The notes beneath the pieces are model-generated. The model was not told the origin of the DNA and did no database searches. It saw nothing but the letters and a program-made list of their open reading frames with translations. From a virus, in the IMG/VR virus record IMGVR_UViG_3300028837_001401, positions 1-61,086 of that record: a DNA stretch of 61,086 nucleotides; one strand, written 5' to 3'. The position numbers and the translations under genes were made by a program. Position 1 is the stretch's first letter; the number at the start of each line of letters is the position of its first letter. Shown here one piece after another: positions 1 through 61,086 of the stretch.

Positions 1-8
1 GGGGTTTT

Positions 9-29
9 CTTACTTACTTAGTAAGCAAG
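9..29. promoter_or_regulatory. CTTACTTA palindrome, copy 1
   Basis: Imperfect palindrome with arms CTTACTTAC and GTAAGCAAG around a 3-base TTA spacer, with a single A.C mismatch at arm position 4. It lies just upstream of the first gene. The same design recurs at 10435-10455, 22399-22419 and 44532-44551, each time directly before a gene that follows a gap in the otherwise overlapping gene string. I infer an operator or phage promoter element. Confidence 0.5.
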
Positions 30-67
30 CATTGAGGGATACGGTGGCTGTATTGGAGATAGAACGA

Positions 68-274
68 ATGCCTGCAACTCACTTCAGATGTCCCGATGGT
101 GGCACGATAGAGATTGACAAATGCCTTGAGGAGAACGGGTGTCGTCTCAAGTTCAGATGCGCTACCCGAAGCTATCTCAGGTTGGTCTCCCGACAGAGAC
201 CCATTACCTGGAAATGCCCTGCCTGTGGTTTTACTATTCAAACGCAAACAATTGAAGGAGAGCAAGATGCCTGA
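68..274 (+). CDS. 5' fragment of a PD-(D/E)XK nuclease-type gene split by an HNH insertion
   Basis: Short 68-residue frame starting at ATG 68, chosen because GGAG at 55-58 lies 9 bases upstream; TTG 32 in the same frame is the alternative. It begins MPATHFRCPDGG and holds a Cys-rich segment ending RCATRSYLRLVSRQRP. From memory of phage nuclease families, this N-terminal block normally runs directly into a segment like the STTQLLNGTMYSYL found at the start of the gene at 778. I read it as the 5' piece of that gene, separated from it by the HNH gene. After the break it reads through a CPxC knuckle to a stop that overlaps the HNH start. It could be a small zinc-binding protein in its own right. 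Confidence 0.55.
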   Translation: MPATHFRCPDGGTIEIDKCLEENGCRLKFRCATRSYLRLVSRQRPITWKCPACGFTIQTQTIEGEQDA

Positions 275-803
275 GATCGGAGAGATAAGAGGTTCAAAGG
301 AATTGCGCAAAAAACACAGAGGGCATTATATCTACCTCGCCTGCCCCTGGTGCGGTGATTGCCGGTGGATCAGGACGGATGAATACAAACGGAAAGGGAT
401 TTTTCCATGTGCCAAATGCCGTGCCCGGTTCGTTGCAGAGATGAATAAAGGCAAGAAAAGAAGTGAGGCGGTGAGGCGCATACTCGGTGATCAGAAACGC
501 GGTGACAAGAATCCTGGATGGAAAGGAGGGCGATTCAAGGTTGCTGGAGGATATATAGAAACACACCTTTACAAAACAGACCCTTTCTATCGTATGGCAC
601 ACACAAATGGGCGAGTTAAAGAACATCGTTTGATTATGGCAAGGTCTCTGGGAAGACCGCTTACAGAAGATGAGACAGTGCACCATATAAATGGGCAAGT
701 TGATGATAATAGGATAGAAAATCTGCATCTGTTTTCTTCGCACGGAGAGCATTCTAGCTACCACAACAATTTGAGGTATGGGAATGAAGTGCCCGAACTG
801 TAA
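267..803 (+). CDS. HNH homing endonuclease (inserted)
   Basis: 178 residues starting at ATG 267 behind GAAGGAGAGC. The N-terminus has a zinc ribbon (CPWC at about residue 28 and CAKC at about 51). The C-terminus has a clear HNH core, VHHINGQVDDNRIENLHLF, followed by SSHGEHSSYH, typical of phage-borne mobile HNH nucleases. It cuts DNA at or near the empty homing site and spreads by gene conversion. It overlaps the gene fragment upstream by 8 bases and the gene downstream by 26 bases, and lies between the two halves of what looks like one nuclease gene. The three reading frames all differ, so it is not an intein. Confidence 0.85.
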   Translation: MPEIGEIRGSKELRKKHRGHYIYLACPWCGDCRWIRTDEYKRKGIFPCAKCRARFVAEMNKGKKRSEAVRRILGDQKRGDKNPGWKGGRFKVAGGYIETHLYKTDPFYRMAHTNGRVKEHRLIMARSLGRPLTEDETVHHINGQVDDNRIENLHLFSSHGEHSSYHNNLRYGNEVPEL

Positions 804-2751
804 CATAAACATGAGACCCGTTTTCAGTACTACCCAATTATTGAACGGCACAATGTACTCCTACCTGAAAATCACCAAAAATTATCCCATATCGCCCGAC
901 GCACGGGCGTTCATGATACACGGCACGAAGGGGCACAATCTACTCGAAGTATTTGAGGATGAGTATTCTCTGGTAGAGGAGAAACTGGAGCACCAAGGTG
1001 TCACGGGGATCATGGATGTTCTGGAAGTCGAGGGCGGCAAGAACACACTGGTGGACACGAAGACCTCCGGGTCGTATGTGGTAGCCAAGGCGCTGGGGAT
1101 CTATTACGACAGGGAAGAGACAGGCGAGGTCTACAAGTCGGGGAAGAAAAAGGGCCAGCCCAAGACACGGAAGATCATGAGACAGAGTGGCGAGAGGATC
1201 GACAAGTGGTCTTGGGAGATGCAGTTAAACAAATACAGGATGGGGCTAGAGGAGACAGGCTTTCGGATAGATGAAATGCGGATCATGTGTGTGGTGAGGG
1301 ACGGCGGCACTCATATTGCCAAAAGCCGCGGGATATTCAGGAACATATACTATATTCCCATCGAGCGGCTTGATGACGATGTTGTGAACGTGTACTACAA
1401 GCAAAAGGCAGAGGATTTGGCGAAAGCTCTGGAGCAGGGATACTGGGATATTCCCTGCACAAACAGAGAGAACTGGGACGGGGTCAGGTGCACACGCTTC
1501 TGTGAAGTGGCACACCACTGTCCCATCGGCAAATATCTCATGGAAAAGAAACAGGAGGACATAAAGATGCCGATCAAAGGTTTGACAGAGACGGTGCAGT
1601 TACCCATTCTGGGTAATGTGAGGCTGGGCGAGAAACAAACAAATGAGGAGGGAAAAGAATACCCTGTTGAGCTTGATTATTTCAAGTTAGACCCCGCGAC
1701 GCCAATAGAGGAGGAACGGGATCGACTGATTGCACAGTTTACCGAAGAATACGGGCCGGAGCCGAAGAGGATCGATATTCTGCTCCTGTCAGACGAAGAT
1801 GAGATCACCTTCCCGCAGCATTATATGAGGTTTCTGAAACGTGCGCTGCGGTGTAAAGGTGACGGAGAAGCAGCCGAGTGTCCCTCGAAAGGCGATGCGA
1901 AGGGTCTGGAAATCATCGAAGAGGATGGGTCAGGGTTCAAGGTCAAATGTTTGGGTGATGGCAGTCAGAATGCGGATAGGAAACAGTGTCCTTATTATCA
2001 GAAAAACAAGTGCTCGAAGATAGCGACTCTGAGTTTCGTTATCAGGGGCATTGAGGAGGCTGGCATCTGGAGGATGACTACAACATCGGTGAGCAGCATC
2101 AGAAAGATCAATTCCGGGATGCTGCTCACTCGAATGCACGGCGGTCGGGTCAACATGATACCTCTCTATTTGGAAAGACGACCGCAGCAGATGGTGCACG
2201 ATGGGGTGACACGGACACACTATATTGTCCACCTGATGCCTGCTGTGTCACCCCACAAGATTCAATATTATGGAAGTCTCGAAGCAAACCAGGTGCTTCT
2301 GCAACTTCCTGGGGTGTCAGAAGACAGGGAGGTGCCCGTCTTTCAGGAGACGCCTGACCTGAATGCTGGTGTGATAGACGCTGAATTTGAGGGGGTGGAT
2401 TCGGAAAAAGAGGAAAAGACGGAAACAGAGAAAACGGATGGTGGGAAAGAGCCTGAATCAGCGGAGGAGACTCCGCCACCCGAAAAGGGAGAGACAAGCG
2501 GAGGTGAAAAAGGAAATGCGGTGACTGTGGAGAAGCTTGCCGATGAACTCGCAGGGAAGATTATGGGGTCAAAAGTCGTGAAGGAGAGCGATATGAAAAT
2601 AGTCTCTCTCTCCAGTGCTGATGTGATTGAGTTCGGCAAGTCGATGTATAAGCACGAGGCAATGATGTTGTATAACTTCAAAAAAGCGAACGAGAGTGAC
2701 AAAGGATTCAAAGAGTTGCTTAATGCTTTTTTGACATTTATGAATGACTGA
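778..2751 (+). CDS. PD-(D/E)XK (Cas4/RecB-like) nuclease fused to a Gp3-like recombination directionality factor domain
   Basis: 657 residues. Residues about 50-100 carry a RecB/Cas4-type nuclease signature: H53, D80 in GIMDVLE, then DTK at 93-95. Cysteines at about 227-248 (pattern C-x10-C-x3-C-x5-C) resemble the C-terminal Fe-S cluster ligands of Cas4/AddB nucleases. From residue 264 (MPIKGLTETVQLPILG) the sequence resembles Gp3-like recombination directionality factors, with two Cys pairs around 358-410. An acidic linker (about 545-590) leads to a small helical tail. Residue 264 is an ATG with a perfect AGGAGG ribosome-binding site, so a separate 394-residue C-terminal protein may be made. 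The gene looks like a read-through fusion of two formerly separate genes. The nuclease call is firmer than the directionality-factor call. Confidence 0.7.
   Translation: MGMKCPNCNINMRPVFSTTQLLNGTMYSYLKITKNYPISPDARAFMIHGTKGHNLLEVFEDEYSLVEEKLEHQGVTGIMDVLEVEGGKNTLVDTKTSGSYVVAKALGIYYDREETGEVYKSGKKKGQPKTRKIMRQSGERIDKWSWEMQLNKYRMGLEETGFRIDEMRIMCVVRDGGTHIAKSRGIFRNIYYIPIERLDDDVVNVYYKQKAEDLAKALEQGYWDIPCTNRENWDGVRCTRFCEVAHHCPIGKYLMEKKQEDIKMPIKGLTETVQLPILGNVRLGEKQTNEEGKEYPVELDYFKLDPATPIEEERDRLIAQFTEEYGPEPKRIDILLLSDEDEITFPQHYMRFLKRALRCKGDGEAAECPSKGDAKGLEIIEEDGSGFKVKCLGDGSQNADRKQCPYYQKNKCSKIATLSFVIRGIEEAGIWRMTTTSVSSIRKINSGMLLTRMHGGRVNMIPLYLERRPQQMVHDGVTRTHYIVHLMPAVSPHKIQYYGSLEANQVLLQLPGVSEDREVPVFQETPDLNAGVIDAEFEGVDSEKEEKTETEKTDGGKEPESAEETPPPEKGETSGGEKGNAVTVEKLADELAGKIMGSKVVKESDMKIVSLSSADVIEFGKSMYKHEAMMLYNFKKANESDKGFKELLNAFLTFMND
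1553..1569 (+). promoter_or_regulatory. Internal ribosome-binding site and in-frame start inside the nuclease fusion gene
   Basis: AGGAGG at 1553-1558 is followed 8 bases later by ATG 1567, in frame with the 657-residue protein and exactly at the start of the MPIKGL domain. It is as strong as the site of any independent gene here, so the downstream domain is probably also made alone. Confidence 0.55.
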
Positions 2752-2993
2752 AAGACAGGTTTTTCCTCTTTGTGGGTGGTTAGGGATCTTCCACCCACGC
2801 CTCCTGTGGGGTGGTGATGGAGTCTTGACGTGGCTGTCTGGACAGCAGCGTGAGTCGAAAGGATACAGGAGAGCCTGTGATCCTTAGTCATGAATGAGAA
2901 TATTATATTATTTCAATCTTTATTTGGGTTGGCCGCTCCGCGAAGGGGCGGACAACCTCAGACATGAGCCCAAAACAAGGGGTGGTGTTAGAA
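2752..2993 (+). other. Gene-poor stretch with several hairpins
   Basis: No convincing gene. Four inverted repeats can be read: 2772-2779 with 2791-2798 (GTGGGTGG/CCACCCAC), 2833-2838 with 2841-2846 (a very tight turn), 2860-2869 with 2874-2884 (one bulge), and 2927-2939 with 2945-2957 (13 pairs with one mismatch and one wobble, a 5-base loop). None is followed by a long T run. It may be a structured transcript leader, a termination region, or a small RNA. Confidence 0.4.
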
Positions 2994-3128
2994 ATGTTTG
3001 ACGAGAAACTTGATGATATTCTGGAATGTCTGATGTCAGAAGACGACATTCTTGTGCTAGAAGTAGCGACAAAGAGAATCAGATTCACGAATTGCTGCAC
3101 ATACAACTATGCCTGTTATGGTGGATGA
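2994..3128 (+). CDS. Small hypothetical protein
   Basis: 44-residue frame, MFDEKLDDILECLMSEDD at the start and a Cys/Tyr-rich end. A purine-rich AGGGGTGG lies about 8 bases before the ATG. It sits alone between structured segments, with nothing recognisable in it. The acidic, helical N-terminus looks coding-like but this is weak evidence. Confidence 0.35.
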   Translation: MFDEKLDDILECLMSEDDILVLEVATKRIRFTNCCTYNYACYGG

Positions 3129-3171
3129 GCCATAGCAGAGTAGAGTTATTACAGCAAGGGTGAGTTTCAAA

Positions 3172-3203
3172 ATGCTGTCTCCTGTTGACGCAGGAGACAG
3201 CAT
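3172..3203 (+). terminator. Perfect 13-bp hairpin
   Basis: ATGCTGTCTCCTG at 3172-3184 pairs without mismatch with 3191-3203 across the 6-base loop TTGACG. No U-tract follows, and the next start codon is 13 bases on, so it could be a terminator stem without U run, an RNA-processing site, or an operator for the RusA-DnaN operon. Confidence 0.45.
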
Positions 3204-3215
3204 AAAAGAGATCAG

Positions 3216-3674
3216 ATGGAAGTTTTCTCAGTGGTGTTGAAAAGAAAAGGGAAGCCCTGGAAGCGTAAGGAGCAAGCAAAGGCAGGGCACTGGTATATGC
3301 CGAATGATCTCCGGAGATACTATGAGGAGATATACACGGAGTTACTGATGGCTGACATTCCTGTCTTGCCGGGGGATCACGAGTTCCAGATACACCTCAC
3401 GTTTACATTCACCGACTACAGGTGGAGGGATACAGACAATCTTTTGAAGGGCACCCTGGATGCAGGACAGCCAAGGAAATGGTCAAAGTGGTCAAAAGAT
3501 AAGAACTTCCGACTGATGCCAAATTTGTGGGATGACAAAGTATTCAACGGTGTGCAAGCACTCAGGATAAGGGGTGCGGATGAAGATAAGATAAGGATGA
3601 ACATTCACACCTCTGAGGATGTGGGAAAATTGAGGATGGCAAGGGAACTGATAGGAGTTCAACGATGGACATAA
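3216..3674 (+). CDS. RusA-like Holliday junction resolvase
   Basis: 152 residues. The middle carries the RusA hallmark DTDNLLKGTLDAG (metal-binding Asp residues at about 73-83) and then LWDDKVFNGVQ, the second Asp pair that completes the active site. RusA-family enzymes cut four-way DNA junctions as dimers; in phages they resolve recombination intermediates and branched DNA before packaging. The length matches the family. The 3' end overlaps dnaN by 10 bases, which places it in the replication-recombination operon. The start has only a weak AAGAG-type ribosome site, so the true start could be a little different. Confidence 0.75.
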   Translation: MEVFSVVLKRKGKPWKRKEQAKAGHWYMPNDLRRYYEEIYTELLMADIPVLPGDHEFQIHLTFTFTDYRWRDTDNLLKGTLDAGQPRKWSKWSKDKNFRLMPNLWDDKVFNGVQALRIRGADEDKIRMNIHTSEDVGKLRMARELIGVQRWT

Positions 3675-4756
3675 TATTCGATAGAGATGAATTGAGCAAG
3701 GGTGTTCAAACAATAGCGGCAGCGGCAGCAAAGAGCAACACGCTACCAATACTTTCACACATCAGAATAAAAGCAGATGAGGAAAAGGGAATAGAGTTCG
3801 CCGCCACGGATCTTGAAGTGGGAATGCGGATGAATGTGGAGGGTGAAGTCAAGTCTTCTGGTGTGAGGACACTACCTGCTAAGAAGTTTGCCGACATAGT
3901 AAGGGCACTCTCAGGGGAAACTGTGGAACTGAAAAGTGGAGAGAGTGGCGAGCAGGTGAATATTGTATCAGGAAAAGCCAAATTTCGGTTACACAGTCTT
4001 GATGGTGATGAGTTTCCTAACCTGCCTGCTCCTGGAGGTAAGTCTGCCAGCATATCTGTGGAAGGTCTCAAGGATATGTTCAGGAAGACGGCCTTCGCTG
4101 TATCAGACGATGGGACAAGGCACTTCATCTCTGGTGTGTATTTTAGCGCAAAGGGAGCGAACTCGATGGCCGCCACTGACGGGAAACGATTGGCTCTTGT
4201 ATATTCAGGCATGGTGATTGAGAATGAGTTCGATGCCATCATTCCCACCCGGGCTATTGAGGTATTCAGCAAGACGTTTTCTGATGGTGATGTCACAGTG
4301 TCAGAGAAAGACAATCAGATGATCTTTGCTTCTGACACAGTTGTATTGACAACCAGACTGATCGAGGGGGAGTATCCTGACTATGAGGCGGTGATCAAGC
4401 CGGCAAGAGATAACGACATCGAGATGACAGTCGAGAGGGATGATCTGATGAAAGCTCTCAGAAGGGTGTCGCTGGTTGCGAATCCGAAAGCGGGGATGAG
4501 ACTGGAACTGAAGGAGGGTGAGCTTAAGGTGTCTGCATCGACCATTGATGTTGGGGAGGCGCAGGATACGGTGGAGGTGGAGTTCCAGGGTGAGCCGTTC
4601 GAGATAACGCTCAGTTATTGGTTCATAACGGACTTCCTGGGGGTTGTGGAGACAGGAAAGCTGGTTTTCAAGTTCAAGGATGCACTATCTCCAGTATGGG
4701 TGCAGCCCGAAGGGGAGACGTGCTATGAATATGTGATGATGCCCATGAGGTTGTAA
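3665..4756 (+). CDS. dnaN: DNA polymerase III beta subunit (sliding clamp)
   Basis: 363 residues, a full-length bacterial-type beta clamp. It starts MDIIFDRDELSKGVQTI, contains the domain I/II signatures (LPILSHIRI; FRLHSLDGDEFPNLP, with D-x-F-P; GVYFSA then AATDGKRLA), and ends YVMMPMRL, the C-terminal signature of DnaN. The clamp is a ring-shaped dimer that tethers the polymerase to DNA. No DNA polymerase gene is visible in the window, so the phage clamp must serve either a host polymerase or one encoded outside this window. Few phages carry a bona fide bacterial-type beta clamp, so this probably came from a bacterial chromosome. Confidence 0.95.
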   Translation: MDIIFDRDELSKGVQTIAAAAAKSNTLPILSHIRIKADEEKGIEFAATDLEVGMRMNVEGEVKSSGVRTLPAKKFADIVRALSGETVELKSGESGEQVNIVSGKAKFRLHSLDGDEFPNLPAPGGKSASISVEGLKDMFRKTAFAVSDDGTRHFISGVYFSAKGANSMAATDGKRLALVYSGMVIENEFDAIIPTRAIEVFSKTFSDGDVTVSEKDNQMIFASDTVVLTTRLIEGEYPDYEAVIKPARDNDIEMTVERDDLMKALRRVSLVANPKAGMRLELKEGELKVSASTIDVGEAQDTVEVEFQGEPFEITLSYWFITDFLGVVETGKLVFKFKDALSPVWVQPEGETCYEYVMMPMRL

Positions 4757-4758
4757 AG

Positions 4759-5025
4759 ATGGAAAAATTCAACAACCCTGAATCGAGAATAAGCATTGAA
4801 TACATAAGACACACACTGCCCGGGAAAGACTTCCCCGATCCGGGTGATCCTGTTGATGTGGAGGTGTATCTTGATCTGAGGAAAGAGGATGTGCATATTA
4901 GAAGGCTCAGGGAATACGATGAGCTTGAGATCCAAGCAGGAGGGGTCTGGAATATTCGCATCAGTAAGGAACTTGCATCGCTGATCGAGAGGATAGAAAC
5001 ACTAGGAGCGGATGAGGTGTACTGA
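4759..5025 (+). CDS. Hypothetical protein between dnaN and the replication initiator
   Basis: 88 residues, mixed charged, with alternating beta and helix-like segments (VDVEVYLDLRKEDVHIRR; ELASLIERIETLG). It starts 3 bases after the dnaN stop and its stop overlaps the next start by one base, so it is co-translated with the replication genes. No family recognised. Confidence 0.6.
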   Translation: MEKFNNPESRISIEYIRHTLPGKDFPDPGDPVDVEVYLDLRKEDVHIRRLREYDELEIQAGGVWNIRISKELASLIERIETLGADEVY

Positions 5026-5996
5026 TGCTAGACCCAGGAAAAAAGTCTGATATTCAAATAGAGGATGGAAACTGGTTTAAGCTGCACTCAGAGATCAAAG
5101 AGGCGCTTTCGATGTTCAAGTTTACAGCGTCGGAGCATAGACTCCTGGGTCTAGTTTTACGGCTCTCGTATGGATTCAGAAAGAAGTCAGCCAGCTTCGG
5201 AACGTGGGCTCTTGCCTATAAGGCAACGGGTATCAAACGACAGAACTTCATCAAGACACTTGTGGGTCTCGTGTGCAAAAGAGTTCTGGTGGTGAGATGG
5301 CAGGAGAAAGTCGTAGCGTTCAATAAGAAATACGAGCAATGGAGGGTTGAGTTCGTGGGCGACACAGAATCTCTCAGGGCACTGATCGGAAAGAATGCTG
5401 TGGAGAATGTTGAAATGTCAGAAGAACTGGAAAAACTGAGGTCAGCCCAGACAGATCAGGATGTGGAAAAACTACTCCCGGAGGGCCATGATTTGAGCAA
5501 CTGTGATGTCATCTCTATATTACACAAATGTAATGCACAGATGACAGATTGTAATGCACAGATGTCACGGTTGTCATATACAGATGACACAGTTGTCATA
5601 CCCACATTACATGAAAACGGTGCAAACACTGATGAACAAAGGGCTGAGGTATCGCCTACAGATAATACAGATAATACAGAATTATATAATACAGATCAGG
5701 AAAAATCTGACGATTTTTCTGATGATTTTTCTCCTGTTTCGACTCCACAAAATCACATTCTCTTGATGGGAGAAGTCGAGACGAGATGGAACGGAAAGAT
5801 CAAAATATCCCAGCAGCAGGCAATGAATCTTCTCAGAGGCCGTCAAGCGCAGGACATCGAGTTCTGGTGTCATGTAATCCGGAACATGCCTGAATACGAG
5901 AAGCTGGCAATCAAAAGCGCAAATGCGATAAACGGATATGGGCAACGGATGTGGAAGCAATACAAGAAAGATTATAACATACAAGAATTTTTCTAG
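5025..5996 (+). CDS. Phage replication initiator, lambda O / Phage_rep_O N-terminal type
   Basis: 323 residues. Residues about 15-100 match the winged-helix domain of phage replication protein O: GNWFKLHSEIKEALSMFKFTASEHRLLGLVLRLSYGF followed by a TGIKRQNFIKTLVGLV helix-turn-helix. The middle (about 150-245) is low complexity and holds DNA repeats encoding CNAQM twice and several N-T-D runs; the C-terminal 80 residues form a separate helical block. As in lambda, the initiator probably binds iterons inside its own gene and loads the helicase encoded two genes downstream. Confidence 0.8.
   Translation: MLDPGKKSDIQIEDGNWFKLHSEIKEALSMFKFTASEHRLLGLVLRLSYGFRKKSASFGTWALAYKATGIKRQNFIKTLVGLVCKRVLVVRWQEKVVAFNKKYEQWRVEFVGDTESLRALIGKNAVENVEMSEELEKLRSAQTDQDVEKLLPEGHDLSNCDVISILHKCNAQMTDCNAQMSRLSYTDDTVVIPTLHENGANTDEQRAEVSPTDNTDNTELYNTDQEKSDDFSDDFSPVSTPQNHILLMGEVETRWNGKIKISQQQAMNLLRGRQAQDIEFWCHVIRNMPEYEKLAIKSANAINGYGQRMWKQYKKDYNIQEFF
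5529..5615. other. Iteron-like repeats: candidate replication origin
   Basis: Within the initiator gene, a 15-base unit TGTAATGCACAGATG occurs at 5529-5543 and 5550-5564 (21 bases apart, two helical turns). GTTGTCATA occurs at 5570-5578 and 5592-5600, and ACAGATGAC-like units at 5538 and 5580. Immediately 3' is an A+T-rich tract. Position inside an O-like gene parallels the lambda origin. Confidence 0.55.
5658..5740. repeat. A+T-rich direct repeats next to the iterons (possible unwinding element)
   Basis: CAGATAATA-type units repeat at 5658-5696 around ATTATATAAT, followed at 5701-5735 by two copies of a TCTGAYGATTTTTCT unit. This would be the natural place for strand opening at an O-type origin. 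Confidence 0.45.
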
Positions 5997-6024
5997 CAGG
6001 CTATGGGAGAAGAAAAGGACAGTT

Positions 6025-6399
6025 ATGAATAAGGACAACGAAGAACTGGAGTCGATGATTGAGATACAGACGAAAAAAGCCATGCCTTACTTAGAGAAAG
6101 CCTTTGGGATTCTGAATGATTTGCTGATGAAGGAAACGACGTGCACGTTTCTTCTTTTCTGGGGTTGCGTAACAGCAAAGCACGAGTCGATGTATTATAA
6201 GCTGCGTGACGCTATGGTTGAGTCTGGTGGTGTGTCTCCCACGGACTTCGACCTATTGAAAGAATTCTTCTTTTCGGTGGCACAGGGGATCACGGATAAA
6301 AATGGTAAAGGAGAGTGGCAGAAGAAGACAATTGAGCCACCCATCGAACTGGATGAATTACTGAGGCGGATGAGTGACGATGACATGGAGGAGATATAA
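6025..6399 (+). CDS. Hypothetical protein of the replication operon
   Basis: 124 residues from ATG 6025, preferred over an upstream ATG at 5938 that would overlap the initiator by 59 bases; AAAAGGA precedes it. Mostly helical (SMIEIQTKKAMPYLEKAF) with an acidic end, DDDMEEI. The stop overlaps the next start by one base. The position between initiator and primase-helicase suggests a replication accessory role such as a helicase loader, but nothing in the sequence shows an ATPase. Confidence 0.6.
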   Translation: MNKDNEELESMIEIQTKKAMPYLEKAFGILNDLLMKETTCTFLLFWGCVTAKHESMYYKLRDAMVESGGVSPTDFDLLKEFFFSVAQGITDKNGKGEWQKKTIEPPIELDELLRRMSDDDMEEI

Positions 6400-8249
6400 T
6401 GTTATTCCCGGACTTTTTGTATGTAGAGATCGTAACCGACTCGATCCAGAACCGAAACAAAGTTGTGAAGTTGAGTGATGTGAATGCAGCAGTAAGCGGC
6501 TCATCAGGGAGTGAGTGCTACAGGAGTTTCTATCGTTTCAAAAAAGATTTCCCTGCCTATGTGAGAGAGAAAAAGAGTGTGTCGGGATATAGTGGCGAGG
6601 CATACACCGACTACGTATGGTTTGACATAGATCGTGCGGATCTGAACGAGGCGCTGGAAGCTGCCCGGCATTTCGTGAATAGAGTGGTGATGGAGTATGA
6701 TGTCGATCCAGATAGTCTCCGTCTGTATTTCTCAGGGGCGAAGGGCTTCCATGTAGGTGTCAATGCACAGCTCTTCGGACTCACCCCATCGAGGGATCTT
6801 CCGACGCGGTGTAAGGCTATCGCCAAGTTGATGGCTGGCGATATGGAGATCGACCTGGCGGTGTACGACAAGACGAGGATCTTCAGGCTGAGCGGGACGG
6901 TGAATGCAAAGACAGGATTATACAAGATACCCCTCACGTTTGAGGAGCTGATGACCCTGGGAATGAATGATATAAAGATAATGGCAGGGTCTCCCAGGGA
7001 GGTCGAGTATGTGGACAGCAGTGAGGACATAGAGACAGGGCGACTGGCGTTTCTGGACAAAGAGAAGGAAAAGCCGCCGAAGCCCCAGAGGATCGAGAAT
7101 GAGCCACAGATCAGGAAGCAGGCACTCCACGGGACAAAGATATGCCTGCACAGGATAATGAGCGGGGTCGATGAGGGACTGAGGGATGAATGTGCCATCA
7201 GGTTGGCCGCCGACTATCATAAGAAGGGAACTCCCCCAGAGGTTGCAACAGTGATGCTCCGGGCGTGGAATGAACTGAACCGCCCCCCGCTCGATGATTC
7301 AGTGATAATGACAAAGATTCTCAGTGCGTATGGCTCGACGGTGTATGATTTCGGTTGTAATGATTCTATACTCCAGAAGTTCTGCCATGAGGACTGTTTT
7401 TTATTCGAGAAGCAGGGAGAACATGATAGCATTAAAGTCTACACACCTGCCGACCTGATCCAAATATACAAAGAATACGTGAGGCATATATCAACACGCA
7501 AGATCGAATTGACAATGATGCCGAACATTGCCAAAAAGGTCAGGGGTCTCCGTCCGGGTGAGGTGGCGGTGATAATGGCACGCCCGGCGGTGGGCAAGTC
7601 TCTTGTGGCACAGAGCATTATTCACGATATATGCCACAAGCAAAAGATATGGACGATTTTCTTCTCTCTGGAGATGCCAAAAGAGCAGGTCTATGAGCGC
7701 GGTGCATCAATTGAGATGGGTGAATCCACAGAAACTATCGAGAAGTTATACCTTGAGGACAAAACCGGTCGGGTTGACAGCAAAATGGAGGATCTGAAAG
7801 GTCTGTATATTGTTGAGAAATCCAACCTATCGCTGGGCGAGATACAGTCGATAGTTTCGACAGTCGGTGAGGTGGGGTTCATAGTCATCGACTATATGAG
7901 TCTCGTGCGAGCGCCCGGGGGCAACCTCTATGAAAGAACGTCTTATGTGGCACGACACCTGAAGGAGCTGGCGAAGGAGACAGGAGCAGCGGTTCTGATG
8001 ATCTCTCAGGTGTCGAGAGAAGGTGGAGACGGCACGGAGGAGATCACCTTGAGCATGGGTCGTGACTCTGGTGGTATTGAGGAGGGAGCGGACGTCCAGA
8101 TCGGCATGTGGCGTGATCCGGAGGATCTGAAAGTCATCGTTTGCCGTCTCCTGAAAGGTCGCAGGGGCGGTGCGGGAACGACGGACTGGATGACTTTTGC
8201 GGGTGAGTCGGTGAAGATCGTTCCGGCGGAGACCCGTTTGGAGGAATAG
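6399..8249 (+). CDS. Primase-helicase: archaeo-eukaryotic-type primase fused to a RecA/DnaB-type helicase
   Basis: 616 residues. The N-terminal half has primase motifs of the AEP superfamily: WFDID at about 75-79 (metal-binding Asp pair), SGAKGFHVGV at about 112-121, and IFRLSGTVNAKTGLYKIPL at about 165-183. A Cys pair in FCHEDCFLF (about 328-335) divides the halves. The C-terminal half is a RecA-fold helicase: Walker A ARPAVGKS at about 394-401, Walker B FIVIDYMSL at about 493-501, and an arginine-rich end. Such fusions prime and unwind DNA at the phage fork. It overlaps its upstream neighbour by one base and follows the initiator and candidate origin, completing a replication cassette. Confidence 0.88.
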   Translation: MLFPDFLYVEIVTDSIQNRNKVVKLSDVNAAVSGSSGSECYRSFYRFKKDFPAYVREKKSVSGYSGEAYTDYVWFDIDRADLNEALEAARHFVNRVVMEYDVDPDSLRLYFSGAKGFHVGVNAQLFGLTPSRDLPTRCKAIAKLMAGDMEIDLAVYDKTRIFRLSGTVNAKTGLYKIPLTFEELMTLGMNDIKIMAGSPREVEYVDSSEDIETGRLAFLDKEKEKPPKPQRIENEPQIRKQALHGTKICLHRIMSGVDEGLRDECAIRLAADYHKKGTPPEVATVMLRAWNELNRPPLDDSVIMTKILSAYGSTVYDFGCNDSILQKFCHEDCFLFEKQGEHDSIKVYTPADLIQIYKEYVRHISTRKIELTMMPNIAKKVRGLRPGEVAVIMARPAVGKSLVAQSIIHDICHKQKIWTIFFSLEMPKEQVYERGASIEMGESTETIEKLYLEDKTGRVDSKMEDLKGLYIVEKSNLSLGEIQSIVSTVGEVGFIVIDYMSLVRAPGGNLYERTSYVARHLKELAKETGAAVLMISQVSREGGDGTEEITLSMGRDSGGIEEGADVQIGMWRDPEDLKVIVCRLLKGRRGGAGTTDWMTFAGESVKIVPAETRLEE

Positions 8250-8250
8250 A

Positions 8251-9633
8251 ATGAATTATCAAATAATGCCCGAATTGAGCGAAGAGGAATACCAGGCTTT
8301 GAAGGAGAATATCAGACAAAATGGCGTAGAGGTCGCTCTGATATATGATGAGGCGGGCAATTTGCTTGACGGTTATCATCGACTGAGAGCGTGTCAGGAG
8401 CTTGGTATTGAGGATTTCCCAAAGGAAATAAAGGAGGGATTGAAAACAGATAATGATAGACATGCCTTTGCACGTCGGATCAATATGCTTCGGAGGCATC
8501 TGAACCAGGCGCAAAAACGAGAGCTTATAAAGGAACAGTTGAAAGAAACGCCGGAGATAAGCGACAACCAGATAGCCGGGATGTTGGGGGTATCTCAGCC
8601 CACTGTTGGTGCTGTAAGAAAGGAAATGGAGGGGGCTGGTGAACTTATAAAATTTATAAGTTCAATTGGTGCAGATGGAAAAGTTCGTAAACGCAGGAAG
8701 TCAAAGCCAAAGGAGAAGGCAAAAGAGCAAGAAGTTGAATCTGCTATAGAATCAAAAGAGGACGGAGGAGATGATATTGGGGAAGAGGAAAAAGATGAGC
8801 CGGAACTATATAGGAATCTTCCTCCCGAAAAGCCAAAGATTTCTGGAAAAGCGACATTTAATGCCACAACAGACAAAATCGAATGGGCAAAATGGACATG
8901 GAATCCTGTGACTGGGTGTCTGCATGGATGTGAATATTGCTATGCACGGGACATTGCAAACAGATTCTATGATGAGGGATTCAAACCGACCTGGCATCCT
9001 GATAGATTGGTTGCTCCGCATAACACGAAGATCCCAGAGGCAAGGAAAAACGAATCCGGGATAAAGAATGTGTTTGTGTGTTCTATGGCGGATCTGTTTG
9101 GTGACTGGGTGAAACAGGAGCATATAGAGAGGATTCTGGAAGTCGTGAGGGATACACCGAATTGGAATTATATTTTCCTTACCAAGAATCCCTCACGACT
9201 GATAGATTTTGACTGGCCCGTAAACACGTGGGTGGGTGCAACGGTGGATATAAAGGAGCGTTTAGAGCCGACTTTGACAGTGTTCCGCGATATGGAATAT
9301 AAGGAAATAGCGACCGAATGGAGGAAACCCACGACGTTTATTTCGTTTGAACCGCTATTAGAGTCGATGGATTTCGCGGTGTTGAATAAGGAATTGAGCA
9401 GCTATGATTATCATGGCGGATCTGAGGAGTTGGCATTCTTATCATGGGTCGATTGGGTGATAATAGGAGGTAGGAGTAGAAGTTCACAATGCTCAGCTTT
9501 TCAACCCGAATGGCTGTGGGTGGAAGAGATATTATGGGAGGCGAGAAAGGCCAAAGCGCGTATTTATTTTAAGCCAAATTTGACAGTAGTTCCAAAAGAA
9601 TATCCAGACATTGGAGGTAATATTGATGAGTAA
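8251..9633 (+). CDS. ParB-N domain fused to a three-Cys DUF5131 (phage Gp37/Gp68) protein
   Basis: 460 residues. Residues 1-130 form a ParB-type N-terminal domain with GNLLDGYHRLRACQELG, then a helix-turn-helix ISDNQIAGMLGVSQPTVGAV. After a basic/acidic linker, residues about 205-455 are DUF5131: WTWNPVTGCLHGCEYCYA supplies a C-x3-C-x2-C cluster of radical-SAM form, followed by VFVCSMADLFGDWV, FLTKNPSR and FISFEPLLE. The family is usually adjacent to TcmP, as here. The biochemical reaction is unknown; the Cys triplet suggests a 4Fe-4S cluster and the ParB part suggests DNA targeting or CTP use. Confidence 0.8.
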   Translation: MNYQIMPELSEEEYQALKENIRQNGVEVALIYDEAGNLLDGYHRLRACQELGIEDFPKEIKEGLKTDNDRHAFARRINMLRRHLNQAQKRELIKEQLKETPEISDNQIAGMLGVSQPTVGAVRKEMEGAGELIKFISSIGADGKVRKRRKSKPKEKAKEQEVESAIESKEDGGDDIGEEEKDEPELYRNLPPEKPKISGKATFNATTDKIEWAKWTWNPVTGCLHGCEYCYARDIANRFYDEGFKPTWHPDRLVAPHNTKIPEARKNESGIKNVFVCSMADLFGDWVKQEHIERILEVVRDTPNWNYIFLTKNPSRLIDFDWPVNTWVGATVDIKERLEPTLTVFRDMEYKEIATEWRKPTTFISFEPLLESMDFAVLNKELSSYDYHGGSEELAFLSWVDWVIIGGRSRSSQCSAFQPEWLWVEEILWEARKAKARIYFKPNLTVVPKEYPDIGGNIDE

Positions 9634-10426
9634 GCAAAACGGAGTAGGCATATCGAAGTACACGCAGGAAAAACAGCGGGTTTTTAGCAGTGTTCTTGGT
9701 ATGCACCTCAAGATCGCAAAGTCGATAATGAGCCGAGAGGGGTGGGTGGGGAAAAAGTATATATATGTGGATATGCACGCAGGGCCGGGCAAATACAACG
9801 GCGACAATCGTTTGCCAATTATTGGTAGCCCATTAAGATTTCTGCGAGAGGTGGGTAATTGTGTAATACCACACCATGCCTATTTTATTGAGAAAAGACA
9901 GGAGAATATTAACAGATTAAAGATATATTCACAGGAATACGGAGCAGACGGAAATATAGAAATATTCATGGGCGATAGTGCGGAGATATTGCCAAAAATA
10001 TCATTAAGCGAAAAACTGAGGGATTTTGGTCTTGTCTATTGTGATCCGACCGGAAGCCCCCCGCCCCTTGATGCGCTTGTTGAAATAAGCAAGAGAAAGC
10101 AATGGGAGCGCATAGATTTTCTAATATTCATAGCCCCGGCGATATACAAACGGGTTCTGAAACATAGCAAAACGCATCTTGATAAACCGATTCATAGTTA
10201 TCTAAGGGCGATAAATAAAAGGACATGGATTGTGCGAGAACCCATGGGCCCGCAGCAATTTACTTTTTTGTTGGGCAGTAATTGGCGGGGATTCCCTGTG
10301 TGGGAGGCGGGGGGATTCCATGACATAACGAGTGGAACAGGAAGAGATATATTGAGGACAATTAGCTTAACTAAAGAGGAGAAAAAATTGTTTGATGGAA
10401 TTGATTTAATTACAAGATTACAATAA
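9626..10426 (+). CDS. Three-Cys-motif partner protein TcmP
   Basis: 266 residues. ATG 9626 is chosen because GGAGG lies at 9613-9617; it overlaps the DUF5131 stop by 8 bases. Recognised by YVDMHAGPGKY at the N-terminus (like motif I of methyltransferases), the YCDPTGSPPP segment near 145, and a C-terminus ending TGRDILRTISLTKEEKKLF. TcmP is defined as the partner of three-Cys DUF5131 proteins and the pair is common in mobile elements. The role is unknown; the motifs suggest a nucleotide- or SAM-binding Rossmann fold. Confidence 0.78.
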   Translation: MSKQNGVGISKYTQEKQRVFSSVLGMHLKIAKSIMSREGWVGKKYIYVDMHAGPGKYNGDNRLPIIGSPLRFLREVGNCVIPHHAYFIEKRQENINRLKIYSQEYGADGNIEIFMGDSAEILPKISLSEKLRDFGLVYCDPTGSPPPLDALVEISKRKQWERIDFLIFIAPAIYKRVLKHSKTHLDKPIHSYLRAINKRTWIVREPMGPQQFTFLLGSNWRGFPVWEAGGFHDITSGTGRDILRTISLTKEEKKLFDGIDLITRLQ

Positions 10427-10434
10427 AGATTGTG

Positions 10435-10455
10435 CTTACTTATATAATAAGCAAG
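10435..10455. promoter_or_regulatory. CTTACTTA palindrome, copy 2
   Basis: Arms CTTACTTA/TAAGCAAG around TATAA, extendable by a G-C pair at each end (10434, 10456), with the same position-4 mismatch as copy 1. A TATAAT lies at the centre (10443-10448). It lies between TcmP and the lysis-side genes. Confidence 0.5.
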
Positions 10456-10469
10456 CAGGAGGAATAAAG

Positions 10470-10652
10470 ATGAGAGAAATATGGGATGTGGTTATATGCT
10501 GTGTTTGTGGAAAATATTTTGACAAGGAGACAAGAGAATGTGTGGAAAAGCCGAAGGATGGGACAGTGATGTCACACACATACTGTGATAAGTGTGCTGA
10601 GGATCTTAGGGCACAGATAAGGGAGATGGAGGTGGCGAAAGCATGTATATAA
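10470..10652 (+). CDS. Small zinc-finger-like protein
   Basis: 60 residues behind GGAGGAATAAAG. Two Cys knuckles, CCVCGKYFD near residue 10 and YCDKCAED near residue 40, make a treble-clef or zinc-ribbon fold likely. First gene after the palindrome; its end overlaps the amidase start by 10 bases. Function unknown; possibly a small regulator. Confidence 0.6.
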   Translation: MREIWDVVICCVCGKYFDKETRECVEKPKDGTVMSHTYCDKCAEDLRAQIREMEVAKACI

Positions 10653-11200
10653 TGATCGATCCTGGACATGGTGGAAAAGACCCGGGTGCGGTCTTTTGCA
10701 ATATGGTTGAGAGCGACATCAATCTCCGGGCGGCGTATTTTCTGATGGGGAATTTATTTTACCGTGCGGGCGATGCAATAAACTTATATTTAACAAGGGT
10801 TATTTTGGGGAAGACGGAGAAAACGCCGCTCAAGCAGCGCGCAGGGATGGCGGATGGAATGGATCTTTTCGTTTCGCTTCATTGTAATAGTTGCGAGAAA
10901 GAGAACTCCGCAAGCGGTCTGGAGATATATGTTTATAGAAAATCATCAATAGCGGGGAAGGTCGCGGAGGCGATATTGAACACAACAACACTTGCTGGTA
11001 TTAACACACATGGAGAAGGAATAATCGAGTCAAGAAACTTATATGTGTTGAAGCACACAACATGCCCGGCGCTGCTGATCGAGATGGGATATATAAACAA
11101 CAAATATGATCAAAAAATACTGGGGTCTGTAACAGGCCTTGCCGCTCTCATGGACTATGTGGCGGTCGGGATATTGAAGGGAGTGTGCATGAATGTGTGA
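10643..11200 (+). CDS. N-acetylmuramoyl-L-alanine amidase (Amidase_3 endolysin)
   Basis: 185 residues, a single catalytic domain. MIDPGHGGKDPGA carries the first zinc-binding His, SLHCNS near residue 79 another, and LIEMGYINN near residue 147 the catalytic Glu. Amidase_3 enzymes cut the bond between MurNAc and L-alanine in peptidoglycan. There is no signal peptide, so export would need a holin or spanin; none is obvious next to it. This is the best evidence that the host is a bacterium with ordinary murein. Confidence 0.92.
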   Translation: MYIMIDPGHGGKDPGAVFCNMVESDINLRAAYFLMGNLFYRAGDAINLYLTRVILGKTEKTPLKQRAGMADGMDLFVSLHCNSCEKENSASGLEIYVYRKSSIAGKVAEAILNTTTLAGINTHGEGIIESRNLYVLKHTTCPALLIEMGYINNKYDQKILGSVTGLAALMDYVAVGILKGVCMNV

Positions 11201-11474
11201 GCAAGAAGACAAGTATTTTGACTTTGGCGAGATACCTCTAAAGGATGCGGATGGGTCGAATCTCCCTGTGAATTGTTACCTTTTTGAGCCAGATAATGAT
11301 ATATACTGGCACTGGACGGCATCGAACTATATGCCGAGGAGGGGTGTGGTTTCGGGGTTGGCATACGAGATCAGGGCAGTCTCCAAAAAGGATATACTGA
11401 ACGCTGTGAGAAAATACGTTGTGCCGTTATACGAGAAAATTGTCGAGTCGTTGAAAGAAGATGGAGAGACATAG
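11193..11474 (+). CDS. Hypothetical protein downstream of the endolysin
   Basis: 93 residues, overlapping the amidase by 8 bases. Contains aromatic-rich FEPDNDIYWHWTASNYM and a helical C-terminus KKDILNAVRKYVVPLYEKIVESL. No membrane segment, so not an obvious holin. No family recognised. Confidence 0.6.
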   Translation: MCEQEDKYFDFGEIPLKDADGSNLPVNCYLFEPDNDIYWHWTASNYMPRRGVVSGLAYEIRAVSKKDILNAVRKYVVPLYEKIVESLKEDGET

Positions 11475-11795
11475 ATGAATAGGGCAGAGAAAATGATAAT
11501 TGAGGGAATGTCTCCAATGGTGGCGGGTGTCCACCCGGCTTACGGGAAAATCGCTGTGGGGCATTTGGAGATCAGAAGAAATTCTGCGAGCTGGTGGGCG
11601 TGTTATTACTGGGAACGACGTGGTGATACAACAACCACACTGGCTTATGGTGATGGAAATACGCTGTGTGAGACGCTCAAAAACTTGAAGAAAAGTGTTG
11701 AGAGCAAGCCATATCTGAGATTCTGTGGAGGGATTGCAGACGCATTGAAGGAAGTGTCAGCGTTGCAGGAAAAGAGAGAGGGCGGACTGTTTTAA
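11475..11795 (+). CDS. Hypothetical protein
   Basis: 106 residues starting directly after the previous stop. Beta-rich centre (ASWWACYYWERRGDTTTTLAY) and helical end. Looks like a small soluble phage protein; family not recognised. Confidence 0.55.
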   Translation: MNRAEKMIIEGMSPMVAGVHPAYGKIAVGHLEIRRNSASWWACYYWERRGDTTTTLAYGDGNTLCETLKNLKKSVESKPYLRFCGGIADALKEVSALQEKREGGLF

Positions 11796-11857
11796 TGTCA
11801 GGATGATTGTGATAAAGGATGGGCAGTTGACGATGTTCTAACCGAGGAGGTGAGTGT

Positions 11858-12298
11858 GTGAGTGAGGAAAAGAGAGCGTATAAACTTATGAGAAGGGATC
11901 GGGGTGGATATTACTCCTGCAATCTGCCTATTGGCGAGCGGCAGAGATACAGGGTCAACATTCCCACAAAAAGGCGCGAGGGGTGGGGATCTCTCTGCCT
12001 GTTCCGTGATCTAGTGAGTCTGAGTCGTTTTGTGTTTTTATGTGTGGGTATGGGTAAATGGGAGGGTAGTGACTTGGTTGTGTTCCTTGCGGATTACGTC
12101 CCTTCCGATGAGGGATTTGTATACAAGCCATGGTTGCGATCTTTCTGGGATGGAGGGAAGAGGTTGACGGTAAAGCCCGATTTTATACCTCCTGGGACGG
12201 TTTATGCCAATGAGGTTACTATCAGGGACAGAGTTGGGCAGAAGAGGATTAGAGAGGCTGAGCTTTATATCGCAGCGGAAGGAGAAAAGAGACAATGA
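11858..12298 (+). CDS. Small paralogue A of a three-member family (GYYSC/PTKRR type)
   Basis: 146 residues from GTG 11858 behind GAGGAGG. It shares with the proteins at 14019 and 14408 the blocks GGYYSCNLPIGERQRYR, PTKRREGWGSLCLF and, near the end, GTVYANEVT. All three sit around the secreted collagen-like protein, so the family is probably linked to it or to the cell envelope. Strongly basic N-terminal half. No known domain recognised. Confidence 0.65.
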   Translation: MSEEKRAYKLMRRDRGGYYSCNLPIGERQRYRVNIPTKRREGWGSLCLFRDLVSLSRFVFLCVGMGKWEGSDLVVFLADYVPSDEGFVYKPWLRSFWDGGKRLTVKPDFIPPGTVYANEVTIRDRVGQKRIREAELYIAAEGEKRQ

Positions 12299-14016
12299 GA
12301 AAATATTTGACGGTTTCTGTATTGTTGGCAATTCTTATGGTTTTTGTGAGTTCGTGCTCTGTGTTCACGAAAGAGCAGCCGGCGGGGAGGATCGCTGAGG
12401 CAGCTTCTCTGGGAATGATGGCAGAGGAGACAGGCACGGTTTCAGGAGAGATCACAGTCAAGATTGTCGGGACTGGTGAGAAGGGTGAGAAAGGCGACCC
12501 TGGGCCTCCCGGCCCGAAAGGAGACAAAGGTGACCCCGTGACTGGTGGAGGAGCGTCGGTTGACGGTGTTCATAACGTGAAAGATTACGGGGCGGTAGGC
12601 GATGCCGTCACGGATGACACACCCGCTATTAAAGCAGCCATCGCTGCCGCCAAGTCACGAGATGTGATCTTGTTTCCCAGAGGGACGTATGTTGTCACAG
12701 AAACGCTGATCAATGCAAAGAATCTGATTTTTCAGGGTATTAGCCCCGCAGCTTCCAGGATCTATCAAAAGGCAAACGCTGCGCTTTTCGACACAACGGG
12801 TGCCGGCTATTGTCGGTTTGAGCGTCTCCATCTTGCCAGCAATGCGACGAGGCATACGGTGGAGAAAGATGGTAAGGAGGTTGTAATTGAGCCTGCCTTG
12901 ATCAGATTCACCGCCAATGCTTCTCACTGTACCGTCTCCGATGTGTTTGTTACAGGTTCATGGTATTCTATCCACCTCCGGGGTGCATTATTTACCGATC
13001 TGATCAGGATAATGAACGCCCATAGATTGACTCGAATACAGGGCGATAAGGCGACTCTGCCGACGAATTATGCCGAGGTGCACATCTTCGGCGAGCGGTA
13101 CGGCAGCAGGGCGATGAACGACATTGACATCGTTTCATGTAAGTTCCAGGGTGGAGCACGAATCGGGGTCTGGATCAAATCGACAAACTCTGAGGGCGGA
13201 GTCACTATCCGTGACTCGCTTGTGGAGGCCCACCCTGTCTGTGGAATCCGGTTGTCAGGGATGACACTGGGTTCGGTGATCGACCGGGTGCATCTGGAAG
13301 GTCAGCAGTCGAATATTGAGTTGCTGGGCTGCTCGAATACGACAGTCACAAGCAACTTTGCAGGGGGATCGAAAGGGCTGATCATGAGAGGATGTCGGAA
13401 CATCATTGTCGAAGGAAACTACCTCTGGGACATATATGCCGATGAGCAGTCAAAAGGTCTCAAGGTGTGCAACAATGATTTCCAGAACGCCAGTGGAATC
13501 GAAGGATGCCAGTTGAAACAGTCGGACAATTTCTGCACTCGAAACAGGTCTTGTGGTCTCTGTGGAAAGTGGGTCAGCCCTCTTGGTCAGAACTTGGTTG
13601 AGGGCGATCTGGAGGAATGGTCAGGAGGCTTCCCGAAGGGATTCACGGGCTATGGTGTGGCACAGGAGTCGGAGATAAAGAAGGAAGGTTCATACTCTGC
13701 TAAAGTGACGGGTGTGGGTGGTGCGTTTGGGCTCAGGTTCAATATGGTGCCAAAGAAATTCAGAGGTCGCCGTGTTACTGTTCGCTTCTCTGTGTATAAG
13801 CCAGCGGAGGACGGTGTGAATGTCAGGGTCTTGGTCTATTACAATAACTGGGGCGGATCGACTGCAACGTTCACACAAAACATCCCTGTGGGTGAATGGG
13901 TCGAGTTGACTTATGTGGTGAACCTCCCTGAGTTTGGGAACGCCTTCATCCTGATAGGAAATATCGGGAAGGGGCACGCATTCATCGACTGTGTGGAGAT
14001 CGTTCTGGAGGGCTAG
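12295..14016 (+). CDS. Secreted lipoprotein with collagen-like repeat and pectate-lyase-3 beta-helix
   Basis: 573 residues. The N-terminus is a lipoprotein signal: basic start, hydrophobic stretch, lipobox VSSC with Cys21. Residues about 62-82 are seven uninterrupted G-x-y triplets (GEKGEKGDPGPPGP and following), a collagen-like trimerising stalk. From about 93, NVKDYGAVGDAVTDD opens a pectate-lyase-3 right-handed beta-helix, the fold of many phage depolymerases and tailspikes. Residues about 440-573 resemble a carbohydrate-binding beta-sandwich. Tailspikes lack a lipobox; this one should be lipid-anchored on the infected host, so it may alter surface glycans or block other phages rather than be part of the virion. 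Confidence 0.8.
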   Translation: MRKYLTVSVLLAILMVFVSSCSVFTKEQPAGRIAEAASLGMMAEETGTVSGEITVKIVGTGEKGEKGDPGPPGPKGDKGDPVTGGGASVDGVHNVKDYGAVGDAVTDDTPAIKAAIAAAKSRDVILFPRGTYVVTETLINAKNLIFQGISPAASRIYQKANAALFDTTGAGYCRFERLHLASNATRHTVEKDGKEVVIEPALIRFTANASHCTVSDVFVTGSWYSIHLRGALFTDLIRIMNAHRLTRIQGDKATLPTNYAEVHIFGERYGSRAMNDIDIVSCKFQGGARIGVWIKSTNSEGGVTIRDSLVEAHPVCGIRLSGMTLGSVIDRVHLEGQQSNIELLGCSNTTVTSNFAGGSKGLIMRGCRNIIVEGNYLWDIYADEQSKGLKVCNNDFQNASGIEGCQLKQSDNFCTRNRSCGLCGKWVSPLGQNLVEGDLEEWSGGFPKGFTGYGVAQESEIKKEGSYSAKVTGVGGAFGLRFNMVPKKFRGRRVTVRFSVYKPAEDGVNVRVLVYYNNWGGSTATFTQNIPVGEWVELTYVVNLPEFGNAFILIGNIGKGHAFIDCVEIVLEG

Positions 14017-14018
14017 TG

Positions 14019-14438
14019 ATGGTTGGTTATAAAATGGTGACGGTGGACAAGGGGAAATACTATTCAGGCTCTTTGCCGCCGGGTTTGCGCCAGTTGTATA
14101 GATTAAACAAGGTGACAAAAAGGCGGCAGGGATGGGGTGCTCTGATGTTATATAAGTCGCTTGGTGATATGCCGTTTGTGCTAGGCGATATGCTGGATCA
14201 GACCAAGGTGTTGCGGTGTGAATATGAGCCATTGAGTGATGAGAGTGCCTATATACCAAATACACGACTCAGGGGTTACGATAAGTGGGTTTATGACATG
14301 ATAGAATTTGGAGTGTCTGTAAGTTTGAATAAGGAATTACTCATGGTGCATCGGTGTAGTGGTTTCATCTACGCGGATGAAATAACCCCACTGGAGGTGA
14401 TCAAGGGATGGTACAGAAGACAGGTTTCAAGGTTGTGA
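14019..14438 (+). CDS. Small paralogue B of the GYYSC/PTKRR family (divergent)
   Basis: 139 residues from ATG 14019 (GGAGG at 14006-14010; GTG 14016 also possible). Diverged version of the family: KYYSGSLPPGLRQLYRL, TKRRQGWGALMLY, and FIYADEITPLEV near the end. The Cys of the first block is replaced by Gly. Overlaps paralogue C by 31 bases. Confidence 0.6.
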   Translation: MVGYKMVTVDKGKYYSGSLPPGLRQLYRLNKVTKRRQGWGALMLYKSLGDMPFVLGDMLDQTKVLRCEYEPLSDESAYIPNTRLRGYDKWVYDMIEFGVSVSLNKELLMVHRCSGFIYADEITPLEVIKGWYRRQVSRL

Positions 14439-14806
14439 TACGGGGCAGGGGAGGATACTACTCCTGCACCCTGGGTATTGGTAAGCGGCAGCGATACCGA
14501 GAGAATGTGCCCACGAAGCGGAGGAAGGGATGGGGGCCTTTGTGCCTGTTCGAAGATAAGGAATCCGCCATAAGGTTTACAAAATGTGTGGTGAGGAGGT
14601 TTCTTGTCTTTATATTCGAGGCTGAATATGTCGAGTCGGCGGGTGGAATTGGCTACATGCCCGATTACAGTTCAGGGAGGAAGCTAGTACCTGAACTGAG
14701 GTATCAAGAGCGTATCCCACACGGCACGGTATTTGCCGATGAGGTGACTCCCAGAAGGTTGATCAAACCCAGGGAGTATCTCCCTGGGTTGGAGGATGAG
14801 GGATGA
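14408..14806 (+). CDS. Small paralogue C of the GYYSC/PTKRR family
   Basis: 132 residues. Blocks GGYYSCTLGIGKRQRYR, PTKRRKGWGPLCLF and GTVFADEVTPRRL are nearly the same as in the protein at 11858, so these two are the closer pair. It arose by local duplication, with the lipoprotein gene and paralogue B lying between the copies. Its stop overlaps the DUF488 start (ATGA). Confidence 0.65.
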   Translation: MVQKTGFKVVIRGRGGYYSCTLGIGKRQRYRENVPTKRRKGWGPLCLFEDKESAIRFTKCVVRRFLVFIFEAEYVESAGGIGYMPDYSSGRKLVPELRYQERIPHGTVFADEVTPRRLIKPREYLPGLEDEG

Positions 14807-15321
14807 AACTCTTATACACTATCGGATACGGGAACGATAAGCCAGAGCAGGTAATCTGGAGGTTGAAGCATTATGAGATCGACTATGTGATAGGCATCCG
14901 ACGGGCGGGGTCGAGGTCGTGGTATGGGTTATACAGCCCTGGAAACATCGGGAAATTTCTGATTGAGCGGGCGGGTATAGTCACATTGGAGTTTTACGAA
15001 TTGGGTAACACCTTCCCGACTTTGGAGGAGTATTCCGATTGGTTAGAAACAAAGGACGGAGAGTTCCATGTGACATATATGGCAGCTCAGATCCTAATGC
15101 AAGGGGAGAAAAAGGGTTGTCTCTTGTGTTCCGAGTTCCGCCCGGTGACTGAGAAGGGGATCAGGTGTCACAGGGTTCATGTCGCAAATGCTGTGGTGAA
15201 GAAACTAAACGAATCGGACGCCGCAATGAGGAAATGGGTTGTCTTCCATATTCTGAATCCGTGTCCATACTGTCAGGAAAGGGAGATCAAAAAGCGATAT
15301 GGAAAAGGGAAGCAAGCTTGA
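14803..15321 (+). CDS. DUF488 family protein
   Basis: 172 residues. Opens with LLYTIGYGNDKPEQV, the family signature, and carries CLLCSEFRP then CHRVHVANAV, the conserved Cys-Ser-Glu and Cys-His-Arg motifs. DUF488 proteins are small, often next to mobile or defence genes; the activity is not established. An extra Cys pair at the end, CPYCQ, may bind zinc. Confidence 0.85.
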   Translation: MKLLYTIGYGNDKPEQVIWRLKHYEIDYVIGIRRAGSRSWYGLYSPGNIGKFLIERAGIVTLEFYELGNTFPTLEEYSDWLETKDGEFHVTYMAAQILMQGEKKGCLLCSEFRPVTEKGIRCHRVHVANAVVKKLNESDAAMRKWVVFHILNPCPYCQEREIKKRYGKGKQA

Positions 15322-15562
15322 TGGGTTAAGAAAACGAGATGTGTCTATAATGGCGGACAGTCTCATCGCTGCCACCAGAATGCAGAACTATTTTGTCAAG
15401 CCTTTCACAGATTTCAAAAAGCCCAGGAAGCGGTTCACCAGACGTGAGGTCTTCGAGATGGGGCTGGCTATATTTCATAATAGGATGCAGATAGAGATAA
15501 ACAAAGCGATAAAGGAGGATGAGGATGAACCGACCGATGATATACACTGTGTCGAGGGATAG
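15299..15562 (+). CDS. Hypothetical protein
   Basis: 87 residues overlapping DUF488 by 23 bases and the next gene by about 38. Basic N-terminus, then RFTRREVFEMGLAIFHNRM, which looks like the strand-helix part of a small DNA-binding or ribbon-helix-helix protein. Function unknown. Confidence 0.5.
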   Translation: MEKGSKLDGLRKRDVSIMADSLIAATRMQNYFVKPFTDFKKPRKRFTRREVFEMGLAIFHNRMQIEINKAIKEDEDEPTDDIHCVEG

Positions 15563-17003
15563 CTTGATGGCAGAGCAGGCGCGCGGAGTTGCCGTTCTGG
15601 ATCACGGTATCAACGCCAGAGCGTTCCGGTCGGCTAAAGAAGCACAGGAATATAGAGACAGGACAGGAGAGGATGTCACGGAGATTCAGGTCTTCGGGCC
15701 TCTGTCAATGGTAGAGGAGGCGGTGGGGCTGTTCCCTGGCGTCTCTGTAAGACAGGGGGCAAGTGATGGGCGGGTGCCCAAGAAACAGCCTGAGAATTTC
15801 CTATATAAACTACTGGAAAGGGTGCAGTTTTATCTGAGTAATTACGGATTAAGGCAATTTTGGGTGTTTATGACACACATGCTCATGAGAGGCTTTCATG
15901 GGTTCATGAAGTGTTTCGGAGTGGATGTGGTATACTTCCGGTGGTATGTGGGGCGAATAGGGCATCTGGCGTATAACACTCAGACGTTCATGAATAGCAT
16001 GAGCAAATACAGGAGGAAGCTCCTGATCGGTCTGCGTGACGACGGAGCGGCGAATCTGACTCTCCAGAAGATGTGGGGTCGGTTATTTACAAAGGTGATG
16101 TCAGGAGACCGCTGGAGGCGGGTATTTGATCACGTAGGTCTCAGGCGGTTGAAATACTACAGAGCGACAGCGTGGTATGGCGATGCTCACGTTCCTGCAC
16201 AAACACAGGACTGGAGGAGGCATGTGTATTTCACTGATGAGGAGATCGCCATGGGCGAGGCGAGTCTCAGGAGGATGGGAGTTCCCGAAGGGGCGGAGTT
16301 TGTATGTGTCCATGCCCGAGATCCAGCATATCTGGATACTATTGCTCCTGGGGCGGATTGGTCGTACCACGACTTCAGGGATTGCAATATCGACAATTTC
16401 AGACTTGCCGCCGAATATCTCACCACCAAGGGTCTTTACGTGATCCGTCTCTCACAGGTTGCCGAAAAGCCGTTTGTAGTGGAAGGAAACGAGAAGGTTA
16501 TTGACTATGCTAGCCTCTACAGGACGGATTTCATGGACATCTATCTGATGGCAAAATGCCTCTTTTTGTTGGGTTCGTGCTCAGGTGTCGCTCAGGTTTC
16601 GACTATATTTGGCCGACCTGTTGCGATGACAAACTGGGTTCACTGCGAACTGATGACATGTTTCAGGGAGGGCGATCTACTGATACCGAAACGGCATGTG
16701 CGGTATGGAGAGGAGATGTCTCTCCGGGAAATACTTGACACAGGTGCGGGGAGATTGATCAAGGGCGAACGCTATGTCGAGCACGGGATCGAACTGATAG
16801 AGAATAACCCAGCAGAGATCCTTGGTCTCGCTGTGGAGATGTTGGAAAGAGTGAGAGGGAGATGGGAGTGGAGCATACAAGAGCGGGAAATGGTGGGAAA
16901 GTTTCGGAGTATTATCGACAGGGGAGGGCTTCTGTGTCACGGCTCTCCTGTGATGATCGGGTGGCACTATGCAAAGAAAAATGCGGGGTGGCTGGAAGGA
17001 TGA
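15525..17003 (+). CDS. TIGR04372-type glycosyltransferase, copy 1
   Basis: 492 residues from ATG 15525 (AAGGAGG six bases upstream). A hydrophobic patch near 110-145 may contact the membrane. The C-terminal half has the family blocks: RIGHLAYNTQTF, VCVHARDPAYLDTIAP, WSYHDFRDCNIDNF, DFMDIYLMAKC and GSCSGVAQVSTIFGRP. These putative sugar transferases are found in surface-polysaccharide clusters. A paralogue with the same blocks is at 29378. Probably adds a sugar to a surface glycan or virion protein; the donor and acceptor are unknown. Confidence 0.75.
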   Translation: MNRPMIYTVSRDSLMAEQARGVAVLDHGINARAFRSAKEAQEYRDRTGEDVTEIQVFGPLSMVEEAVGLFPGVSVRQGASDGRVPKKQPENFLYKLLERVQFYLSNYGLRQFWVFMTHMLMRGFHGFMKCFGVDVVYFRWYVGRIGHLAYNTQTFMNSMSKYRRKLLIGLRDDGAANLTLQKMWGRLFTKVMSGDRWRRVFDHVGLRRLKYYRATAWYGDAHVPAQTQDWRRHVYFTDEEIAMGEASLRRMGVPEGAEFVCVHARDPAYLDTIAPGADWSYHDFRDCNIDNFRLAAEYLTTKGLYVIRLSQVAEKPFVVEGNEKVIDYASLYRTDFMDIYLMAKCLFLLGSCSGVAQVSTIFGRPVAMTNWVHCELMTCFREGDLLIPKRHVRYGEEMSLREILDTGAGRLIKGERYVEHGIELIENNPAEILGLAVEMLERVRGRWEWSIQEREMVGKFRSIIDRGGLLCHGSPVMIGWHYAKKNAGWLEG

Positions 17004-17062
17004 TAACTATGAGAGAGAATATAGAGGTATTGAAACGTATGATTGACGAGGGCGATCGATGA
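17000..17062 (+). CDS. Tiny putative peptide, translationally coupled
   Basis: 20 codons, MITMRENIEVLKRMIDEGDR, starting in an ATGA overlap with the glycosyltransferase stop and ending in an ATGA overlap with the next start. It may only serve to carry ribosomes across the junction. Confidence 0.3.
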   Translation: MITMRENIEVLKRMIDEGDR

Positions 17063-17295
17063 AAGTTATGTTGACAGCGTTCGGTGAGAGGCTGAAGAGT
17101 AAGATCATGGAGTTTCCGGAGGAGACGCCGCCGAAGATTCACCTAAACTTGCCGTTTGAGAATATACGGCTCTATGGTGGTGATGAGCCAGCGAGCGGCA
17201 AGCAAGCTCGTGGTGAGTTTGTGTTCACGAGGCAGTATTTGATAAAGGGCGATGAGCCTGTTGCGATATACGCACTCACGAGGCTGGAGGTTTGA
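17059..17295 (+). CDS. Hypothetical protein
   Basis: 78 residues with alternating charged strands. It overlaps the tiny peptide upstream by 4 bases and its stop overlaps the next ATG/GTG. No family recognised. Confidence 0.5.
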   Translation: MKVMLTAFGERLKSKIMEFPEETPPKIHLNLPFENIRLYGGDEPASGKQARGEFVFTRQYLIKGDEPVAIYALTRLEV

Positions 17296-17296
17296 T

Positions 17297-17524
17297 GTGT
17301 TCTATCAGTTGATAACAATACTGGGGGCACTCCTGACGGGGGTGGGGTACTATTTCAACATCCGGAAGAAACGGATCTGCTTCTGGATCTGGATCGTCGG
17401 CAACTTGGTGTGGTTGTCGAGTTGTCTGATAATAACGAATTGGGGTCTGATATTGACAAACACAACGTTTATTGGGGTGAATTTTGTGGGATGGCGCAAA
17501 TGGAGGAAAGAAGATGAGCGATAA
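17297..17524 (+). CDS. Small PnuC-like membrane protein
   Basis: 75 residues from GTG 17297 with GGAGG at 17285-17289. Three hydrophobic segments with YYFNIRKKRICFWIWIVGNLVW in the middle and GWRKW near the end. This resembles half-size members of the nicotinamide mononucleotide transporter (PnuC) family found in phages. It might import an NAD precursor or simply be a membrane protein of similar look. Confidence 0.5.
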   Translation: MFYQLITILGALLTGVGYYFNIRKKRICFWIWIVGNLVWLSSCLIITNWGLILTNTTFIGVNFVGWRKWRKEDER

Positions 17525-19091
17525 AATAGTGAAGATGGGAGATATTCAGTTATTACAGGAGAAACTAGCGGTGTTGAAACAGGAGGGCAAGAGGATTGCT
17601 CTTGCTCATGGGTGTTTCGACTGTCTGCACATCGGGCACATTTTCTACTTGAAAGAGGCGAAGGCGGATGCGGATGTGCTGATCGTGAGTGTGACACCTG
17701 ACATATATGTCAAAGGGCAGAAAGGAGCGATGAGGCCGTATTACTCAGAGGAGATACGCATGGGGGGGTTAGCTGCACTTGGATGTGTGGATTACGTCGT
17801 CTTGAATAATGATGACTGGGCAGTTCCTGTGATCGATGCGATCCAGCCTCACATATACGCAAAGGGTGTGGAATATAAGGACGTCCCGAACTCCATGCTG
17901 GAAGCCGAGAGGACAGCCGTGGAGAGCCATGGGGGTGAGCTAGTTTTCATAGACGCCCCTGTCAAGAGTTCGGCATCGTTTGTTCTGAACCGCTGGGAAG
18001 GGCAGAAGATGTATGGGGAGGAGCTGGACGCCTTTCTACATCGGTTCAGGAGTGAGCATCCTGTTGATACTCTCCTCACGGCATTGGATAAGATAAAGGA
18101 GAGCAAGGTTCTGGTTATCGGCGAGACGATAATTGATGAGTACATATACACAAGCCAGCTAGGCGTCGCTCCCAAAAGTTCGGTTATCGCTCGACACTAC
18201 GAGTCGAGTGAGACGATGTATGGTGGGGCGTTTTTTGCTGCCCTAAACGCTGCCCAGTTAGCAGGTCAGGTGACTCTCCTGACGATGTTGGGGTCTGATG
18301 GAATGGGTTGGTGGAACGGTATGGAACAGAAGATGCCCAAGAATATGCGTGCTCATGTGATTTATGCCAATGATCGGCAGACTCCCAGGAAGAGCCGTTT
18401 GATTGATGGGAGGGAACACGAAGATCAGAGGAACATGTCGGAGCTATGCTACGGGACAAAATATGCGCCAATGATGAGTCAGGTATCGAGAAGTATAATC
18501 ACAGCAATAGACGATCTGGTTGCGCAGCATGACATGATCATGGTTGCCGACTTTGGACATGGAATGATAGACAATATCATCGGTGCTCATATCTCGAAAC
18601 AGCGTGGCTATCGGGGCAGGACTGGGAGGAGGTTCGTCTCGGTGATGACACAGACAAATGAGAGCAATACTCCGTTCAACACGCTCGGAAAGTACGGGAA
18701 TTTGGACTGTGTTATTCTTGACGACGATGAGGTAAAGGTGAATCTCAGAAGCCCCAGAGAGCCTGACGTAAACAGCCTTGATCATATTGCCCACATAAAC
18801 AGCTCCGACACTGTTGTGATGACAGTGGGGAGGAGAGGGGCATATATACGAAAGTATGGCGACCGACCGGAGCACGTTCCCGCCTTTCTGGTGCAAAACA
18901 CCGTGGATCGTATCGGAGCGGGCGATGCGTTCTATGCCGTCGCTTCGCAGGTAGCGAGGGCGGGTTACGGGTCGGATGTTATTGGTGTTCTGGGATGTCT
19001 GGCGGGTGCGATATGTTGCAAGTCGGTGGGCACGAGTCAGCCTGTTACGAGAGACGAGTTGATCCATACAATCAAGGTGGTGATGGCATAA
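17514..19091 (+). CDS. Cytidylyl/adenylyltransferase-PfkB kinase fusion (HldE-like, domains in reverse order)
   Basis: 525 residues, start ATG 17514 behind GGAGGA. Residues about 20-165 are a nucleotidyltransferase: ALAHGCFDCLHIGH holds the HxGH motif. Residues about 195-520 are a PfkB/ribokinase-type sugar kinase with VLVIGETIIDEYIY near the start and DRIGAGDAFYAVA near the end (anion hole and catalytic Asp). HldE, which makes ADP-heptose from heptose 7-phosphate, has the same two domains but kinase first. This protein probably makes an activated sugar, perhaps a heptose, for the glycosyltransferases nearby. Confidence 0.85.
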   Translation: MSDKIVKMGDIQLLQEKLAVLKQEGKRIALAHGCFDCLHIGHIFYLKEAKADADVLIVSVTPDIYVKGQKGAMRPYYSEEIRMGGLAALGCVDYVVLNNDDWAVPVIDAIQPHIYAKGVEYKDVPNSMLEAERTAVESHGGELVFIDAPVKSSASFVLNRWEGQKMYGEELDAFLHRFRSEHPVDTLLTALDKIKESKVLVIGETIIDEYIYTSQLGVAPKSSVIARHYESSETMYGGAFFAALNAAQLAGQVTLLTMLGSDGMGWWNGMEQKMPKNMRAHVIYANDRQTPRKSRLIDGREHEDQRNMSELCYGTKYAPMMSQVSRSIITAIDDLVAQHDMIMVADFGHGMIDNIIGAHISKQRGYRGRTGRRFVSVMTQTNESNTPFNTLGKYGNLDCVILDDDEVKVNLRSPREPDVNSLDHIAHINSSDTVVMTVGRRGAYIRKYGDRPEHVPAFLVQNTVDRIGAGDAFYAVASQVARAGYGSDVIGVLGCLAGAICCKSVGTSQPVTRDELIHTIKVVMA

Positions 19092-19396
19092 TGGCAGCGG
19101 TGAGGTTGGGGCATGAGACGTGGATGAAGATCCGGGTCAATAACATTGTCCGACATGGAAGTCATGGGATAACAAAAGATGTGCCGTATGGGGCTGTGGT
19201 AAATTTAGCGGAAGATGGTTTCTTTGAGTTAGCGAAACATGGAACGCAAGAGCAGCACGGAATCATCTGGAAGAGTCTTGACGATGAGGGGTATGTGGTG
19301 ATCGCCCTAAAGCCTGTGTATCTGATCATGGGAGAGGAAGGGCTTCAGGTGGTCTCGTTTGAGCAGGCGTGGAAGATGTACTATGAGGAGGATTGA
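19091..19396 (+). CDS. Hypothetical protein
   Basis: 101 residues, starting in a one-base overlap (TAATG) with the fusion enzyme. Beta-rich with VPYGAVVNLAEDGFFEL and a hydrophobic end. No known family recognised; it belongs to the same translation unit as the sugar genes. Confidence 0.55.
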   Translation: MAAVRLGHETWMKIRVNNIVRHGSHGITKDVPYGAVVNLAEDGFFELAKHGTQEQHGIIWKSLDDEGYVVIALKPVYLIMGEEGLQVVSFEQAWKMYYEED

Positions 19397-19397
19397 A

Positions 19398-20516
19398 ATG
19401 AATGTGAGGATGGACACACACAAGCTGATGTGGCATAGGGATGTGATGGAGAGAGTCGTCAGGGATGACAGAAGGGGTGGGAATGTTGTACCCATAACTA
19501 TTGAAGTGTCGCCTGTAAACTTCTGTAACCACTCGTGCATTTTCTGCGGGCTGGATGGGGCAAAGGGTCATGAGAAACTGGACGTTGATCGGTTGAGACA
19601 GGTTCAGTTTTTCAGGAAAATGGCGATGAGAGGCCTCAAAGGGGTTACTATCTCAGGGGAGGGCGAGCCATGTTTGCATCCAGAATTGTCATGTCTGATC
19701 AATGATATGGTGAGCAAAGGGCTTGATGTGGGGCTTGCTACAAATGGGAGTGTCAATCCGGAATGGGATGAAATCCTTTCGGTGTTGACATGGTTGCGTT
19801 TCAGTGTTGATGCAGCGGATGGTCTTACTTACAAGAAAGTACACCGCCCGCCGTATGGAATAACACTGGATGGTGTTCTGGACAATATCCGCCAATGTTT
19901 GGAGATCAGGCGGCAAAGGGAACTTGATGTGACTATTGGTATGCAGTATGTGATTGTGCCCGGGTACAACGATAAGGGACTCCCTGAGTTTCTGGCAATG
20001 ATCTACAACAGTAATGTATTATCGAGTCTGGACTATATCACTTTCAAGCCATACAGCCCGAATCCGGGTATGGACACAGGGCTTTTGCCAAGTGAGCCGC
20101 CTGAATGGTCTCAGGTGGAGAGTTATCTCAGACTGATCGAGGTTCTGGCAGAGGAGTATAGCGGCCGTGGGGTGAGGTTTCCGGAAGTCAAAACCCGCAG
20201 GAACGCTTTCGAGGCGATGTATAGAGAGACATCGTTTGAACATTGTTATGCCCTGCCTCTGGGTGGATACATGGACGCCAAAGGAGACTTTTATTCATGT
20301 ATTGTGGGGCCTCGTGAGGATATGCTGGCAGGAAGTGTGTATGATGGTTACCTCGATGTGCTCCTGGACGGTATGGAACGGAGTGAGCATATCCGATGGG
20401 CACGGAACGGTCTGGACTGTCAGACGGAGTGCCGAAAGAACTGCCGCTTTGCGAGACATAACGAGTTCCTGACGGAGATCATCGAGAATCCACCGGGGCA
20501 CATAAACTTTATCTGA
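19398..20516 (+). CDS. Radical SAM enzyme with SPASM-like C-terminus
   Basis: 372 residues from ATG 19398 (AGGAGG at 19386-19391). VNFCNHSCIFCGLDG carries C43-x3-C47-x2-C50, the 4Fe-4S ligand set of radical SAM enzymes, followed by GEGEPCLHPEL and the TNGS turn. The C-terminal Cys group (CYALPLGGYMDAKGDFYSC, then CQTECRKNC) fits a SPASM-type auxiliary cluster domain. Such enzymes modify peptides, proteins or sugars. Its place between a sugar-activating enzyme and transketolase suggests sugar or virion-protein modification. Confidence 0.82.
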   Translation: MNVRMDTHKLMWHRDVMERVVRDDRRGGNVVPITIEVSPVNFCNHSCIFCGLDGAKGHEKLDVDRLRQVQFFRKMAMRGLKGVTISGEGEPCLHPELSCLINDMVSKGLDVGLATNGSVNPEWDEILSVLTWLRFSVDAADGLTYKKVHRPPYGITLDGVLDNIRQCLEIRRQRELDVTIGMQYVIVPGYNDKGLPEFLAMIYNSNVLSSLDYITFKPYSPNPGMDTGLLPSEPPEWSQVESYLRLIEVLAEEYSGRGVRFPEVKTRRNAFEAMYRETSFEHCYALPLGGYMDAKGDFYSCIVGPREDMLAGSVYDGYLDVLLDGMERSEHIRWARNGLDCQTECRKNCRFARHNEFLTEIIENPPGHINFI

Positions 20517-20534
20517 GGTTTGGGGGTGGAGTGT

Positions 20535-20852
20535 ATGGCAGACAGTATATGGGTAAGGCTGGGAGACGATCAGGAATTTGGAGAGATCGTGAGAGAGCTT
20601 CGGATCAAGACACACCGAACAGGTGCATCGGCGGAAATAGAGGAGGGAACGATCATCGAGTATCATCTGAACCAGGGGGAGAGCAAGCGTCTCAGGGCGA
20701 AGATGTTTACTCTCCGGGCGGCGAGGAATTTGAGAGACACGATCCTGACTATGGATGCTGTGACAAATCGAGAGTTTACTCTGTTGAAACTGCTCGTGAA
20801 GATGGAGCATATTGACTTTGATGGACTATTTCAAGAGGAGGTGAGTGACTAA
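20535..20852 (+). CDS. Hypothetical protein
   Basis: 105 residues, ATG 20535 after GGGGGTGGA. Charged, with helical RLRAKMFTLRAARNLRDTILTM. One-base overlap with the next gene. Not recognised. Confidence 0.55.
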   Translation: MADSIWVRLGDDQEFGEIVRELRIKTHRTGASAEIEEGTIIEYHLNQGESKRLRAKMFTLRAARNLRDTILTMDAVTNREFTLLKLLVKMEHIDFDGLFQEEVSD

Positions 20853-21058
20853 TGATCCGAGAGGAAGAGATTATATGTGCTATAGAAAAAGCGAAGGTGG
20901 CTCTGATGAGGACGGGCATGATCCGTGGACAGGACTACGCAGGCAGTACCGTTTTTCGAGAAGGTGGAGAGAAAGGCCTGATCGTGCAGCTAGCCACGGG
21001 AATACTACAGGCGAATGTGCTGGATGAGACACGTCGCAAGTTGGGGAGGGCGCCATAG
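20852..21058 (+). CDS. Hypothetical protein
   Basis: 68 residues, helix-strand-helix pattern (EEIICAIEKAKVALM; GLIVQLATGILQAN). Directly abuts the next gene. Not recognised. Confidence 0.5.
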   Translation: MIREEEIICAIEKAKVALMRTGMIRGQDYAGSTVFREGGEKGLIVQLATGILQANVLDETRRKLGRAP

Positions 21059-21511
21059 ATGAAGTTAAACAAGAGACTATTGGATGAAGCCCCAGAATCG
21101 TTCAAGGAAGCCTGTGAGGAGTTGTATTCCAGGGTGCTGGAATACATGCAACTGGCAGAAGTTGGTGAGGTTGCCTACATAGATGAGACAGGTGAGGAAA
21201 TCTATCTGAGGGCACTGGAGCGAGACAGATTCCAGGTGTATTCCGCGGATCGGCTTGTGATATGGAGAGCGGATCGGCTTGTGATATGGAGATATGTCAG
21301 GAGGTGGTTTCGAAAAGAGGTCGATATTCTGCTTCTGTATCGCCAGAAGGCGGAGTGTTTCACTGACTGTGATGATTTTGTGTTTGATAAAATTGACATG
21401 TGGCTTCACGTGGTTGGCGGGATGATAATAGAGGAGAAGGAAAAGCAGGAGAACGAGCGTCTCTGTGTGTGGGGCAAATGGGAAACGATAAACGAAAAGG
21501 AGAGCAAATGA
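21059..21511 (+). CDS. Hypothetical protein with an internal tandem duplication
   Basis: 150 residues. An exact 24-bp tandem repeat at 21245-21292 encodes ADRLVIWR twice in a row; without it the protein reads smoothly into YVRRWF. Otherwise acidic/helical with CFTDCDDF. The duplication keeps the frame and looks recent. It overlaps the transketolase start by 4 bases. Confidence 0.55.
   Translation: MKLNKRLLDEAPESFKEACEELYSRVLEYMQLAEVGEVAYIDETGEEIYLRALERDRFQVYSADRLVIWRADRLVIWRYVRRWFRKEVDILLLYRQKAECFTDCDDFVFDKIDMWLHVVGGMIIEEKEKQENERLCVWGKWETINEKESK
21245..21292 (+). repeat. 24-bp perfect tandem duplication
   Basis: Copies at 21245-21268 and 21269-21292 are identical and in frame. This marks a recent slip or duplication in an accessory gene. 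Confidence 0.9.
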
Positions 21512-22383
21512 CTGAGATGATTGAGAGAATGAAGAACAAGGCGTTATATATCAGACGAAAGACGGTGGAGATGTGTCACCATGCACGCATGGGGCACATT
21601 GCTCCTGTCTTCTCGTGTGCCGAGATACTGGCGGCGCTATACTATGGAGATGTTATGGTCTACCGCCCAGGAGAGCCTGACTGGGAAGGGAGGGACATCT
21701 TTGTGATGAGCAAGGGTCAGGCGTGTGCGGGTTTATATGCCATACTGGGAGACATCGGACATATACCGATGGAGGAGCTTGACGAGTATGGAGACGACGG
21801 ATCACGTCTCGGAGGACATGCCGATTCAGGCGTCCCTGGTGTGGATTTCTACACAGGATCTCTGGGGCACGGTCTGGGAGTTGCCGCAGGTATGGCACAG
21901 GCGATGAAGATAAAGGGTGACAAAAAAGTGTCAACAGAGAATCGCAGGAGAGTCTTCTGCCTCCTGGGCGATGGTGAGTGCCAGGAGGGGTCTGTGTGGG
22001 AGGCAGCGTGGTATGCCGCCGCTCATAAGTTAGACAACTTAGTCGCTATCGTTGACGCAAACAGACAGCAGGCGACAGACTATGCCCCTGATGTGGTGTC
22101 GGAAGACGTATATTTCAAAGACAAACAGAGGTGGGAAAGTTCCGGATGGGCTGTGATTTCTGTGCCGGACGGGCACGATGTTGTATCGGTGAAGGGGGCG
22201 CTTGACTCTGCCAAACGGTATTATAAAGGCCGCCCAAAGGTTATCATCGCCAATACGATCAAAGGGAAAGGCGTTCCTGAGATCGAGCGGGTGATAATAT
22301 GGCACTATCGTGTGCCGACAACAGCGGAGGAGTGCTCCTGGTTCAACAGGGCACTGGATTTGAACTTACAACCAACGGCATAA
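21508..22383 (+). CDS. Transketolase N-terminal (TPP-binding) subunit
   Basis: 291 residues from ATG 21508. MGHIAPVFSCAEILAALYY opens the domain; GSLGHGLGVAAGMAQA and GDGECQEGSVWEAAWYAA...N (GDG-x24-N-type thiamine diphosphate motif) complete it. It is half of a two-subunit transketolase; the pyrimidine-binding half is at 22797. Two-subunit transketolases often make sugar phosphates for surface glycans. One small gene and a CTTACTTA palindrome separate the two halves. Confidence 0.92.
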   Translation: MTEMIERMKNKALYIRRKTVEMCHHARMGHIAPVFSCAEILAALYYGDVMVYRPGEPDWEGRDIFVMSKGQACAGLYAILGDIGHIPMEELDEYGDDGSRLGGHADSGVPGVDFYTGSLGHGLGVAAGMAQAMKIKGDKKVSTENRRRVFCLLGDGECQEGSVWEAAWYAAAHKLDNLVAIVDANRQQATDYAPDVVSEDVYFKDKQRWESSGWAVISVPDGHDVVSVKGALDSAKRYYKGRPKVIIANTIKGKGVPEIERVIIWHYRVPTTAEECSWFNRALDLNLQPTA

Positions 22384-22398
22384 GTTTTGCCCGTTTCA

Positions 22399-22419
22399 CT
22401 TACTTACATGATAAGGAAG
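22399..22419. promoter_or_regulatory. CTTACTTA palindrome, copy 3
   Basis: Arms CTTACTTA (22399-22406) and TAAGGAAG (22412-22419) around CATGA; mismatch again at arm position 4. It lies in the gap between the transketolase N-subunit gene and the next gene. Confidence 0.5.
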
Positions 22420-22428
22420 GGATAGAGG

Positions 22429-22797
22429 ATGGGTATTTTCAGGATCGTGAGAGGAAGTCGAGCAAGGGAAAGAGAATATGAGAAGATGAGAATGATGCGC
22501 TTTCCGCTCCAGAACCAGAGTCTCGTTGCCTGGTGTGTTCGATACTGTATGGGGTCAGTGGAAATGGCTGAAAAGGCGATGACACAAGCCTGCCGTATGA
22601 TGAAGATCAATGCGGGTGATAGGAGTCTGAAGGCACTCAACAGTGAAGTGAGGATCATTGTCTCCGATGAAGACAGGGAGCGGTTGAAGCATCTGAATCC
22701 CTTGTGTCAGATAATACACGCCGAGATAGACTGTGGCGATGACGATGTGTGGGAGATTCTGCATGAGATGTGGGATAACCCGGGAGGATATTACTGA
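22429..22797 (+). CDS. Hypothetical protein between the transketolase halves
   Basis: 122 residues behind a palindrome and GATAGAGG. Basic N-terminus, then SLVAWCVRYCMGSVEMAEKAM and an acidic end. Overlaps the transketolase C-subunit start by one base. Separating the two transketolase halves makes it look like a later insertion with its own control element. Confidence 0.55.
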   Translation: MGIFRIVRGSRAREREYEKMRMMRFPLQNQSLVAWCVRYCMGSVEMAEKAMTQACRMMKINAGDRSLKALNSEVRIIVSDEDRERLKHLNPLCQIIHAEIDCGDDDVWEILHEMWDNPGGYY

Positions 22798-23978
22798 TGA
22801 GAGAATACTTTTGGAAGGTTATACATGAGTTGATGAAAGAGGATGAGCGGATCGTTATCCTTATGTCAGACACAGGGTTCAAGGTTCTGGATGACATCCG
22901 TGAGGAGTTCGGTGACAGGCGATGCTTCGATGTGGGAATAGCGGAGCAGAACATGATCTCCGTGGCAGCAGGCATGGCGTCTGAAGGTCTCCGACCGATA
23001 TGCTATGCTATTGTCCCGTTTGTCACGAACAGGTGTCTTGAGCAGATCCGTGATGATATATGCACGAAGAGCCTGGATGTGAAGCTGGTGGGCATCGGAG
23101 CGGGATTCGATTATCACATGCTGGGATCAACACACCACTCTGAGGGCGATATTGCCACGATGCGGGCGCTGCCCAACATGATGATCTATCAGCCATCAGA
23201 TAAGGAATCCACAAAGATCCTTGCGGAGAGAATGATGGGGTCAGCGAGGCCTTGTTATTTCAGGCTCTCACGATACGGTCAGGAGTCGTTGTACCGCAAG
23301 AGGAGGGAGTTCTGTGGCTTCCAGCTTGTGCCCGGAAGTGGAGGAAATCCTGTTATTATCTCCTCTGGAGTCGTGCTAGAGGAGGTTCTGAAGGCGGTGG
23401 AGATTGTCCGCAAAAACACCGACCCGAAAATGAGCTGTTCGGTGCTCGACGTGGGGTGTCTGAAGGGTTACGATCTGGACACAGTTGCCCTTCTGGGTGC
23501 CGTATCGGGTAGTGATAGGGTATTCACGGTTGAGGAGCACACGCACGTGGGCGGATTGGCGGATCTGGTGAATTCCGTGATTGAGGAACGGCCGCCGCTT
23601 GAGCGCCCGATGGTGACACGCATTGGTATACCTGACACGTTTCTGCCAAAATACGGGTCGAGGGAATATCTGCTCAGGGAGTCGGGTCTCCATGCCGAGT
23701 CGATTGCCGAGCGGATACTGGAGAAGTATCCCAACAGAAGGCGCAAACACGGGATCGAGGTCTATGGGCGCACAAACCAGTCACGGTCGAGAGAGGATCA
23801 CGTCGTTATCGGGAGGACTGAACCAGACTATATTGAGAAGTGCGGACTGGGTTACTTGTATATTGTGCAGGGCGGCAAACTAAACGGGGTCAGGTTCAAC
23901 TCAGTTGACGGGGTTAGACATGTGATCGGGGAATTGGAGTTGATGGTTGAAAATGCCGAGAAAGTCGAGAATCCGTAG
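22797..23978 (+). CDS. Transketolase C-terminal (pyrimidine-binding) subunit
   Basis: 393 residues. The pyrimidine-binding domain has FDVGIAEQNMISVAAGMASEG, including the catalytic Glu of IAEQN; the C-terminal transketolase domain follows (VFTVEEHTHVGGLADLV). About 80 extra residues at the end (from about 315) are not part of the usual subunit. With the N-subunit at 21508 it should make an active enzyme moving two-carbon units between sugar phosphates. This could supply sedoheptulose 7-phosphate for the HldE-like enzyme. Confidence 0.9.
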   Translation: MREYFWKVIHELMKEDERIVILMSDTGFKVLDDIREEFGDRRCFDVGIAEQNMISVAAGMASEGLRPICYAIVPFVTNRCLEQIRDDICTKSLDVKLVGIGAGFDYHMLGSTHHSEGDIATMRALPNMMIYQPSDKESTKILAERMMGSARPCYFRLSRYGQESLYRKRREFCGFQLVPGSGGNPVIISSGVVLEEVLKAVEIVRKNTDPKMSCSVLDVGCLKGYDLDTVALLGAVSGSDRVFTVEEHTHVGGLADLVNSVIEERPPLERPMVTRIGIPDTFLPKYGSREYLLRESGLHAESIAERILEKYPNRRRKHGIEVYGRTNQSRSREDHVVIGRTEPDYIEKCGLGYLYIVQGGKLNGVRFNSVDGVRHVIGELELMVENAEKVENP

Positions 23979-24123
23979 AAACTGCCCGAAGTGTGGAAGT
24001 CTATATGAGAAGGATCATTTCTGCCTCGCTACAGAGAAGATGAAACGGGTGCTTCTCGAAAAGGAGAACGGACTGAAAATATGGGTCGAATTTGGTCTAA
24101 AGCCCGGAGAGAAGTTCCGGTAA
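23953..24123 (+). CDS. Small zinc-ribbon protein
   Basis: 56 residues: MPRKSRIRRNCPKCGSLYE with CPKC, then a third Cys, FCLATEKMKR, and a basic end. It overlaps the transketolase by 26 bases and the lipoprotein start by 43. The N-terminal CPxCGSLYE resembles CPICGNWESLYD in the small protein at 25078, so the two are probably related. Confidence 0.5.
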   Translation: MPRKSRIRRNCPKCGSLYEKDHFCLATEKMKRVLLEKENGLKIWVEFGLKPGEKFR

Positions 24124-24599
24124 TCCTCACCCTGTTGGTGCTGGTGGGATGTGTGAATGTACCCACTGGGGTGGAGAGGGAATGGATACCTGGTGCGAGT
24201 ATAAAGTCTGCGGTGGTGGATGCTGCCGCAGGCAACATTGTTATGTTCGACGTGAAGAACATTGTGCCGTGGGATGGTGCGTATTTCTCATATACTGTGG
24301 AGGAACTCCGGGACTGGTTGGAGCAAGGGCAATGGATCGCCGATAGACCGTATAAACCCAACACGAATGACTGTGACGACTTTGCCATCTCTTTCATGGT
24401 CTATGTGAGGCAGGGTGGGGCTTTTCCTGGAGCACCCTTCGGGCTGATACGATTACGGGAGGATGACAGAATCACGGCACACATGGCAAACATATTCATT
24501 GATGCGGATCTGACGGTGTGGTTAGTTGACTGGAGACTGACGGATGAGTTCGTGAAGCTCAAAGGGTCGGGATTCATTATATTCGATGTCGAGGTGTAG
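24081..24599 (+). CDS. Lipoprotein with a possible papain/MOA-like cysteine-protease domain
   Basis: 172 residues. Basic start, hydrophobic segment and lipobox LVGC predict a lipid-anchored envelope protein. The mature part has PNTNDCDDFAISFMVYV, then AHMANIFIDADLTVWLVD: a Cys, a His and an Asp in the order of the agglutinin/MOA-related papain-fold proteins. I infer a small exported hydrolase or binding protein. The fold call is tentative; the lipoprotein call is firmer. Confidence 0.6.
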   Translation: MGRIWSKARREVPVILTLLVLVGCVNVPTGVEREWIPGASIKSAVVDAAAGNIVMFDVKNIVPWDGAYFSYTVEELRDWLEQGQWIADRPYKPNTNDCDDFAISFMVYVRQGGAFPGAPFGLIRLREDDRITAHMANIFIDADLTVWLVDWRLTDEFVKLKGSGFIIFDVEV

Positions 24600-24608
24600 A
24601 GGTGTGAT

Positions 24609-24854
24609 ATGAGTAAAGAGAATAGAGAAGTGCTTAGAGAAACTGAAGAAAAGATGCAGGCGTTTGAGGAGGCGAAAGAGGAAGCGGTTGTCTGGTTTCT
24701 ATCGGAGGAACTAAAGAAGCGGGCAGATAGGTTGTCGGAGCAGATGGCTCTGTGTGGGTTTCCACACGACACACCCCTGGAGGAAAGAGACGATCCGGAG
24801 GCGATAAGGCTTAGAGCGTTGAGAGAAAGGCTCTTAGCTACAGCGCCGTTTTAA
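24609..24854 (+). CDS. Hypothetical coiled-coil protein
   Basis: 81 residues, rich in Glu/Lys/Leu/Arg in heptad-like order (REVLRETEEKMQAFEEAKEE). Probably a small helical protein. No family. Confidence 0.5.
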   Translation: MSKENREVLRETEEKMQAFEEAKEEAVVWFLSEELKKRADRLSEQMALCGFPHDTPLEERDDPEAIRLRALRERLLATAPF

Positions 24855-24865
24855 GAGGAGAGATC

Positions 24866-25078
24866 ATGTGTAGAGATAGCAGCCAAATATGGAAAGAATA
24901 CAAACTCCTGGATGCCGCCTCCCGGTGTGACGATGACTTCCCATCACTGAGGGGAATGACAATACAGGAGAGGATCGAAAAGAAAGAGAAGCTCCTTGAT
25001 GAATACAGGGCGGCGAGGGGGAGGGAACAGGATCAGAAGGAGCAAAGGTGTCGGGTCGAGAAGCAAAAGAGGAGGTGA
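24866..25078 (+). CDS. Hypothetical charged protein
   Basis: 70 residues, highly charged with a basic Gln-rich end. GAGGAGA precedes the start; its stop overlaps the next ATG. No family. Confidence 0.45.
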   Translation: MCRDSSQIWKEYKLLDAASRCDDDFPSLRGMTIQERIEKKEKLLDEYRAARGREQDQKEQRCRVEKQKRR

Positions 25079-25209
25079 TGACTGTGAAAGGTTACAAAGT
25101 TGTCAGGAAATGCCCCATCTGTGGTAACTGGGAGTCGCTCTATGATGTGGGACAATTGAATCTTTACAGGTGCTCCACGGGCAGGAAAATGAAAATACAA
25201 TGTGGGTGA
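25078..25209 (+). CDS. Small zinc-ribbon protein
   Basis: 43 residues with an AGGAGG site at 25070-25075. CPICGNWESLYD supplies one Cys pair and two later Cys residues (YRCSTG and QCG at the end) could complete a zinc site. Related in its first Cys block to the small protein at 23953. Confidence 0.55.
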   Translation: MTVKGYKVVRKCPICGNWESLYDVGQLNLYRCSTGRKMKIQCG

Positions 25210-25251
25210 GTGGACAGAGCGACGGAGAGACATTAGACTGGGAGGAGCAAC

Positions 25252-26754
25252 ATGCCTAAAAGAGTTCTATTCTTATACAAGCGGTCGAGTTTCATAGCTC
25301 CGTTGACTATATGCCAGTTGAGTGCAGCAGCCAAGTCACACGGGCATGAAACATACTTGTGTGACATGAATAATGAGGACGTGATAGAAAAGGTTAGGGC
25401 ATACGGCATTGATGTTGTAGCCATATCAACAATGACTGGGGAGTCGAAGCATTATATCAAGGCAGCGCAGGACATCAAAGATCATGATCCGTATGTCACA
25501 ATCATTGCTGGTGGAATACACCCCACGTATTACCCGCAGGTGGTGAACGAAGCGCCGTTTGATTTTATTTGCATAGGGGAAGGGGATCACGCCCTCCCCA
25601 AATTCCTGGATATTATACCCTGCGCACGGGATGGGGGGTCTTGCTCTATTAGCATGGTTCGGGTAAGGAACATTCTTCGGAAACTACCTGGACGTGGACA
25701 GAGGCACGACGATCCGATTGAGCAGGCAAATGTGCGCCCGCTGGTTGCGGATCTGGACACTCTCCCGCATCCTGACTGGGGGTTGGTCTACGATAACACA
25801 AAGATGGGTCAGATACCCATGAAAATCTACATGACAGGTCGAGGATGCCCCTTTAGTTGCAGCTATTGTTGGAATAGAAACCTAAAGGAGTTATACAAAG
25901 GGAAGGGTAAATTTGTGCGTAAAAATTCCGTGGACTACGTGATCGAGGGTCTGAAGCAGATCAGGGATCGGTGGCCGGTGAGCACGTTCAAGTTCTATGA
26001 TGACATGCTGATCTGGAAGGCGGATGACTGGGCGGTGGAGTTTTCCGAGAGATACAGGAGAGAGATCGGCCTCCCGTTTTTTGCCTTTTGTCGTGCGGAG
26101 TTAGCCACGGAGGATGTGATCCGTCTCCTGGCGGAGGCAGGGTGTCGGACGTTGAGCATGAGCATCGAAGCGGGGAATCCACGGGTGAGAGAGGATCTGC
26201 TCAACAGGAGGATGACAAACGATCAGATCATCGATGCTCATCTGATAGCGAGGAAATACGGTCTGAAGACATTCACAAATGTGATCCTGGGTATTCCCGA
26301 CACGAAAACAGAGCACGATCTGGAGTCGATGGATCTGGCGATCAGGTCGAAAGTTGACTGGGGAGAGTATCTGATTTATGAGCCGTTTCCTGGGACGTGG
26401 TTGGGTGATTACTCTGTGAGGCGGGGATATTACAAACCGAGTTATGATCACATGCACTCAGGGTATCATTACAAGTCGCCGCTGACGTGTTTCACAGAAA
26501 TGGAGAAGCGGATACAGTTGAACATGACAACTATCGGTGTGGTGGGTACGGTTCTGCCGATGTTCCGGAATCTGATTGTGAAGCATCTGCTCAGGACGAA
26601 GCCCAACAAACTGTTTTTGCTCTGTTACTATGTGGTCAAGATGTATGTGATCAGACGGAAGCTGTACCCCACGAAGACAACTCTGAGAAATTCTCTCAGG
26701 ATATACTGGCAGAGCTTCAAGCAGGAAGTGATGAAGCACACGGAGGAGGTGTGA
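25252..26754 (+). CDS. B12-binding-domain radical SAM enzyme, copy 1
   Basis: 500 residues behind GGAGGAG. Residues 1-140 form a cobalamin-binding-type Rossmann domain (GIDVVAISTMTGESKHYI; IIAGGIHPTYYP; FICIGEGD). GRGCPFSCSYCWNRN at about 199-206 supplies C-x3-C-x2-C, and RAELATEDVIRLLAEAGC and SIEAGNPRVREDLLNR are typical of the class. Members methylate or rearrange unreactive carbons in natural products, sugars and lipids. Its neighbours are glycan genes, so sugar modification is a fair guess. Confidence 0.88.
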   Translation: MPKRVLFLYKRSSFIAPLTICQLSAAAKSHGHETYLCDMNNEDVIEKVRAYGIDVVAISTMTGESKHYIKAAQDIKDHDPYVTIIAGGIHPTYYPQVVNEAPFDFICIGEGDHALPKFLDIIPCARDGGSCSISMVRVRNILRKLPGRGQRHDDPIEQANVRPLVADLDTLPHPDWGLVYDNTKMGQIPMKIYMTGRGCPFSCSYCWNRNLKELYKGKGKFVRKNSVDYVIEGLKQIRDRWPVSTFKFYDDMLIWKADDWAVEFSERYRREIGLPFFAFCRAELATEDVIRLLAEAGCRTLSMSIEAGNPRVREDLLNRRMTNDQIIDAHLIARKYGLKTFTNVILGIPDTKTEHDLESMDLAIRSKVDWGEYLIYEPFPGTWLGDYSVRRGYYKPSYDHMHSGYHYKSPLTCFTEMEKRIQLNMTTIGVVGTVLPMFRNLIVKHLLRTKPNKLFLLCYYVVKMYVIRRKLYPTKTTLRNSLRIYWQSFKQEVMKHTEEV

Positions 26755-26755
26755 G

Positions 26756-27151
26756 ATGTCAAAACGGAGAGTAGTTATGTGTCAGGACTTGTGCGAGCTT
26801 ATGGGTGACTTCCGTTCTGTATTACGAAAAGCGTTAAGCAGGACGTTAACCCATCAGCAGATTATCAGAGGGCGAAGCTATAAACTGTTTTGGCGCTGGC
26901 CTAGTTATAACATAATCCTGAAAACGAGAAGGCAATACTGGGGATGGAAGAGGATATTGATATACTACAGGGTGGATTCTGCCACATGGTGGTTAGATAG
27001 GATAGACAGGGCAAAATACAGGGACGAGGATCTCCCTTTATTCAGAGTTGCACTAGCTGAGTTGAGGGAGGTGGTGACAGAAGAGCGGGGGGCAGAAGAG
27101 GCAAGAAAGAAGGCTGATGAGGAAATGACTAAGGCGTTGCTAGGACTATAA
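26756..27151 (+). CDS. Hypothetical protein
   Basis: 131 residues starting just after the radical SAM stop. Basic, Trp-rich (KLFWRWPSYNIILKTRRQYWGWKR) with a coiled-coil C-terminus. Not recognised. Confidence 0.5.
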   Translation: MSKRRVVMCQDLCELMGDFRSVLRKALSRTLTHQQIIRGRSYKLFWRWPSYNIILKTRRQYWGWKRILIYYRVDSATWWLDRIDRAKYRDEDLPLFRVALAELREVVTEERGAEEARKKADEEMTKALLGL

Positions 27152-27164
27152 TGGAGGAGTAGTA

Positions 27165-27503
27165 ATGGACATCAAAGTTGAGGATAGCAAGGGGCTTTTA
27201 GACTCGTTTTTCGAGAAGATGGCAACTCGTATTCAGGATAAACAGTTGGTAAATGACAGTGTTGCCCGAGCTCTGGAACGGTTCAAAGAATTCAATGATA
27301 TATTGACAGAAATAGCGGAGAAAGAGCCAGAGATAATGGCTACGTTTGTATACTTTGTCCTGAGAAACACGATCATGCTGGTGAATGCTACGAAGGCGAC
27401 AGCGGAAGAGATTACAGGAAACAAAGGTCTGTGGGCGTTCATAAACAGTCTGCCTTTTGACTACGAGAAAGTAAAGATGGCGATGAGGGCGGAGTGGAAC
27501 TGA
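27165..27503 (+). CDS. Hypothetical helical protein
   Basis: 112 residues, GGAGGAG before the start. Nearly all-helical with a hydrophobic middle (IMATFVYFVLRNTIMLVNA) too polar at its edges for a sure membrane span. Not recognised. Confidence 0.5.
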   Translation: MDIKVEDSKGLLDSFFEKMATRIQDKQLVNDSVARALERFKEFNDILTEIAEKEPEIMATFVYFVLRNTIMLVNATKATAEEITGNKGLWAFINSLPFDYEKVKMAMRAEWN

Positions 27504-27514
27504 GGGGTGATGGT

Positions 27515-27901
27515 ATGAGCAAAACGATAGTGCTACAGATGATCATAGCGATAGTGCTTACGAGTCTTTTTCTTGCTTGTCACGAGATGAACGATCCGAC
27601 AGGAACGATCACTGTGGCAGGTGTCACTCTCAGGGGTATGTCGGTTAATAATGCGAGACTGATCAACGGGAACGACTTTGACGTCAGGATCAGGAAAGTG
27701 TATCAGAGCTATGGTGACACTACTGAGTGGATCAGGGAGTGCGGAGCAGGGGAGAGTATAGCAGCGGGGTACGCATCAGAAAAGACGGGTTACTATATCG
27801 CCACGCCGGATGGTGTGGAGATAGGATTCATCAATGTGGGGGCATGGTGGGTTCATAGACAGAATGGACGTCCGAAGTCGGAGGAATTCTCGTGGAAATA
27901 A
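27515..27901 (+). CDS. Small putative lipoprotein
   Basis: 128 residues from ATG 27515. Hydrophobic N-terminus ending SLFLAC gives a plausible lipobox. The mature part is beta-rich (TGTITVAGVTLRGMSV). Third exported lipoprotein candidate in the window. Function unknown. Confidence 0.6.
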   Translation: MSKTIVLQMIIAIVLTSLFLACHEMNDPTGTITVAGVTLRGMSVNNARLINGNDFDVRIRKVYQSYGDTTEWIRECGAGESIAAGYASEKTGYYIATPDGVEIGFINVGAWWVHRQNGRPKSEEFSWK

Positions 27902-28173
27902 AATGGATGTGCTTAGCGGCAGCAACCTGTATGCCGAGATGGTATCTTAAAGAGATAGAGCGACAGCAGAAATATCATGAGTATTGTCTGAAGATGCAGG
28001 CGATACTGGGAAAGAGTCGGGAGGAGATCCTGAAGTCGTTCCAGAGCACGCCATGGAGTTTCGAGACGTTCTACCTGGTAGTGATGAGGGAGGGGGAATT
28101 GCCTAGTGAGGACAGGGTGAGACGCACTCTGGGTTATGAGGAACTGTTACAGAAAATGATAGAGGAGGAATGA
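27892..28173 (+). CDS. Hypothetical protein
   Basis: 93 residues; GTG 27892 chosen for GGAGG 8 bases upstream, ATG 27907 is the alternative. Helical (QQKYHEYCLKMQAILGKSREEILKSF). Overlaps the lipoprotein by 10 bases. Not recognised. Confidence 0.5.
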   Translation: MEIKWMCLAAATCMPRWYLKEIERQQKYHEYCLKMQAILGKSREEILKSFQSTPWSFETFYLVVMREGELPSEDRVRRTLGYEELLQKMIEEE

Positions 28174-28176
28174 GGG

Positions 28177-28905
28177 GTGGAAATAGTAGAGTCAATAGGC
28201 AGAAGGCAAGTTCTGTTGAGGGCGTGGGATACAGACAAAGAAGAGATGGTGTATGATGTAGGGGCATACTGCAACGACATCACAACTTTCTGGTTTTCTG
28301 TTTGGGAGCAGTGGTATATCAACACAAAGTACGCAGAGGATAATAGATTCATTGTCATGTATTCGGTCGGCACAAAGGACATGAATGGTAAAGATGTTTT
28401 CGAGGGCGATATTATAAAATACAGGGGGTATAACTACTTTTTCCAAGGTGTTGTGGTCTGGGATCAAACCTACAACACCATCCAGGGCAAGGAAGACTGG
28501 CACACCAAGAACTATAAGTCACGCACAATGCAGATGACGCCGGTCCTGGAGGCAACGCTGCATGATGTGTGGCGCTCGGATTCTCGGTGTGAGTATGTTT
28601 TCCACAACAATGGGAAGCGCAGGTCATACATAGACGGGACGCTCCGAAGCGTGTGCAAACGGGCTGGGCTTGTGGGAGTGACGCTCCATACTCTCAGACA
28701 TACCTTCGCCAGTCATTTAGTCCTTGCGGGAGTGACGCTCAGGGAGGTTCAGGAGCTAATGGGACACCAGAGCTTTGAGACGACGCTGCTCTATGCCCAT
28801 CTGTCTGAAGGGCATGTAAAGAAGCAGGTAATGAGATTGCCGTTTGCTGGGGAGAAAGAACTCAAGCCTGTAAGGGTTCTGAAAGCGGTCGGGAAGGAGG
28901 GATAG
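28177..28905 (+). pseudogene. YopX N-terminal half fused in frame to the C-terminal half of a tyrosine recombinase
   Basis: 242 residues from GTG 28177. Residues 1-100 are the start of a YopX-family phage protein (RAWDTDKEEMVYDVG; MNGKDVFEGDIIKYRG). At the end of a 32-bp repeat (28445-28476) the frame continues into a tyrosine-recombinase C-terminus: TKNYKSRTMQM (region of the catalytic Lys), TLHTLRHTFASHL (HxxR), ELMGHQSFETTLLYAHLS (second His and nucleophile Tyr). The first catalytic Arg and the whole core-binding domain are missing, so recombinase activity is unlikely. The rest of YopX reappears after the second repeat copy at 29158. Confidence 0.8.
28445..28476 (+). repeat. 32-bp direct repeat, left copy
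   Basis: Perfect identity with 29158-29189, 713 bp downstream. It begins AAGGTGTTGTGGTCTGG and encodes GVVVWDQTYN of YopX in both places. Outer flanks differ (C then A). Confidence 0.97.
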
Positions 28906-28906
28906 T

Positions 28907-29143
28907 ATGAGGTTTGATGTAGACAGGGATATTGTTTTCGTGCCGTTTGAGTTAAAGTCGAAAACTCAGGCCTGGGAGGTCATGAATAAGCTGGCCGGTG
29001 ATTCGATTGGTGTTGTCAAGTGGTATCCTGCTTGGAGGCATTACTGCTTTTTCCCGGACCATGAGACGGTTTTCAGTGATCGTTGTATGCTGAAAATAGG
29101 TCAGTTTGTGGAAGCGCAGAATAGAGCGCACCGAGGCAGTTGA
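28907..29143 (+). CDS. Hypothetical protein carried by the insertion
   Basis: 78 residues, GGAGGGATAGT before the start, directly after the chimeric recombinase. Beta/alpha pattern with KWYPAWRHYCFFPDHE. No family recognised. Confidence 0.5.
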   Translation: MRFDVDRDIVFVPFELKSKTQAWEVMNKLAGDSIGVVKWYPAWRHYCFFPDHETVFSDRCMLKIGQFVEAQNRAHRGS

Positions 29144-29157
29144 GGATTGTGAGGAGA

Positions 29158-29189
29158 AAGGTGTTGTGGTCTGGGATCAAACCTACAAC
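29158..29189 (+). repeat. 32-bp direct repeat, right copy
   Basis: Identical to 28445-28476, in the same reading phase relative to the YopX frame, followed by the true YopX continuation LGKWAIR. Confidence 0.97.
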
Positions 29190-29348
29190 CTCGGTAAATG
29201 GGCGATTCGGTGCAGACCCCAGGATGTCGATGGGCCTATCGGCATATTCAGTGGATACTCCTATGGTTCGGATAGTGACGCATTCCTCACATCTTGGTCG
29301 AACGATGGTAATGTTGAGGTTGTGGGTAATGTTTTTGAAAACAGGTAA
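29158..29348 (+). pseudogene. 3' half of the interrupted YopX gene
   Basis: Encodes GVVVWDQTYNLGKWAIRC, GPIGIFSGYSYGSD and NVEVVGNVFENR, the usual C-terminus of YopX-type phage proteins. The open frame extends back to a GTG at 29106, but that part (MWKRRIERTEAVED) is insert sequence. It may still be translated as a fragment. Confidence 0.7.
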
Positions 29349-29377
29349 GAAATGTTATAAAGCATGGAGGCCTATTG

Positions 29378-30937
29378 ATGAGTAAGACGCTGATAATATG
29401 TAAAGACGGTGGTTATGGGCGAGGGATGGCGGCACAGATGAGTTTACAGCCGACGGAGGCAGGGACTCTGGGTGATGTGGAGATGGTCAGGGATCTGGAG
29501 GAGGCGAGGAAATTCATCGGGGAGGAGTTGGGGGCTGTTTATGTTGAGCAGAATGATCCATTGACAGCACAGCAGGTGTCGGAAATATTCTCGTGTCCCA
29601 TAAAGAGCTATACCCTACCGATGAGAGGTGAGATAAAGGACAGCAGGTGGGGTCGGTTATCGTTCCGGGTCGCCCGGGCGATAGAGCGAGGGCACAGGTA
29701 TTGGATAGAGTATCAGTTCAAGATATTCCTGACGTTTCCGCTCCATTGTCTGATAGCGGTTTTTTTGTTTCTACTCAATAAGCTAATGCCCATCAGGGTG
29801 GTGGATTTTCTTTCCTACAGAGTGGGGCATCAAGCGTATAACACGCACATCCATTTCCTGAAGATGCAGCAGGAGGAGAAAAAGCCTCACGTTATTGCCC
29901 TCACCCCACAGCCGGCGAATACGGGTCTCCACAAACTCCAGAAGCGGCATTGGATGTGTGCGATCAAGAGCCCGAAGTTGCGGCCATTGTTTGAGAACGC
30001 TGTTATCCGCCGACGTGGGTTCTGGGAGTCAGTGCATTTCTATCGTGATATTGATGAGCCGATCAACAAATACGATGAGGATGCTGTGTTTCTGGAGTTC
30101 ACAGCGAAAGAGCACAAGAGGGGTCAGGAGATATTAGCCAGTATGGGGATCACTCCTGGCAGGTGGTTTATATGTTTGCATCAGAGAGATCCTGCCTATC
30201 TGGAGAAGGTGGCTCCGAGCGTGGACTGGAAATACCACGATTACCGCGATTGTAGTATTCTGAACTACATCCCCGCTGCCGAGTGGGTTGTGAGCAATGG
30301 TGGTCTCGTGGTGAGGATGGGTGCGGAGGTGAGGGAGAAACTGGTGGTGCGGGATCAGGATGTCGAGTCACCCCTACCAATAGAGTCAGGGATCATTGAC
30401 TATCCTGTGCAGATACGCCCGAAGTTGGGAAAAGATGGAGCTTTTGCCGACATCTATCTTGCCGCTCATTGCTCATTCTTTCTGGGGTGTTCCAGTGGCA
30501 TCTCACAGGTGGCGTCACTGTTCGACGTTCCCAGAGCCGATGCGAACTATCCTATGCAGGAGTATATAACGAATCTGTCACACAGGGACATCTATATTCC
30601 CAAGCGGATACTGAACAAAAACACAGGAAAATACTTGTCATTATACGAGGTGCTCGCCAGTGGCATCGGTAGGTTTGACAGGACGGAGAAGTTCGAGCAA
30701 CATGCGCTGGAGATACACGAGAACACAGCGGAGGAGATCCTGTTACTGTGCAAAGAGATGCTCCTCAAACTCACAGGCAACTGGAAGCATGAGCCTGGTG
30801 ATGGGGAGTTACTAGGTCGCTATTTTTCAATGGTGAATGACAAGCGGTTCAGGAGTGCTGGTGTCAAGGCAGAGATAGCGACATCGTTCCTGAGACTGCA
30901 TCCTGAGTATGTTGCAGAGAGAGGGGAGGGGGAATAA
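29378..30937 (+). CDS. TIGR04372-type glycosyltransferase, copy 2
   Basis: 519 residues from ATG 29378 with GGAGG at 29367-29371. It has a hydrophobic segment near 120-150 (IFLTFPLHCLIAVFLFLL) and the family blocks RVGHQAYNTHIHF, ICLHQRDPAYLEKVAP, KYHDYRDCSILNYI, FADIYLAAHCSFFLG and GCSSGISQVASLFDVP. Paralogue of the protein at 15525, about 14 kb away, so the phage keeps two versions with perhaps different specificity. Confidence 0.75.
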   Translation: MSKTLIICKDGGYGRGMAAQMSLQPTEAGTLGDVEMVRDLEEARKFIGEELGAVYVEQNDPLTAQQVSEIFSCPIKSYTLPMRGEIKDSRWGRLSFRVARAIERGHRYWIEYQFKIFLTFPLHCLIAVFLFLLNKLMPIRVVDFLSYRVGHQAYNTHIHFLKMQQEEKKPHVIALTPQPANTGLHKLQKRHWMCAIKSPKLRPLFENAVIRRRGFWESVHFYRDIDEPINKYDEDAVFLEFTAKEHKRGQEILASMGITPGRWFICLHQRDPAYLEKVAPSVDWKYHDYRDCSILNYIPAAEWVVSNGGLVVRMGAEVREKLVVRDQDVESPLPIESGIIDYPVQIRPKLGKDGAFADIYLAAHCSFFLGCSSGISQVASLFDVPRADANYPMQEYITNLSHRDIYIPKRILNKNTGKYLSLYEVLASGIGRFDRTEKFEQHALEIHENTAEEILLLCKEMLLKLTGNWKHEPGDGELLGRYFSMVNDKRFRSAGVKAEIATSFLRLHPEYVAERGEGE

Positions 30938-31210
30938 ATGTCAGACGTTATTGATGAGGTGCTGGATGAAACCGAGAGGCGTATCAACAAAGAGATCGGC
31001 AAGTGCGAGCGGATAGAAGCGGAATGCTGTAAACCCTTCCCTCCTCATGATGATTTTGCTGTATATGCCCGGTATGTTCTGGACAGGCAAAAGGGTGGCA
31101 AATATGGTTCAGGGGTAATGTCTGAGGCAATGGACAGGAAATTCAAGCTTCAGGAGCAACTGAGGGGTCTGGCGCATTTGCGGTCGGAGCTTGATCGGTG
31201 CAGGAGATGA
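30938..31210 (+). CDS. Hypothetical protein
   Basis: 90 residues starting right after the glycosyltransferase stop. Helical, charged ends (IDEVLDETERRINKEIGK; QEQLRGLAHLRSELDRCRR) and a Cys pair CERIEAECC. Not recognised. Confidence 0.5.
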   Translation: MSDVIDEVLDETERRINKEIGKCERIEAECCKPFPPHDDFAVYARYVLDRQKGGKYGSGVMSEAMDRKFKLQEQLRGLAHLRSELDRCRR

Positions 31211-31272
31211 AAGTGGTGACGGAGTACCTCACGGACGTTATCAGGCAGAAGATGAGCAGGGAGCGGGGGTGA
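31207..31272 (+). CDS. Tiny coupled peptide
   Basis: 21 codons starting in an ATGA overlap with the previous stop, preceded by GCAGGAG. Probably a coupling peptide or decayed gene; low certainty. Confidence 0.3.
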   Translation: MKVVTEYLTDVIRQKMSRERG

Positions 31273-31442
31273 GGTTTTATGCCGTGGGGGTGCAAAAACG
31301 GTGGATAAGGAGCCGACTCATGCCATGTGTGACTCGAAAACGGGAAATAAATGGCATGGGAGCGGCACGAAAAAAGGAGGTGAAGTATAGAGCGGGTTCG
31401 GGGAGGCGATTGGTCTGCATAGGAGGCATTATAGGGCGTTAA
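31269..31442 (+). CDS. Small basic hypothetical protein
   Basis: 57 residues from GTG 31269, overlapping the preceding stop. Very basic (RKREINGMGAARKKEVKY). A weak call; it may be noise in a gap between larger genes. Confidence 0.3.
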   Translation: MRFYAVGVQKRWIRSRLMPCVTRKREINGMGAARKKEVKYRAGSGRRLVCIGGIIGR

Positions 31443-31476
31443 CGTATGTGTAGTATAAGGAGGTTGAGGAAAAGGG

Positions 31477-31572
31477 ATGAAGGACTGGCTCAAGGAATAT
31501 TGGGCGGTGATAGCAATTCCTATTGTTTTCGTTATCCTAACACTTATCAAAGGGTACTTCCAGTACCGATAG
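31477..31572 (+). CDS. Small single-span membrane protein
   Basis: 31 residues: MKDWLKEYW, then a hydrophobic stretch AVIAIPIVFVILTLIKG, then YFQYR. This is a clean one-span membrane peptide. Such proteins in phages can be superinfection-exclusion or lysis factors. Confidence 0.5.
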   Translation: MKDWLKEYWAVIAIPIVFVILTLIKGYFQYR

Positions 31573-31582
31573 GAGGAGATAC

Positions 31583-32284
31583 ATGGTAGCAGGAATAGAC
31601 GGAGCGAACACGAAAAAGGCGATGGAGACGATGGAATTCAAGAAAGCTGTTTTCCATCGTGGGCTCAATTACACTGTCAGGAAGGGAGACAAGTGGGCGT
31701 GCAGGTTACTTCCTGGCGATACAATACACTTGAAGGAGACTGATGGTGAGGTGAAGGGCACTGCGGTGATTGCGAGTGTGGTGGTGAAGCACATGGGCAA
31801 CCTCCCTGATCTGGTGTATAGATATGAGCATGACACTGACTGTAAGGGATGGACGGCTCTCTGCGATGCGATGATCGAAGCGTACCCTGAACTGGGTGAC
31901 AAAGTGAGTTTGTACCAGGAGCTGGTGACGGTGGTGGGTTTCGTACCGATGATCGACCGACCGGCTGAGAGGGAGAAAGTGTATGAACTGATCGACGGTG
32001 AGATCGAGTTCTGCGAGAAGTGGGAGAGAGGCCATCCGACGTGTAAGCTGCCCAATAAGGACAGACCTATGGAGGTCTGGCTAGCGTGGGCACAGGCGAA
32101 CTTGACGGACGCATTTGAGCAAGCGTGTGGATCATCTGACAAGAGACTGGCGCTTGATGCCGTTCGGGTAATGGCGGGAATACTGGTGCAGTGCATGACA
32201 TATAATGAGACTCCTCCACGGAGAAAGCGAGTGGATAGACCCCATAGAGAGTGGGTTATCCGTGAATTCAACTGGATGAGTTGA
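31583..32284 (+). CDS. Hypothetical protein with an ASCH/PUA-like N-terminus
   Basis: 233 residues. The first 75 (FHRGLNYTVRKGDKWACRL; GDTIHLKETDGEVKGTAVI) resemble the TvR-x-G-x-KW pattern of ASCH domains, an RNA-binding fold. The rest is helical and ends with a segment rich in Met/Cys. RNA-related function is tentative. Confidence 0.5.
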   Translation: MVAGIDGANTKKAMETMEFKKAVFHRGLNYTVRKGDKWACRLLPGDTIHLKETDGEVKGTAVIASVVVKHMGNLPDLVYRYEHDTDCKGWTALCDAMIEAYPELGDKVSLYQELVTVVGFVPMIDRPAEREKVYELIDGEIEFCEKWERGHPTCKLPNKDRPMEVWLAWAQANLTDAFEQACGSSDKRLALDAVRVMAGILVQCMTYNETPPRRKRVDRPHREWVIREFNWMS

Positions 32285-32294
32285 GGTGGAGTCG

Positions 32295-32966
32295 ATGGTT
32301 TATCGTGTTCGAGTAGAGGGAATGGCTGGGAGTCGGGTGACGGTGTATGTCGGTATACCTGACGATTCTCCAGACATAGAGTCGGCTTGCAGAGAAGCTG
32401 TCCGGGAAAGGAATGAACGGTTACGGAAGCGGGGATTTTACCACGAGTGGGTGTTCGTGAAGATTATCAGACGTGACAGAGCAAAGGGTATTGATGGCTA
32501 TGGGAAGTATTATGACTTCACAGGACACGAAGAAAAGCACAGGTGCTTCTGGTGTGGGGAGGAGATCAAGCGGGGTCGATATTGTTGCGAGGAGCACAAG
32601 AGACAGTATAATGAGCACTTTCATTGGGTGGATGCCCGCTTTGCTTGCATCAGAAGGAGCACGGTTGGGGAAGTGGGATGGCAGCGGAGGGTCAGGTGCC
32701 AAGACTGTGGAGACGTCGAGATCTTCTGCACTGAGATACACCACGTGCACCACATCACGCCGATGGATGGTGAGCAGAGAGGATGGCACTGGCTGAACCG
32801 ACCGGAGAACCTCGTGTTACTATGTTCCGTGTGTCATAAGATCAGGCATGTAGAGCTGAACTATCTTATGAAGAAAGCAAGGACTCTGGAGACGGAGATA
32901 AAGAAGGAAAGGGAGCAAACGGTGAACAAACAGCAATTGAGTTTATTTCGAGAGGGTGTGATATGA
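32295..32966 (+). CDS. HNH endonuclease
   Basis: 223 residues from ATG 32295 (GAGG at 32283-32286; GTG 32286 is possible). It has an N-terminal beta domain, then CFWCGEEIKRGRYCCEEH (zinc knuckle), and the HNH core EIHHVHHITPMDG...NLVLLCSVCHKIRH. Such proteins in phages can be homing enzymes or packaging nucleases. It is followed by a short basic gene and a terminator, near the sigma-like and terminase genes. Confidence 0.8.
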   Translation: MVYRVRVEGMAGSRVTVYVGIPDDSPDIESACREAVRERNERLRKRGFYHEWVFVKIIRRDRAKGIDGYGKYYDFTGHEEKHRCFWCGEEIKRGRYCCEEHKRQYNEHFHWVDARFACIRRSTVGEVGWQRRVRCQDCGDVEIFCTEIHHVHHITPMDGEQRGWHWLNRPENLVLLCSVCHKIRHVELNYLMKKARTLETEIKKEREQTVNKQQLSLFREGVI

Positions 32967-33157
32967 GCTTAAAGAAGGCGAGGGAAATAATACAAGATGG
33001 TGGATATTTCTATGATCAGTTTGACGAGAAGGTAAAGGCTCACATAGAGTCGCTCAGGGGGAAGCAATACAAAGATCCAAAGAAGGTGGGGAAGCGGACG
33101 GCGCGGCTGAAGGAGCTGGAGGAACTGAGAAGGGAGAGTCAGAAGCGAAAAAAGTAA
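32963..33157 (+). CDS. Small basic hypothetical protein
   Basis: 64 residues, overlapping the HNH gene by 4 bases. Lys/Arg-rich, helical (KKVGKRTARLKELEELRRES). May bind nucleic acid. Last gene before the terminator. Confidence 0.5.
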   Translation: MSLKKAREIIQDGGYFYDQFDEKVKAHIESLRGKQYKDPKKVGKRTARLKELEELRRESQKRKK

Positions 33158-33221
33158 CATAAGTATGATTGTGACATCGTTGTCGATGTAAGTCTCTGAG
33201 AGACGAGTCTCGTGGTTGATC

Positions 33222-33260
33222 GGGGCTATTGGTGCTAAGGCACTGGTAGCCCCTTTTTTT
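33222..33260 (+). terminator. Rho-independent terminator
   Basis: GGGGCTA (33222-33228) pairs with TAGCCCC (33247-33253), with an inner GTGC/GCAC stem, followed by seven T residues. Closes the early/accessory transcription unit and sits 26 bases before the sigma region-4 gene. Confidence 0.85.
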
Positions 33261-33285
33261 ATTTTGATAAAAGGGTGGTGGTGGA

Positions 33286-33669
33286 ATGACAGAAGCTGAA
33301 GCCGAAAGGATCACAAACTGGAATGCTGGACATCTGGACTCCCGTGAGGTTATCGAGTCAATGCCGTGGTATCGACTGGAGACAGAGTTCCGGGACGGGA
33401 AGTTCAACAGTGGATTCTGCCGCATGGTGGGTCGGAAGTGGTTCGATGGGGGGTATGTGGTTACTGAGTGGGAGCATCTGGACATGGTGATGGATTTCGA
33501 GTGGGCGATGGAGGCTCTTTCGGATAGCGATAAAAGGCTGCTGCTGTTGTACTTTGCGGGATATACTCAGGAGTATATCGGCGGGCTATTCGGAGGTATG
33601 TCACAGCGTATGGTCTCGTATAATTTGAGGCGGATCAGGGAGCTACTGAGGAAAAAAATGACAACGTAA
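33286..33669 (+). CDS. Sigma-70 region 4-like protein
   Basis: 127 residues. The C-terminal 60 residues match sigma region 4: EALSDSDKRLLLLYFAGYTQEYIGGLF then SQRMVSYNLRRIRELLRKKM, a helix-turn-helix that normally touches the -35 element. The N-terminal half is a separate domain. No region 2 is present here, but the next gene has one. It starts a short unit between two terminators, just ahead of the late genes, so a late-gene transcription role is likely. Confidence 0.7.
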   Translation: MTEAEAERITNWNAGHLDSREVIESMPWYRLETEFRDGKFNSGFCRMVGRKWFDGGYVVTEWEHLDMVMDFEWAMEALSDSDKRLLLLYFAGYTQEYIGGLFGGMSQRMVSYNLRRIRELLRKKMTT

Positions 33670-33722
33670 TGTATAATTTGGGTCAAAAAAAACGGTATAA
33701 GTATATGAGGAGATTTTTTTCT

Positions 33723-34088
33723 ATGGAAGCGCAAACACAAATGAAAGAGTCGGTACGAGCTATGATGGAGGCACACGATGACTATGAAGCTCCGTTAAAG
33801 GAATTCGAGGGTGTTATCAAACAGATCGCAAGAAAGACGGTACCTAATGATCCGGAGGATTTGGAGCAGGAATTGAGGATCGTTCTGTGGCAATTGCCTC
33901 CCGATCAGACACGAGGCTGGTATATTGAGCGGCTAAAGAGCCGTGCGGTTGACTACGTGAGAAAAAAGGGTGCCCTCTGGGGAGAGGATGACAGGGAACT
34001 GAACGTATCGTTCGATGTCCTGGAGGACATGGGATTCCAGTTTGATACGAACAGGAAAGTGTATGCTCCTGTAAAGGAAATGGGATGA
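33723..34088 (+). CDS. Sigma-70 region 2-like protein
   Basis: 121 residues from ATG 33723, chosen for AGGAG at 33708-33712; a longer start at 33669 overlaps the previous stop. FEGVIKQIARKTVPNDPEDLEQELRIVLW, then IERLKSRAVDYVRKKG fits region 2 of sigma factors, which binds the core polymerase clamp and the -10 element. The residues beyond 80 are not sigma-like. With the upstream region-4 protein it may form a split sigma factor. Confidence 0.65.
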   Translation: MEAQTQMKESVRAMMEAHDDYEAPLKEFEGVIKQIARKTVPNDPEDLEQELRIVLWQLPPDQTRGWYIERLKSRAVDYVRKKGALWGEDDRELNVSFDVLEDMGFQFDTNRKVYAPVKEMG

Positions 34089-34092
34089 TTTG

Positions 34093-34157
34093 ACTCGGAT
34101 CAGCGAGGTGGTTTGTTGGCTGATGCAGATATGGGTGGAAGGTGGGACGATCCGAGT
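34093..34157 (+). other. Inverted repeat in the gap after the sigma-like genes
   Basis: ACTCGGATC at 34093-34101 is repeated inverted as GATCCGAGT at 34149-34157, nine perfect pairs across 47 bases. The 34089-34243 gap has no supported gene. The repeat may be an operator or the base of a leader structure. Confidence 0.4.
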
Positions 34158-34243
34158 TTGAGTAGTAGAGATATGGTTTTGGTGCAGGGTCTTTTCTGCC
34201 TTAAAAATGTCCTGCTTTGTGTTTTCCCCAAGACCCCGAACGG

Positions 34244-34284
34244 CGAGGTGAGTGGTTAAGAATCGCTCATCTCGTCTTTTTTTA
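34244..34284 (+). terminator. Rho-independent terminator before the methyltransferase gene
   Basis: CGAGGTGAGT (34244-34253) pairs with GCTCATCTCG (34265-34274) with G-T wobbles, followed by TCTTTTTTTA. Together with the one at 33222 it bounds the sigma-like pair. The next gene starts at 34301, so readthrough or antitermination must be possible. Confidence 0.75.
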
Positions 34285-34300
34285 TCTCTGGAGACCGGGA

Positions 34301-34822
34301 GTGAGTAAGAAAAAACCGCATGTGTCATACAATTCAGGAAACACCGAGTGGTATACCCCGCCTGAGATCATCGAAGCGGCGAGGAGGGTTCTGGGTGAGA
34401 TCGATCTAGATCCTGCCTCCTCAGAAGCTGCCAATGTGGTGGTGAAGGCGAAGCGGATCTATACCCAGGAGGATAGCGGCTTACTTCATCCCTGGACAGG
34501 GAGGGTCTGGCTTAACCCCCCATACTCAGCAGGACTGGTGAGAGAGTTCGTGGGGAAACTGGGGCGGGAATACGACAGCGGCAATGTGCGAGCGGCGATT
34601 GTCCTGGTGAACAACGCCACTGAAACGCAGTGGTTCCGGATGCTGGTAGAGATAGCGTCGGCGATCTGTTTTCCGACGGGTAGAATAAAATACTGGCGGA
34701 TGGAGGGGAGTATGCTCACGCCACTACAGGGGCAGGCTCTTCTGTATATTGGTGACGATGTTGAGAAGTTCAGGAAAGTATTCGGGGGGTTTGGATGGGT
34801 AACGAAGATAGATGGGCGATAG
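34301..34822 (+). CDS. Phage DNA N6-adenine methyltransferase (Dam-like, PF05869 type)
   Basis: 173 residues from GTG 34301, with a weak GGAG site. Signature blocks EWYTPPEIIEAARRVLG, IDLDPASSEAAN and VWLNPPYSAG, where NPPY is the adenine methyltransferase catalytic motif. The length matches the compact phage family. Probably protects phage DNA from restriction. One of three methyltransferases in the window. Confidence 0.85.
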   Translation: MSKKKPHVSYNSGNTEWYTPPEIIEAARRVLGEIDLDPASSEAANVVVKAKRIYTQEDSGLLHPWTGRVWLNPPYSAGLVREFVGKLGREYDSGNVRAAIVLVNNATETQWFRMLVEIASAICFPTGRIKYWRMEGSMLTPLQGQALLYIGDDVEKFRKVFGGFGWVTKIDGR

Positions 34823-34840
34823 ATTTTCTGAGGATGTGAA

Positions 34841-36127
34841 ATGAATAATTCCCTGACAATTGATAAAGAGTTTAGCCAACTGATACCTCCCTTGCGTGCG
34901 GAAGAGTATCAGGATTTAGAGGCAAGCATCCTGGAAGAAGGGTGTAGAGATGCGCTGGTTGTCTGGCCTACGACTGCTTATACAAATTGCAAGAATTGTC
35001 ATGATTCTGCAAGCATATTAGAACCCGCTATAGTTGACGGAGATTGGTATTGTGTATGCAATTTGTGCGGTCACGGACATTTCGCAGACGGAACATTGAT
35101 TGATGGCCATAATAGGTACAAGATATGCCAGAAGCATAGTATAGAGTTCGAGACAACCATTAAGGAATTTGCGGATAGAGAAGAAGCAAAGATCTGGATC
35201 CTGAACAACCAATTAGCAAGGCGGAATCTGACTGTTTATCAGCGGGGCGAATTGAGTCTCCGAAAGGCCGATATACTGAGGCTTAGGGCTAAGGAAAACC
35301 AACTATCTGGATTAAAACAATATCAAGAAGATACCGTTTGTATGAATTCATACAAACGGGAGAAGGCTGTTCCTGTGGATATTAAATCGGACTTGGGAAA
35401 AGAACTAGGAATAGGTTCTGAAACCATGAGCCGTATAATTAAAATTGATAAAGTTGCTCCCAATGAAACCAAAGAAAAGCTCCGATCGGGTGAGGTATCT
35501 ATTAATAGGGTTTATACAGACATCAAGCGAAAAGAGAAAGAGCAGGAGCGGCAAGAGCGCAGGCAGCAGAATCTTGAAATGGTAAAGAAGTCGCCTGATA
35601 TTGAGTCTCTAACAGGGAAATTCTCAACCATCATGATTGATCCACCCTGGGATTGGGGCGATGAGGGCGATGTTGACCAGTTTGGTAGAGCAAAACCGAC
35701 ATATCAAACTATGTCTATGACAGAGTTGCTTGAGTTACCTGCTGGGAATTTTGCAGATGTTGACTGTCACCTATATCTCTGGATAACTAACAGGTCGTTG
35801 CCAAAAGGCTTCCAGCTTATAGAGCGATGGGGATTCAGATATATTACCTGCCTTACGTGGTGTAAGCCTTCGATTGGCATGGGCAATTACTTCCGGGGGT
35901 CATCTGAGCATATCCTTTTCGCCGTTAAGGGATCTCAGGGGTTGAAAAGGCATGATATGGGAACATGGTTTCAAGCTCCGCGTGGCAAAGATGGGCATAG
36001 CAGCAAGCCCCAGGAGATATATGACATCATAGAATCATGCAGCCCAGGCCCTTATCTTGAGGTTTTTGCGCGGGCTGAAAGAGAAGGCTGGTTTTCGTGG
36101 GGAGCAGAAGTTGGCAATACAATATGA
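34841..36127 (+). CDS. ParB-N domain fused to an MT-A70-type DNA adenine methyltransferase
   Basis: 428 residues. Residues about 10-125 are a ParB-type domain (ADGTLIDGHNRYKICQKHSIEF) interrupted by a zinc ribbon (CKNCHDSASI ... CNLCGHGHF). A helix-turn-helix region follows (LGIGSETMSRIIKIDK). Residues about 255-425 are an MT-A70-like methylase with MIDPPWDWGDEG (DPPW) and SSEHILFAVKG. The ParB part may use CTP or recognise DNA to guide methylation. Same fusion logic as the ParB-DUF5131 protein at 8251. Confidence 0.85.
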   Translation: MNNSLTIDKEFSQLIPPLRAEEYQDLEASILEEGCRDALVVWPTTAYTNCKNCHDSASILEPAIVDGDWYCVCNLCGHGHFADGTLIDGHNRYKICQKHSIEFETTIKEFADREEAKIWILNNQLARRNLTVYQRGELSLRKADILRLRAKENQLSGLKQYQEDTVCMNSYKREKAVPVDIKSDLGKELGIGSETMSRIIKIDKVAPNETKEKLRSGEVSINRVYTDIKRKEKEQERQERRQQNLEMVKKSPDIESLTGKFSTIMIDPPWDWGDEGDVDQFGRAKPTYQTMSMTELLELPAGNFADVDCHLYLWITNRSLPKGFQLIERWGFRYITCLTWCKPSIGMGNYFRGSSEHILFAVKGSQGLKRHDMGTWFQAPRGKDGHSSKPQEIYDIIESCSPGPYLEVFARAEREGWFSWGAEVGNTI

Positions 36128-36641
36128 TTTTTCAGAACGCCTTCAATTCAGCGAGGGGATAAGTAATAAAAAGGACATCAAAGAGATATTGCTGACGAAC
36201 ATTTCGGGAGCAGTTTCTATATCTAAAGCCAGCTTGGTTGATGACAGGAACGGGACTGACTATTATGTCACTATTGAATCGGGTAAAAAATTAAGCATTG
36301 ATGTGAAGGTTAGAGAGAAAGACTTCTCCCAGATTAAAGCAATATGGGATGACCTGGCGCTGGAAACATGGTCAGTTGTCGAAGACAAGGTAGTAGGCTG
36401 GACAAGGAACAGTAATAAACAAACGGATTATGTTCTCTGGTTTTGGCAGGATACGGGAAGATGGTGTTTAGTGCCGTTTTTGATGCTCTGCACAGTATAT
36501 AAAGAATATTGGAAAATATGGAAAAAAAGGTACAAAACGGAATTGCAGAAAACAACTTTGCATGGTCGAATGTATCATAGCGAATGCACTTTTGTCCCTC
36601 GTCATTTGGTGTGGAAGAAAATATACGAGAGATATAGTTAG
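36111..36641 (+). CDS. Possible PD-(D/E)XK-type nuclease
   Basis: 176 residues; TTG 36111 chosen because GGGGAG is 7 bases before it, an ATG is lacking. YYVTIESGKKLSIDVKVREKD and DDLALETWSVVEDKVVGW give a D-x(n)-D-x-K-type pattern, followed by YVLWFWQDTGRW. These motifs suggest a restriction-like nuclease fold, but the active site cannot be confirmed. It overlaps the methylase end by 17 bases, as in restriction-modification pairs. Confidence 0.5.
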   Translation: MAIQYDFSERLQFSEGISNKKDIKEILLTNISGAVSISKASLVDDRNGTDYYVTIESGKKLSIDVKVREKDFSQIKAIWDDLALETWSVVEDKVVGWTRNSNKQTDYVLWFWQDTGRWCLVPFLMLCTVYKEYWKIWKKRYKTELQKTTLHGRMYHSECTFVPRHLVWKKIYERYS

Positions 36642-36655
36642 GGCTGCATAGGACG

Positions 36656-37138
36656 ATGGCTAAATTCAATTCAAGACAGGAAAAATTCATACAGAACTAC
36701 CTCAAAGGCATGACTGAGACCGATGCATATATGGCTGCCGGGTATAAATGCAAAAACGCTTTTGTAGCCAGAAATGCTGCATCCAGATTGTTGGCAAATG
36801 TTGGCATCTCCGAAGAAATAGAGAAACGCAAAAAGCAGCGCAGAGAGAGTTTTGAAAGGAAGCTGGATGATATAGCGAAGGAGGCTCTTGAAAAGCTCCC
36901 GAAGCTGGTAAATTCAGGCACGAGGGATGATTCGGTAAAGATACAAGCTATTAACACAGCCTTGAAATATGCCGGCTTAGAGCCGCCGAAGAAAACAGAA
37001 CATAGTGGGAAGATAGAGACAGAGCAGAAGATGAAGTGGGTAATCGGTTCGGACGAGGAATATGATGATCTTGTTAGACGACTTGCAAGAGACAATGGAA
37101 AAGGAGAGGAAGCGGGCGCAGAGGCAGGCGCTTCTTGA
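36656..37138 (+). CDS. terS: Terminase small subunit
   Basis: 160 residues. NSRQEKFIQNYLKGMTETDAYMAAGY, then AASRLLANVGISEEI, is the DNA-binding helix-turn-helix of TerS, followed by an oligomerisation helix (SFERKLDDIAKEALEKL). It recognises the packaging site and brings DNA to the large subunit. Overlaps terL by 77 bases, an unusually long overlap. Confidence 0.88.
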   Translation: MAKFNSRQEKFIQNYLKGMTETDAYMAAGYKCKNAFVARNAASRLLANVGISEEIEKRKKQRRESFERKLDDIAKEALEKLPKLVNSGTRDDSVKIQAINTALKYAGLEPPKKTEHSGKIETEQKMKWVIGSDEEYDDLVRRLARDNGKGEEAGAEAGAS

Positions 37139-38432
37139 GCAACGCGAGCCTACCGAGAGCACATTAGTTTTCTGGATAAAGAGTGTTTTAGGCATTTGGA
37201 TACCTGTTTTCCCCGTATGTTCCGAGCACTGTTCGCCTTATGAATATTTTCACGATAGGTACTTTGACAAATATAACAAAACGATAGCGTGGGCAGCGAG
37301 ATCAGGCGGAAAATCCTACATGACCGGGCTTGAGTGCTGGCTAAAGGCACGATTCAGACCGAAGTGGGAAGCGATGATAACTGGCGGATCGAAGCAGCAG
37401 AGCCGGATGTCGTATAAAGCCACAAGTGATTTTTGGGATATAACAGACGATATAGATGGCAGAAGCGTTCTGGTAAAAGAGCCGTTAATGGACAGGACGC
37501 TATTCAAAAACGGCTCTTCCTATAGCATATCCGCCGCAGGGGAAAAGTCAGTAAGGGGCGAGCACCCGAATCAGAATTTTCTCGATGAAATAGATGAGAT
37601 GGAATTCGTGGTCTATGACGCTGTGGTAAAACAGCCACAATCAAAGCACGGCCACAGGGCAAACTGGGCTTTAACATCCACCATGCACAAAGCTGGCGGC
37701 ATCATGGAGAATACAATTGATAACGCCGCCGTGCAGGGCTATCAAGTATATACATGGTGCATCCTGGAGGTAATGGAAGGATGTTATGATTACTCGTGTT
37801 CCAGATGCCCGTTGTCGGAATGGTGTCAAGGTCAGATGAAAGAAGCCATGAAGCGGGCAGAGAAATTTGAGCGTGGCAACAGTAAAGAAAAGATAAAAAA
37901 GGGCCAGCCCGCAAAAATGGGCTTTAACCCCGTTCAGGACGTTATTGACAAGGTGCAACTGGGTGAGATGGAGGATGAGTCGGGTGAGATTGAGCCGATA
38001 GATATTGAGGCGGACTTATTCTGCCGCCGTCCGAGCAGATCGGGTCGTGTGTATCCTGACTTTGACGAGTTGACTCATGTGGTGGAGAATTTCGAGATAC
38101 CACCAACATGGAGACGGTATAGGGCCATCGATTTTGGATATGAGAATCCTTATGCCGTTCTATACATAGCCGTCGATCCGAGTGATCGGATATTCATATA
38201 CAGGGAGTTATACGAGCGGCACAAGACGAATCCACAGATGGCTGCTCTCATGACTGACGGGTTCGATCAGAGCAATTTCGAGTGGAGTATTGCCGACCGA
38301 GCGAATCCGAGTGACATCAGGGAGCTGAACGACTACGGGATCGCTACAGGAGCGGCGGAGTCATCTCTGAAAGACCGGAAACGCCTGAGAAGAAACACGA
38401 TCATGCCTGTGATGCCTTCCGATACTGGATAG
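37062..38432 (+). CDS. terL: Terminase large subunit, last motif out of frame
   Basis: 456 residues (ATG 37065 is an equally good start). Walker A AARSGGKS at about 78-85, Walker B FLDEIDEME at about 173, and the first nuclease Asp in AIDFGYENPYAVLY at about 355. The second, IADRANPSD, is near 412. The usual last motif, DH-x2-DA-x-RY, is absent from this frame: after about residue 430 it reads RRNTIMPVMPSDTG and stops. It is present in the +2 frame, as HDHACDAFRYW at 38396-38428, ending at 38482 in a stop-start overlap with the next gene. About 50 residues normally found between these motifs also seem to be missing. Confidence 0.85.
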   Translation: MMILLDDLQETMEKERKRAQRQALLEQREPTESTLVFWIKSVLGIWIPVFPVCSEHCSPYEYFHDRYFDKYNKTIAWAARSGGKSYMTGLECWLKARFRPKWEAMITGGSKQQSRMSYKATSDFWDITDDIDGRSVLVKEPLMDRTLFKNGSSYSISAAGEKSVRGEHPNQNFLDEIDEMEFVVYDAVVKQPQSKHGHRANWALTSTMHKAGGIMENTIDNAAVQGYQVYTWCILEVMEGCYDYSCSRCPLSEWCQGQMKEAMKRAEKFERGNSKEKIKKGQPAKMGFNPVQDVIDKVQLGEMEDESGEIEPIDIEADLFCRRPSRSGRVYPDFDELTHVVENFEIPPTWRRYRAIDFGYENPYAVLYIAVDPSDRIFIYRELYERHKTNPQMAALMTDGFDQSNFEWSIADRANPSDIRELNDYGIATGAAESSLKDRKRLRRNTIMPVMPSDTG

Positions 38433-38482
38433 TAGCATGGCGACGTGGAGGAGTGAGAATCTCGAAAGGAAAGTATAGGTGA
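38342..38482 (+). pseudogene. Detached C-terminal segment of terminase large subunit (other frame)
   Basis: Frame reading ...YRSGGVISERPETPEKKH and DHACDAFRYW, matching the typical end of TerL proteins with the third nuclease Asp. It continues VAWRRGG to a stop at 38480-38482, which overlaps GTG 38479 of the next gene. That junction supports this frame as the ancestral TerL end. Confidence 0.7.
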
Positions 38483-38907
38483 AATACCCTGTGGAAATGA
38501 GCACATACGGCGACCCGAAGGATTACGACTGGGGGAGTATGAAACGGACGCCAGATATGGTCAAGAGGAAAGTTCAATCTGTCCTGATGCTTGCGACGAG
38601 ACAAGACCCACCGCATTTGATAGACATGGCTGTCTTGAATGATCAAATGGTGGAGATATGGTTCACTATTGAGCCGTATGCGGAGGATAATGCCGATGTG
38701 GTTGCTGAGAAGGGCATACAGGGGTGGGACATCAAGTTCAAACTGTTCAGGACTTTTCCGTGGACTAGGATCTCAGACGCTAAGGTAAACTCGGTGAATT
38801 ATAACCGTGTGACGCATGATGTGTGGAAATGGCGGATGCACAAGACGAATCTGGAGAGTATGGAGGAAATGTATACCCGTCAGAGTAAGGGTATATACTG
38901 GCGATAG
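38479..38907 (+). CDS. Hypothetical protein after terminase
   Basis: 142 residues from GTG 38479, coupled to the alternative-frame end of TerL. Beta-rich with MVEIWFTIEPYAEDNADVV. Probably a conserved head-region protein; not recognised. Confidence 0.55.
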   Translation: MKYPVEMSTYGDPKDYDWGSMKRTPDMVKRKVQSVLMLATRQDPPHLIDMAVLNDQMVEIWFTIEPYAEDNADVVAEKGIQGWDIKFKLFRTFPWTRISDAKVNSVNYNRVTHDVWKWRMHKTNLESMEEMYTRQSKGIYWR

Positions 38908-38917
38908 GAGATGAATT

Positions 38918-39223
38918 ATGGATCTATCTATTCTGGAGGAAATTAGGAGAGAACGAATACGGCAGAAAGACATGTGGTCTGGTGAGTTCGACCGGGAGAA
39001 CACGATCAACGACTGGTTGACATATATGGTGGTGTACCTTGCCAGGGGAGCACAGTGGCATCCTGACTGTCCCGACTTTGATGAGGCAAAGGAGAAGTTC
39101 AGGGAGAACTTGGTGAAAGTTGCCACTCTTGCGGTTGCTGCCATAGAGTGTCTGGATAAAGACGAGACAGCCCCACGGCATTATGATGAGGGTTTCCTGG
39201 AGGTCTCTGTGGAGCTGGAGTGA
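38918..39223 (+). CDS. Conserved phage protein of MazG-neighbourhood type
   Basis: 101 residues. NTINDWLTYMVVYLARGA, FRENLVKVATLAVAAIECL and PRHYD resemble a conserved phage protein often seen near MazG-like and nucleotide-metabolism genes. An alpha-helical nucleotide-pyrophosphohydrolase fold is possible. The activity is not visible in the sequence. Confidence 0.5.
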   Translation: MDLSILEEIRRERIRQKDMWSGEFDRENTINDWLTYMVVYLARGAQWHPDCPDFDEAKEKFRENLVKVATLAVAAIECLDKDETAPRHYDEGFLEVSVELE

Positions 39224-39228
39224 TATGA

Positions 39229-39304
39229 GCCGGTGTGGCTCAACTGGCAGAGTAGCTGATTTGTAATCAGACTGTTGGAGGTTCGATTCCTCCCACCGGC
39301 TCCA
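39229..39304 (+). tRNA. tRNA-Thr (TGT)
   Basis: 76 bases. Acceptor GCCGGTG/CACCGGC, D-arm GCTC/GAGT, anticodon loop TTTGTAA (anticodon TGT), T-arm GGAGG-TTCGATT-CCTCC, encoded CCA end. A G.A at the top of the anticodon stem is the only irregularity. Confidence 0.92.
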
Positions 39305-39322
39305 GATAAGGAAACAAGGGTA

Positions 39323-39526
39323 ATGGGAAAACTTCATAAAATACGAAAGGCATTCAACCGCCTCCCGGACAGAGAGAAACATAAACTCGCAGGATACAGT
39401 TCAGGAGTGTGGTTCTGGCCTAACGGTGAGGTGCGTCTGTGGGTCTTTACTGAGTCGTATCGTGGGTATGTGAGGAAACTAGCACAGGCCTGGCTTGACG
39501 AGCAGGGTCGTTCCGAATGGGAGTAG
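39323..39526 (+). CDS. Small hypothetical protein between tRNAs
   Basis: 67 residues from ATG 39323 (an upstream ATG would lie in the tRNA). Basic N-terminus, then LAGYSSGVWFWPNGEVRLWVF. No family recognised. Confidence 0.5.
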   Translation: MGKLHKIRKAFNRLPDREKHKLAGYSSGVWFWPNGEVRLWVFTESYRGYVRKLAQAWLDEQGRSEWE

Positions 39527-39541
39527 TATGGTGATGCGGGT

Positions 39542-39697
39542 GTGTTGCATATATGCGATCATTGTAAGAACGTGGCGATGCGCCCGAAGATGATCCTTGA
39601 AGACGGTCGGCAGTGGTACGACTGCCCTGAGTGTGGAAGGATATGGATCAGAGAGGACACGAGACGGATATACAGAGTGAGTATTTCGGGGGTGTAG
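39542..39697 (+). CDS. Small zinc-ribbon protein
   Basis: 51 residues from GTG 39542. CDHCKNVAM and CPECGRIW form two CxxC knuckles 25 residues apart, the spacing of a rubredoxin-like ribbon. Weak ribosome site. Its end runs into the structured segment that follows. Confidence 0.5.
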   Translation: MLHICDHCKNVAMRPKMILEDGRQWYDCPECGRIWIREDTRRIYRVSISGV

Positions 39698-39796
39698 CGC
39701 CATGCGATTCCGCCTGTGCCAAACTCCGAGTAGGGAGAGGGCGGTTCAAGCAGGGGTTGGCAATCCTGCAATAAAGCGGTTACTCCGTCACCCCCG
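39687..39796 (+). ncRNA. Candidate structured RNA
   Basis: CGGGGGTG at 39687-39694 and CACCCCCG at 39789-39796 form eight perfect pairs that close a 94-base loop. Inside is a GCAGG/CCTGC hairpin near 39750-39772. The segment has no gene and lies among three tRNA genes. It is too irregular for a tRNA: no T-arm or anticodon arm can be read. Confidence 0.4.
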
Positions 39797-39835
39797 ATGT
39801 GCCCACTCTTGGTAAAGCTGCGATGGAGGTAAGGT

Positions 39836-40036
39836 ATGTTTAGTTGGCAAATAAACAGAATGGCACGGTATAGGGATCGAATGAAGAGGATAAATGATCG
39901 CAGATACGGGGAGGATGCCAGTGTTAGTCCGGACGGGGAATATATGGGCCATTTTGGTAGTCGTGGAAGTAAGTCGCCTACAAACAAGACTGATCCGTTG
40001 AGTAAGATTTTCCGCGTTTTGGGGTGTAAAGAATAA
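39836..40036 (+). CDS. Small basic hypothetical protein
   Basis: 66 residues behind GGAGGTAAGGT. Basic (MARYRDRMKRINDRRYG), then Gly/Ser-rich. Not recognised. Confidence 0.5.
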   Translation: MFSWQINRMARYRDRMKRINDRRYGEDASVSPDGEYMGHFGSRGSKSPTNKTDPLSKIFRVLGCKE

Positions 40037-40060
40037 CGCCCCAGGATGCGTGTATTCTGG

Positions 40061-40138
40061 GGGTCAGTAGCTTAATTGGATCAGAGCAGCGGTCTCCAAA
40101 ACCGTGGGGTGTGGGTTCGACTCCCACCTGACTCGCCA
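40061..40138 (+). tRNA. tRNA-Trp (CCA)
   Basis: 78 bases. Acceptor GGGTCAG/CTGACTC with one G-T wobble, D-stem GCTT/GAGC, anticodon stem GCGGT/ACCGT with loop CTCCAAA (anticodon CCA), T-arm GTGGG-TTCGACT-CCCAC, discriminator G and CCA. Confidence 0.92.
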
Positions 40139-40150
40139 GAAGACAAGTAT

Positions 40151-40226
40151 TGCGGGGTGGGGCAGTTGGTAGCCCGCTGGATTCATACTCCAGAGGTCGG
40201 AGGTTCAAATCCTCCCCCCGCTACCA
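40151..40226 (+). tRNA. tRNA-Met (CAT), initiator-like
   Basis: 76 bases. D-stem GGGC/GCCC, anticodon stem CTGGA/TCCAG with loop TTCATAC (anticodon CAT), T-arm GGAGG-TTCAAAT-CCTCC, encoded CCA. The first acceptor pair is T.T, a mismatch like the unpaired 1-72 of initiator tRNA. The anticodon stem has only two of the three G:C pairs expected. It could be elongator, initiator or Ile2. Confidence 0.85.
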
Positions 40227-40262
40227 TTATCTGTGTGCGAAAGGACAGAAAAGGGATGTTGA

Positions 40263-41855
40263 ATGTCTGAGATATTGACTGACGAGCAGTTTGGCGAGTT
40301 CATAGAGGCGGAACTTGCCTCTGCTCGGTTGACTGACTACGATGATTATAACAATATGTATTTTGGGAATTTCGATGCTCTGGATCTGCCGGCACATATC
40401 GAAGACTGCTTAAAGGTGGATCTGGCGACAAAATACAATATGTGTAAACCTGTGGTTGACACGAAGGTGCAGTATATTTGTGGTGCGCCTTTGTCAATCG
40501 AGGTCAAGACGGAGAGCAATGAGGAATTTGAGCAGACGGGAACACTTCCAGGTCAGGATGAGCGAAGTCGTGTGGAGGAGTTCCTGTATGGTGTATATAG
40601 AAACAACGGTCTCCTGTATCGAAACATGATCAAAGCCATCCGTGTGATGGCAAAGAAGGGTGACGTATTTGTCCGGGTTTGGTTTGATGAAGCGCCAAAG
40701 AACGTGATGCAGCGACTCTTTCAGAAGTTTAGCAATATGTTCAGGAGTGCTGATGCCCAGCAGCGTGAGTTTACTGACAAGTTCCAGATCCGTGTATTGA
40801 AGCCCGATGACTGCTTCCCGCGATACGAGTCTGACGACTACGAGTCATTGCAGTTCTGCGCTTTCGTATATACCGACTTCGATGAGCTGGAAGGCGAGAC
40901 ACGATTCGCTCAGGTGTGGTATCCTGAGCTGTTCCAGCTATTTGTCGAGAGGACGAAAATAGGGGGAAAGGAAACAGCGGAGCAGACAGAGGATGACAAA
41001 TACTGGGAGAAGCTAGAGGAGGATGAGAATCCCTACGGTTTCATCCCAATTATTCATATCAAAAATGGGATAGATGACACGGAGTTTGGCACAAGCGACC
41101 TCCATGTGATGCAGGATCTTCAGTACCTACTCGTGAAGACCGCCACCGATATGTGGCTCACGATGGACTATACTGCCTTCCAGAGAGTATTCATAACAGG
41201 AGCGATGACAAAGAGTGGGACAAAGTATGATGTCTCTCCTGGAACGGTTGTCGAGTTACCTGACAAGGATGCGAAGGTGATCATGGTGGAGGGCGGAAGT
41301 GTCGAGGGCTTCCTTGCCGCCATAAAGGAGCTCAAGTCTGCCATCTGCGAGGTGACACAGACCCCGCAGATCGCATTAGGAACGATTGAGAGTGGTGTAC
41401 CGTCCGGGTACGCTCTGAAAATACACTATCAGCCACTCGAAAATAAATGTAATGAGACGAAGGCGCTCCTGCAGGACGCCTTCCAGAGGGTGAATTGGAT
41501 GTTGTTTGCCATTGCTGCCGAGAATGGTGCTCCTGAGATCGGATTCTGGGACACGGAGATCCGGTTCCAGTCAGGTATACCTACTGATGATAAGATGTTG
41601 ACCGAAACTCTGGAAAAGCAGATCAACATGGAGATCAAGTCGAGAACGACAGCGATGCAGGAGATCGGGATCGAAGACATCGCCGCCGAGAAGCGACTGA
41701 TCGAGGCGGATTCGGAAGACATCTATGGTGGTGTGGAAGGTGACAGGGTGTTGGCAGAAGCTGAGGCACTCACGAGACAATTAGAGGAAGGCGGTATGCT
41801 GGAGGGTCTGATCGGCACGCCGAGACCAGAGGAAGTGGAGACGGAGACTGAGTAG
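40263..41855 (+). CDS. Portal protein
   Basis: 530 residues. YDDYNNMYFGNFDALDL, then VDLATKYNMCKPVVDTKVQYICGAPL, matches portal proteins of the SPP1 gp6 group; SDLHVMQDLQYLLVKTATDMWLTMDYTAF and GYALKIHYQPLENKC follow. Forms the dodecameric ring at the capsid vertex for DNA entry and exit. Acidic C-terminus. One-base overlap with the following methyltransferase. Confidence 0.85.
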   Translation: MSEILTDEQFGEFIEAELASARLTDYDDYNNMYFGNFDALDLPAHIEDCLKVDLATKYNMCKPVVDTKVQYICGAPLSIEVKTESNEEFEQTGTLPGQDERSRVEEFLYGVYRNNGLLYRNMIKAIRVMAKKGDVFVRVWFDEAPKNVMQRLFQKFSNMFRSADAQQREFTDKFQIRVLKPDDCFPRYESDDYESLQFCAFVYTDFDELEGETRFAQVWYPELFQLFVERTKIGGKETAEQTEDDKYWEKLEEDENPYGFIPIIHIKNGIDDTEFGTSDLHVMQDLQYLLVKTATDMWLTMDYTAFQRVFITGAMTKSGTKYDVSPGTVVELPDKDAKVIMVEGGSVEGFLAAIKELKSAICEVTQTPQIALGTIESGVPSGYALKIHYQPLENKCNETKALLQDAFQRVNWMLFAIAAENGAPEIGFWDTEIRFQSGIPTDDKMLTETLEKQINMEIKSRTTAMQEIGIEDIAAEKRLIEADSEDIYGGVEGDRVLAEAEALTRQLEEGGMLEGLIGTPRPEEVETETE

Positions 41856-43579
41856 TGAAGATATACCGACAGTGGGATCAGCATACTCTGTGGCACGGAT
41901 ACTGTCACAACACAATGTCAGAGATGGCAGATGACAGTAATGACTTGATTGTCACAGACCCGCCTTACGGGATCGGCTTCATGGGTAAGGACTGGGATAA
42001 GGCTCTCCCGCCGGTGGATGACTGGAGGGAATGTTTCCGTGTTCTGAAGCCCGGATCTTTCATGTTTGTGATGTGTATTCCACGGATGGACTGTCAAGCT
42101 CGGATGGTGATGAATCTGTCAGCGGCGGGATTCGATGTCTCCTTTACGCCAATATACTGGACTTTTGCGACGGGCTTCCCGAAGGCGATGAATGTGTCGA
42201 AGAAGCTGGATGAAAGGCTTGGCATGGAGAGGGAAGTTATTGAGGAACGATACAAAGGAAAGCATGAAGGTGGGTCATCATATCAATGGTCACAGATGGA
42301 TAATGAAAGTGGATATGCGCCAATCACCCTCCCAGTCTCCCCAGAAGCCCAGTCCCTCGATGGCGCTTACTCAGGCTTCCAGCCGAAGCCTGCTGTTGAA
42401 GTTATCCTGGTGTGTCAGAAGCCGTTCACGGTGAGGCACAGGCGGTCGGATGTATACAGGATACTGGAGGGAAAGTATGATTACTGGTATACGCAGAGGA
42501 AAAGTGTAATCGAGCCGAAGGAAGGCAGACAGGGGAATATAGACAAACTGAGCGAGAAGTGGGCGAAGGAACTGGAGCAGGTGGGTTATTCCCTGAAGGA
42601 TGGCGATGTTATCGAACGGAGGCTGGCACTCAGGGAGGGTCTCCAGGATGAGGTGATCGTCAACAGGTCGCAGGTTCTGTGGTCTCGACCATATAAGGAT
42701 ACAGACATCACGAGTTCGGTTACTCATGCTCTGGATACGGGACGCGGGGTGACGTGGCTTGAGGATTGCAAAATTCCCGCTAATGGAGAAAAGACAGGTG
42801 GCGATGGGTATTGGGGGATGTCACAAGCGAAAGGCTGGAATGCCAACAACGTGCCTTATAAAAGAGATGATATGGTACAGAGAACTAACAACGGCCGCTT
42901 TCCCGCCAACCTCCTGGTTTCAGACGATGTGCTTAATGATGGGGTGGAGAGGCAATCTGGGGGAAGAAGTGGTTTAATTAAAAGTCAATGGTTAGCCCAA
43001 TGTCGGGCAGGTGAGGAAGTTCCAATACTAAATCCATCAGCAGCAAGTTCAGGATCATTCTCTCGCTATTTCTCTCTTGACAAATGGGCACAGGAGCACC
43101 TCCCCGATTCAGTTTTGAGGACGTTCCCATTCCTGATCGTTCCGAAGCCGAGCAAGCGTGAGAAAAATGCCGGGCTGGACGGTCTGGAAGATAAGCAGAT
43201 GTATAACTGTGACGGATCGTGGGGGTCGTTAGAGATATTCGGCACGACTGATGGTGGAAGGAAGCCAAGAAAGAATAACCATCCGACGTGTAAGCCAGTG
43301 ACTTTGATGAGTTATCTGATAGAGATGGGTAGCAGGCCTGGTGACGTGGTATATGATCCATATATGGGTTCCGGGTCAACGGGAGTTGCGTGTGTCCACA
43401 CAGGTCGGTCGTTTCGTGGGTCGGATATAGATGAGGAATACTGTGAAATAAGTGCTCTCAGGATGATGCACGCCATGGGCGAGATGACAGACGAAGAGGC
43501 GGTCTCCAAACTGACGAGAGCCATGGTGGGTGCGTTTATTGAGACTCAGGAGCAACTGGAATTGAGCTATAATGAATAA
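41855..43579 (+). CDS. DNA N4/N6-methyltransferase (DPPY, N-terminal catalytic motif)
   Basis: 574 residues from GTG 41855. Motif IV TDPPYGIGFMGKDWD is at about 35-50. Motif I comes at the end (VYDPYMGSGSTGVACVHTGRSFRGSD, about 515-540), the order of beta-class enzymes. The middle 300 residues likely hold target recognition. Its place between portal and head morphogenesis genes is unusual for a methylase. It probably protects or marks DNA against restriction. Confidence 0.93.
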   Translation: MKIYRQWDQHTLWHGYCHNTMSEMADDSNDLIVTDPPYGIGFMGKDWDKALPPVDDWRECFRVLKPGSFMFVMCIPRMDCQARMVMNLSAAGFDVSFTPIYWTFATGFPKAMNVSKKLDERLGMEREVIEERYKGKHEGGSSYQWSQMDNESGYAPITLPVSPEAQSLDGAYSGFQPKPAVEVILVCQKPFTVRHRRSDVYRILEGKYDYWYTQRKSVIEPKEGRQGNIDKLSEKWAKELEQVGYSLKDGDVIERRLALREGLQDEVIVNRSQVLWSRPYKDTDITSSVTHALDTGRGVTWLEDCKIPANGEKTGGDGYWGMSQAKGWNANNVPYKRDDMVQRTNNGRFPANLLVSDDVLNDGVERQSGGRSGLIKSQWLAQCRAGEEVPILNPSAASSGSFSRYFSLDKWAQEHLPDSVLRTFPFLIVPKPSKREKNAGLDGLEDKQMYNCDGSWGSLEIFGTTDGGRKPRKNNHPTCKPVTLMSYLIEMGSRPGDVVYDPYMGSGSTGVACVHTGRSFRGSDIDEEYCEISALRMMHAMGEMTDEEAVSKLTRAMVGAFIETQEQLELSYNE

Positions 43580-44504
43580 ATATGTCGTATACTTACTAGC
43601 CGCCCGGGTGAGGGAATTGACCTTGCTCCAGAGTCAACAGGTGGTGATGGATCAGCTTCTCCTGGAGGCACATGAAGAGATCAGCCTGTATTTATCGAGA
43701 GCGGCACACGATATGGATTCACACATCAGGGTTGCGAAGATGATAGAGGTTCAGGCGCAGATCGAGGGAATGATGGATGGTGTGATCAATCAGATCCGTG
43801 ACGATATGATGAAGAACCTGACAATCTCCGCCAAGTATGCTGCTGATGGACGGGTTCTGGCAGGTCGAGCGTTCCTGAACGACGTAATGCCAGAGATGAG
43901 CGATATGGCGATGAGGATCTTTGCGACAGTGCCCGCCGATGCGGTCAGGGCAGCGGTGTCACGTTTAGTGCAGGCGAAGACGTTATCAGACAGGATATGG
44001 GATCTGAGGAAGTTCACACAGGACGCCATAGCGAAGACTGTGGCAAAGGGAATAATACAGGGAAAGTCAGCATACAGGCTCTCTAAGGAACTGGAGGGCT
44101 TTCTGAAGTTACGAGGTAAGGCATACAAAACATTCGATCAGAGGATGTCCAGTCTGTATAGCCCCTCATGGAAACAAGCGTGGAGAAAGAAAGGGAGTCT
44201 CTCATATAACGCCTATAGGCTAGCGAGGACAGAGATCAACCATGCGTTCCGAGAGGCTTCCATACTATCAGCAGAGCGGGCGCCGTGGGTAGATGGTGTG
44301 AAGTGGAATCTTAGCGCATCGCACCCGAAGCCCGATATTTGTGATGACTGGGCGACACAAGACATTGACGGTCTGGGGTCGGGGTGCTACTTACCGAGAA
44401 ACGCTCCTGTAGATCACCCGAATGGATTATGTTTTTTAACAGATGTGTTAGCCCCTCCGGAGGTAGCGCATCAGAGGATAATGGAATATGCGATGGCCGC
44501 CTGA
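43572..44504 (+). CDS. Head morphogenesis (SPP1 gp7 / Mu F-like) protein
   Basis: 310 residues, overlapping the methylase by 8 bases. Helical N-terminus; C-terminal RLARTEINHAFREASI, VDGVKWNLSASHPKPDICDDW and VDHPNGLCF give the RTE...C...HPxxxC pattern of the Mu F family. A minor capsid protein that rides with the portal. Confidence 0.78.
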   Translation: MNKYVVYLLAARVRELTLLQSQQVVMDQLLLEAHEEISLYLSRAAHDMDSHIRVAKMIEVQAQIEGMMDGVINQIRDDMMKNLTISAKYAADGRVLAGRAFLNDVMPEMSDMAMRIFATVPADAVRAAVSRLVQAKTLSDRIWDLRKFTQDAIAKTVAKGIIQGKSAYRLSKELEGFLKLRGKAYKTFDQRMSSLYSPSWKQAWRKKGSLSYNAYRLARTEINHAFREASILSAERAPWVDGVKWNLSASHPKPDICDDWATQDIDGLGSGCYLPRNAPVDHPNGLCFLTDVLAPPEVAHQRIMEYAMAA

Positions 44505-44519
44505 TGGTGGTTATTTTAT

Positions 44520-44551
44520 TTGACATATATGCTTACTTACAGACTAAGTAA
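44520..44551 (+). promoter_or_regulatory. CTTACTTA palindrome, copy 4, with an adjacent TTGACA
   Basis: Seven perfect pairs TTACTTA/TAAGTAA around CAGAC (44532-44551). A consensus -35-like TTGACA sits directly upstream at 44520-44525. The start codon of the scaffold gene follows at 44564. This may be a promoter with an operator between scaffold/capsid and upstream genes. Confidence 0.55.
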
Positions 44552-44563
44552 AAGGAGATAAAG

Positions 44564-45517
44564 ATGGCAAAGCCTGAAGGCGACACGCCAGTGACAAAGA
44601 TACTTAAAAGAGTGGTCAAGAGAGATGGGGGTCAGGATGATCCTGCCCCTGTGGAGACGGAAACTGAGGATGTGCCTGAGACGGATGAACCTGATCAGGA
44701 TGTTGATGAGACAGAAGACGCCGAGCCTGATGTGGAAACAGAGGATGTCTCTGATGAGGACTCCGAAGATGACCCAGCCGGTGAGGCGATAGATGCCGAG
44801 GTGGATAAGCCTGACGATGAGGATGAGAGTGAGGGTGACGCTGACGAAACGCAGACACAAACCTACTCTCCGGAATACGTGAAGAAGTTGCGGGAGGAGG
44901 CCAAGAGACGCCGTCTGGAGGCGACGAAGGCAAAAGACAAACTCGCTGAGCTTGAGTCGAAGCAAAAAGAGGCGAGGAAAAAAGCCGAACGGGCGAAGAT
45001 GGATGAGGTCTCTCGGTTACAGGCAGAACTCAAGGAAAAGGATGAGCAACTGGAGGTTCTGGAACTGGGCATCACACAGGTGGCGAAAGAGAATGCTGTC
45101 ATCACTAAAGCAACACAGATGGGGTTCAGGAACGCCAAAGATGCCGTGATTCTGTTGAGCAATGTAATGGACGATCTGGAACTGTCAGAGGACGGTGAGG
45201 TTGATCCGATAGAGCTTGAGGAAGCATTATCGAACTTAGCCGTGGAGCGCCCATACCTCATCGAAGACAAACCTAAGGCGGTCGTGAGTAAGAAAGTGGT
45301 AGTTTCGGCTGATCGAAAAGGGGAGGACTCCAAACGGAAGGCCTCAAGTTCGAGAAAGTCGAAAGATAAGGAAATTGACGATCAACTTACAAAGGAAATA
45401 ATTGAGGCTAATGCCAAAGGAGACGGACACACTGCGTTTGCGAAAACGTGGGAGCGCCGGCTCCGGAGGGCGGGGAAGTTCGGAAACCCCATCTGGCAAG
45501 GCCGCAAGATAACATAA
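44564..45517 (+). CDS. Capsid scaffolding protein
   Basis: 317 residues after AAAAGGAG. A long acidic N-terminal half (Asp/Glu/Thr-rich, about 20-100), then a coiled coil (KKLREEAKRRRLEATKAKDKLAELE) to about 190, and a basic C-terminus. This charge pattern and the position just before the capsid gene are typical of phage scaffolds, which bind capsid subunits through the basic end and leave the head. Confidence 0.82.
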   Translation: MAKPEGDTPVTKILKRVVKRDGGQDDPAPVETETEDVPETDEPDQDVDETEDAEPDVETEDVSDEDSEDDPAGEAIDAEVDKPDDEDESEGDADETQTQTYSPEYVKKLREEAKRRRLEATKAKDKLAELESKQKEARKKAERAKMDEVSRLQAELKEKDEQLEVLELGITQVAKENAVITKATQMGFRNAKDAVILLSNVMDDLELSEDGEVDPIELEEALSNLAVERPYLIEDKPKAVVSKKVVVSADRKGEDSKRKASSSRKSKDKEIDDQLTKEIIEANAKGDGHTAFAKTWERRLRRAGKFGNPIWQGRKIT

Positions 45518-45534
45518 ATGGAGTGAGAGTATAA

Positions 45535-46656
45535 ATGGCGATTGCAGGTCTGGCACGCACGTATGATCAAAGTACAGCGGCAAGGGAGGATCTCGAAGAC
45601 ACAATAGCGATGATCAGCCCGACTGATACACCGTTGTTCGCTCTGATGAACCGTGCGCCAGTAAGTAATATCAAACACGAATGGCTCGAAGACGCTCTGC
45701 GTGGTATGAACGACACACTGTCTGCCGCTATGGCGAGCGATGGCGGTAGTGTTACGATGTTTGTCAACAACGGAGCTGCCCGGTGGCCGATTGCATCGAA
45801 CTTCCCGATCCTTCTAAGGATCGATGAGGAGATAATGCTGGCTACAGCGAGAACGGGTAGCAATGTCACAGTTACGAGAGACTATAACAGCACAGGAACA
45901 GCGGCTCACTCAAGTTCTGCCCGGGTTGAGATTATATCCGACAAAGGACTTGAAGGAGCAGACGCCCGGTCGGCGTTTGCACAGACCCGCACACGACCGT
46001 ATAACGCAAGTGAAATATTCGATGCGACAATACAGGTCTCCGGGTCGGAGCAGGCGACGATCCTGGCGGGTATATCTGGAACTGAGGCGGACTACCAAGC
46101 CGAGCAGCGTCTCAAAGAGATGAAGATTCAGCTTGAGAAAGCCATCATTACAGGAACGCTTGTCGATGGAACAACAACCACCTACAGGTCGATGGGTGGA
46201 TTGTGGCATTTCATCAGCACGAACAAAGCTAACGCCGTTGGGGCAGCCATAACTGGTGACGATATCGAAGCGGATGCCAGGGCATGTTTTGACGCCGGCG
46301 GAAATCCGTCGGTGATAATGTGCAACAGTTACCTTGCCGAGCGGATAACGCACATCTATAACGACAGGATCAGGTCTGAGCCCGAGACGATTCTCGGCGG
46401 TGCCCAGATTCAGCGTATCCGACTGCCTGTGGCAGGCATGGGTGAATTGGCGATAATTGTCAATAGATGGTGTCCGCCTTATGAATATTATATCCTGTCA
46501 ATGGATAAGATATTCCTGGGTCGGTTCAGACCGTTTTTCTTCCAGGATCTTGCGCTGACTGGTGACGCTGTGAAGTCACAGATCATCGGTGAGTATACGC
46601 TGATCGTGAAAAACGAGAAGGCACATGCCCGCAGGTACGGACTAGCGCTTAGCTAA
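45535..46656 (+). CDS. Major capsid protein (SU10 family, HK97 fold)
   Basis: 373 residues. ISPTDTPLFALMNRAPVSNIKHEWLEDAL opens the SU10-type domain; SGSEQATILAGISG, MCNSYLAERIT and IVNRWCPPYEYYILSMDKIFLG follow. Directly after the scaffold gene. It has the HK97 fold and makes the icosahedral shell. The start is ATG 45535; the ribosome site is GGAGTGAG. Confidence 0.9.
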   Translation: MAIAGLARTYDQSTAAREDLEDTIAMISPTDTPLFALMNRAPVSNIKHEWLEDALRGMNDTLSAAMASDGGSVTMFVNNGAARWPIASNFPILLRIDEEIMLATARTGSNVTVTRDYNSTGTAAHSSSARVEIISDKGLEGADARSAFAQTRTRPYNASEIFDATIQVSGSEQATILAGISGTEADYQAEQRLKEMKIQLEKAIITGTLVDGTTTTYRSMGGLWHFISTNKANAVGAAITGDDIEADARACFDAGGNPSVIMCNSYLAERITHIYNDRIRSEPETILGGAQIQRIRLPVAGMGELAIIVNRWCPPYEYYILSMDKIFLGRFRPFFFQDLALTGDAVKSQIIGEYTLIVKNEKAHARRYGLALS

Positions 46657-46672
46657 ACGTAAACTCTAAACT

Positions 46673-46707
46673 GGGGTAGCGTTTAGCTGCCCCTCCTTTC
46701 AGGAGGG
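46673..46707 (+). promoter_or_regulatory. Overlapping hairpins covering the next ribosome-binding site
   Basis: Hairpin A: GGGGTAGC (46673-46680) pairs with GCTGCCCC (46686-46693). Hairpin B: CCCTCCT (46691-46697) pairs with AGGAGGG (46701-46707), burying the ribosome site of the gene at 46717. They share 46691-46693, so only one can form. A ninefold inverted repeat (46651-46659 with 46680-46688) overlaps too. Confidence 0.55.
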
Positions 46708-46716
46708 TGATATTGA

Positions 46717-47109
46717 ATGGGTAATTACGGATCGAGTTTCTGCCCCAGGTTGAATAGGCTCGGTGTGACGAGTCAGCTTATAGTGACTGGGGTAATTGGC
46801 ACACGACATCTGGCGGCTGGTGCTGTCACTAATGCAAAAGTTCCCGACGGTGGGCTTACCCTGGGTACTGCAAAATCAGGGTCAACGTGTGGTAAGTTGG
46901 ATGCGGCGTATGTGGAATTCAGCACAGCCGCCAGCAATACACAGGTTACTGTGGCTCATGGACTCGGTAGAGCCCCCGTGGGTATGGAAGTTGTGATGCA
47001 GGACAAACCGGGTGTGCTCTATAGAGGTACAGCGGCCGCTTTCACAGCGACAAATATGTGGGTAAAGACAAACATGGGAACGGTTGTCTTTACACTCAGA
47101 GTATTCTAA
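46717..47109 (+). CDS. Probable capsid-decoration or minor structural protein
   Basis: 130 residues. Low-complexity N-terminus and a beta-rich C-terminus (EFSTAASNTQVTVAHGLGRAPVGMEVVM). It sits directly after the capsid gene, in the usual place for a decoration or fibre-like protein. The ribosome site is in a hairpin. Family not recognised. Confidence 0.55.
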   Translation: MGNYGSSFCPRLNRLGVTSQLIVTGVIGTRHLAAGAVTNAKVPDGGLTLGTAKSGSTCGKLDAAYVEFSTAASNTQVTVAHGLGRAPVGMEVVMQDKPGVLYRGTAAAFTATNMWVKTNMGTVVFTLRVF

Positions 47110-47111
47110 TA

Positions 47112-47130
47112 ATCCACCCACAAGGTGGAT
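47112..47130 (+). other. Hairpin after the structural gene
   Basis: ATCCACC (47112-47118) pairs with GGTGGAT (47124-47130) over a 5-base loop. It lies immediately after the stop, and forms a double-hairpin with the next one. Confidence 0.45.
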
Positions 47131-47137
47131 GATAAGG

Positions 47138-47180
47138 CCGCCTCTTTCCCGAACATGGAGAGAGGCGGTCGCTTTATTTC
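47138..47180 (+). terminator. Probable terminator
   Basis: CCGCCTCT (47138-47145) pairs with AGAGGCGG (47161-47168), followed by TCGCTTTATTT. The U-tract is interrupted, so termination would be partial, letting less transcription through into the glycan genes. Confidence 0.5.
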
Positions 47181-47193
47181 AGGGAGACGATGT

Positions 47194-48636
47194 ATGAATG
47201 CAGACAACGAGCAAATGATGCAAATGATTTCCAGAAACACTGTCCGAGCGAGAATTATGGACTGGATAGACAACTTCAAGGCAAACTTACCGAGGGTGCA
47301 TGGGGGTTACGGGATCGCCTCGATGCTTGCCTGTTTTGGAGGCAAAGTACCCTGCATAATAGTTGGGAGCGGCCCGACTCTGGACTGGAACATAAAGGAT
47401 CTCAAGGATGTAGGCAACAGGGCGTGCATCCTGTGTTGTGACAGTGCTACCAAGGCGCTTCTGAAGGAAGGCATCCGCCCGCATATAGTTGTAACAACGG
47501 ACTCAAAAGGGCGTGTAGCGGACTTCATTGACGGGTGTGATGGTCTCAATTTCGTGGTTGACACGTTTGTTCATCCACGGACTATCGAAGCGATAGAGAA
47601 GAACGAGAACAGCAGGGTCTACTTCTACAACACGATGGATGTGGAGATGTGTCCATTCACATCGCATTTGAATGACAAGACGGGCTTTATCGGCAATCTA
47701 GGGACAGGTGGGTGTGTGGCAACGACCGCATGGTTCTTAGCGGTCGCTTTCTTAACAGCGGAGCCTGACATCCTTGTGGGTCTTCCGGAGAGTTTCTACG
47801 ATCCTGGGAGGATGTATGCCACTGTTGTGGAGAACACTGTCAGCACAGAGCCATACCAGACTATTCCAGACATGGTGGAGGACATCCACGGCAGGACGTG
47901 TTACACGTATCCTGCACTGTTATCCTTCGCTCACTGGTTTCATGACTCTTTCAAGAGAATTCCGACAGTGCATATCAACGCATCGGAGGGCGGCATACTG
48001 AAAGATCATATACTCAACATGCCACTCCGGCATGTTGTTGACAAGTATTTGACAAAAGAATATGACATCGAGGGGATGCTCTTTGCGAAGGAAATACAAG
48101 CGCAGGGGATCATTGACAGGGTTCTAGCAAGTCAGCCTGCGGGTGTGGATCTGCCTTTCGATATTCAAGCCGAAAAGCCACTGATGACAATTTTACTGGA
48201 CGGGCCGTCACTGATGAACCTCGCTCTCCGGATGGGATCTGAGGTAAATGAGGTCAAGAATCGGGTAGAGCGACTGCGTGGTCTGGGTTTGAATATAGAT
48301 GAAGGTGTTACTCAGCAAGGGACTGAGGATGGGGTAGTAAACGTACCGACGTTCCAGCTTATTGGGTTACAGGGTGATATTGAGCAGCCCAATGAGCGAG
48401 AGGTCATCGAGGTAACACTTCCGTCAGCACAGGTCGGTCAGGTTGGTCAGGAGACGACTCAACTGGTGGGAGCGAAGCCAGTAGATCAGGAGACTGAGGT
48501 AGCTGAACCAGATGACAATCGGGTTCAGATCAACACAGTGCTTAGGGAAGTCATAGGAGCGAGAAATAATGTCGAAGAGGAGAAAAGCTCTTGCAGTGAT
48601 ATGTGCGAGGGCGGGCAGCAAGGGTCTGAAGGATAA
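47194..48636 (+). CDS. DUF115 / Maf-like (MptE-like fold) glycosyltransferase candidate
   Basis: 480 residues from ATG 47194. CIIVGSGPTLDWNIKDLKDV, CCDSATKALLKEGIRPHIVVTTD and FIGNLGTGGCVATTAWFLA match DUF115, the family of the motility accessory factors (Maf) that transfer nonulosonic acids to flagellin in several bacteria. It precedes the CMP-nonulosonate synthetase, so a sialyl- or legionaminyl-type transferase role is attractive. The C-terminal 80 residues are acidic and repetitive. The target may be a virion protein. Confidence 0.72.
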   Translation: MNADNEQMMQMISRNTVRARIMDWIDNFKANLPRVHGGYGIASMLACFGGKVPCIIVGSGPTLDWNIKDLKDVGNRACILCCDSATKALLKEGIRPHIVVTTDSKGRVADFIDGCDGLNFVVDTFVHPRTIEAIEKNENSRVYFYNTMDVEMCPFTSHLNDKTGFIGNLGTGGCVATTAWFLAVAFLTAEPDILVGLPESFYDPGRMYATVVENTVSTEPYQTIPDMVEDIHGRTCYTYPALLSFAHWFHDSFKRIPTVHINASEGGILKDHILNMPLRHVVDKYLTKEYDIEGMLFAKEIQAQGIIDRVLASQPAGVDLPFDIQAEKPLMTILLDGPSLMNLALRMGSEVNEVKNRVERLRGLGLNIDEGVTQQGTEDGVVNVPTFQLIGLQGDIEQPNEREVIEVTLPSAQVGQVGQETTQLVGAKPVDQETEVAEPDDNRVQINTVLREVIGARNNVEEEKSSCSDMCEGGQQGSEG

Positions 48637-49282
48637 GAACTTTGCGAAGGTGCAGGACAAGCCACTGATCTGGTATTCATGCAACGCCGCTCTATCGGCG
48701 AAAAGTCTCTCCAGGACACTGGTGTCGAGTGACAGTGATGTCATACTGTCACTCGCCGCCGAGTATGGTGTGGAAACCCTGAAGCGACCCGATCAGTATG
48801 CGACTGACACGTCTCGTATCGAGGAGGCGATGATCCATGCTCTCGAATTCGCTGAGAGCGATGGTGAGCGATATGACTTGGTTGCCTTACTACAGAACTC
48901 CAGTCCAATGAGGATCGGGCAGGACATTGATGGTGCGGTGGCTCAGATGGGTGCGTGTTGGGATGAAGCCGACTCGGTAATGTCTGTGAACACGGTGATC
49001 GGCAGTCACCCTCTGAAGATGAAGAAAATCACTGATGGGGGTCTCCTGGTGCCGTTCATTGACAACCATGGTCTTTACAGGCGACAGGACTACCCGCCTG
49101 TGTTTGAAGAAAATGGTTGTGTGTATGTGGTCAAGAGATCATATCTGTTGGAACACCACAGGGTAATCGCTGAGAGATGTGTACCGTATTTCATCGACCC
49201 TGTCAGGTCGTTTGATGTGCATGACGATAACGACTTGATTGTTGTAGAGGCACTCATGAAAAAAAGGGGTGTGGGATTATAG
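48569..49282 (+). CDS. neuA: CMP-N-acetylneuraminate (nonulosonate) cytidylyltransferase
   Basis: 237 residues, overlapping the DUF115 gene by 68 bases. CARAGSKGLKDKN (nucleotide loop), LVSSDSD, LLQNSSPMR and FEENGCVYVV then SFDVHDDNDL are the family blocks. It joins a nine-carbon sugar to CMP. It lacks the C-terminal phosphatase domain of some bacterial NeuA; a separate KdsC-like phosphatase lies 2.5 kb downstream. Confidence 0.92.
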   Translation: MSKRRKALAVICARAGSKGLKDKNFAKVQDKPLIWYSCNAALSAKSLSRTLVSSDSDVILSLAAEYGVETLKRPDQYATDTSRIEEAMIHALEFAESDGERYDLVALLQNSSPMRIGQDIDGAVAQMGACWDEADSVMSVNTVIGSHPLKMKKITDGGLLVPFIDNHGLYRRQDYPPVFEENGCVYVVKRSYLLEHHRVIAERCVPYFIDPVRSFDVHDDNDLIVVEALMKKRGVGL

Positions 49283-49309
49283 TAACAAATTACACACGGA
49301 GGAAAACAA

Positions 49310-49516
49310 ATGATGTCGGATCTTGGGTTGACTAAAGTGAGGCAGCAAAGAGGGTTCAGGCTCTCCCCTGACGAGGTTATGCCGTTGATCAATGCAATAA
49401 CCGGCCTGATGATAGATCCTGAACTGGATTCGAGTGTCCATTTTGGCGCAAAGGGTGAGGCTATCAAAGTTACACGTAAGGGTGAATATTTCGAGTTACT
49501 CCGGAGAGGTGAGTAA
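49310..49516 (+). CDS. Hypothetical protein
   Basis: 68 residues after an A-rich GGAGGAAAAC site. RLSPDEVMPLINAITGLMIDPEL then a beta segment. Not recognised. Confidence 0.5.
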   Translation: MMSDLGLTKVRQQRGFRLSPDEVMPLINAITGLMIDPELDSSVHFGAKGEAIKVTRKGEYFELLRRGE

Positions 49517-49519
49517 AAA

Positions 49520-49756
49520 ATGGGTTTACTGCTTTATATCATTGTGGGTGGCGTATTTGCCATTCTGGGGTATTTGACAAAGATAGTGAAGGACGCGAGA
49601 AAGAAGTTGAAAAAAGAGGATGAAATACCTGAGAAATACCAAACAGGTCGCTGGGAGACGGATCTGGGTAATGGTAGGAAAAGGATCACAAGGCGGATAA
49701 ACATAAATGACTTGGTGGATAACCCTGAACTGGCAAAAACTCTATTTGAGGACTAA
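49520..49756 (+). CDS. Small membrane protein with a basic C-terminal domain
   Basis: 78 residues: an N-terminal hydrophobic span (LLLYIIVGGVFAILGYLT), a basic patch, and a soluble end. Orientation would put the end in the cytosol. Function unknown. Confidence 0.55.
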   Translation: MGLLLYIIVGGVFAILGYLTKIVKDARKKLKKEDEIPEKYQTGRWETDLGNGRKRITRRININDLVDNPELAKTLFED

Positions 49757-49758
49757 TA

Positions 49759-49941
49759 ATGATTGACTTTTATTTCTATTCAACACACGCACTGTTTGCC
49801 CGTGTGAATACAGGACATTTATTTCCTTATGCAGATCCAGCGGATCTGCGCGAACAGGTGGATTCACCTGTATTGGATGCCGAAGGAAGGAAAGAGCTTT
49901 TTCTGTCTGGAGGAGAAAGATGGCTAATGTCTTACTCGTGA
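49759..49941 (+). CDS. Small hypothetical gene rich in hairpins
   Basis: 60 residues, YFYSTHALFARVNTG...; overlaps the next gene by 22 bases. The DNA holds two perfect hairpins: GCAGATCC/GGATCTGC (49831-49838, 49842-49849) and CAGGTG/CACCTG (49855-49860, 49865-49870). It may be a structured leader of the radical SAM gene instead of a gene. Confidence 0.4.
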   Translation: MIDFYFYSTHALFARVNTGHLFPYADPADLREQVDSPVLDAEGRKELFLSGGERWLMSYS

Positions 49942-51269
49942 ATATGGTGATCCGAGAATTTGCCCCGCCGAATAACGTTCCATTGGGGCCTTGCTACATC
50001 GCCTCGTATCTGGAGAGTCATGGGCACAGGGTGGATATATGCGACCTGAACGGGTTGAGATGGATCGACCAGAGACGTGAGAAATGGCTCAGCGAGACGG
50101 TGAAGGGCAAGAAATATGACTTTGTGGGTCTTTCGGGTCTCATAGTGACAGCGAAGGAGCACAGGCGTGTTCTGGACTTCCTATATGAGATCAAGAGAGA
50201 ACTCGGAGATCCTTTCTTTGTAGCAGGTGGGGGTCTTGCGACGAGTGTACCTCAGTTTGTGTTCCAGTACCTCCCTGAGATCGACATAGTGGCTATCGGC
50301 GAGGGTGAGGAGACCATGCTGGACATCGCTGATGGGATGGACTGGGAGGACATACCAGGTATTTGGTGGAAACACCCCCCTGATGAGGTGTATGTCAAGA
50401 ACTCTCCACGGCCTTTCATTGGGGATCTGGACAGCCTCCCGTTTCCAGCATGGGACAAAGTTCCCGTCGATAAGGTGTATGTGGGACACCCGATCTGGGG
50501 TGGTATTGTGAAGAACTCCAGCGGGATCAACTACAAAGCAAAGAAGTCGATGAACACAGTGGTCAGCCGTGGATGCCCGTATGAATGCGGATTCTGTGCT
50601 CATGGTGTCATCTGGGGGAAGCGATACAGAATGCGGTCGCCTGGGAATGTTATCGCCGAGATGCGGGAGTTAAAGCGGCGGTATGGGATCGACTTTGTGG
50701 GCTTCGTTGACGATAACACAACGGCGATCAGGCGATGGACTATGGAGTTCTGTGATCAGCTAATCGACTCTGGGCTGGACATCAAGTGGGGGTGTTCTGC
50801 CCGTGTGAATGCCGTCGATCCTGAGATGCTCAAGTTGATGAAACAGGCGGGTTGTGAATGGATAGGATACGGTGTTGAGTCGGCGTGTCAGAAGACGCTG
50901 GATGCAATGAATAAGCAGACGACTCCTGAGATGGCAGCGAGAGCGATCAGGTGGACACGAGAAGCGGGGATGTGGGCGAATACTACATATATAATAGGAT
51001 ACGAGGGAGAGACTGAGGAAGACTTCAAACAGACAGCGGATTTCATGATAGATAATAAAGCCGTCAACTCGGTATTCTACGCCACGGCGTATCCGGGCAC
51101 ACCATTCTACGAGCGAAACAAAGAGAAGATCCTAGAGGTCTATGGGAGTGAGAAGGAATACATATTGAGTCTGGGCGATGCGACGGAGTTCACTGTCAAT
51201 TTCTCTGAGATGTCCACGGAACGGATGAAGGAACTCCGTGCAAAAGCGATGGCGGGAGAGAGAATATGA
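49920..51269 (+). CDS. B12-binding-domain radical SAM enzyme, copy 2
   Basis: 449 residues behind GGAGGAG. Cobalamin-type domain (GPCYIASYLESHGHRVDICDL; FVAGGGLATSVPQF; IVAIGEGEET), then SRGCPYECGFCAHG at about 217-228 (C-x3-C-x2-C) and GYGVESACQKTLDAMNKQ. It lies between the cytidylyltransferase and the phosphatase/NeuB genes, so it probably modifies the nonulosonic sugar (for example C-methylation, deoxygenation or epimerisation). The substrate is not shown by the sequence. Confidence 0.88.
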   Translation: MANVLLVNMVIREFAPPNNVPLGPCYIASYLESHGHRVDICDLNGLRWIDQRREKWLSETVKGKKYDFVGLSGLIVTAKEHRRVLDFLYEIKRELGDPFFVAGGGLATSVPQFVFQYLPEIDIVAIGEGEETMLDIADGMDWEDIPGIWWKHPPDEVYVKNSPRPFIGDLDSLPFPAWDKVPVDKVYVGHPIWGGIVKNSSGINYKAKKSMNTVVSRGCPYECGFCAHGVIWGKRYRMRSPGNVIAEMRELKRRYGIDFVGFVDDNTTAIRRWTMEFCDQLIDSGLDIKWGCSARVNAVDPEMLKLMKQAGCEWIGYGVESACQKTLDAMNKQTTPEMAARAIRWTREAGMWANTTYIIGYEGETEEDFKQTADFMIDNKAVNSVFYATAYPGTPFYERNKEKILEVYGSEKEYILSLGDATEFTVNFSEMSTERMKELRAKAMAGERI

Positions 51270-51538
51270 GACTAGAGAACTGGTGGGCTGTGTATCAAGC
51301 GGGGTGGTTTTTCATCAGGATAGAGGTGGAGCCGAATCCCATACAACACGGGGCAACTGTCAGGATGGACACCAAGGTAAAAACATGGATCGACAGAAAA
51401 CTGTATATCAAATACCTCATTCTTGGCAAAATCATGAGGTTTTTGGGTTTTTCGTTTGTTCTGCAGCCGAGGCAGATTGACGGGTCAAGCTACCGATGGA
51501 GTGAGGAGTCGGTGGGAGAGCTATACTATGATCTTTGA
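51266..51538 (+). CDS. Hypothetical protein
   Basis: 90 residues overlapping the radical SAM gene by 4 bases. WWAVYQAGWFFIRIEVEP and a hydrophobic, basic middle (KLYIKYLILGKIMRFLGFSFV). Not recognised. Confidence 0.5.
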   Translation: MRLENWWAVYQAGWFFIRIEVEPNPIQHGATVRMDTKVKTWIDRKLYIKYLILGKIMRFLGFSFVLQPRQIDGSSYRWSEESVGELYYDL

Positions 51539-51776
51539 TATGAGCAGGGACATCCGACATACTGGTGAGCATGAGGGTCTCTGGACAGGAAACGAGAGGG
51601 GGCATTCTCTATGCGATCATCCCGCGATGGAGGATCTCAGGGAACTGAGAGAGCTGAGGGGCAGGATGGAGAAGATCCGTGAGGCGGTGTCGAGTCTCTG
51701 GCAGATCAGCAAGAAGATAGATGATAAAGAGGTTCAGCATCAAGTGCAGTCAATTCTTTCGAGGATCGGGAAATGA
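51528..51776 (+). CDS. Hypothetical helical protein
   Basis: 82 residues from ATG 51528. Has a His/Cys-containing front part (GHSLCDHPAM) and a coiled coil (DLRELRELRGRMEKIREAV). Overlaps the next gene by 4 bases. Not recognised. Confidence 0.5.
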   Translation: MIFDMSRDIRHTGEHEGLWTGNERGHSLCDHPAMEDLRELRELRGRMEKIREAVSSLWQISKKIDDKEVQHQVQSILSRIGK

Positions 51777-52273
51777 ATGAGATTCGAGCGATATGTTCAG
51801 ATGTTGATGGAGTGCTCACTGATGGTGGGTACATATACATGCCTGTCAAGAGCCGTGGTTTCGATGGGCAGGTTGCCATAGGCAAGAAATTCAACTCCCG
51901 TGATGCTGCCGCAGCCAAGGTCTGGAGAGATGTGGGTAATGAGTTATTCATAGTGACAGCGGGTGATGATAATGTCACAAGGCAGAGGATGACACGATAC
52001 ACCCCGTATTGCTACTGGGGTCAGGTAGACAAAGCGGCAACGGTGTTAGAAATCAGCGAGACGTTTGACATCCCTGTCTCTCAGATGGCTTTCATCGGTG
52101 ACGATCATCTGGACATACCAGCCATGGTGGTCAAGGATCTGGGTCTCAAGGCATGTCCAGCGGATGCAGCAGCACGGGTGATGCGACTGGCGGATTATGT
52201 CTGTATGCGACCAGGTGGGAATGGTGCGCTGGCGGAATTGATAGAGCACCTTTTGTATCTTGATATGGGGTAA
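51773..52273 (+). CDS. KdsC-like HAD sugar-phosphate phosphatase
   Basis: 166 residues. SDVDGVLTDGG (nucleophile Asp), KKFNSRDAAAAKVW, GDDHLDIPAM and the end RPGGNGALAELIEH are all signatures of KdsC and of the phosphatase domain fused to some NeuA. It should remove phosphate from a phosphorylated keto-sugar such as KDO 8-P or a nonulosonate 9-P. Together with NeuB and NeuA it suggests a route through a 9-phosphate. Confidence 0.88.
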   Translation: MNEIRAICSDVDGVLTDGGYIYMPVKSRGFDGQVAIGKKFNSRDAAAAKVWRDVGNELFIVTAGDDNVTRQRMTRYTPYCYWGQVDKAATVLEISETFDIPVSQMAFIGDDHLDIPAMVVKDLGLKACPADAAARVMRLADYVCMRPGGNGALAELIEHLLYLDMG

Positions 52274-52287
52274 TAAATAGGAGACGG

Positions 52288-53007
52288 ATGCCTAGAAAGA
52301 AAGACCCCAAGAAAAAATATACAACGCAATGCTTAAATTGTGGGACAGATATTGAAGGCTGGGTTTGCCGCCCACGAAAATTCTGCTCTTTATCATGCAG
52401 CACTGCATATCGAAATAGGGGATCGGTATGTAGCGAAGAAACCAAAAGAAAAATCGGAGAGGCTAATAAAGGGCGTTTAATAGGGAAACAAAATCCTTCC
52501 CAACGACCCGAAGTCAGGAAAAAAATAAGCCTGGCGCTTAAAGGACGAGAAACGCCGTGGAATTATAAGCAGAGAGGGGTTAAGCGTCCACAGACTTCGC
52601 GGGCTTTGGTCAAAGCCTATAAGGACGGCAGAGCAAGAATTGACAAGTCTGCTTGGGGAGCGGGGGGTTATAGAGAAGATTTGGGTCAATATTTTAGAAG
52701 TAGGTGGGAAGCGAATTTTGCAAGGATATTGTCTCTTTGGGGGTTAAGTTGGCAATACGAACCTGCTATTTTCTTGCTAGATATTTCGGGTGTGGAGTAT
52801 ACATATCGCCCTGATTTTTATTTACCCAACGAAGGGCATTACTATGAAGTCAAGGGTTACTGGACAAATATTGCAAAGAAGAAGTTTGAAGCATTTAGCA
52901 AGAAACACGATGTAACATTGATTGATCAAGAAAAATATACAGAATTGGCATCTTTGTTTAGAAGCAAAATACCCAATTGGGAGAATAGCGATGGACACCC
53001 TTATTGA
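52288..53007 (+). CDS. Homing endonuclease, NUMOD3 plus PD-(D/E)XK type
   Basis: 239 residues. Zinc knuckle CLNCG...CSLSCS, then repeated DNA-binding NUMOD3-like motifs (SEETKRKIGEANKG; PEVRKKISLALKG), then RSRWEANFARIL, EYTYRPDFYLPN and YEVKGYW, the D...E-x-K nuclease of I-Ssp6803I-type enzymes. It overlaps NeuB by 17 bases and sits between two sugar genes. A mobile gene that has invaded the cassette. Confidence 0.85.
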   Translation: MPRKKDPKKKYTTQCLNCGTDIEGWVCRPRKFCSLSCSTAYRNRGSVCSEETKRKIGEANKGRLIGKQNPSQRPEVRKKISLALKGRETPWNYKQRGVKRPQTSRALVKAYKDGRARIDKSAWGAGGYREDLGQYFRSRWEANFARILSLWGLSWQYEPAIFLLDISGVEYTYRPDFYLPNEGHYYEVKGYWTNIAKKKFEAFSKKHDVTLIDQEKYTELASLFRSKIPNWENSDGHPY

Positions 53008-53857
53008 AAGAGATCTTATTATGGTGGCTGAAGCAGGAATAAATCATGGAGGAAAACTGGAGACGGCACTGGAACTGATCAGCCTGGCGAAGTGGGCAGG
53101 GTTCGATTACGTGAAGTTCCAGAAACGTGATCCGTTATTGTATCCTGAGAAGCCGTATAACTCCCCGCTCTTGGGGCAGACGACTTACAGGAAGCACAAG
53201 CAGTTTTTGGAGTTGAGTTATCAGGATTATGAGGCAATCGACGTCTACTGTAAGGAGATCGGGATCGAATGGTTCGCATCTGTGTTTGACAAGCCCTCCG
53301 TGGACTTTATGAAGGTGTTCAACCCACCGTTCTGGAAACTGCCCTCACCGGCGATATTTAACAAAGATCTGGTGAGGTATGTTGCAGAGCAGGGTGGGAA
53401 AGTGATCATGAGCACAGGTATGTCCGAACTTCCCGAAGTTATCCGTGCGGTGAACATTCTCAGGGCGTATGGGAAGCATGAGGGAGACTGGTTGTATATT
53501 CTCCACTGTTGTTCCGAATACAAGACGCCGAAAGAGCATGTGAACTTGAATTATATCCCCACGTTGGTGAAGCTGTTTCCTTATGCAAGGGTCGGATACT
53601 CCAGCCACGATGCGGGTGTGCCCTTCTCGGTGGGTGCGGTAGCGAAGGGTGCGGAAATGATCGAGGTGCATGTAACACTTGACAGGACAATGAAGGGATC
53701 GGATCACAAGGCTTCACTTGAGCGGGAGGAGATAGAACGGGTAGTGAGGCATTGTCAAGACACGTATATTGCCCTTGGTGATGGTGATGTGAAGCACTTC
53801 TACCCAGAGGAGAAGCGGATCAGGGAAAAAGTGATGCAAACAGCGGGGAGCAAGTAA
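52991..53857 (+). CDS. neuB: NeuB-like nonulosonic acid synthase (no SAF domain)
   Basis: 288 residues from ATG 52991 (GGGAGA upstream). AEAGINHGGKLETALELISLAK, FDYVKFQKRDP, VDFMKVFNPPFWKLPS, IMSTGMSE and GYSSHDAGVP are NeuB-family blocks, including the metal- and PEP-site residues. NeuB condenses PEP with a six-carbon sugar to form a nine-carbon acid. Typical NeuB is about 340 residues with a C-terminal antifreeze-like SAF domain; that domain is missing here. It could also be a KDN- or 8-carbon-forming homologue. Confidence 0.85.
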   Translation: MDTLIERDLIMVAEAGINHGGKLETALELISLAKWAGFDYVKFQKRDPLLYPEKPYNSPLLGQTTYRKHKQFLELSYQDYEAIDVYCKEIGIEWFASVFDKPSVDFMKVFNPPFWKLPSPAIFNKDLVRYVAEQGGKVIMSTGMSELPEVIRAVNILRAYGKHEGDWLYILHCCSEYKTPKEHVNLNYIPTLVKLFPYARVGYSSHDAGVPFSVGAVAKGAEMIEVHVTLDRTMKGSDHKASLEREEIERVVRHCQDTYIALGDGDVKHFYPEEKRIREKVMQTAGSK

Positions 53858-54237
53858 TGGCGAAGACTACACAAACACAGTTTAAGTATTTCCAGAAGTG
53901 TTGTGACGAATATATTGAGTTTTTCGGTCTGAAGAACTGGACGATATATTACCAATTATACGATTTCGAGGATCGTAGCCTTGCCGAGGTGCACTGGAAA
54001 ATCCCCGGCAATGTCGCGACGATATATTTAGCCGCACAGGATGATAGCGACGTCGCCCCCTTTACAATGGAGCAGTTAAGAGCGACGGCACTACACGAGA
54101 TTGTCCACCTTGTCTTAACACCGCTATATGATTGTGCGACAAACAGATACACTTCAGAGACAGAAGTAGATACCGCTTGTGAGCAAGCGGTTAGAAATAT
54201 TTGCAATGTAATCACGTTTCCGAGGGCAAAGAAATGA
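53857..54237 (+). CDS. Putative zinc metalloprotein with HExxH
   Basis: 126 residues overlapping NeuB by one base. LRATALHEIVHLVLTPLYDC has HEIVH, the zincin active-site motif, preceded by beta strands and followed by a Glu-rich helix (SETEVDTACEQAV). This resembles small SprT-like phage proteins. It may act on host or virion proteins; whether it is a protease is uncertain. Confidence 0.55.
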   Translation: MAKTTQTQFKYFQKCCDEYIEFFGLKNWTIYYQLYDFEDRSLAEVHWKIPGNVATIYLAAQDDSDVAPFTMEQLRATALHEIVHLVLTPLYDCATNRYTSETEVDTACEQAVRNICNVITFPRAKK

Positions 54238-54692
54238 TCATAGCAGTTGACTTTGACGGGACGTTTATAGAGAAACCAATCAGGTACACGGATCTAATCA
54301 CACAGTTGAGGCGGGCCGGGAATGTGGTGGGCATCCTTACGGGCCGCACGATGTGGACACAAGGAAGCGATGAGGAGATCCTTGCCCATTACAGGTGTCG
54401 GGTAGATTTCTTCTGGAACACGGGTCTCTTGAACAGGTACGAGCTGGAGATCTGTGACTGGATAAGCGACGAGAAAATAAGCATGGAGAGGGATCTGGTT
54501 ATCTCTATGTTTAAGGCGCGGATATGTAAAGAGCGGAGGGTTGCGATCCTTATAGACGATGCAGCCGACAAGATCAGGATGTTCGACTGTGGGGAGACTA
54601 TCGTTTTGAAGAGCCCGACGGAGTTCAACAAGGTTGTGCCGAGGTGGGAAAACCACCTCTTGACATACAACGAAGAGGGTCAGGAACTATGA
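54234..54692 (+). CDS. HAD-like phosphatase
   Basis: 152 residues from ATG 54234 (ATGA overlap). AVDFDGTFIEKP, ILTGRTMW and ILIDDAADKI give the DxDGT, T/G-R and DD motifs of small HAD enzymes. A second HAD in the sugar cassette; possibly a GmhB- or nucleotidase-like partner, or a general phage HAD. Confidence 0.7.
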   Translation: MIIAVDFDGTFIEKPIRYTDLITQLRRAGNVVGILTGRTMWTQGSDEEILAHYRCRVDFFWNTGLLNRYELEICDWISDEKISMERDLVISMFKARICKERRVAILIDDAADKIRMFDCGETIVLKSPTEFNKVVPRWENHLLTYNEEGQEL

Positions 54693-55372
54693 GAGCACTT
54701 CCAGAAAAGGGTTTGATTGTATCGTGCTATTTGGAGAGCATGAGATACTGCGAGAGGGACTTCATTTCAGCCGTGGCGCACGTTCCCGGTGTGGTGGGTC
54801 TCCGGGTGGAGGGCCTGGAAAACATCGAGTTTGCCCGTAGGATCGCTCCTGAAAAGTTCATTATCGGACTGGTGAAGGTAAAGCAGGGAGCGAATGGGAC
54901 TGCCATCACTCCGAGTCTTGAAGATGGGTATAATGTGCATCATGCAGGGGCGGACATGATAGCCACAAGCCATCTCCTGGAGTGGACACACCCGCTGGGT
55001 GGTGAAATATGCACCCCGCACGGTTTCGCCGTGCCGTTCAGGATAATGGCGGACATGAGTGGGGAGACGTTCAGGGAACTCTGTGAGCGGAGTGAATTGC
55101 TCCTGGCATCTTTCCGGAGGGAGATAGACGAGAGAAATCTGGTGTTTGCGACAACGTTTGAAGACTATGGGATCGGGTTGTTACAGAACATCAAAAAGGC
55201 GTTTCCCTGTGCTCTGGTGAATCTGGAGGGCGGGGTCTGGAATCCTGAGATGCTAGTGGACGCCTTCCGCCATGGTGCGGATTATGTGACAATCGGGAAG
55301 GCGATCAATGATCCGAGGTTCATCACGGAGATGCTTGTGAGCGAATGTAACAGGATGATAGCGGGTGAATAG
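54689..55372 (+). CDS. NanE-like N-acylglucosamine-6-phosphate 2-epimerase
   Basis: 227 residues from ATG 54689 (ATGA overlap). GLIVSCYLESMRYC at the start, VVGLRVEGLENIEFARRI, FIIGLVKVK, HHAGADMIATSH, and NLEGGVWNPEMLVDAFRHGADYVTIGKAINDP at the end follow the TIM-barrel order of NanE. NanE interconverts ManNAc-6-P and GlcNAc-6-P. Here it may supply the six-carbon substrate of NeuB. The catalytic Lys and Glu are plausible but not proven. Confidence 0.7.
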   Translation: MRALPEKGLIVSCYLESMRYCERDFISAVAHVPGVVGLRVEGLENIEFARRIAPEKFIIGLVKVKQGANGTAITPSLEDGYNVHHAGADMIATSHLLEWTHPLGGEICTPHGFAVPFRIMADMSGETFRELCERSELLLASFRREIDERNLVFATTFEDYGIGLLQNIKKAFPCALVNLEGGVWNPEMLVDAFRHGADYVTIGKAINDPRFITEMLVSECNRMIAGE

Positions 55373-55373
55373 G

Positions 55374-55538
55374 ATGAGATCATACAGCAGCATGGAGAAA
55401 ATTGAAAAAGATTTTTTCCCTTCCCTGTTTCGGGAAAGGGAATTGAGGCTCATGAGAGAGAATCCAGGAGAATGGGGCCGCCGACTGGCGCGGAAGCATT
55501 TGGAGGCGCTCAGAGAGGCGTTCAGAGAGGCGGGGTGA
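55374..55538 (+). CDS. Small basic hypothetical protein
   Basis: 54 residues, overlapping the TAG stop region by spacing alone. Helical, with a repetitive end (LEALREAFREAG) coded by two near-identical 12-base units. Not recognised. Confidence 0.45.
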   Translation: MRSYSSMEKIEKDFFPSLFRERELRLMRENPGEWGRRLARKHLEALREAFREAG

Positions 55539-55547
55539 GGTGACACA

Positions 55548-55817
55548 ATGTCCCGAATAGAACACACCTGTGGAGGCACACCACATATTGCCTACTTTGA
55601 CCGGCAGATGTTGGGTTTCAAGCACTTTGAGATGATTCGAGATTTTGGCGACATTCTGCCGAAGATACGGATCAGAACAAAGAGGGGCAGAGGGCTAACC
55701 TTTTGGGGTCGCACGGTCGCAAAGCAATATAATATTGAGACCCAGAAGCGAGAAGATAGATTAGTCGAGGTAGTGATCTGTTTACCGGGGTTTTTGATTA
55801 CTTACCAAGTGAGGTGA
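55548..55817 (+). CDS. Hypothetical protein
   Basis: 89 residues. Basic and beta-rich (KIRIRTKRGRGLTFWGRTVA). Located at the change from glycan to structural genes. Not recognised. Confidence 0.5.
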   Translation: MSRIEHTCGGTPHIAYFDRQMLGFKHFEMIRDFGDILPKIRIRTKRGRGLTFWGRTVAKQYNIETQKREDRLVEVVICLPGFLITYQVR

Positions 55818-55821
55818 TAGT

Positions 55822-56172
55822 ATGGCGAAAAGACGTTTCAAGTTAGGGACAGCAGGCGGACATGGTGGAGTTGGGTGGATAGGAAAGAAGTATTATGATG
55901 AGTCATGTGTGGTGGAATTGGATGAGGACGTTCCCGAAGAGATGGAGCAGATCAGGCTACTGGAGCGAGCGGGCTCCGTGGTTTCGGAGATAGATGCGTC
56001 CGAGGGTGTTGCTCCTCCGGAGGAGGAAATTCCACTGCCTGAGTTGGATGACATGAGCATCAATGAGCTTCGGAAGTTTGGCAGGTCGAATGCTCTCCCT
56101 GTGACAAATTCCATGAAAAAGGATGAGCTGATCGAGTTGATCCGTGGGGGTCTAACACAAGAGGGAAGTTAA
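55822..56172 (+). CDS. Structural-region protein with Rho-N/SAP-like end
   Basis: 116 residues. A Gly-rich start, an acidic middle, and MSINELRKFGRSNALPVTNSMKKDELIELIR, a helix-extended loop-helix of the SAP/Rho-N type found at the end of several phage head and tail proteins. DNA- or RNA-contact is possible. Confidence 0.5.
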   Translation: MAKRRFKLGTAGGHGGVGWIGKKYYDESCVVELDEDVPEEMEQIRLLERAGSVVSEIDASEGVAPPEEEIPLPELDDMSINELRKFGRSNALPVTNSMKKDELIELIRGGLTQEGS

Positions 56173-57203
56173 TGAAAGTTCTGGGAGTAGGGCACTGGGG
56201 AGCGATAGGTGATCAGGTTTATGCCATCCCCGCATTAGCGGAATTGAGGAAGCATTATGTTTTCCTTGTTGGCTATTTGAAATGGAACAAAGGGATCACT
56301 GAGGAGATATTCAGGAACTCCGGGCTGTTTGACAAATACATCTGGCGCTACCCTGAGATGGATACATGGACGGTTGATCAGGAAAAAGCATACTTGCTTG
56401 AGGAGTTGATGGACGTGGATATGCACGATGAGGGATCGACGTTCATAAACTTCCGGAAGGTCGTTCCTGGTGTGTATATTCACCATGCGCGGTGGCCTTC
56501 TAAAGAAGACCCGGATCCGGGGTTCTGGTGGTCATACGAGAAAAAGCGGAACATGGCTTTTGACGTGAACTTTTTCGAGGTGTTTATGGAGTTTGCGGGT
56601 TTGAAGCCCCGGAAGGGTGCGAGACCGTTTTTTGTTACTGACTATGGGGAACGGGAGTGGCTGGACGGATTCAAGCACCGATACGGTATTCCCAGAGATG
56701 CCTTTCTGTTGATGTGGCAATGGGAGGGTAGTTCTATGATCAAGCAGTATCCGCACGTCCAGGACGCCCTCCTGCCAGTGATGGAGGCGCACGATGACAT
56801 ATATCTGATTGGTCTGGGAGACAAGAGAACACAAAACGTCTCCTGGAGAGGTGCGGGTGCGAGGTTCATCAACTTTGCAGGGCGTTTGAAGTGGCGACAG
56901 AGTATGTTACTGACGAGCATTGCCGACTGTTATGTGGGGCCTGAGACGGGCATCACTGTTGCGGCACAGGCGTTCCCACGGACGCCGAAGATATTACTTG
57001 CGACGCACACCTATGGGCATCACATCACCTGTGGGTCTGACACGGTTGTCATACAGTCAGAGGCGAAGTGCTCCCCCTGTTTCAACATTGTCGATGATTG
57101 CATCAGGGAGGGTGAGCATCCGTGGGCGATGTGTGTGGGAAAGATACCTCCTGAAAGGATAGCGGAGGAAATAGAGAAGGTCTACGAAAGGAGACGGGAT
57201 TAA
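56172..57203 (+). CDS. Glycosyltransferase family 9 (heptosyltransferase-like)
   Basis: 343 residues. GVGHWGAIGDQVYAIPALAELRKHY is the N-terminal phosphate/acceptor loop of GT9, with the family D (DxV). The C-terminal half has IADCYVGPETGITVAAQAF, the donor-side GxxTG-like loop, then an odd Cys-rich tail (KCSPCFNIVDDCIREG). GT9 enzymes transfer heptose to LPS core. Its location between structural genes suggests a virion or surface target and fits a heptose made by the enzymes at 17514-23978. Confidence 0.78.
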   Translation: MKVLGVGHWGAIGDQVYAIPALAELRKHYVFLVGYLKWNKGITEEIFRNSGLFDKYIWRYPEMDTWTVDQEKAYLLEELMDVDMHDEGSTFINFRKVVPGVYIHHARWPSKEDPDPGFWWSYEKKRNMAFDVNFFEVFMEFAGLKPRKGARPFFVTDYGEREWLDGFKHRYGIPRDAFLLMWQWEGSSMIKQYPHVQDALLPVMEAHDDIYLIGLGDKRTQNVSWRGAGARFINFAGRLKWRQSMLLTSIADCYVGPETGITVAAQAFPRTPKILLATHTYGHHITCGSDTVVIQSEAKCSPCFNIVDDCIREGEHPWAMCVGKIPPERIAEEIEKVYERRRD

Positions 57204-57207
57204 AAAA

Positions 57208-57498
57208 ATGGATCGGGAAGTTCAACAGATGACCACGATCATGGTTTCGTGTGCAGCGGCAAGCACGCAATACACCAAGCTCTTGCCGACGGGTGTAAAG
57301 ACACTGAGGATGCAGGCGAGAGACAAGGCGGACGAGATCTGGTTTGGGTTTTCTTCGACGCCTGTGACGGGGAATGTGAGACACACCCTCCGAGCGAGTG
57401 AAGTGATCGAATTGGATAACTTGTATTTCGACAAAGCGACATTATTTTACGCATCTCCAGCGACTCATGCGATACTGGAGATACTAGCGGGGAGATAA
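57208..57498 (+). CDS. Probable small virion protein
   Basis: 96 residues, beta-rich (TLRMQARDKADEIWFGFSSTPV). Small proteins of this look, placed before head-tail adaptors, are often capsid decoration or fibre-base subunits. Not recognised. Confidence 0.45.
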   Translation: MDREVQQMTTIMVSCAAASTQYTKLLPTGVKTLRMQARDKADEIWFGFSSTPVTGNVRHTLRASEVIELDNLYFDKATLFYASPATHAILEILAGR

Positions 57499-57500
57499 GA

Positions 57501-57725
57501 GTGGATATAAACAGGGATATAAACAGGGATATAAACAGGGAAAAGTTGATACTGATTCCGGGTAAAGGTCAGCAGAAGGTTGGCGACGTGGAAGACAGGG
57601 TGAACAAAGCACAAAGGGAGATTGACGCAATACTGAAGAAATACGATGTCAGTCTTCACGGGGTGATCCAGTTCATCACCCCTAACGTTCATGTCGTTCC
57701 AGAAGTGGAAGAGCAAAAGCTATAA
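57501..57725 (+). CDS. Small protein with N-terminal DINR repeats
   Basis: 74 residues from GTG 57501, behind GGGAGATAAGA. The start MDINRDINRDINR is coded by three perfect 12-bp repeats (57503-57538). The rest forms a short coiled coil. Length may vary between isolates by repeat number. Confidence 0.5.
   Translation: MDINRDINRDINREKLILIPGKGQQKVGDVEDRVNKAQREIDAILKKYDVSLHGVIQFITPNVHVVPEVEEQKL
57503..57538 (+). repeat. 12-bp tandem repeat, three copies, in frame
   Basis: GGATATAAACAG repeated three times without mismatch at 57503-57514, 57515-57526 and 57527-57538. A partial unit (GGGATATAAATGG) also precedes the next gene near 57730-57742. Confidence 0.9.
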
Positions 57726-57739
57726 GGATAGGGATATAA

Positions 57740-58546
57740 ATGGCAAGGTCAGAGATGGCATGGCTCATAGCGGACGTCAGGAATAAGGTTCGTGACTCGG
57801 AGGCGGAGGAGTTCGACCCCGGAGTGTATTATCCTGGTGACACGATCCGACTGGAGCAGCAGTTCAGGAATTTGGGATCGGTCGCCGCTGTGGTGAGTAA
57901 TGCGGTGGCAAAAATATGGTCTCCTGGTGGTGTGGTGAAGGTTACAGCAGCGACGTGTGTAGCAAGCACAGCCACAGGGATGGTATATTATGACTTTGTG
58001 TCTTCGCAGGGCATGTCAAACGGTGTGTGGCGTGTGCAGCATACGGGTTCTGTGAGCACGACAGTCAGGAGATACTCCACGGACTTCGAGATTCTGAAGC
58101 GGCAGCGGATATTTACAGACGATGAGATCCAGATCGCTCTTGACAGGAATTGTGTCTATGTAGGTCTGGAGGACAGGGAACTCCTGAAACATAATCCTGG
58201 ATACACCAAGTACATTTCGGAGTTTGGTGACTTCGAGTGGGTGACGATATACGACGGCACATCCAGCACATCGGGTGAAGTGACACCCACGACATCTGAT
58301 CTGATCAAGGGAGTATTCACCTTTTCTAGCAGGCAGGCAGGAAACCTGTTCCTGGAGGGCGAGTCGTATAATCCGTATGTTGCCGCTGCTGAGTTACTGG
58401 AGGAACTTGCCGCTGATCCGAATCGGTCGTGGAACTGGCACCGGGGTACAATAGGGCACCAGGCGATAGATCCATTGGAGCTTGCGAGGCGGTTAAGAAG
58501 TACGCATCAGAACGCCAAGAGTGTCCAGTTAGTGAGGACGTATTAA
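57740..58546 (+). CDS. Head-tail connector/adaptor protein
   Basis: 268 residues. N-terminal Ig-like part (YPGDTIRLEQQFRNLGS... AKIWSPGGVV) and a C-terminus typical of head-tail adaptors (ELLEELAADPNRSWNWHRGTIGHQAIDPLELARRLRS). The location after the glycosyltransferase and before the head-closure protein fits. The neck would use its helices to close the portal. Confidence 0.6.
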   Translation: MARSEMAWLIADVRNKVRDSEAEEFDPGVYYPGDTIRLEQQFRNLGSVAAVVSNAVAKIWSPGGVVKVTAATCVASTATGMVYYDFVSSQGMSNGVWRVQHTGSVSTTVRRYSTDFEILKRQRIFTDDEIQIALDRNCVYVGLEDRELLKHNPGYTKYISEFGDFEWVTIYDGTSSTSGEVTPTTSDLIKGVFTFSSRQAGNLFLEGESYNPYVAAAELLEELAADPNRSWNWHRGTIGHQAIDPLELARRLRSTHQNAKSVQLVRTY

Positions 58547-58591
58547 GTGGCTGTGTCCGAGTTGACCAAAGGAAGCGGGCTGTAAACCCGT
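58547..58591 (+). tRNA. Truncated tRNA-Tyr (5' part only)
   Basis: 5' acceptor strand, D-arm (TCC/GGA around GAGTTGACCAAA) and a complete anticodon arm GCGGG-CTGTAAA-CCCGT (anticodon GTA), all in tRNA-Tyr form. No T-arm or 3' acceptor follows. It is a fragment, not a working tRNA. It lies in the small gap before the head-closure gene. Confidence 0.6.
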
Positions 58592-58612
58592 ACCAAATAG
58601 AGGGGAACGCCA

Positions 58613-58996
58613 ATGGGCCTGAAACGACACAAATACAGATTCCCAAAGATGAAACTGCGGGTGAATTATGAATACGTGCTGATCGAGAGAAAGAGTCTCG
58701 GTGCTCCCGATGATTTTGGTAACAGAGATGTTACATGGATCACTGTGTCCAGCAACACGAGGGCAGACATTACCCCAGTAACAATGATGTCGGGACAGCA
58801 ACTACGTTTATTTGAGATTGGTCTTGTGAAGTTAAGCTCTCATCACATGATTGTGGAGCCTGGCACAGACATAAAAGTTCGGGACAGAGTAACAGACGCT
58901 GAGGACAATGTCTGGAACGTCAATGAGGTGATGAATATTCAGGGGAGTCACAAAGAGGCATTACTTGTGACTTGGGAGGACAATCAGAGTGCGTAA
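58613..58996 (+). CDS. Head-closure / head-tail joining protein
   Basis: 127 residues behind GAGGGG. The pattern RVTDAEDNVWNVNEVMNIQG and beta-rich body match the head-tail joining family (SPP1 gp16-like). It seals the connector before the tail attaches. Overlaps the glycosyltransferase gene by 8 bases. Confidence 0.6.
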   Translation: MGLKRHKYRFPKMKLRVNYEYVLIERKSLGAPDDFGNRDVTWITVSSNTRADITPVTMMSGQQLRLFEIGLVKLSSHHMIVEPGTDIKVRDRVTDAEDNVWNVNEVMNIQGSHKEALLVTWEDNQSA

Positions 58997-59714
58997 AATT
59001 CTTTTTTTCAATCAGCATGACAGTGTGCTCCACGGTCGGTGTTATGATTCATTTATAAATGCTTACTGTTTAAGCCGACTGGGGTACACGGTGATCTATG
59101 TCTCGGACAGGAGGCAGGATTTCATCCAGGGCTTTTACGAAGGGCCTTTGTATTCCTACGAGGATCTGTTTGACGATAGTATTGAGAAGCGAGAGAGTAA
59201 ATTACAGCCGTCGCTTCACGTCTATATGTCCCGACTGAAGGCTGATAGCATAAAGGACATAGTTGACAAGCACGGTGGAACAATAGATCAAGTGTGGGTC
59301 AGTGGCGACGCTGACTGGGCGGGATTTGCGAATCAGGTCTCGGTCTGGTATAACGCCCCATTGATACATGGTGACAGAGGAGATTTATCTCCCTGTGTGA
59401 ATCAGATTCAACTGGGACATGTATTGAGCACAACAGACCGGAAGAAACGAGTAATCTCTTGTGCTGATGGCTACACAAGGCGAGAATGCCTGGACTTGAT
59501 CCATGTGGTAAAGACACTACGGGATCGGGGCATCAGGGATCTCGGTCTGTACCTTGTAGGGCGGAGGGTGCAAAATATGGCGGAAATGCTGGATGAGTTC
59601 AGTGACTTCCATATAGTGCACCATACTACCGACAGGGGAAGGATGAGAGCCATCCGAGAAAGTATGGTATATGTGCAGGGGGTCGGGAGTATTCGGCAAT
59701 GCCCTGATGTGTGA
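58989..59714 (+). CDS. Glycosyltransferase-like protein, frame broken near the end
   Basis: 241 residues. FFNQHDSVLHGRCYDSFINAYCLSRLGYTVIYVSDR at the start and ...DFHIVHHTTDRGRMRAIRESMVYVQGVG near the end look like a GT-B-type glycosyltransferase, but it stops early. The expected C-terminus, with FGNALMCECFGD, is in the +1 frame from about 59680. A run of five Gs (59677-59681) lies at the break. One G less would join the parts into about 300 residues. Confidence 0.6.
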   Translation: MRKILFFNQHDSVLHGRCYDSFINAYCLSRLGYTVIYVSDRRQDFIQGFYEGPLYSYEDLFDDSIEKRESKLQPSLHVYMSRLKADSIKDIVDKHGGTIDQVWVSGDADWAGFANQVSVWYNAPLIHGDRGDLSPCVNQIQLGHVLSTTDRKKRVISCADGYTRRECLDLIHVVKTLRDRGIRDLGLYLVGRRVQNMAEMLDEFSDFHIVHHTTDRGRMRAIRESMVYVQGVGSIRQCPDV

Positions 59715-59892
59715 GTGTTTTGGCGATATTCCACCAGATACGCATCAAATTTCTCGTATATTATGCGATGTAAGTGTCTGGCAGAAAATGAGCAAAGGAG
59801 CAAGTGCTGAGGGGAAGAAATATGGTTTTGCCCGGCGGATGCTGGATTTATATATTTCCTTCTCTGGTGCTCTGGAGGAGTTAGAAGCATAA
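59671..59892 (+). pseudogene. 3' part of the glycosyltransferase in the other frame
   Basis: Contains GVFGNALMCECFGDIPPD and SVWQKMSKGASAEGKKYGFARRMLDLY, the natural continuation of the upstream protein. Its own ATG (59671) overlaps the upstream frame by 44 bases. It ends one base into the next start. Phase variation or programmed frameshifting would restore the protein. Confidence 0.6.
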
Positions 59893-60305
59893 TGGAAAAA
59901 ACCCAGTGCGTATATCAAGCACTCAGACGGAGATTGACAAACAGTGCGACTCTGGCGGGTATGGTGGTTACAACAGCCATGACTGTGGAGGGCAAGAATG
60001 CCCGCTCCACCTATCCTGCCATAACGTTTCGGGTCATTTCTGGCACAGGGAAATCGTTCAAGAACCTCACGGCCGGCGATATATACATTTCTGTGTGGTC
60101 AAGATCTGATAACTATGCCAGACAGCTTGCGTCGATTTATGGTGTTGTGTATGACAACCTCCACGAATGTGAGGCAAGTCTGAGCACAACTAACCTTGGT
60201 GTGGGGCTGATGGCTGAAGAAACAGTCAATTACCCCTTGTATGAACAGGATATAGACACACACTATTTAGCTTCCCGATGGAGGATCGTTGCGCAAAAGC
60301 GATAA
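59892..60305 (+). CDS. Tail terminator / completion protein
   Basis: 137 residues. VYQALRRRLTNSATLAGMVVTT then TYPAITFRVISGTGKSFKN matches tail completion proteins (Gp17/DUF3168-like). They cap the tail tube at the head side. Position between head closure and tail tube genes agrees. Confidence 0.65.
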   Translation: MEKTQCVYQALRRRLTNSATLAGMVVTTAMTVEGKNARSTYPAITFRVISGTGKSFKNLTAGDIYISVWSRSDNYARQLASIYGVVYDNLHECEASLSTTNLGVGLMAEETVNYPLYEQDIDTHYLASRWRIVAQKR

Positions 60306-60336
60306 ACACGGGAAGGCTGAGGAGATGATTTTATAA

Positions 60337-60867
60337 ATGGCTGGATTCGTTCAGCAGGACGGCAAGATATATGTCGGCACAACAGGTGTTGCTGCATCTG
60401 GTTTGGTGACGACTGCGAACTTGCTTGCCGAGCTGAAAGGAAATGTATCAATTGAGGCAACTTGGGAGAAAGCCGAGTCGAGGTGGAGGACACGAGCTGT
60501 CAAAGATCGCTATGCTTATGCGGTTGACGCCCAGATCAACGTTGAGGAGTTAGAGTTCAAAGGCTCTAACCTCTCTAAATTGATGACTGGTGCATCAACA
60601 GGATCAGTGGCAATGTTTGGAACAACGGCCACTGGAACTTTCTGGCGACTGACGACGTCCACCGCTCCGAAGCGGTTGCAGTTTGTCTTCCAGTTCACAA
60701 AGACTGATGATAGCAAACGCTTCCAGGTCTATGCTCCTAAAGCGGAAGTGGAAAACTTCCCGGCACCGTTTGCCGTGGATGATTTCACACTTCAGAATCT
60801 CACTTTCCAGCTTATGGCAACTAGCGCAGGAACTCTCATAGAGTTCCGGCAGGAGAATGCGGCATAA
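60337..60867 (+). CDS. Major tail (tube) protein
   Basis: 176 residues, beta-rich: GKIYVGTTGVAASGLVTTANLLAELKGNVSIE, AYAVDAQINVEELEFKGSNLSKLMTG and FTLQNLTFQLMATSAGTLIEF. This length and order fit tail-tube proteins of siphoviruses. A terminator-like hairpin follows immediately. Confidence 0.72.
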   Translation: MAGFVQQDGKIYVGTTGVAASGLVTTANLLAELKGNVSIEATWEKAESRWRTRAVKDRYAYAVDAQINVEELEFKGSNLSKLMTGASTGSVAMFGTTATGTFWRLTTSTAPKRLQFVFQFTKTDDSKRFQVYAPKAEVENFPAPFAVDDFTLQNLTFQLMATSAGTLIEFRQENAA

Positions 60868-60881
60868 GCTGGATTTTCAAC

Positions 60882-60920
60882 GGTCTGTGTACCTGCTGGC
60901 GCACAGACCACTTTTATTTC
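60882..60920 (+). terminator. Terminator after the tail-tube gene
   Basis: GGTCTGTG (60882-60889) pairs with CACAGACC (60902-60909), followed by ACTTTTATTT. The position after an abundant structural gene fits partial termination. Confidence 0.6.
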
Positions 60921-60934
60921 AAGGTGGTGAAGGG

Positions 60935-61086
60935 TTGGCGGAACTAATAGTTGAAGGTCTCAAGGAGCTTCTGGGGAAGATAGATAAACTCCCCGATGCC
61001 TACCTGAAGGCTATAGGTGGAGTAATGGATAACGAACTCCGTAAGACCGTGAATCACATTAAAGTGGAGTACTCCCGCCCGAATAC
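60935..61086 (+). CDS. Partial protein at the window end
   Basis: TTG 60935 is the only plausible start in this frame: MAELIVEGLKELLGKIDKLPDAYLKA. Acidic-helical, 50 residues visible, cut by the window end. It may be a tail-assembly or HK97 gp10-like protein; too little is seen to say. Confidence 0.45.
   Translation, partial: MAELIVEGLKELLGKIDKLPDAYLKAIGGVMDNELRKTVNHIKVEYSRPN

Follow-up and report, generated by a model that had tools for sequence, protein, structure and literature searches.

Related glycosylation systems

A phosphorylated route to sialic acid or KDN is known from animals (NANS and NANP) and from Bacteroides thetaiotaomicron (KDN-9-P synthase and phosphatase). The O-glycosylation of flagellin by Maf (pfam01973) uses a NeuB-KdsC-NeuA-Maf-type set, which in Motiliproteus sediminis (locus L094) lies directly 5' of flagellin in the row NeuB, pyruvyl transferase, KdsC, NeuA, Maf, flagellin and FlaG. 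To our knowledge, self-made nonulosonic acid plus its CMP form has been described for no phage. A published description of a phage nonulosonate pathway was not found in the literature searched, and the one paper there that touched on nonulosonic acid as well as phage virions names the acid in a reference only. Glycans on phage structural proteins, namely on the capsid and tail tube of mycobacteriophage virions, are described in a summary given in PMC12619734.

The DNA analysed here (the window) comprises the 61,086 nucleotides of IMG/VR virus record IMGVR_UViG_3300028837_001401. Between 47194 and 55372 it carries a cassette that shares the NeuB-KdsC-NeuA-Maf-type set, and its NeuB was 44% identical to that of M. 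sediminis. In contrast to the flagellin system, the phage set follows a capsid gene, flagellin is absent, the transferase is without the Maf N-terminal domain (PF20157), which is present in the L094 Maf, and NanE, B12-radical SAM, HAD and SprT-like genes are added. NanE, NeuB, KdsC and NeuA together fit the formation of an acid-9-phosphate followed by dephosphorylation, as in the phosphorylated route, but NeuB lacks the SAF domain, the set is phage-encoded and the radical SAM enzyme is extra. The window phage differs from the mycobacteriophages, as far as that account goes, in encoding a whole predicted donor pathway. With somewhat better than even confidence, we read the cassette as a phage-encoded, flagellin (Maf)-type system of nonulosonic-acid protein glycosylation that is directed at the virion.

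Gene content and organization of the cassette

The gene upstream of the cassette (45535 to 46656, + strand) encodes an SU10-type major capsid protein (PF17236, 1e-71; PHROG 1328, major head protein). It corresponds to the capsid gene of the earlier note, and its product is a candidate target. Just 3' of it, a 130-aa small protein (46717 to 47109, + strand) gave a weak PHROG tail-fibre match (E=9e-4); judged by its position it is possibly a decoration or fibre protein and a candidate acceptor. The position next to the capsid is by itself no proof of a capsid target. A terminator-like hairpin on the + strand (47136 to 47170; 14-bp stem, then GCTTTATTTC; fold z = -5.1 for 47110 to 47196) stands between the capsid genes and the cassette, and this separation counts against the proposed system.

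The seven genes named in the earlier note were all found on the + strand in the order given there, with profile support for each except the HAD protein, which was recognized by motifs and a weak PHROG match. The first is a putative CMP-nonulosonate glycosyltransferase, DUF115/Maf-like and extended by a long C-terminal tail (47194 to 48636; PF01973, 7e-27; PseD, 2e-16), followed by a NeuA/PseF-type CMP-acid synthetase (48569 to 49282; PF02348, 6e-15; PseF TIGR03584, 3e-27, under its cut-off). The ORF list then contains a 78-aa small protein with a hydrophobic N-terminus (49520 to 49756, + strand), for which a search for homologues gave none. Next are a B12-binding radical SAM enzyme (49920 to 51269; B12-binding, 2e-14; radical SAM, 2e-25; cluster motif CPYECGFC) and a KdsC-type HAD phosphatase near KDN-9-phosphate phosphatase (51773 to 52273; TIGR01670, 2e-24; NF058599, 4e-22; both under the curated cut-offs). 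The NeuB-type synthase without SAF domain (52991 to 53857; PF03102, 2e-63), a small HAD-like protein (54234 to 54692; DFDGT, TGR and DD motifs; weak PHROG 4919) and a NanE-like sugar-6-phosphate epimerase (54689 to 55372; PF04131, 1e-10; PRK01130, 1e-17; PDB 3igs, 9e-8) complete the set. By eye, comparable small HAD genes adjoin NeuB in loci L006, L009, L011 and L083.

Several features had been overlooked in the earlier note: the hairpin, a second sugar island (see below) and two further + strand genes. One encodes a homing-type NUMOD3 plus PDDEXK endonuclease between KdsC and NeuB (52288 to 53007; profile matches), which is probably a mobile insertion into the cassette; its GC content of 0.418 was the lowest, while that of the main cassette enzymes (0.50 to 0.53) equalled that of the capsid genes. 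The other, between NeuB and HAD, encodes a SprT-like small protein (53857 to 54237; HEIVH motif) with a homologue in the L009 NeuB cassette. The description of the genes as mostly overlapping held for the DUF115-NeuA, endonuclease-NeuB and SprT-HAD-NanE joins, but the radical SAM gene is set off on its two sides by roughly 640 and 500 bases that contain small ORFs only. Starts were better supported, by ribosome-binding sites or stop-start overlaps, at 47194, 52991, 54234 and 54689.

Downstream, a distant glycosyltransferase-like protein (56172 to 57203, + strand; weak TIGR04372 match, E=2e-4; without Pfam or PHROG match) is possibly an extra transferase. It is followed by a putative head-tail adaptor at 58613 (E=0.12) and a putative tail terminator at 59892 (E=0.07). 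Both of these downstream head-tail assignments are weakly supported. Since 40024 to 46056 (6,033 bases) recurs with 100% identity in a contig of another IMG/VR record, the portal-capsid part has been assembled independently; the capsid-cassette junction lies outside that overlap.

Proposed route and catalytic residues

The enzyme set was coherent as a route to a CMP-activated nonulosonic-type acid, as had been suggested, and the NeuB residues and the phosphatase family agreed with it. From it we infer substrate, product, acceptor and the radical SAM step as follows. NanE would supply a ManNAc-6-P-type sugar phosphate, and its condensation with phosphoenolpyruvate by NeuB would yield a nine-carbon acid in phosphorylated form. 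This phosphate would be stripped off by the KdsC-type phosphatase, after which NeuA would couple the acid to CMP. The DUF115/Maf-like enzyme would then transfer the acid to a virion protein, with Ser/Thr as the acceptor residues; candidates for this protein are the capsid, the 46717 protein and proteins of the neck or tail. Methylation or some other remodelling of the sugar would probably be the task of the B12-radical SAM enzyme, and the position in the head operon would have the cassette expressed together with the capsid.

Alignment of the catalytic residues, proposed earlier for NeuA and NeuB, gave a divided result. In NeuB, E15, K43, K117, H207 and H228 were all present and invariant or nearly so among 160 sequences. 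NeuA retains the ARAGSKG..KN motif, Q109 and D216, but His218 occupies the position of the second metal-ligand Asp, which is Asp in 78 of 79 aligned sequences. On this sequence evidence, the NeuA copy may therefore be weakened. The lost metal ligand, together with the inserted endonuclease gene of deviating GC, could also mean that the whole cassette is decaying or non-functional. This is improbable, as every reading frame is open, several are coupled, ribosome-binding sites are good and the motifs of the other cassette enzymes are retained; moreover, a divalent metal can also be bound by His, and His218 has an Asp as its neighbour.

NeuB stops after the barrel and has no C-terminal SAF/antifreeze-like domain, a trait that it shares with every one of the 89 viral relatives and with 68 of the 70 cellular ones; PDB chain 6ncs (290 aa) is comparably short. 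As the ManNAc site of the known NeuB enzyme takes its shape from the SAF domain, the phage enzyme may have a different substrate. The KdsC-type phosphatase is a cap-less HAD protein with DVDGV and GDDHLD motifs, and it matched 4hgq and 3e81, solved Bacteroides-type relatives. The TIM-barrel active site of NanE relies on conserved Lys, Glu, Asp and Arg. The LRVEG, GLVKVK, MADMSG and LEGG segments of the NanE-like protein aligned with 3igs in an overall weak match, and Gly replaces the Arg of the EGR motif. In the radical SAM enzyme both the B12-binding domain and the CxxxCxxC cluster were present, with all NCBIfam matches shown lying under cut-off. Relatives of it were encoded close to NeuB in L004, L008, L023, L024, L077 and L079.

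The putative DUF115/Maf-like transferase

The likeness of the DUF115 protein to Maf was borne out in sequence and in fold. Besides its PF01973 match (7e-27) it has a GSGPT motif corresponding to GSGP of the MptE-like domain. Structure prediction gave an AlphaFold2 model of modest confidence (pLDDT 65.6), whose best PDB match was Maf 5mu5 (E=6e-8, 314 columns); archaeal HPPK/MptE ranked behind it. A function like that of MptE, a pterin diphosphokinase, was judged less probable in view of the greater length and strength of the Maf match. PF01973 is the central Maf domain and resembles the sialyltransferase Cst-II (PMC11339370). The model is consistent with a putative CMP-nonulosonate glycosyltransferase.

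In a count that started from a tightened seed and checked the motif, ORFs with a GPS-type motif (DUF115/sialyltransferase-like) were present in 47 of the 89 viral NeuB loci (68 such ORFs versus 5.5 in shuffles). The first version of an iterated DUF115 profile had drifted into methyltransferases, and a four-sequence DUF115 alignment was too divergent for scanning.

Occurrence in other phages

An alignment search with NeuB yielded 528 NeuB-coding stretches in IMG/VR. Head, neck, packaging or tail genes lay within 10 kb of NeuB in at least 16 of 89 viral loci and in none of 70 cellular loci, while with the limited probe set the majority of viral loci had no structural gene nearby. The cassette lies between SU10 capsid and SU10 adaptor in L072, between two head-tail adaptors in L006 and its relatives, between adaptor and connector in L010, and beside an adaptor in L038 and L083. 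It precedes the portal in L011, terminase and portal in L008 and the capsid in L075, and follows the portal in L020. L079 was left out as a capsid-adaptor case because its putative capsid gene matched an unknown PHROG only. In the capsid relatives L092 and L093, which are without a cassette, the capsid is followed by a 102-aa gene and then the adaptor-position gene. The structural location described in the earlier note is thus not unique but recurs in several unrelated head types.

These uncultured phage cassettes (e.g. L072, L006, L008, L079 and L083) have core genes like those of the window, often near head/neck genes. A NanE relative was searched for in them and not found, unlike in the window, and accessory methyltransferases, GT8 or GT29-like genes and GmhA were variable. 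Single-protein queries with DUF115, the radical SAM enzyme and the 56172 protein detected no relatives among viral contigs. Among 50,697 deposited phage records NeuB matched only two, both metagenomic or single-cell. A NeuA match in the phage set came from a contig that is bacterial by name (Moritella), and the B12-radical SAM gene of Streptomyces phage SF3 lies in an unrelated context. A functional description of the uncultured cassettes was not found in the literature searched. The earlier statement that no described phage with this arrangement was known agreed with the deposited records and the papers searched, but among uncultured phages cassettes of this type are widespread. Chances are about equal for and against nonulosonic-acid protein glycosylation by phages being a widespread and so far undescribed class, with Maf, NeuA and NeuB genes among capsid/neck genes of several unrelated head types giving the virion a sialic-like coat; in the window phage, B12-radical SAM chemistry would tailor it further, maybe into a new sugar.

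The acid sugar might instead be placed on surface glycans or flagella of the host during infection or lysogeny, for example for a superinfection block or receptor change. Phage seroconversion is a known strategy, related bacterial NeuB enzymes cluster with surface-sugar-type enzymes, and L094 has flagellin as a neighbour. The phage may also be temperate, considering a recombination-directionality-like protein (778 to 2751) and an integrase-like fragment seen by eye (28177 to 28905). A host target is nevertheless unlikely, because the late head/neck placement recurs across several unrelated head types, seroconversion genes are usually outside the late operon, and neither flippase nor O-antigen polymerase was seen within the cassette.

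If the virion-directed reading is true, phages do not borrow host glycans but themselves supply a sialic-acid-like coat sugar and the enzyme that transfers it. Coats of the sialic-acid type are known to influence how receptors are bound and how the immune system recognizes a surface, and such a coat could therefore alter virion sticking, persistence and recognition. The recurrence beside head/neck genes would be a simple sequence signature for finding such phages, and capsid-directed Maf-like enzymes would form a testable set, possibly useful for protein glycoengineering.

Second sugar island and other genes of the window

A second sugar island, on the + strand, spans 17.5 to 26.8 kb, 20 kb from the cassette. 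It encodes a nucleotidyltransferase plus PfkB kinase fusion (HldE/RfaE-like; 17484 to 19091), whose homologue adjoins NeuA/NeuB in L020, a radical SAM protein recognized by sequence match (19359 to 20516), the N-terminal (21508 to 22383; PF00456, 3e-41) and C-terminal (22797 to 23978; PF02779, 6e-29; PF02780, 2e-12) subunits of transketolase, and a second B12-binding radical SAM enzyme (25252 to 26754) that is 26% identical to the cassette copy. Any tie between this island and the cassette is one that we infer. With it, a different 3-deoxy-ulosonic acid could be made, still for attachment to the virion. The SAF-less NeuB would suit such a product; island genes adjoin NeuA/NeuB in L020, transketolase and radical SAM genes lie beside NeuA/NeuB in L079, and transketolase subunits were near 16 to 17 of 70 cellular NeuB loci, L134 additionally having an aminotransferase-like gene, SDR and KdsC. 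Against this, 20 kb separate the two islands in the window, the NanE-like epimerase points to ManNAc-6-P, and just 2 of 43 viral NeuB records had transketolase, which makes a different acid quite unlikely.

The window also encodes two DNA methyltransferases, and hypermodification of phage DNA can involve radical SAM enzymes as well as nucleotidyltransferases. The enzymes might thus serve DNA modification, or else a small molecule outside glycosylation. We consider this highly improbable: we know of no DNA role for NeuB, NeuA, KdsC or Maf-type enzymes, and the cassettes, with their Maf-like transferase, accompany head/neck and not replication genes. Two + strand genes outside the second island encode putative glycosyltransferases of the TIGR04372 family, both above the curated cut-off (15519 to 17003, 3.6e-56; 29375 to 30937, 2.4e-52); the two paralogues are 33% identical.

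Gene organization around the capsid gene

The window is an IMG/VR virus record of 61,086 bases. The genes for the terminase subunits (36656 and 37062) were located upstream of the portal gene, which was followed by genes for head morphogenesis, a scaffold, an SU10-type major capsid protein and, last, a protein of 130 aa. Between the latter and the sugar cassette (47194-55372, + strand) lay a strong terminator-like hairpin (47136-47170). The cassette coded in order for a DUF115/Maf-like protein, NeuA, a 78-aa protein, a B12-radical SAM enzyme, KdsC, an endonuclease with NUMOD3 and PDDEXK domains, NeuB, an SprT-like protein, a HAD protein and NanE. The endonuclease gene (52288-53007) had a lower GC content, overlapped the start of neuB and is likely a mobile, homing-type insertion. 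Genes downstream of the cassette resembled those for head-tail adaptors and tail terminators, but this flank is weakly supported because the matches reach E about 0.1. A distant glycosyltransferase-like gene lay beyond the cassette at 56172.

Conservation of catalytic residues

The catalytic residues of NeuB were present and were invariant or nearly so in an alignment of 160 sequences. A SAF domain was missing from this NeuB and, in the same comparison, from virtually the whole subfamily, including the cellular members. KdsC retained the motifs DVDGV and GDDHLD, and closely resembled KDN-9-phosphate phosphatases, and the radical SAM enzyme carried CPYECGFC. In comparison with 3igs, NanE retained four active-site positions (Lys, Glu, Asp and Arg).

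NeuA retained the nucleotide motif and the first metal-binding Asp, but had His218 (codon CAT at 49220) at a metal-ligand position. The other 78 sequences of the alignment, which came from 77 viral relatives and from the meningococcus, all had Asp there. The earlier note, which proposed a sialic-acid-like sugar on the virion, had named loss of catalytic residues in NeuA/NeuB as a finding that would refute it; NeuB kept its catalytic residues, while His218 of NeuA, judged from the alignment, comes close to such a loss.

Recurrence among viruses

A scan of IMG/VR viral contigs with a NeuB alignment gave 528 NeuB-coding stretches. Among 50,697 deposited phage records only two matched NeuB (one metagenomic, one single-cell), and none matched DUF115 or NanE. 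No description of a phage system of this type was found in the literature searched, which is not proof of novelty.

The arrangement with head or neck genes recurred. In viral locus L072, SU10-type genes, one for a capsid protein and the other for an adaptor, flanked a cassette of DUF115, NeuA, a DUF115-methyltransferase, a SPASM radical SAM protein and NeuB. Two head-tail adaptors enclosed the cassette in L006 and its relatives L003 and L005, an adaptor and a connector flanked NeuB and NeuA in L010, and an adaptor lay directly downstream of NeuB in L038 and L083. In L011, L008, L020 and L075 the cassette adjoined portal, terminase or capsid genes. Of the 89 viral loci, 16 or more had structural or packaging-type genes within 10 kb of NeuB, as against 0 of 70 cellular loci; because the probes were derived from a few of these phages, the former number is a lower bound and the comparison is not an independent test. 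Two more distant capsid relatives (L092 and L093, 30% identity) had the order capsid, 102-aa gene, adaptor-position gene, and lacked the cassette.

In the NeuB tree, viral sequences fell into mostly viral groups (8 changes versus 51 in shuffles). The NeuB of the window was placed, on a long branch and with its position unsure, in a set of 13 sequences, all of them viral, with L072, L008, L020 and L075 among its members.

Adjoining NeuB in L006, a protein (7800-8483) contained a GT29 sialylmotif-like stretch (weak match to Pfam PF00777, E=0.008), and similar genes adjoined NeuB in L003, L005 and L009; these are possible phage sialyltransferases. Locus L002 (583-2907) coded for a 774-aa GDP-mannose dehydratase-like protein with, by eye, an apparent intein.

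The DUF115 protein and its probable acceptor

The DUF115 sequence matched PF01973 and the PseD/Maf family, and its relevant PDB matches were Maf (5mu5) and archaeal MptE. With 16 sequences as input, AlphaFold2 gave a model with a mean pLDDT of 65.6 (80-90 in the core), whose best structural match was Maf (E=6e-8, 314 columns), followed by MptE/HPPK (about 200 columns). The Maf N-terminal domain is absent from this protein. The PF01973 domain of Maf resembles the sialyltransferase Cst-II, and Maf enzymes use CMP-nonulosonates as substrates (PMC11339370). On this evidence the protein is better read as a Maf-like transferase than as MptE/HPPK.

A bacterial counterpart was found in Motiliproteus sediminis (L094), whose NeuB was 44% identical to that of the window. 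Its genes were ordered NeuB, pyruvyl transferase, KdsC, NeuA, Maf (with both Maf domains), flagellin and FlaG; the four-enzyme core is common to both, but it adjoins flagellin in the bacterium and the capsid gene in the phage.

Most likely, the phage enzymes would build a CMP-activated nonulosonic-type acid, as family knowledge and the conserved residues suggest, and the Maf-like enzyme would attach it to a virion protein produced at the same time. Three observations suggest this transfer: a predicted fold like that of Maf, the parallel with flagellin, and the repeated head/neck placement; that the acid modifies the host surface is a live alternative to attachment to the virion.

A second sugar island

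A second island (17484-26754) coded for a nucleotidyltransferase-PfkB fusion, a radical SAM protein, N and C subunits of transketolase and a second B12-radical SAM enzyme. It was flanked by two putative TIGR04372 glycosyltransferases (15519-17003 and 29375-30937; 33% identical to each other), a family whose cut-off was passed by none of the 43 viral NeuB records searched. KdsC, NeuA and NeuB adjoined nucleotidyltransferase-kinase, radical SAM and transketolase genes in L020, and transketolase and radical SAM genes adjoined NeuA/NeuB in L079. The island may supply the cassette sugar or another one, which is the main reason why the chemical identity of the sugar is not fixed; a non-sialic ulosonic acid is a live alternative as the product.

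Among the 70 cellular loci, 16-17 also coded for transketolase subunits in the neighbourhood of NeuB. In L100, L102, L120, L134, L161 and others a bacterial cluster around a SAF-less NeuB contained the N and C subunits, in many cases with KdsC. The full readout of L134 and L161 contained an aminotransferase-like gene and an SDR in the cluster, which in L134 also held transketolase and KdsC.

Elsewhere in the window, a DUF5131 protein (8251-9633; PF07505, 8e-35) was encoded in the early region. The protein at 28177-28905 had, by eye, a YopX-like N-terminus and a tyrosine-recombinase-like C-terminus, a hint of a temperate lifestyle, intact or decayed.
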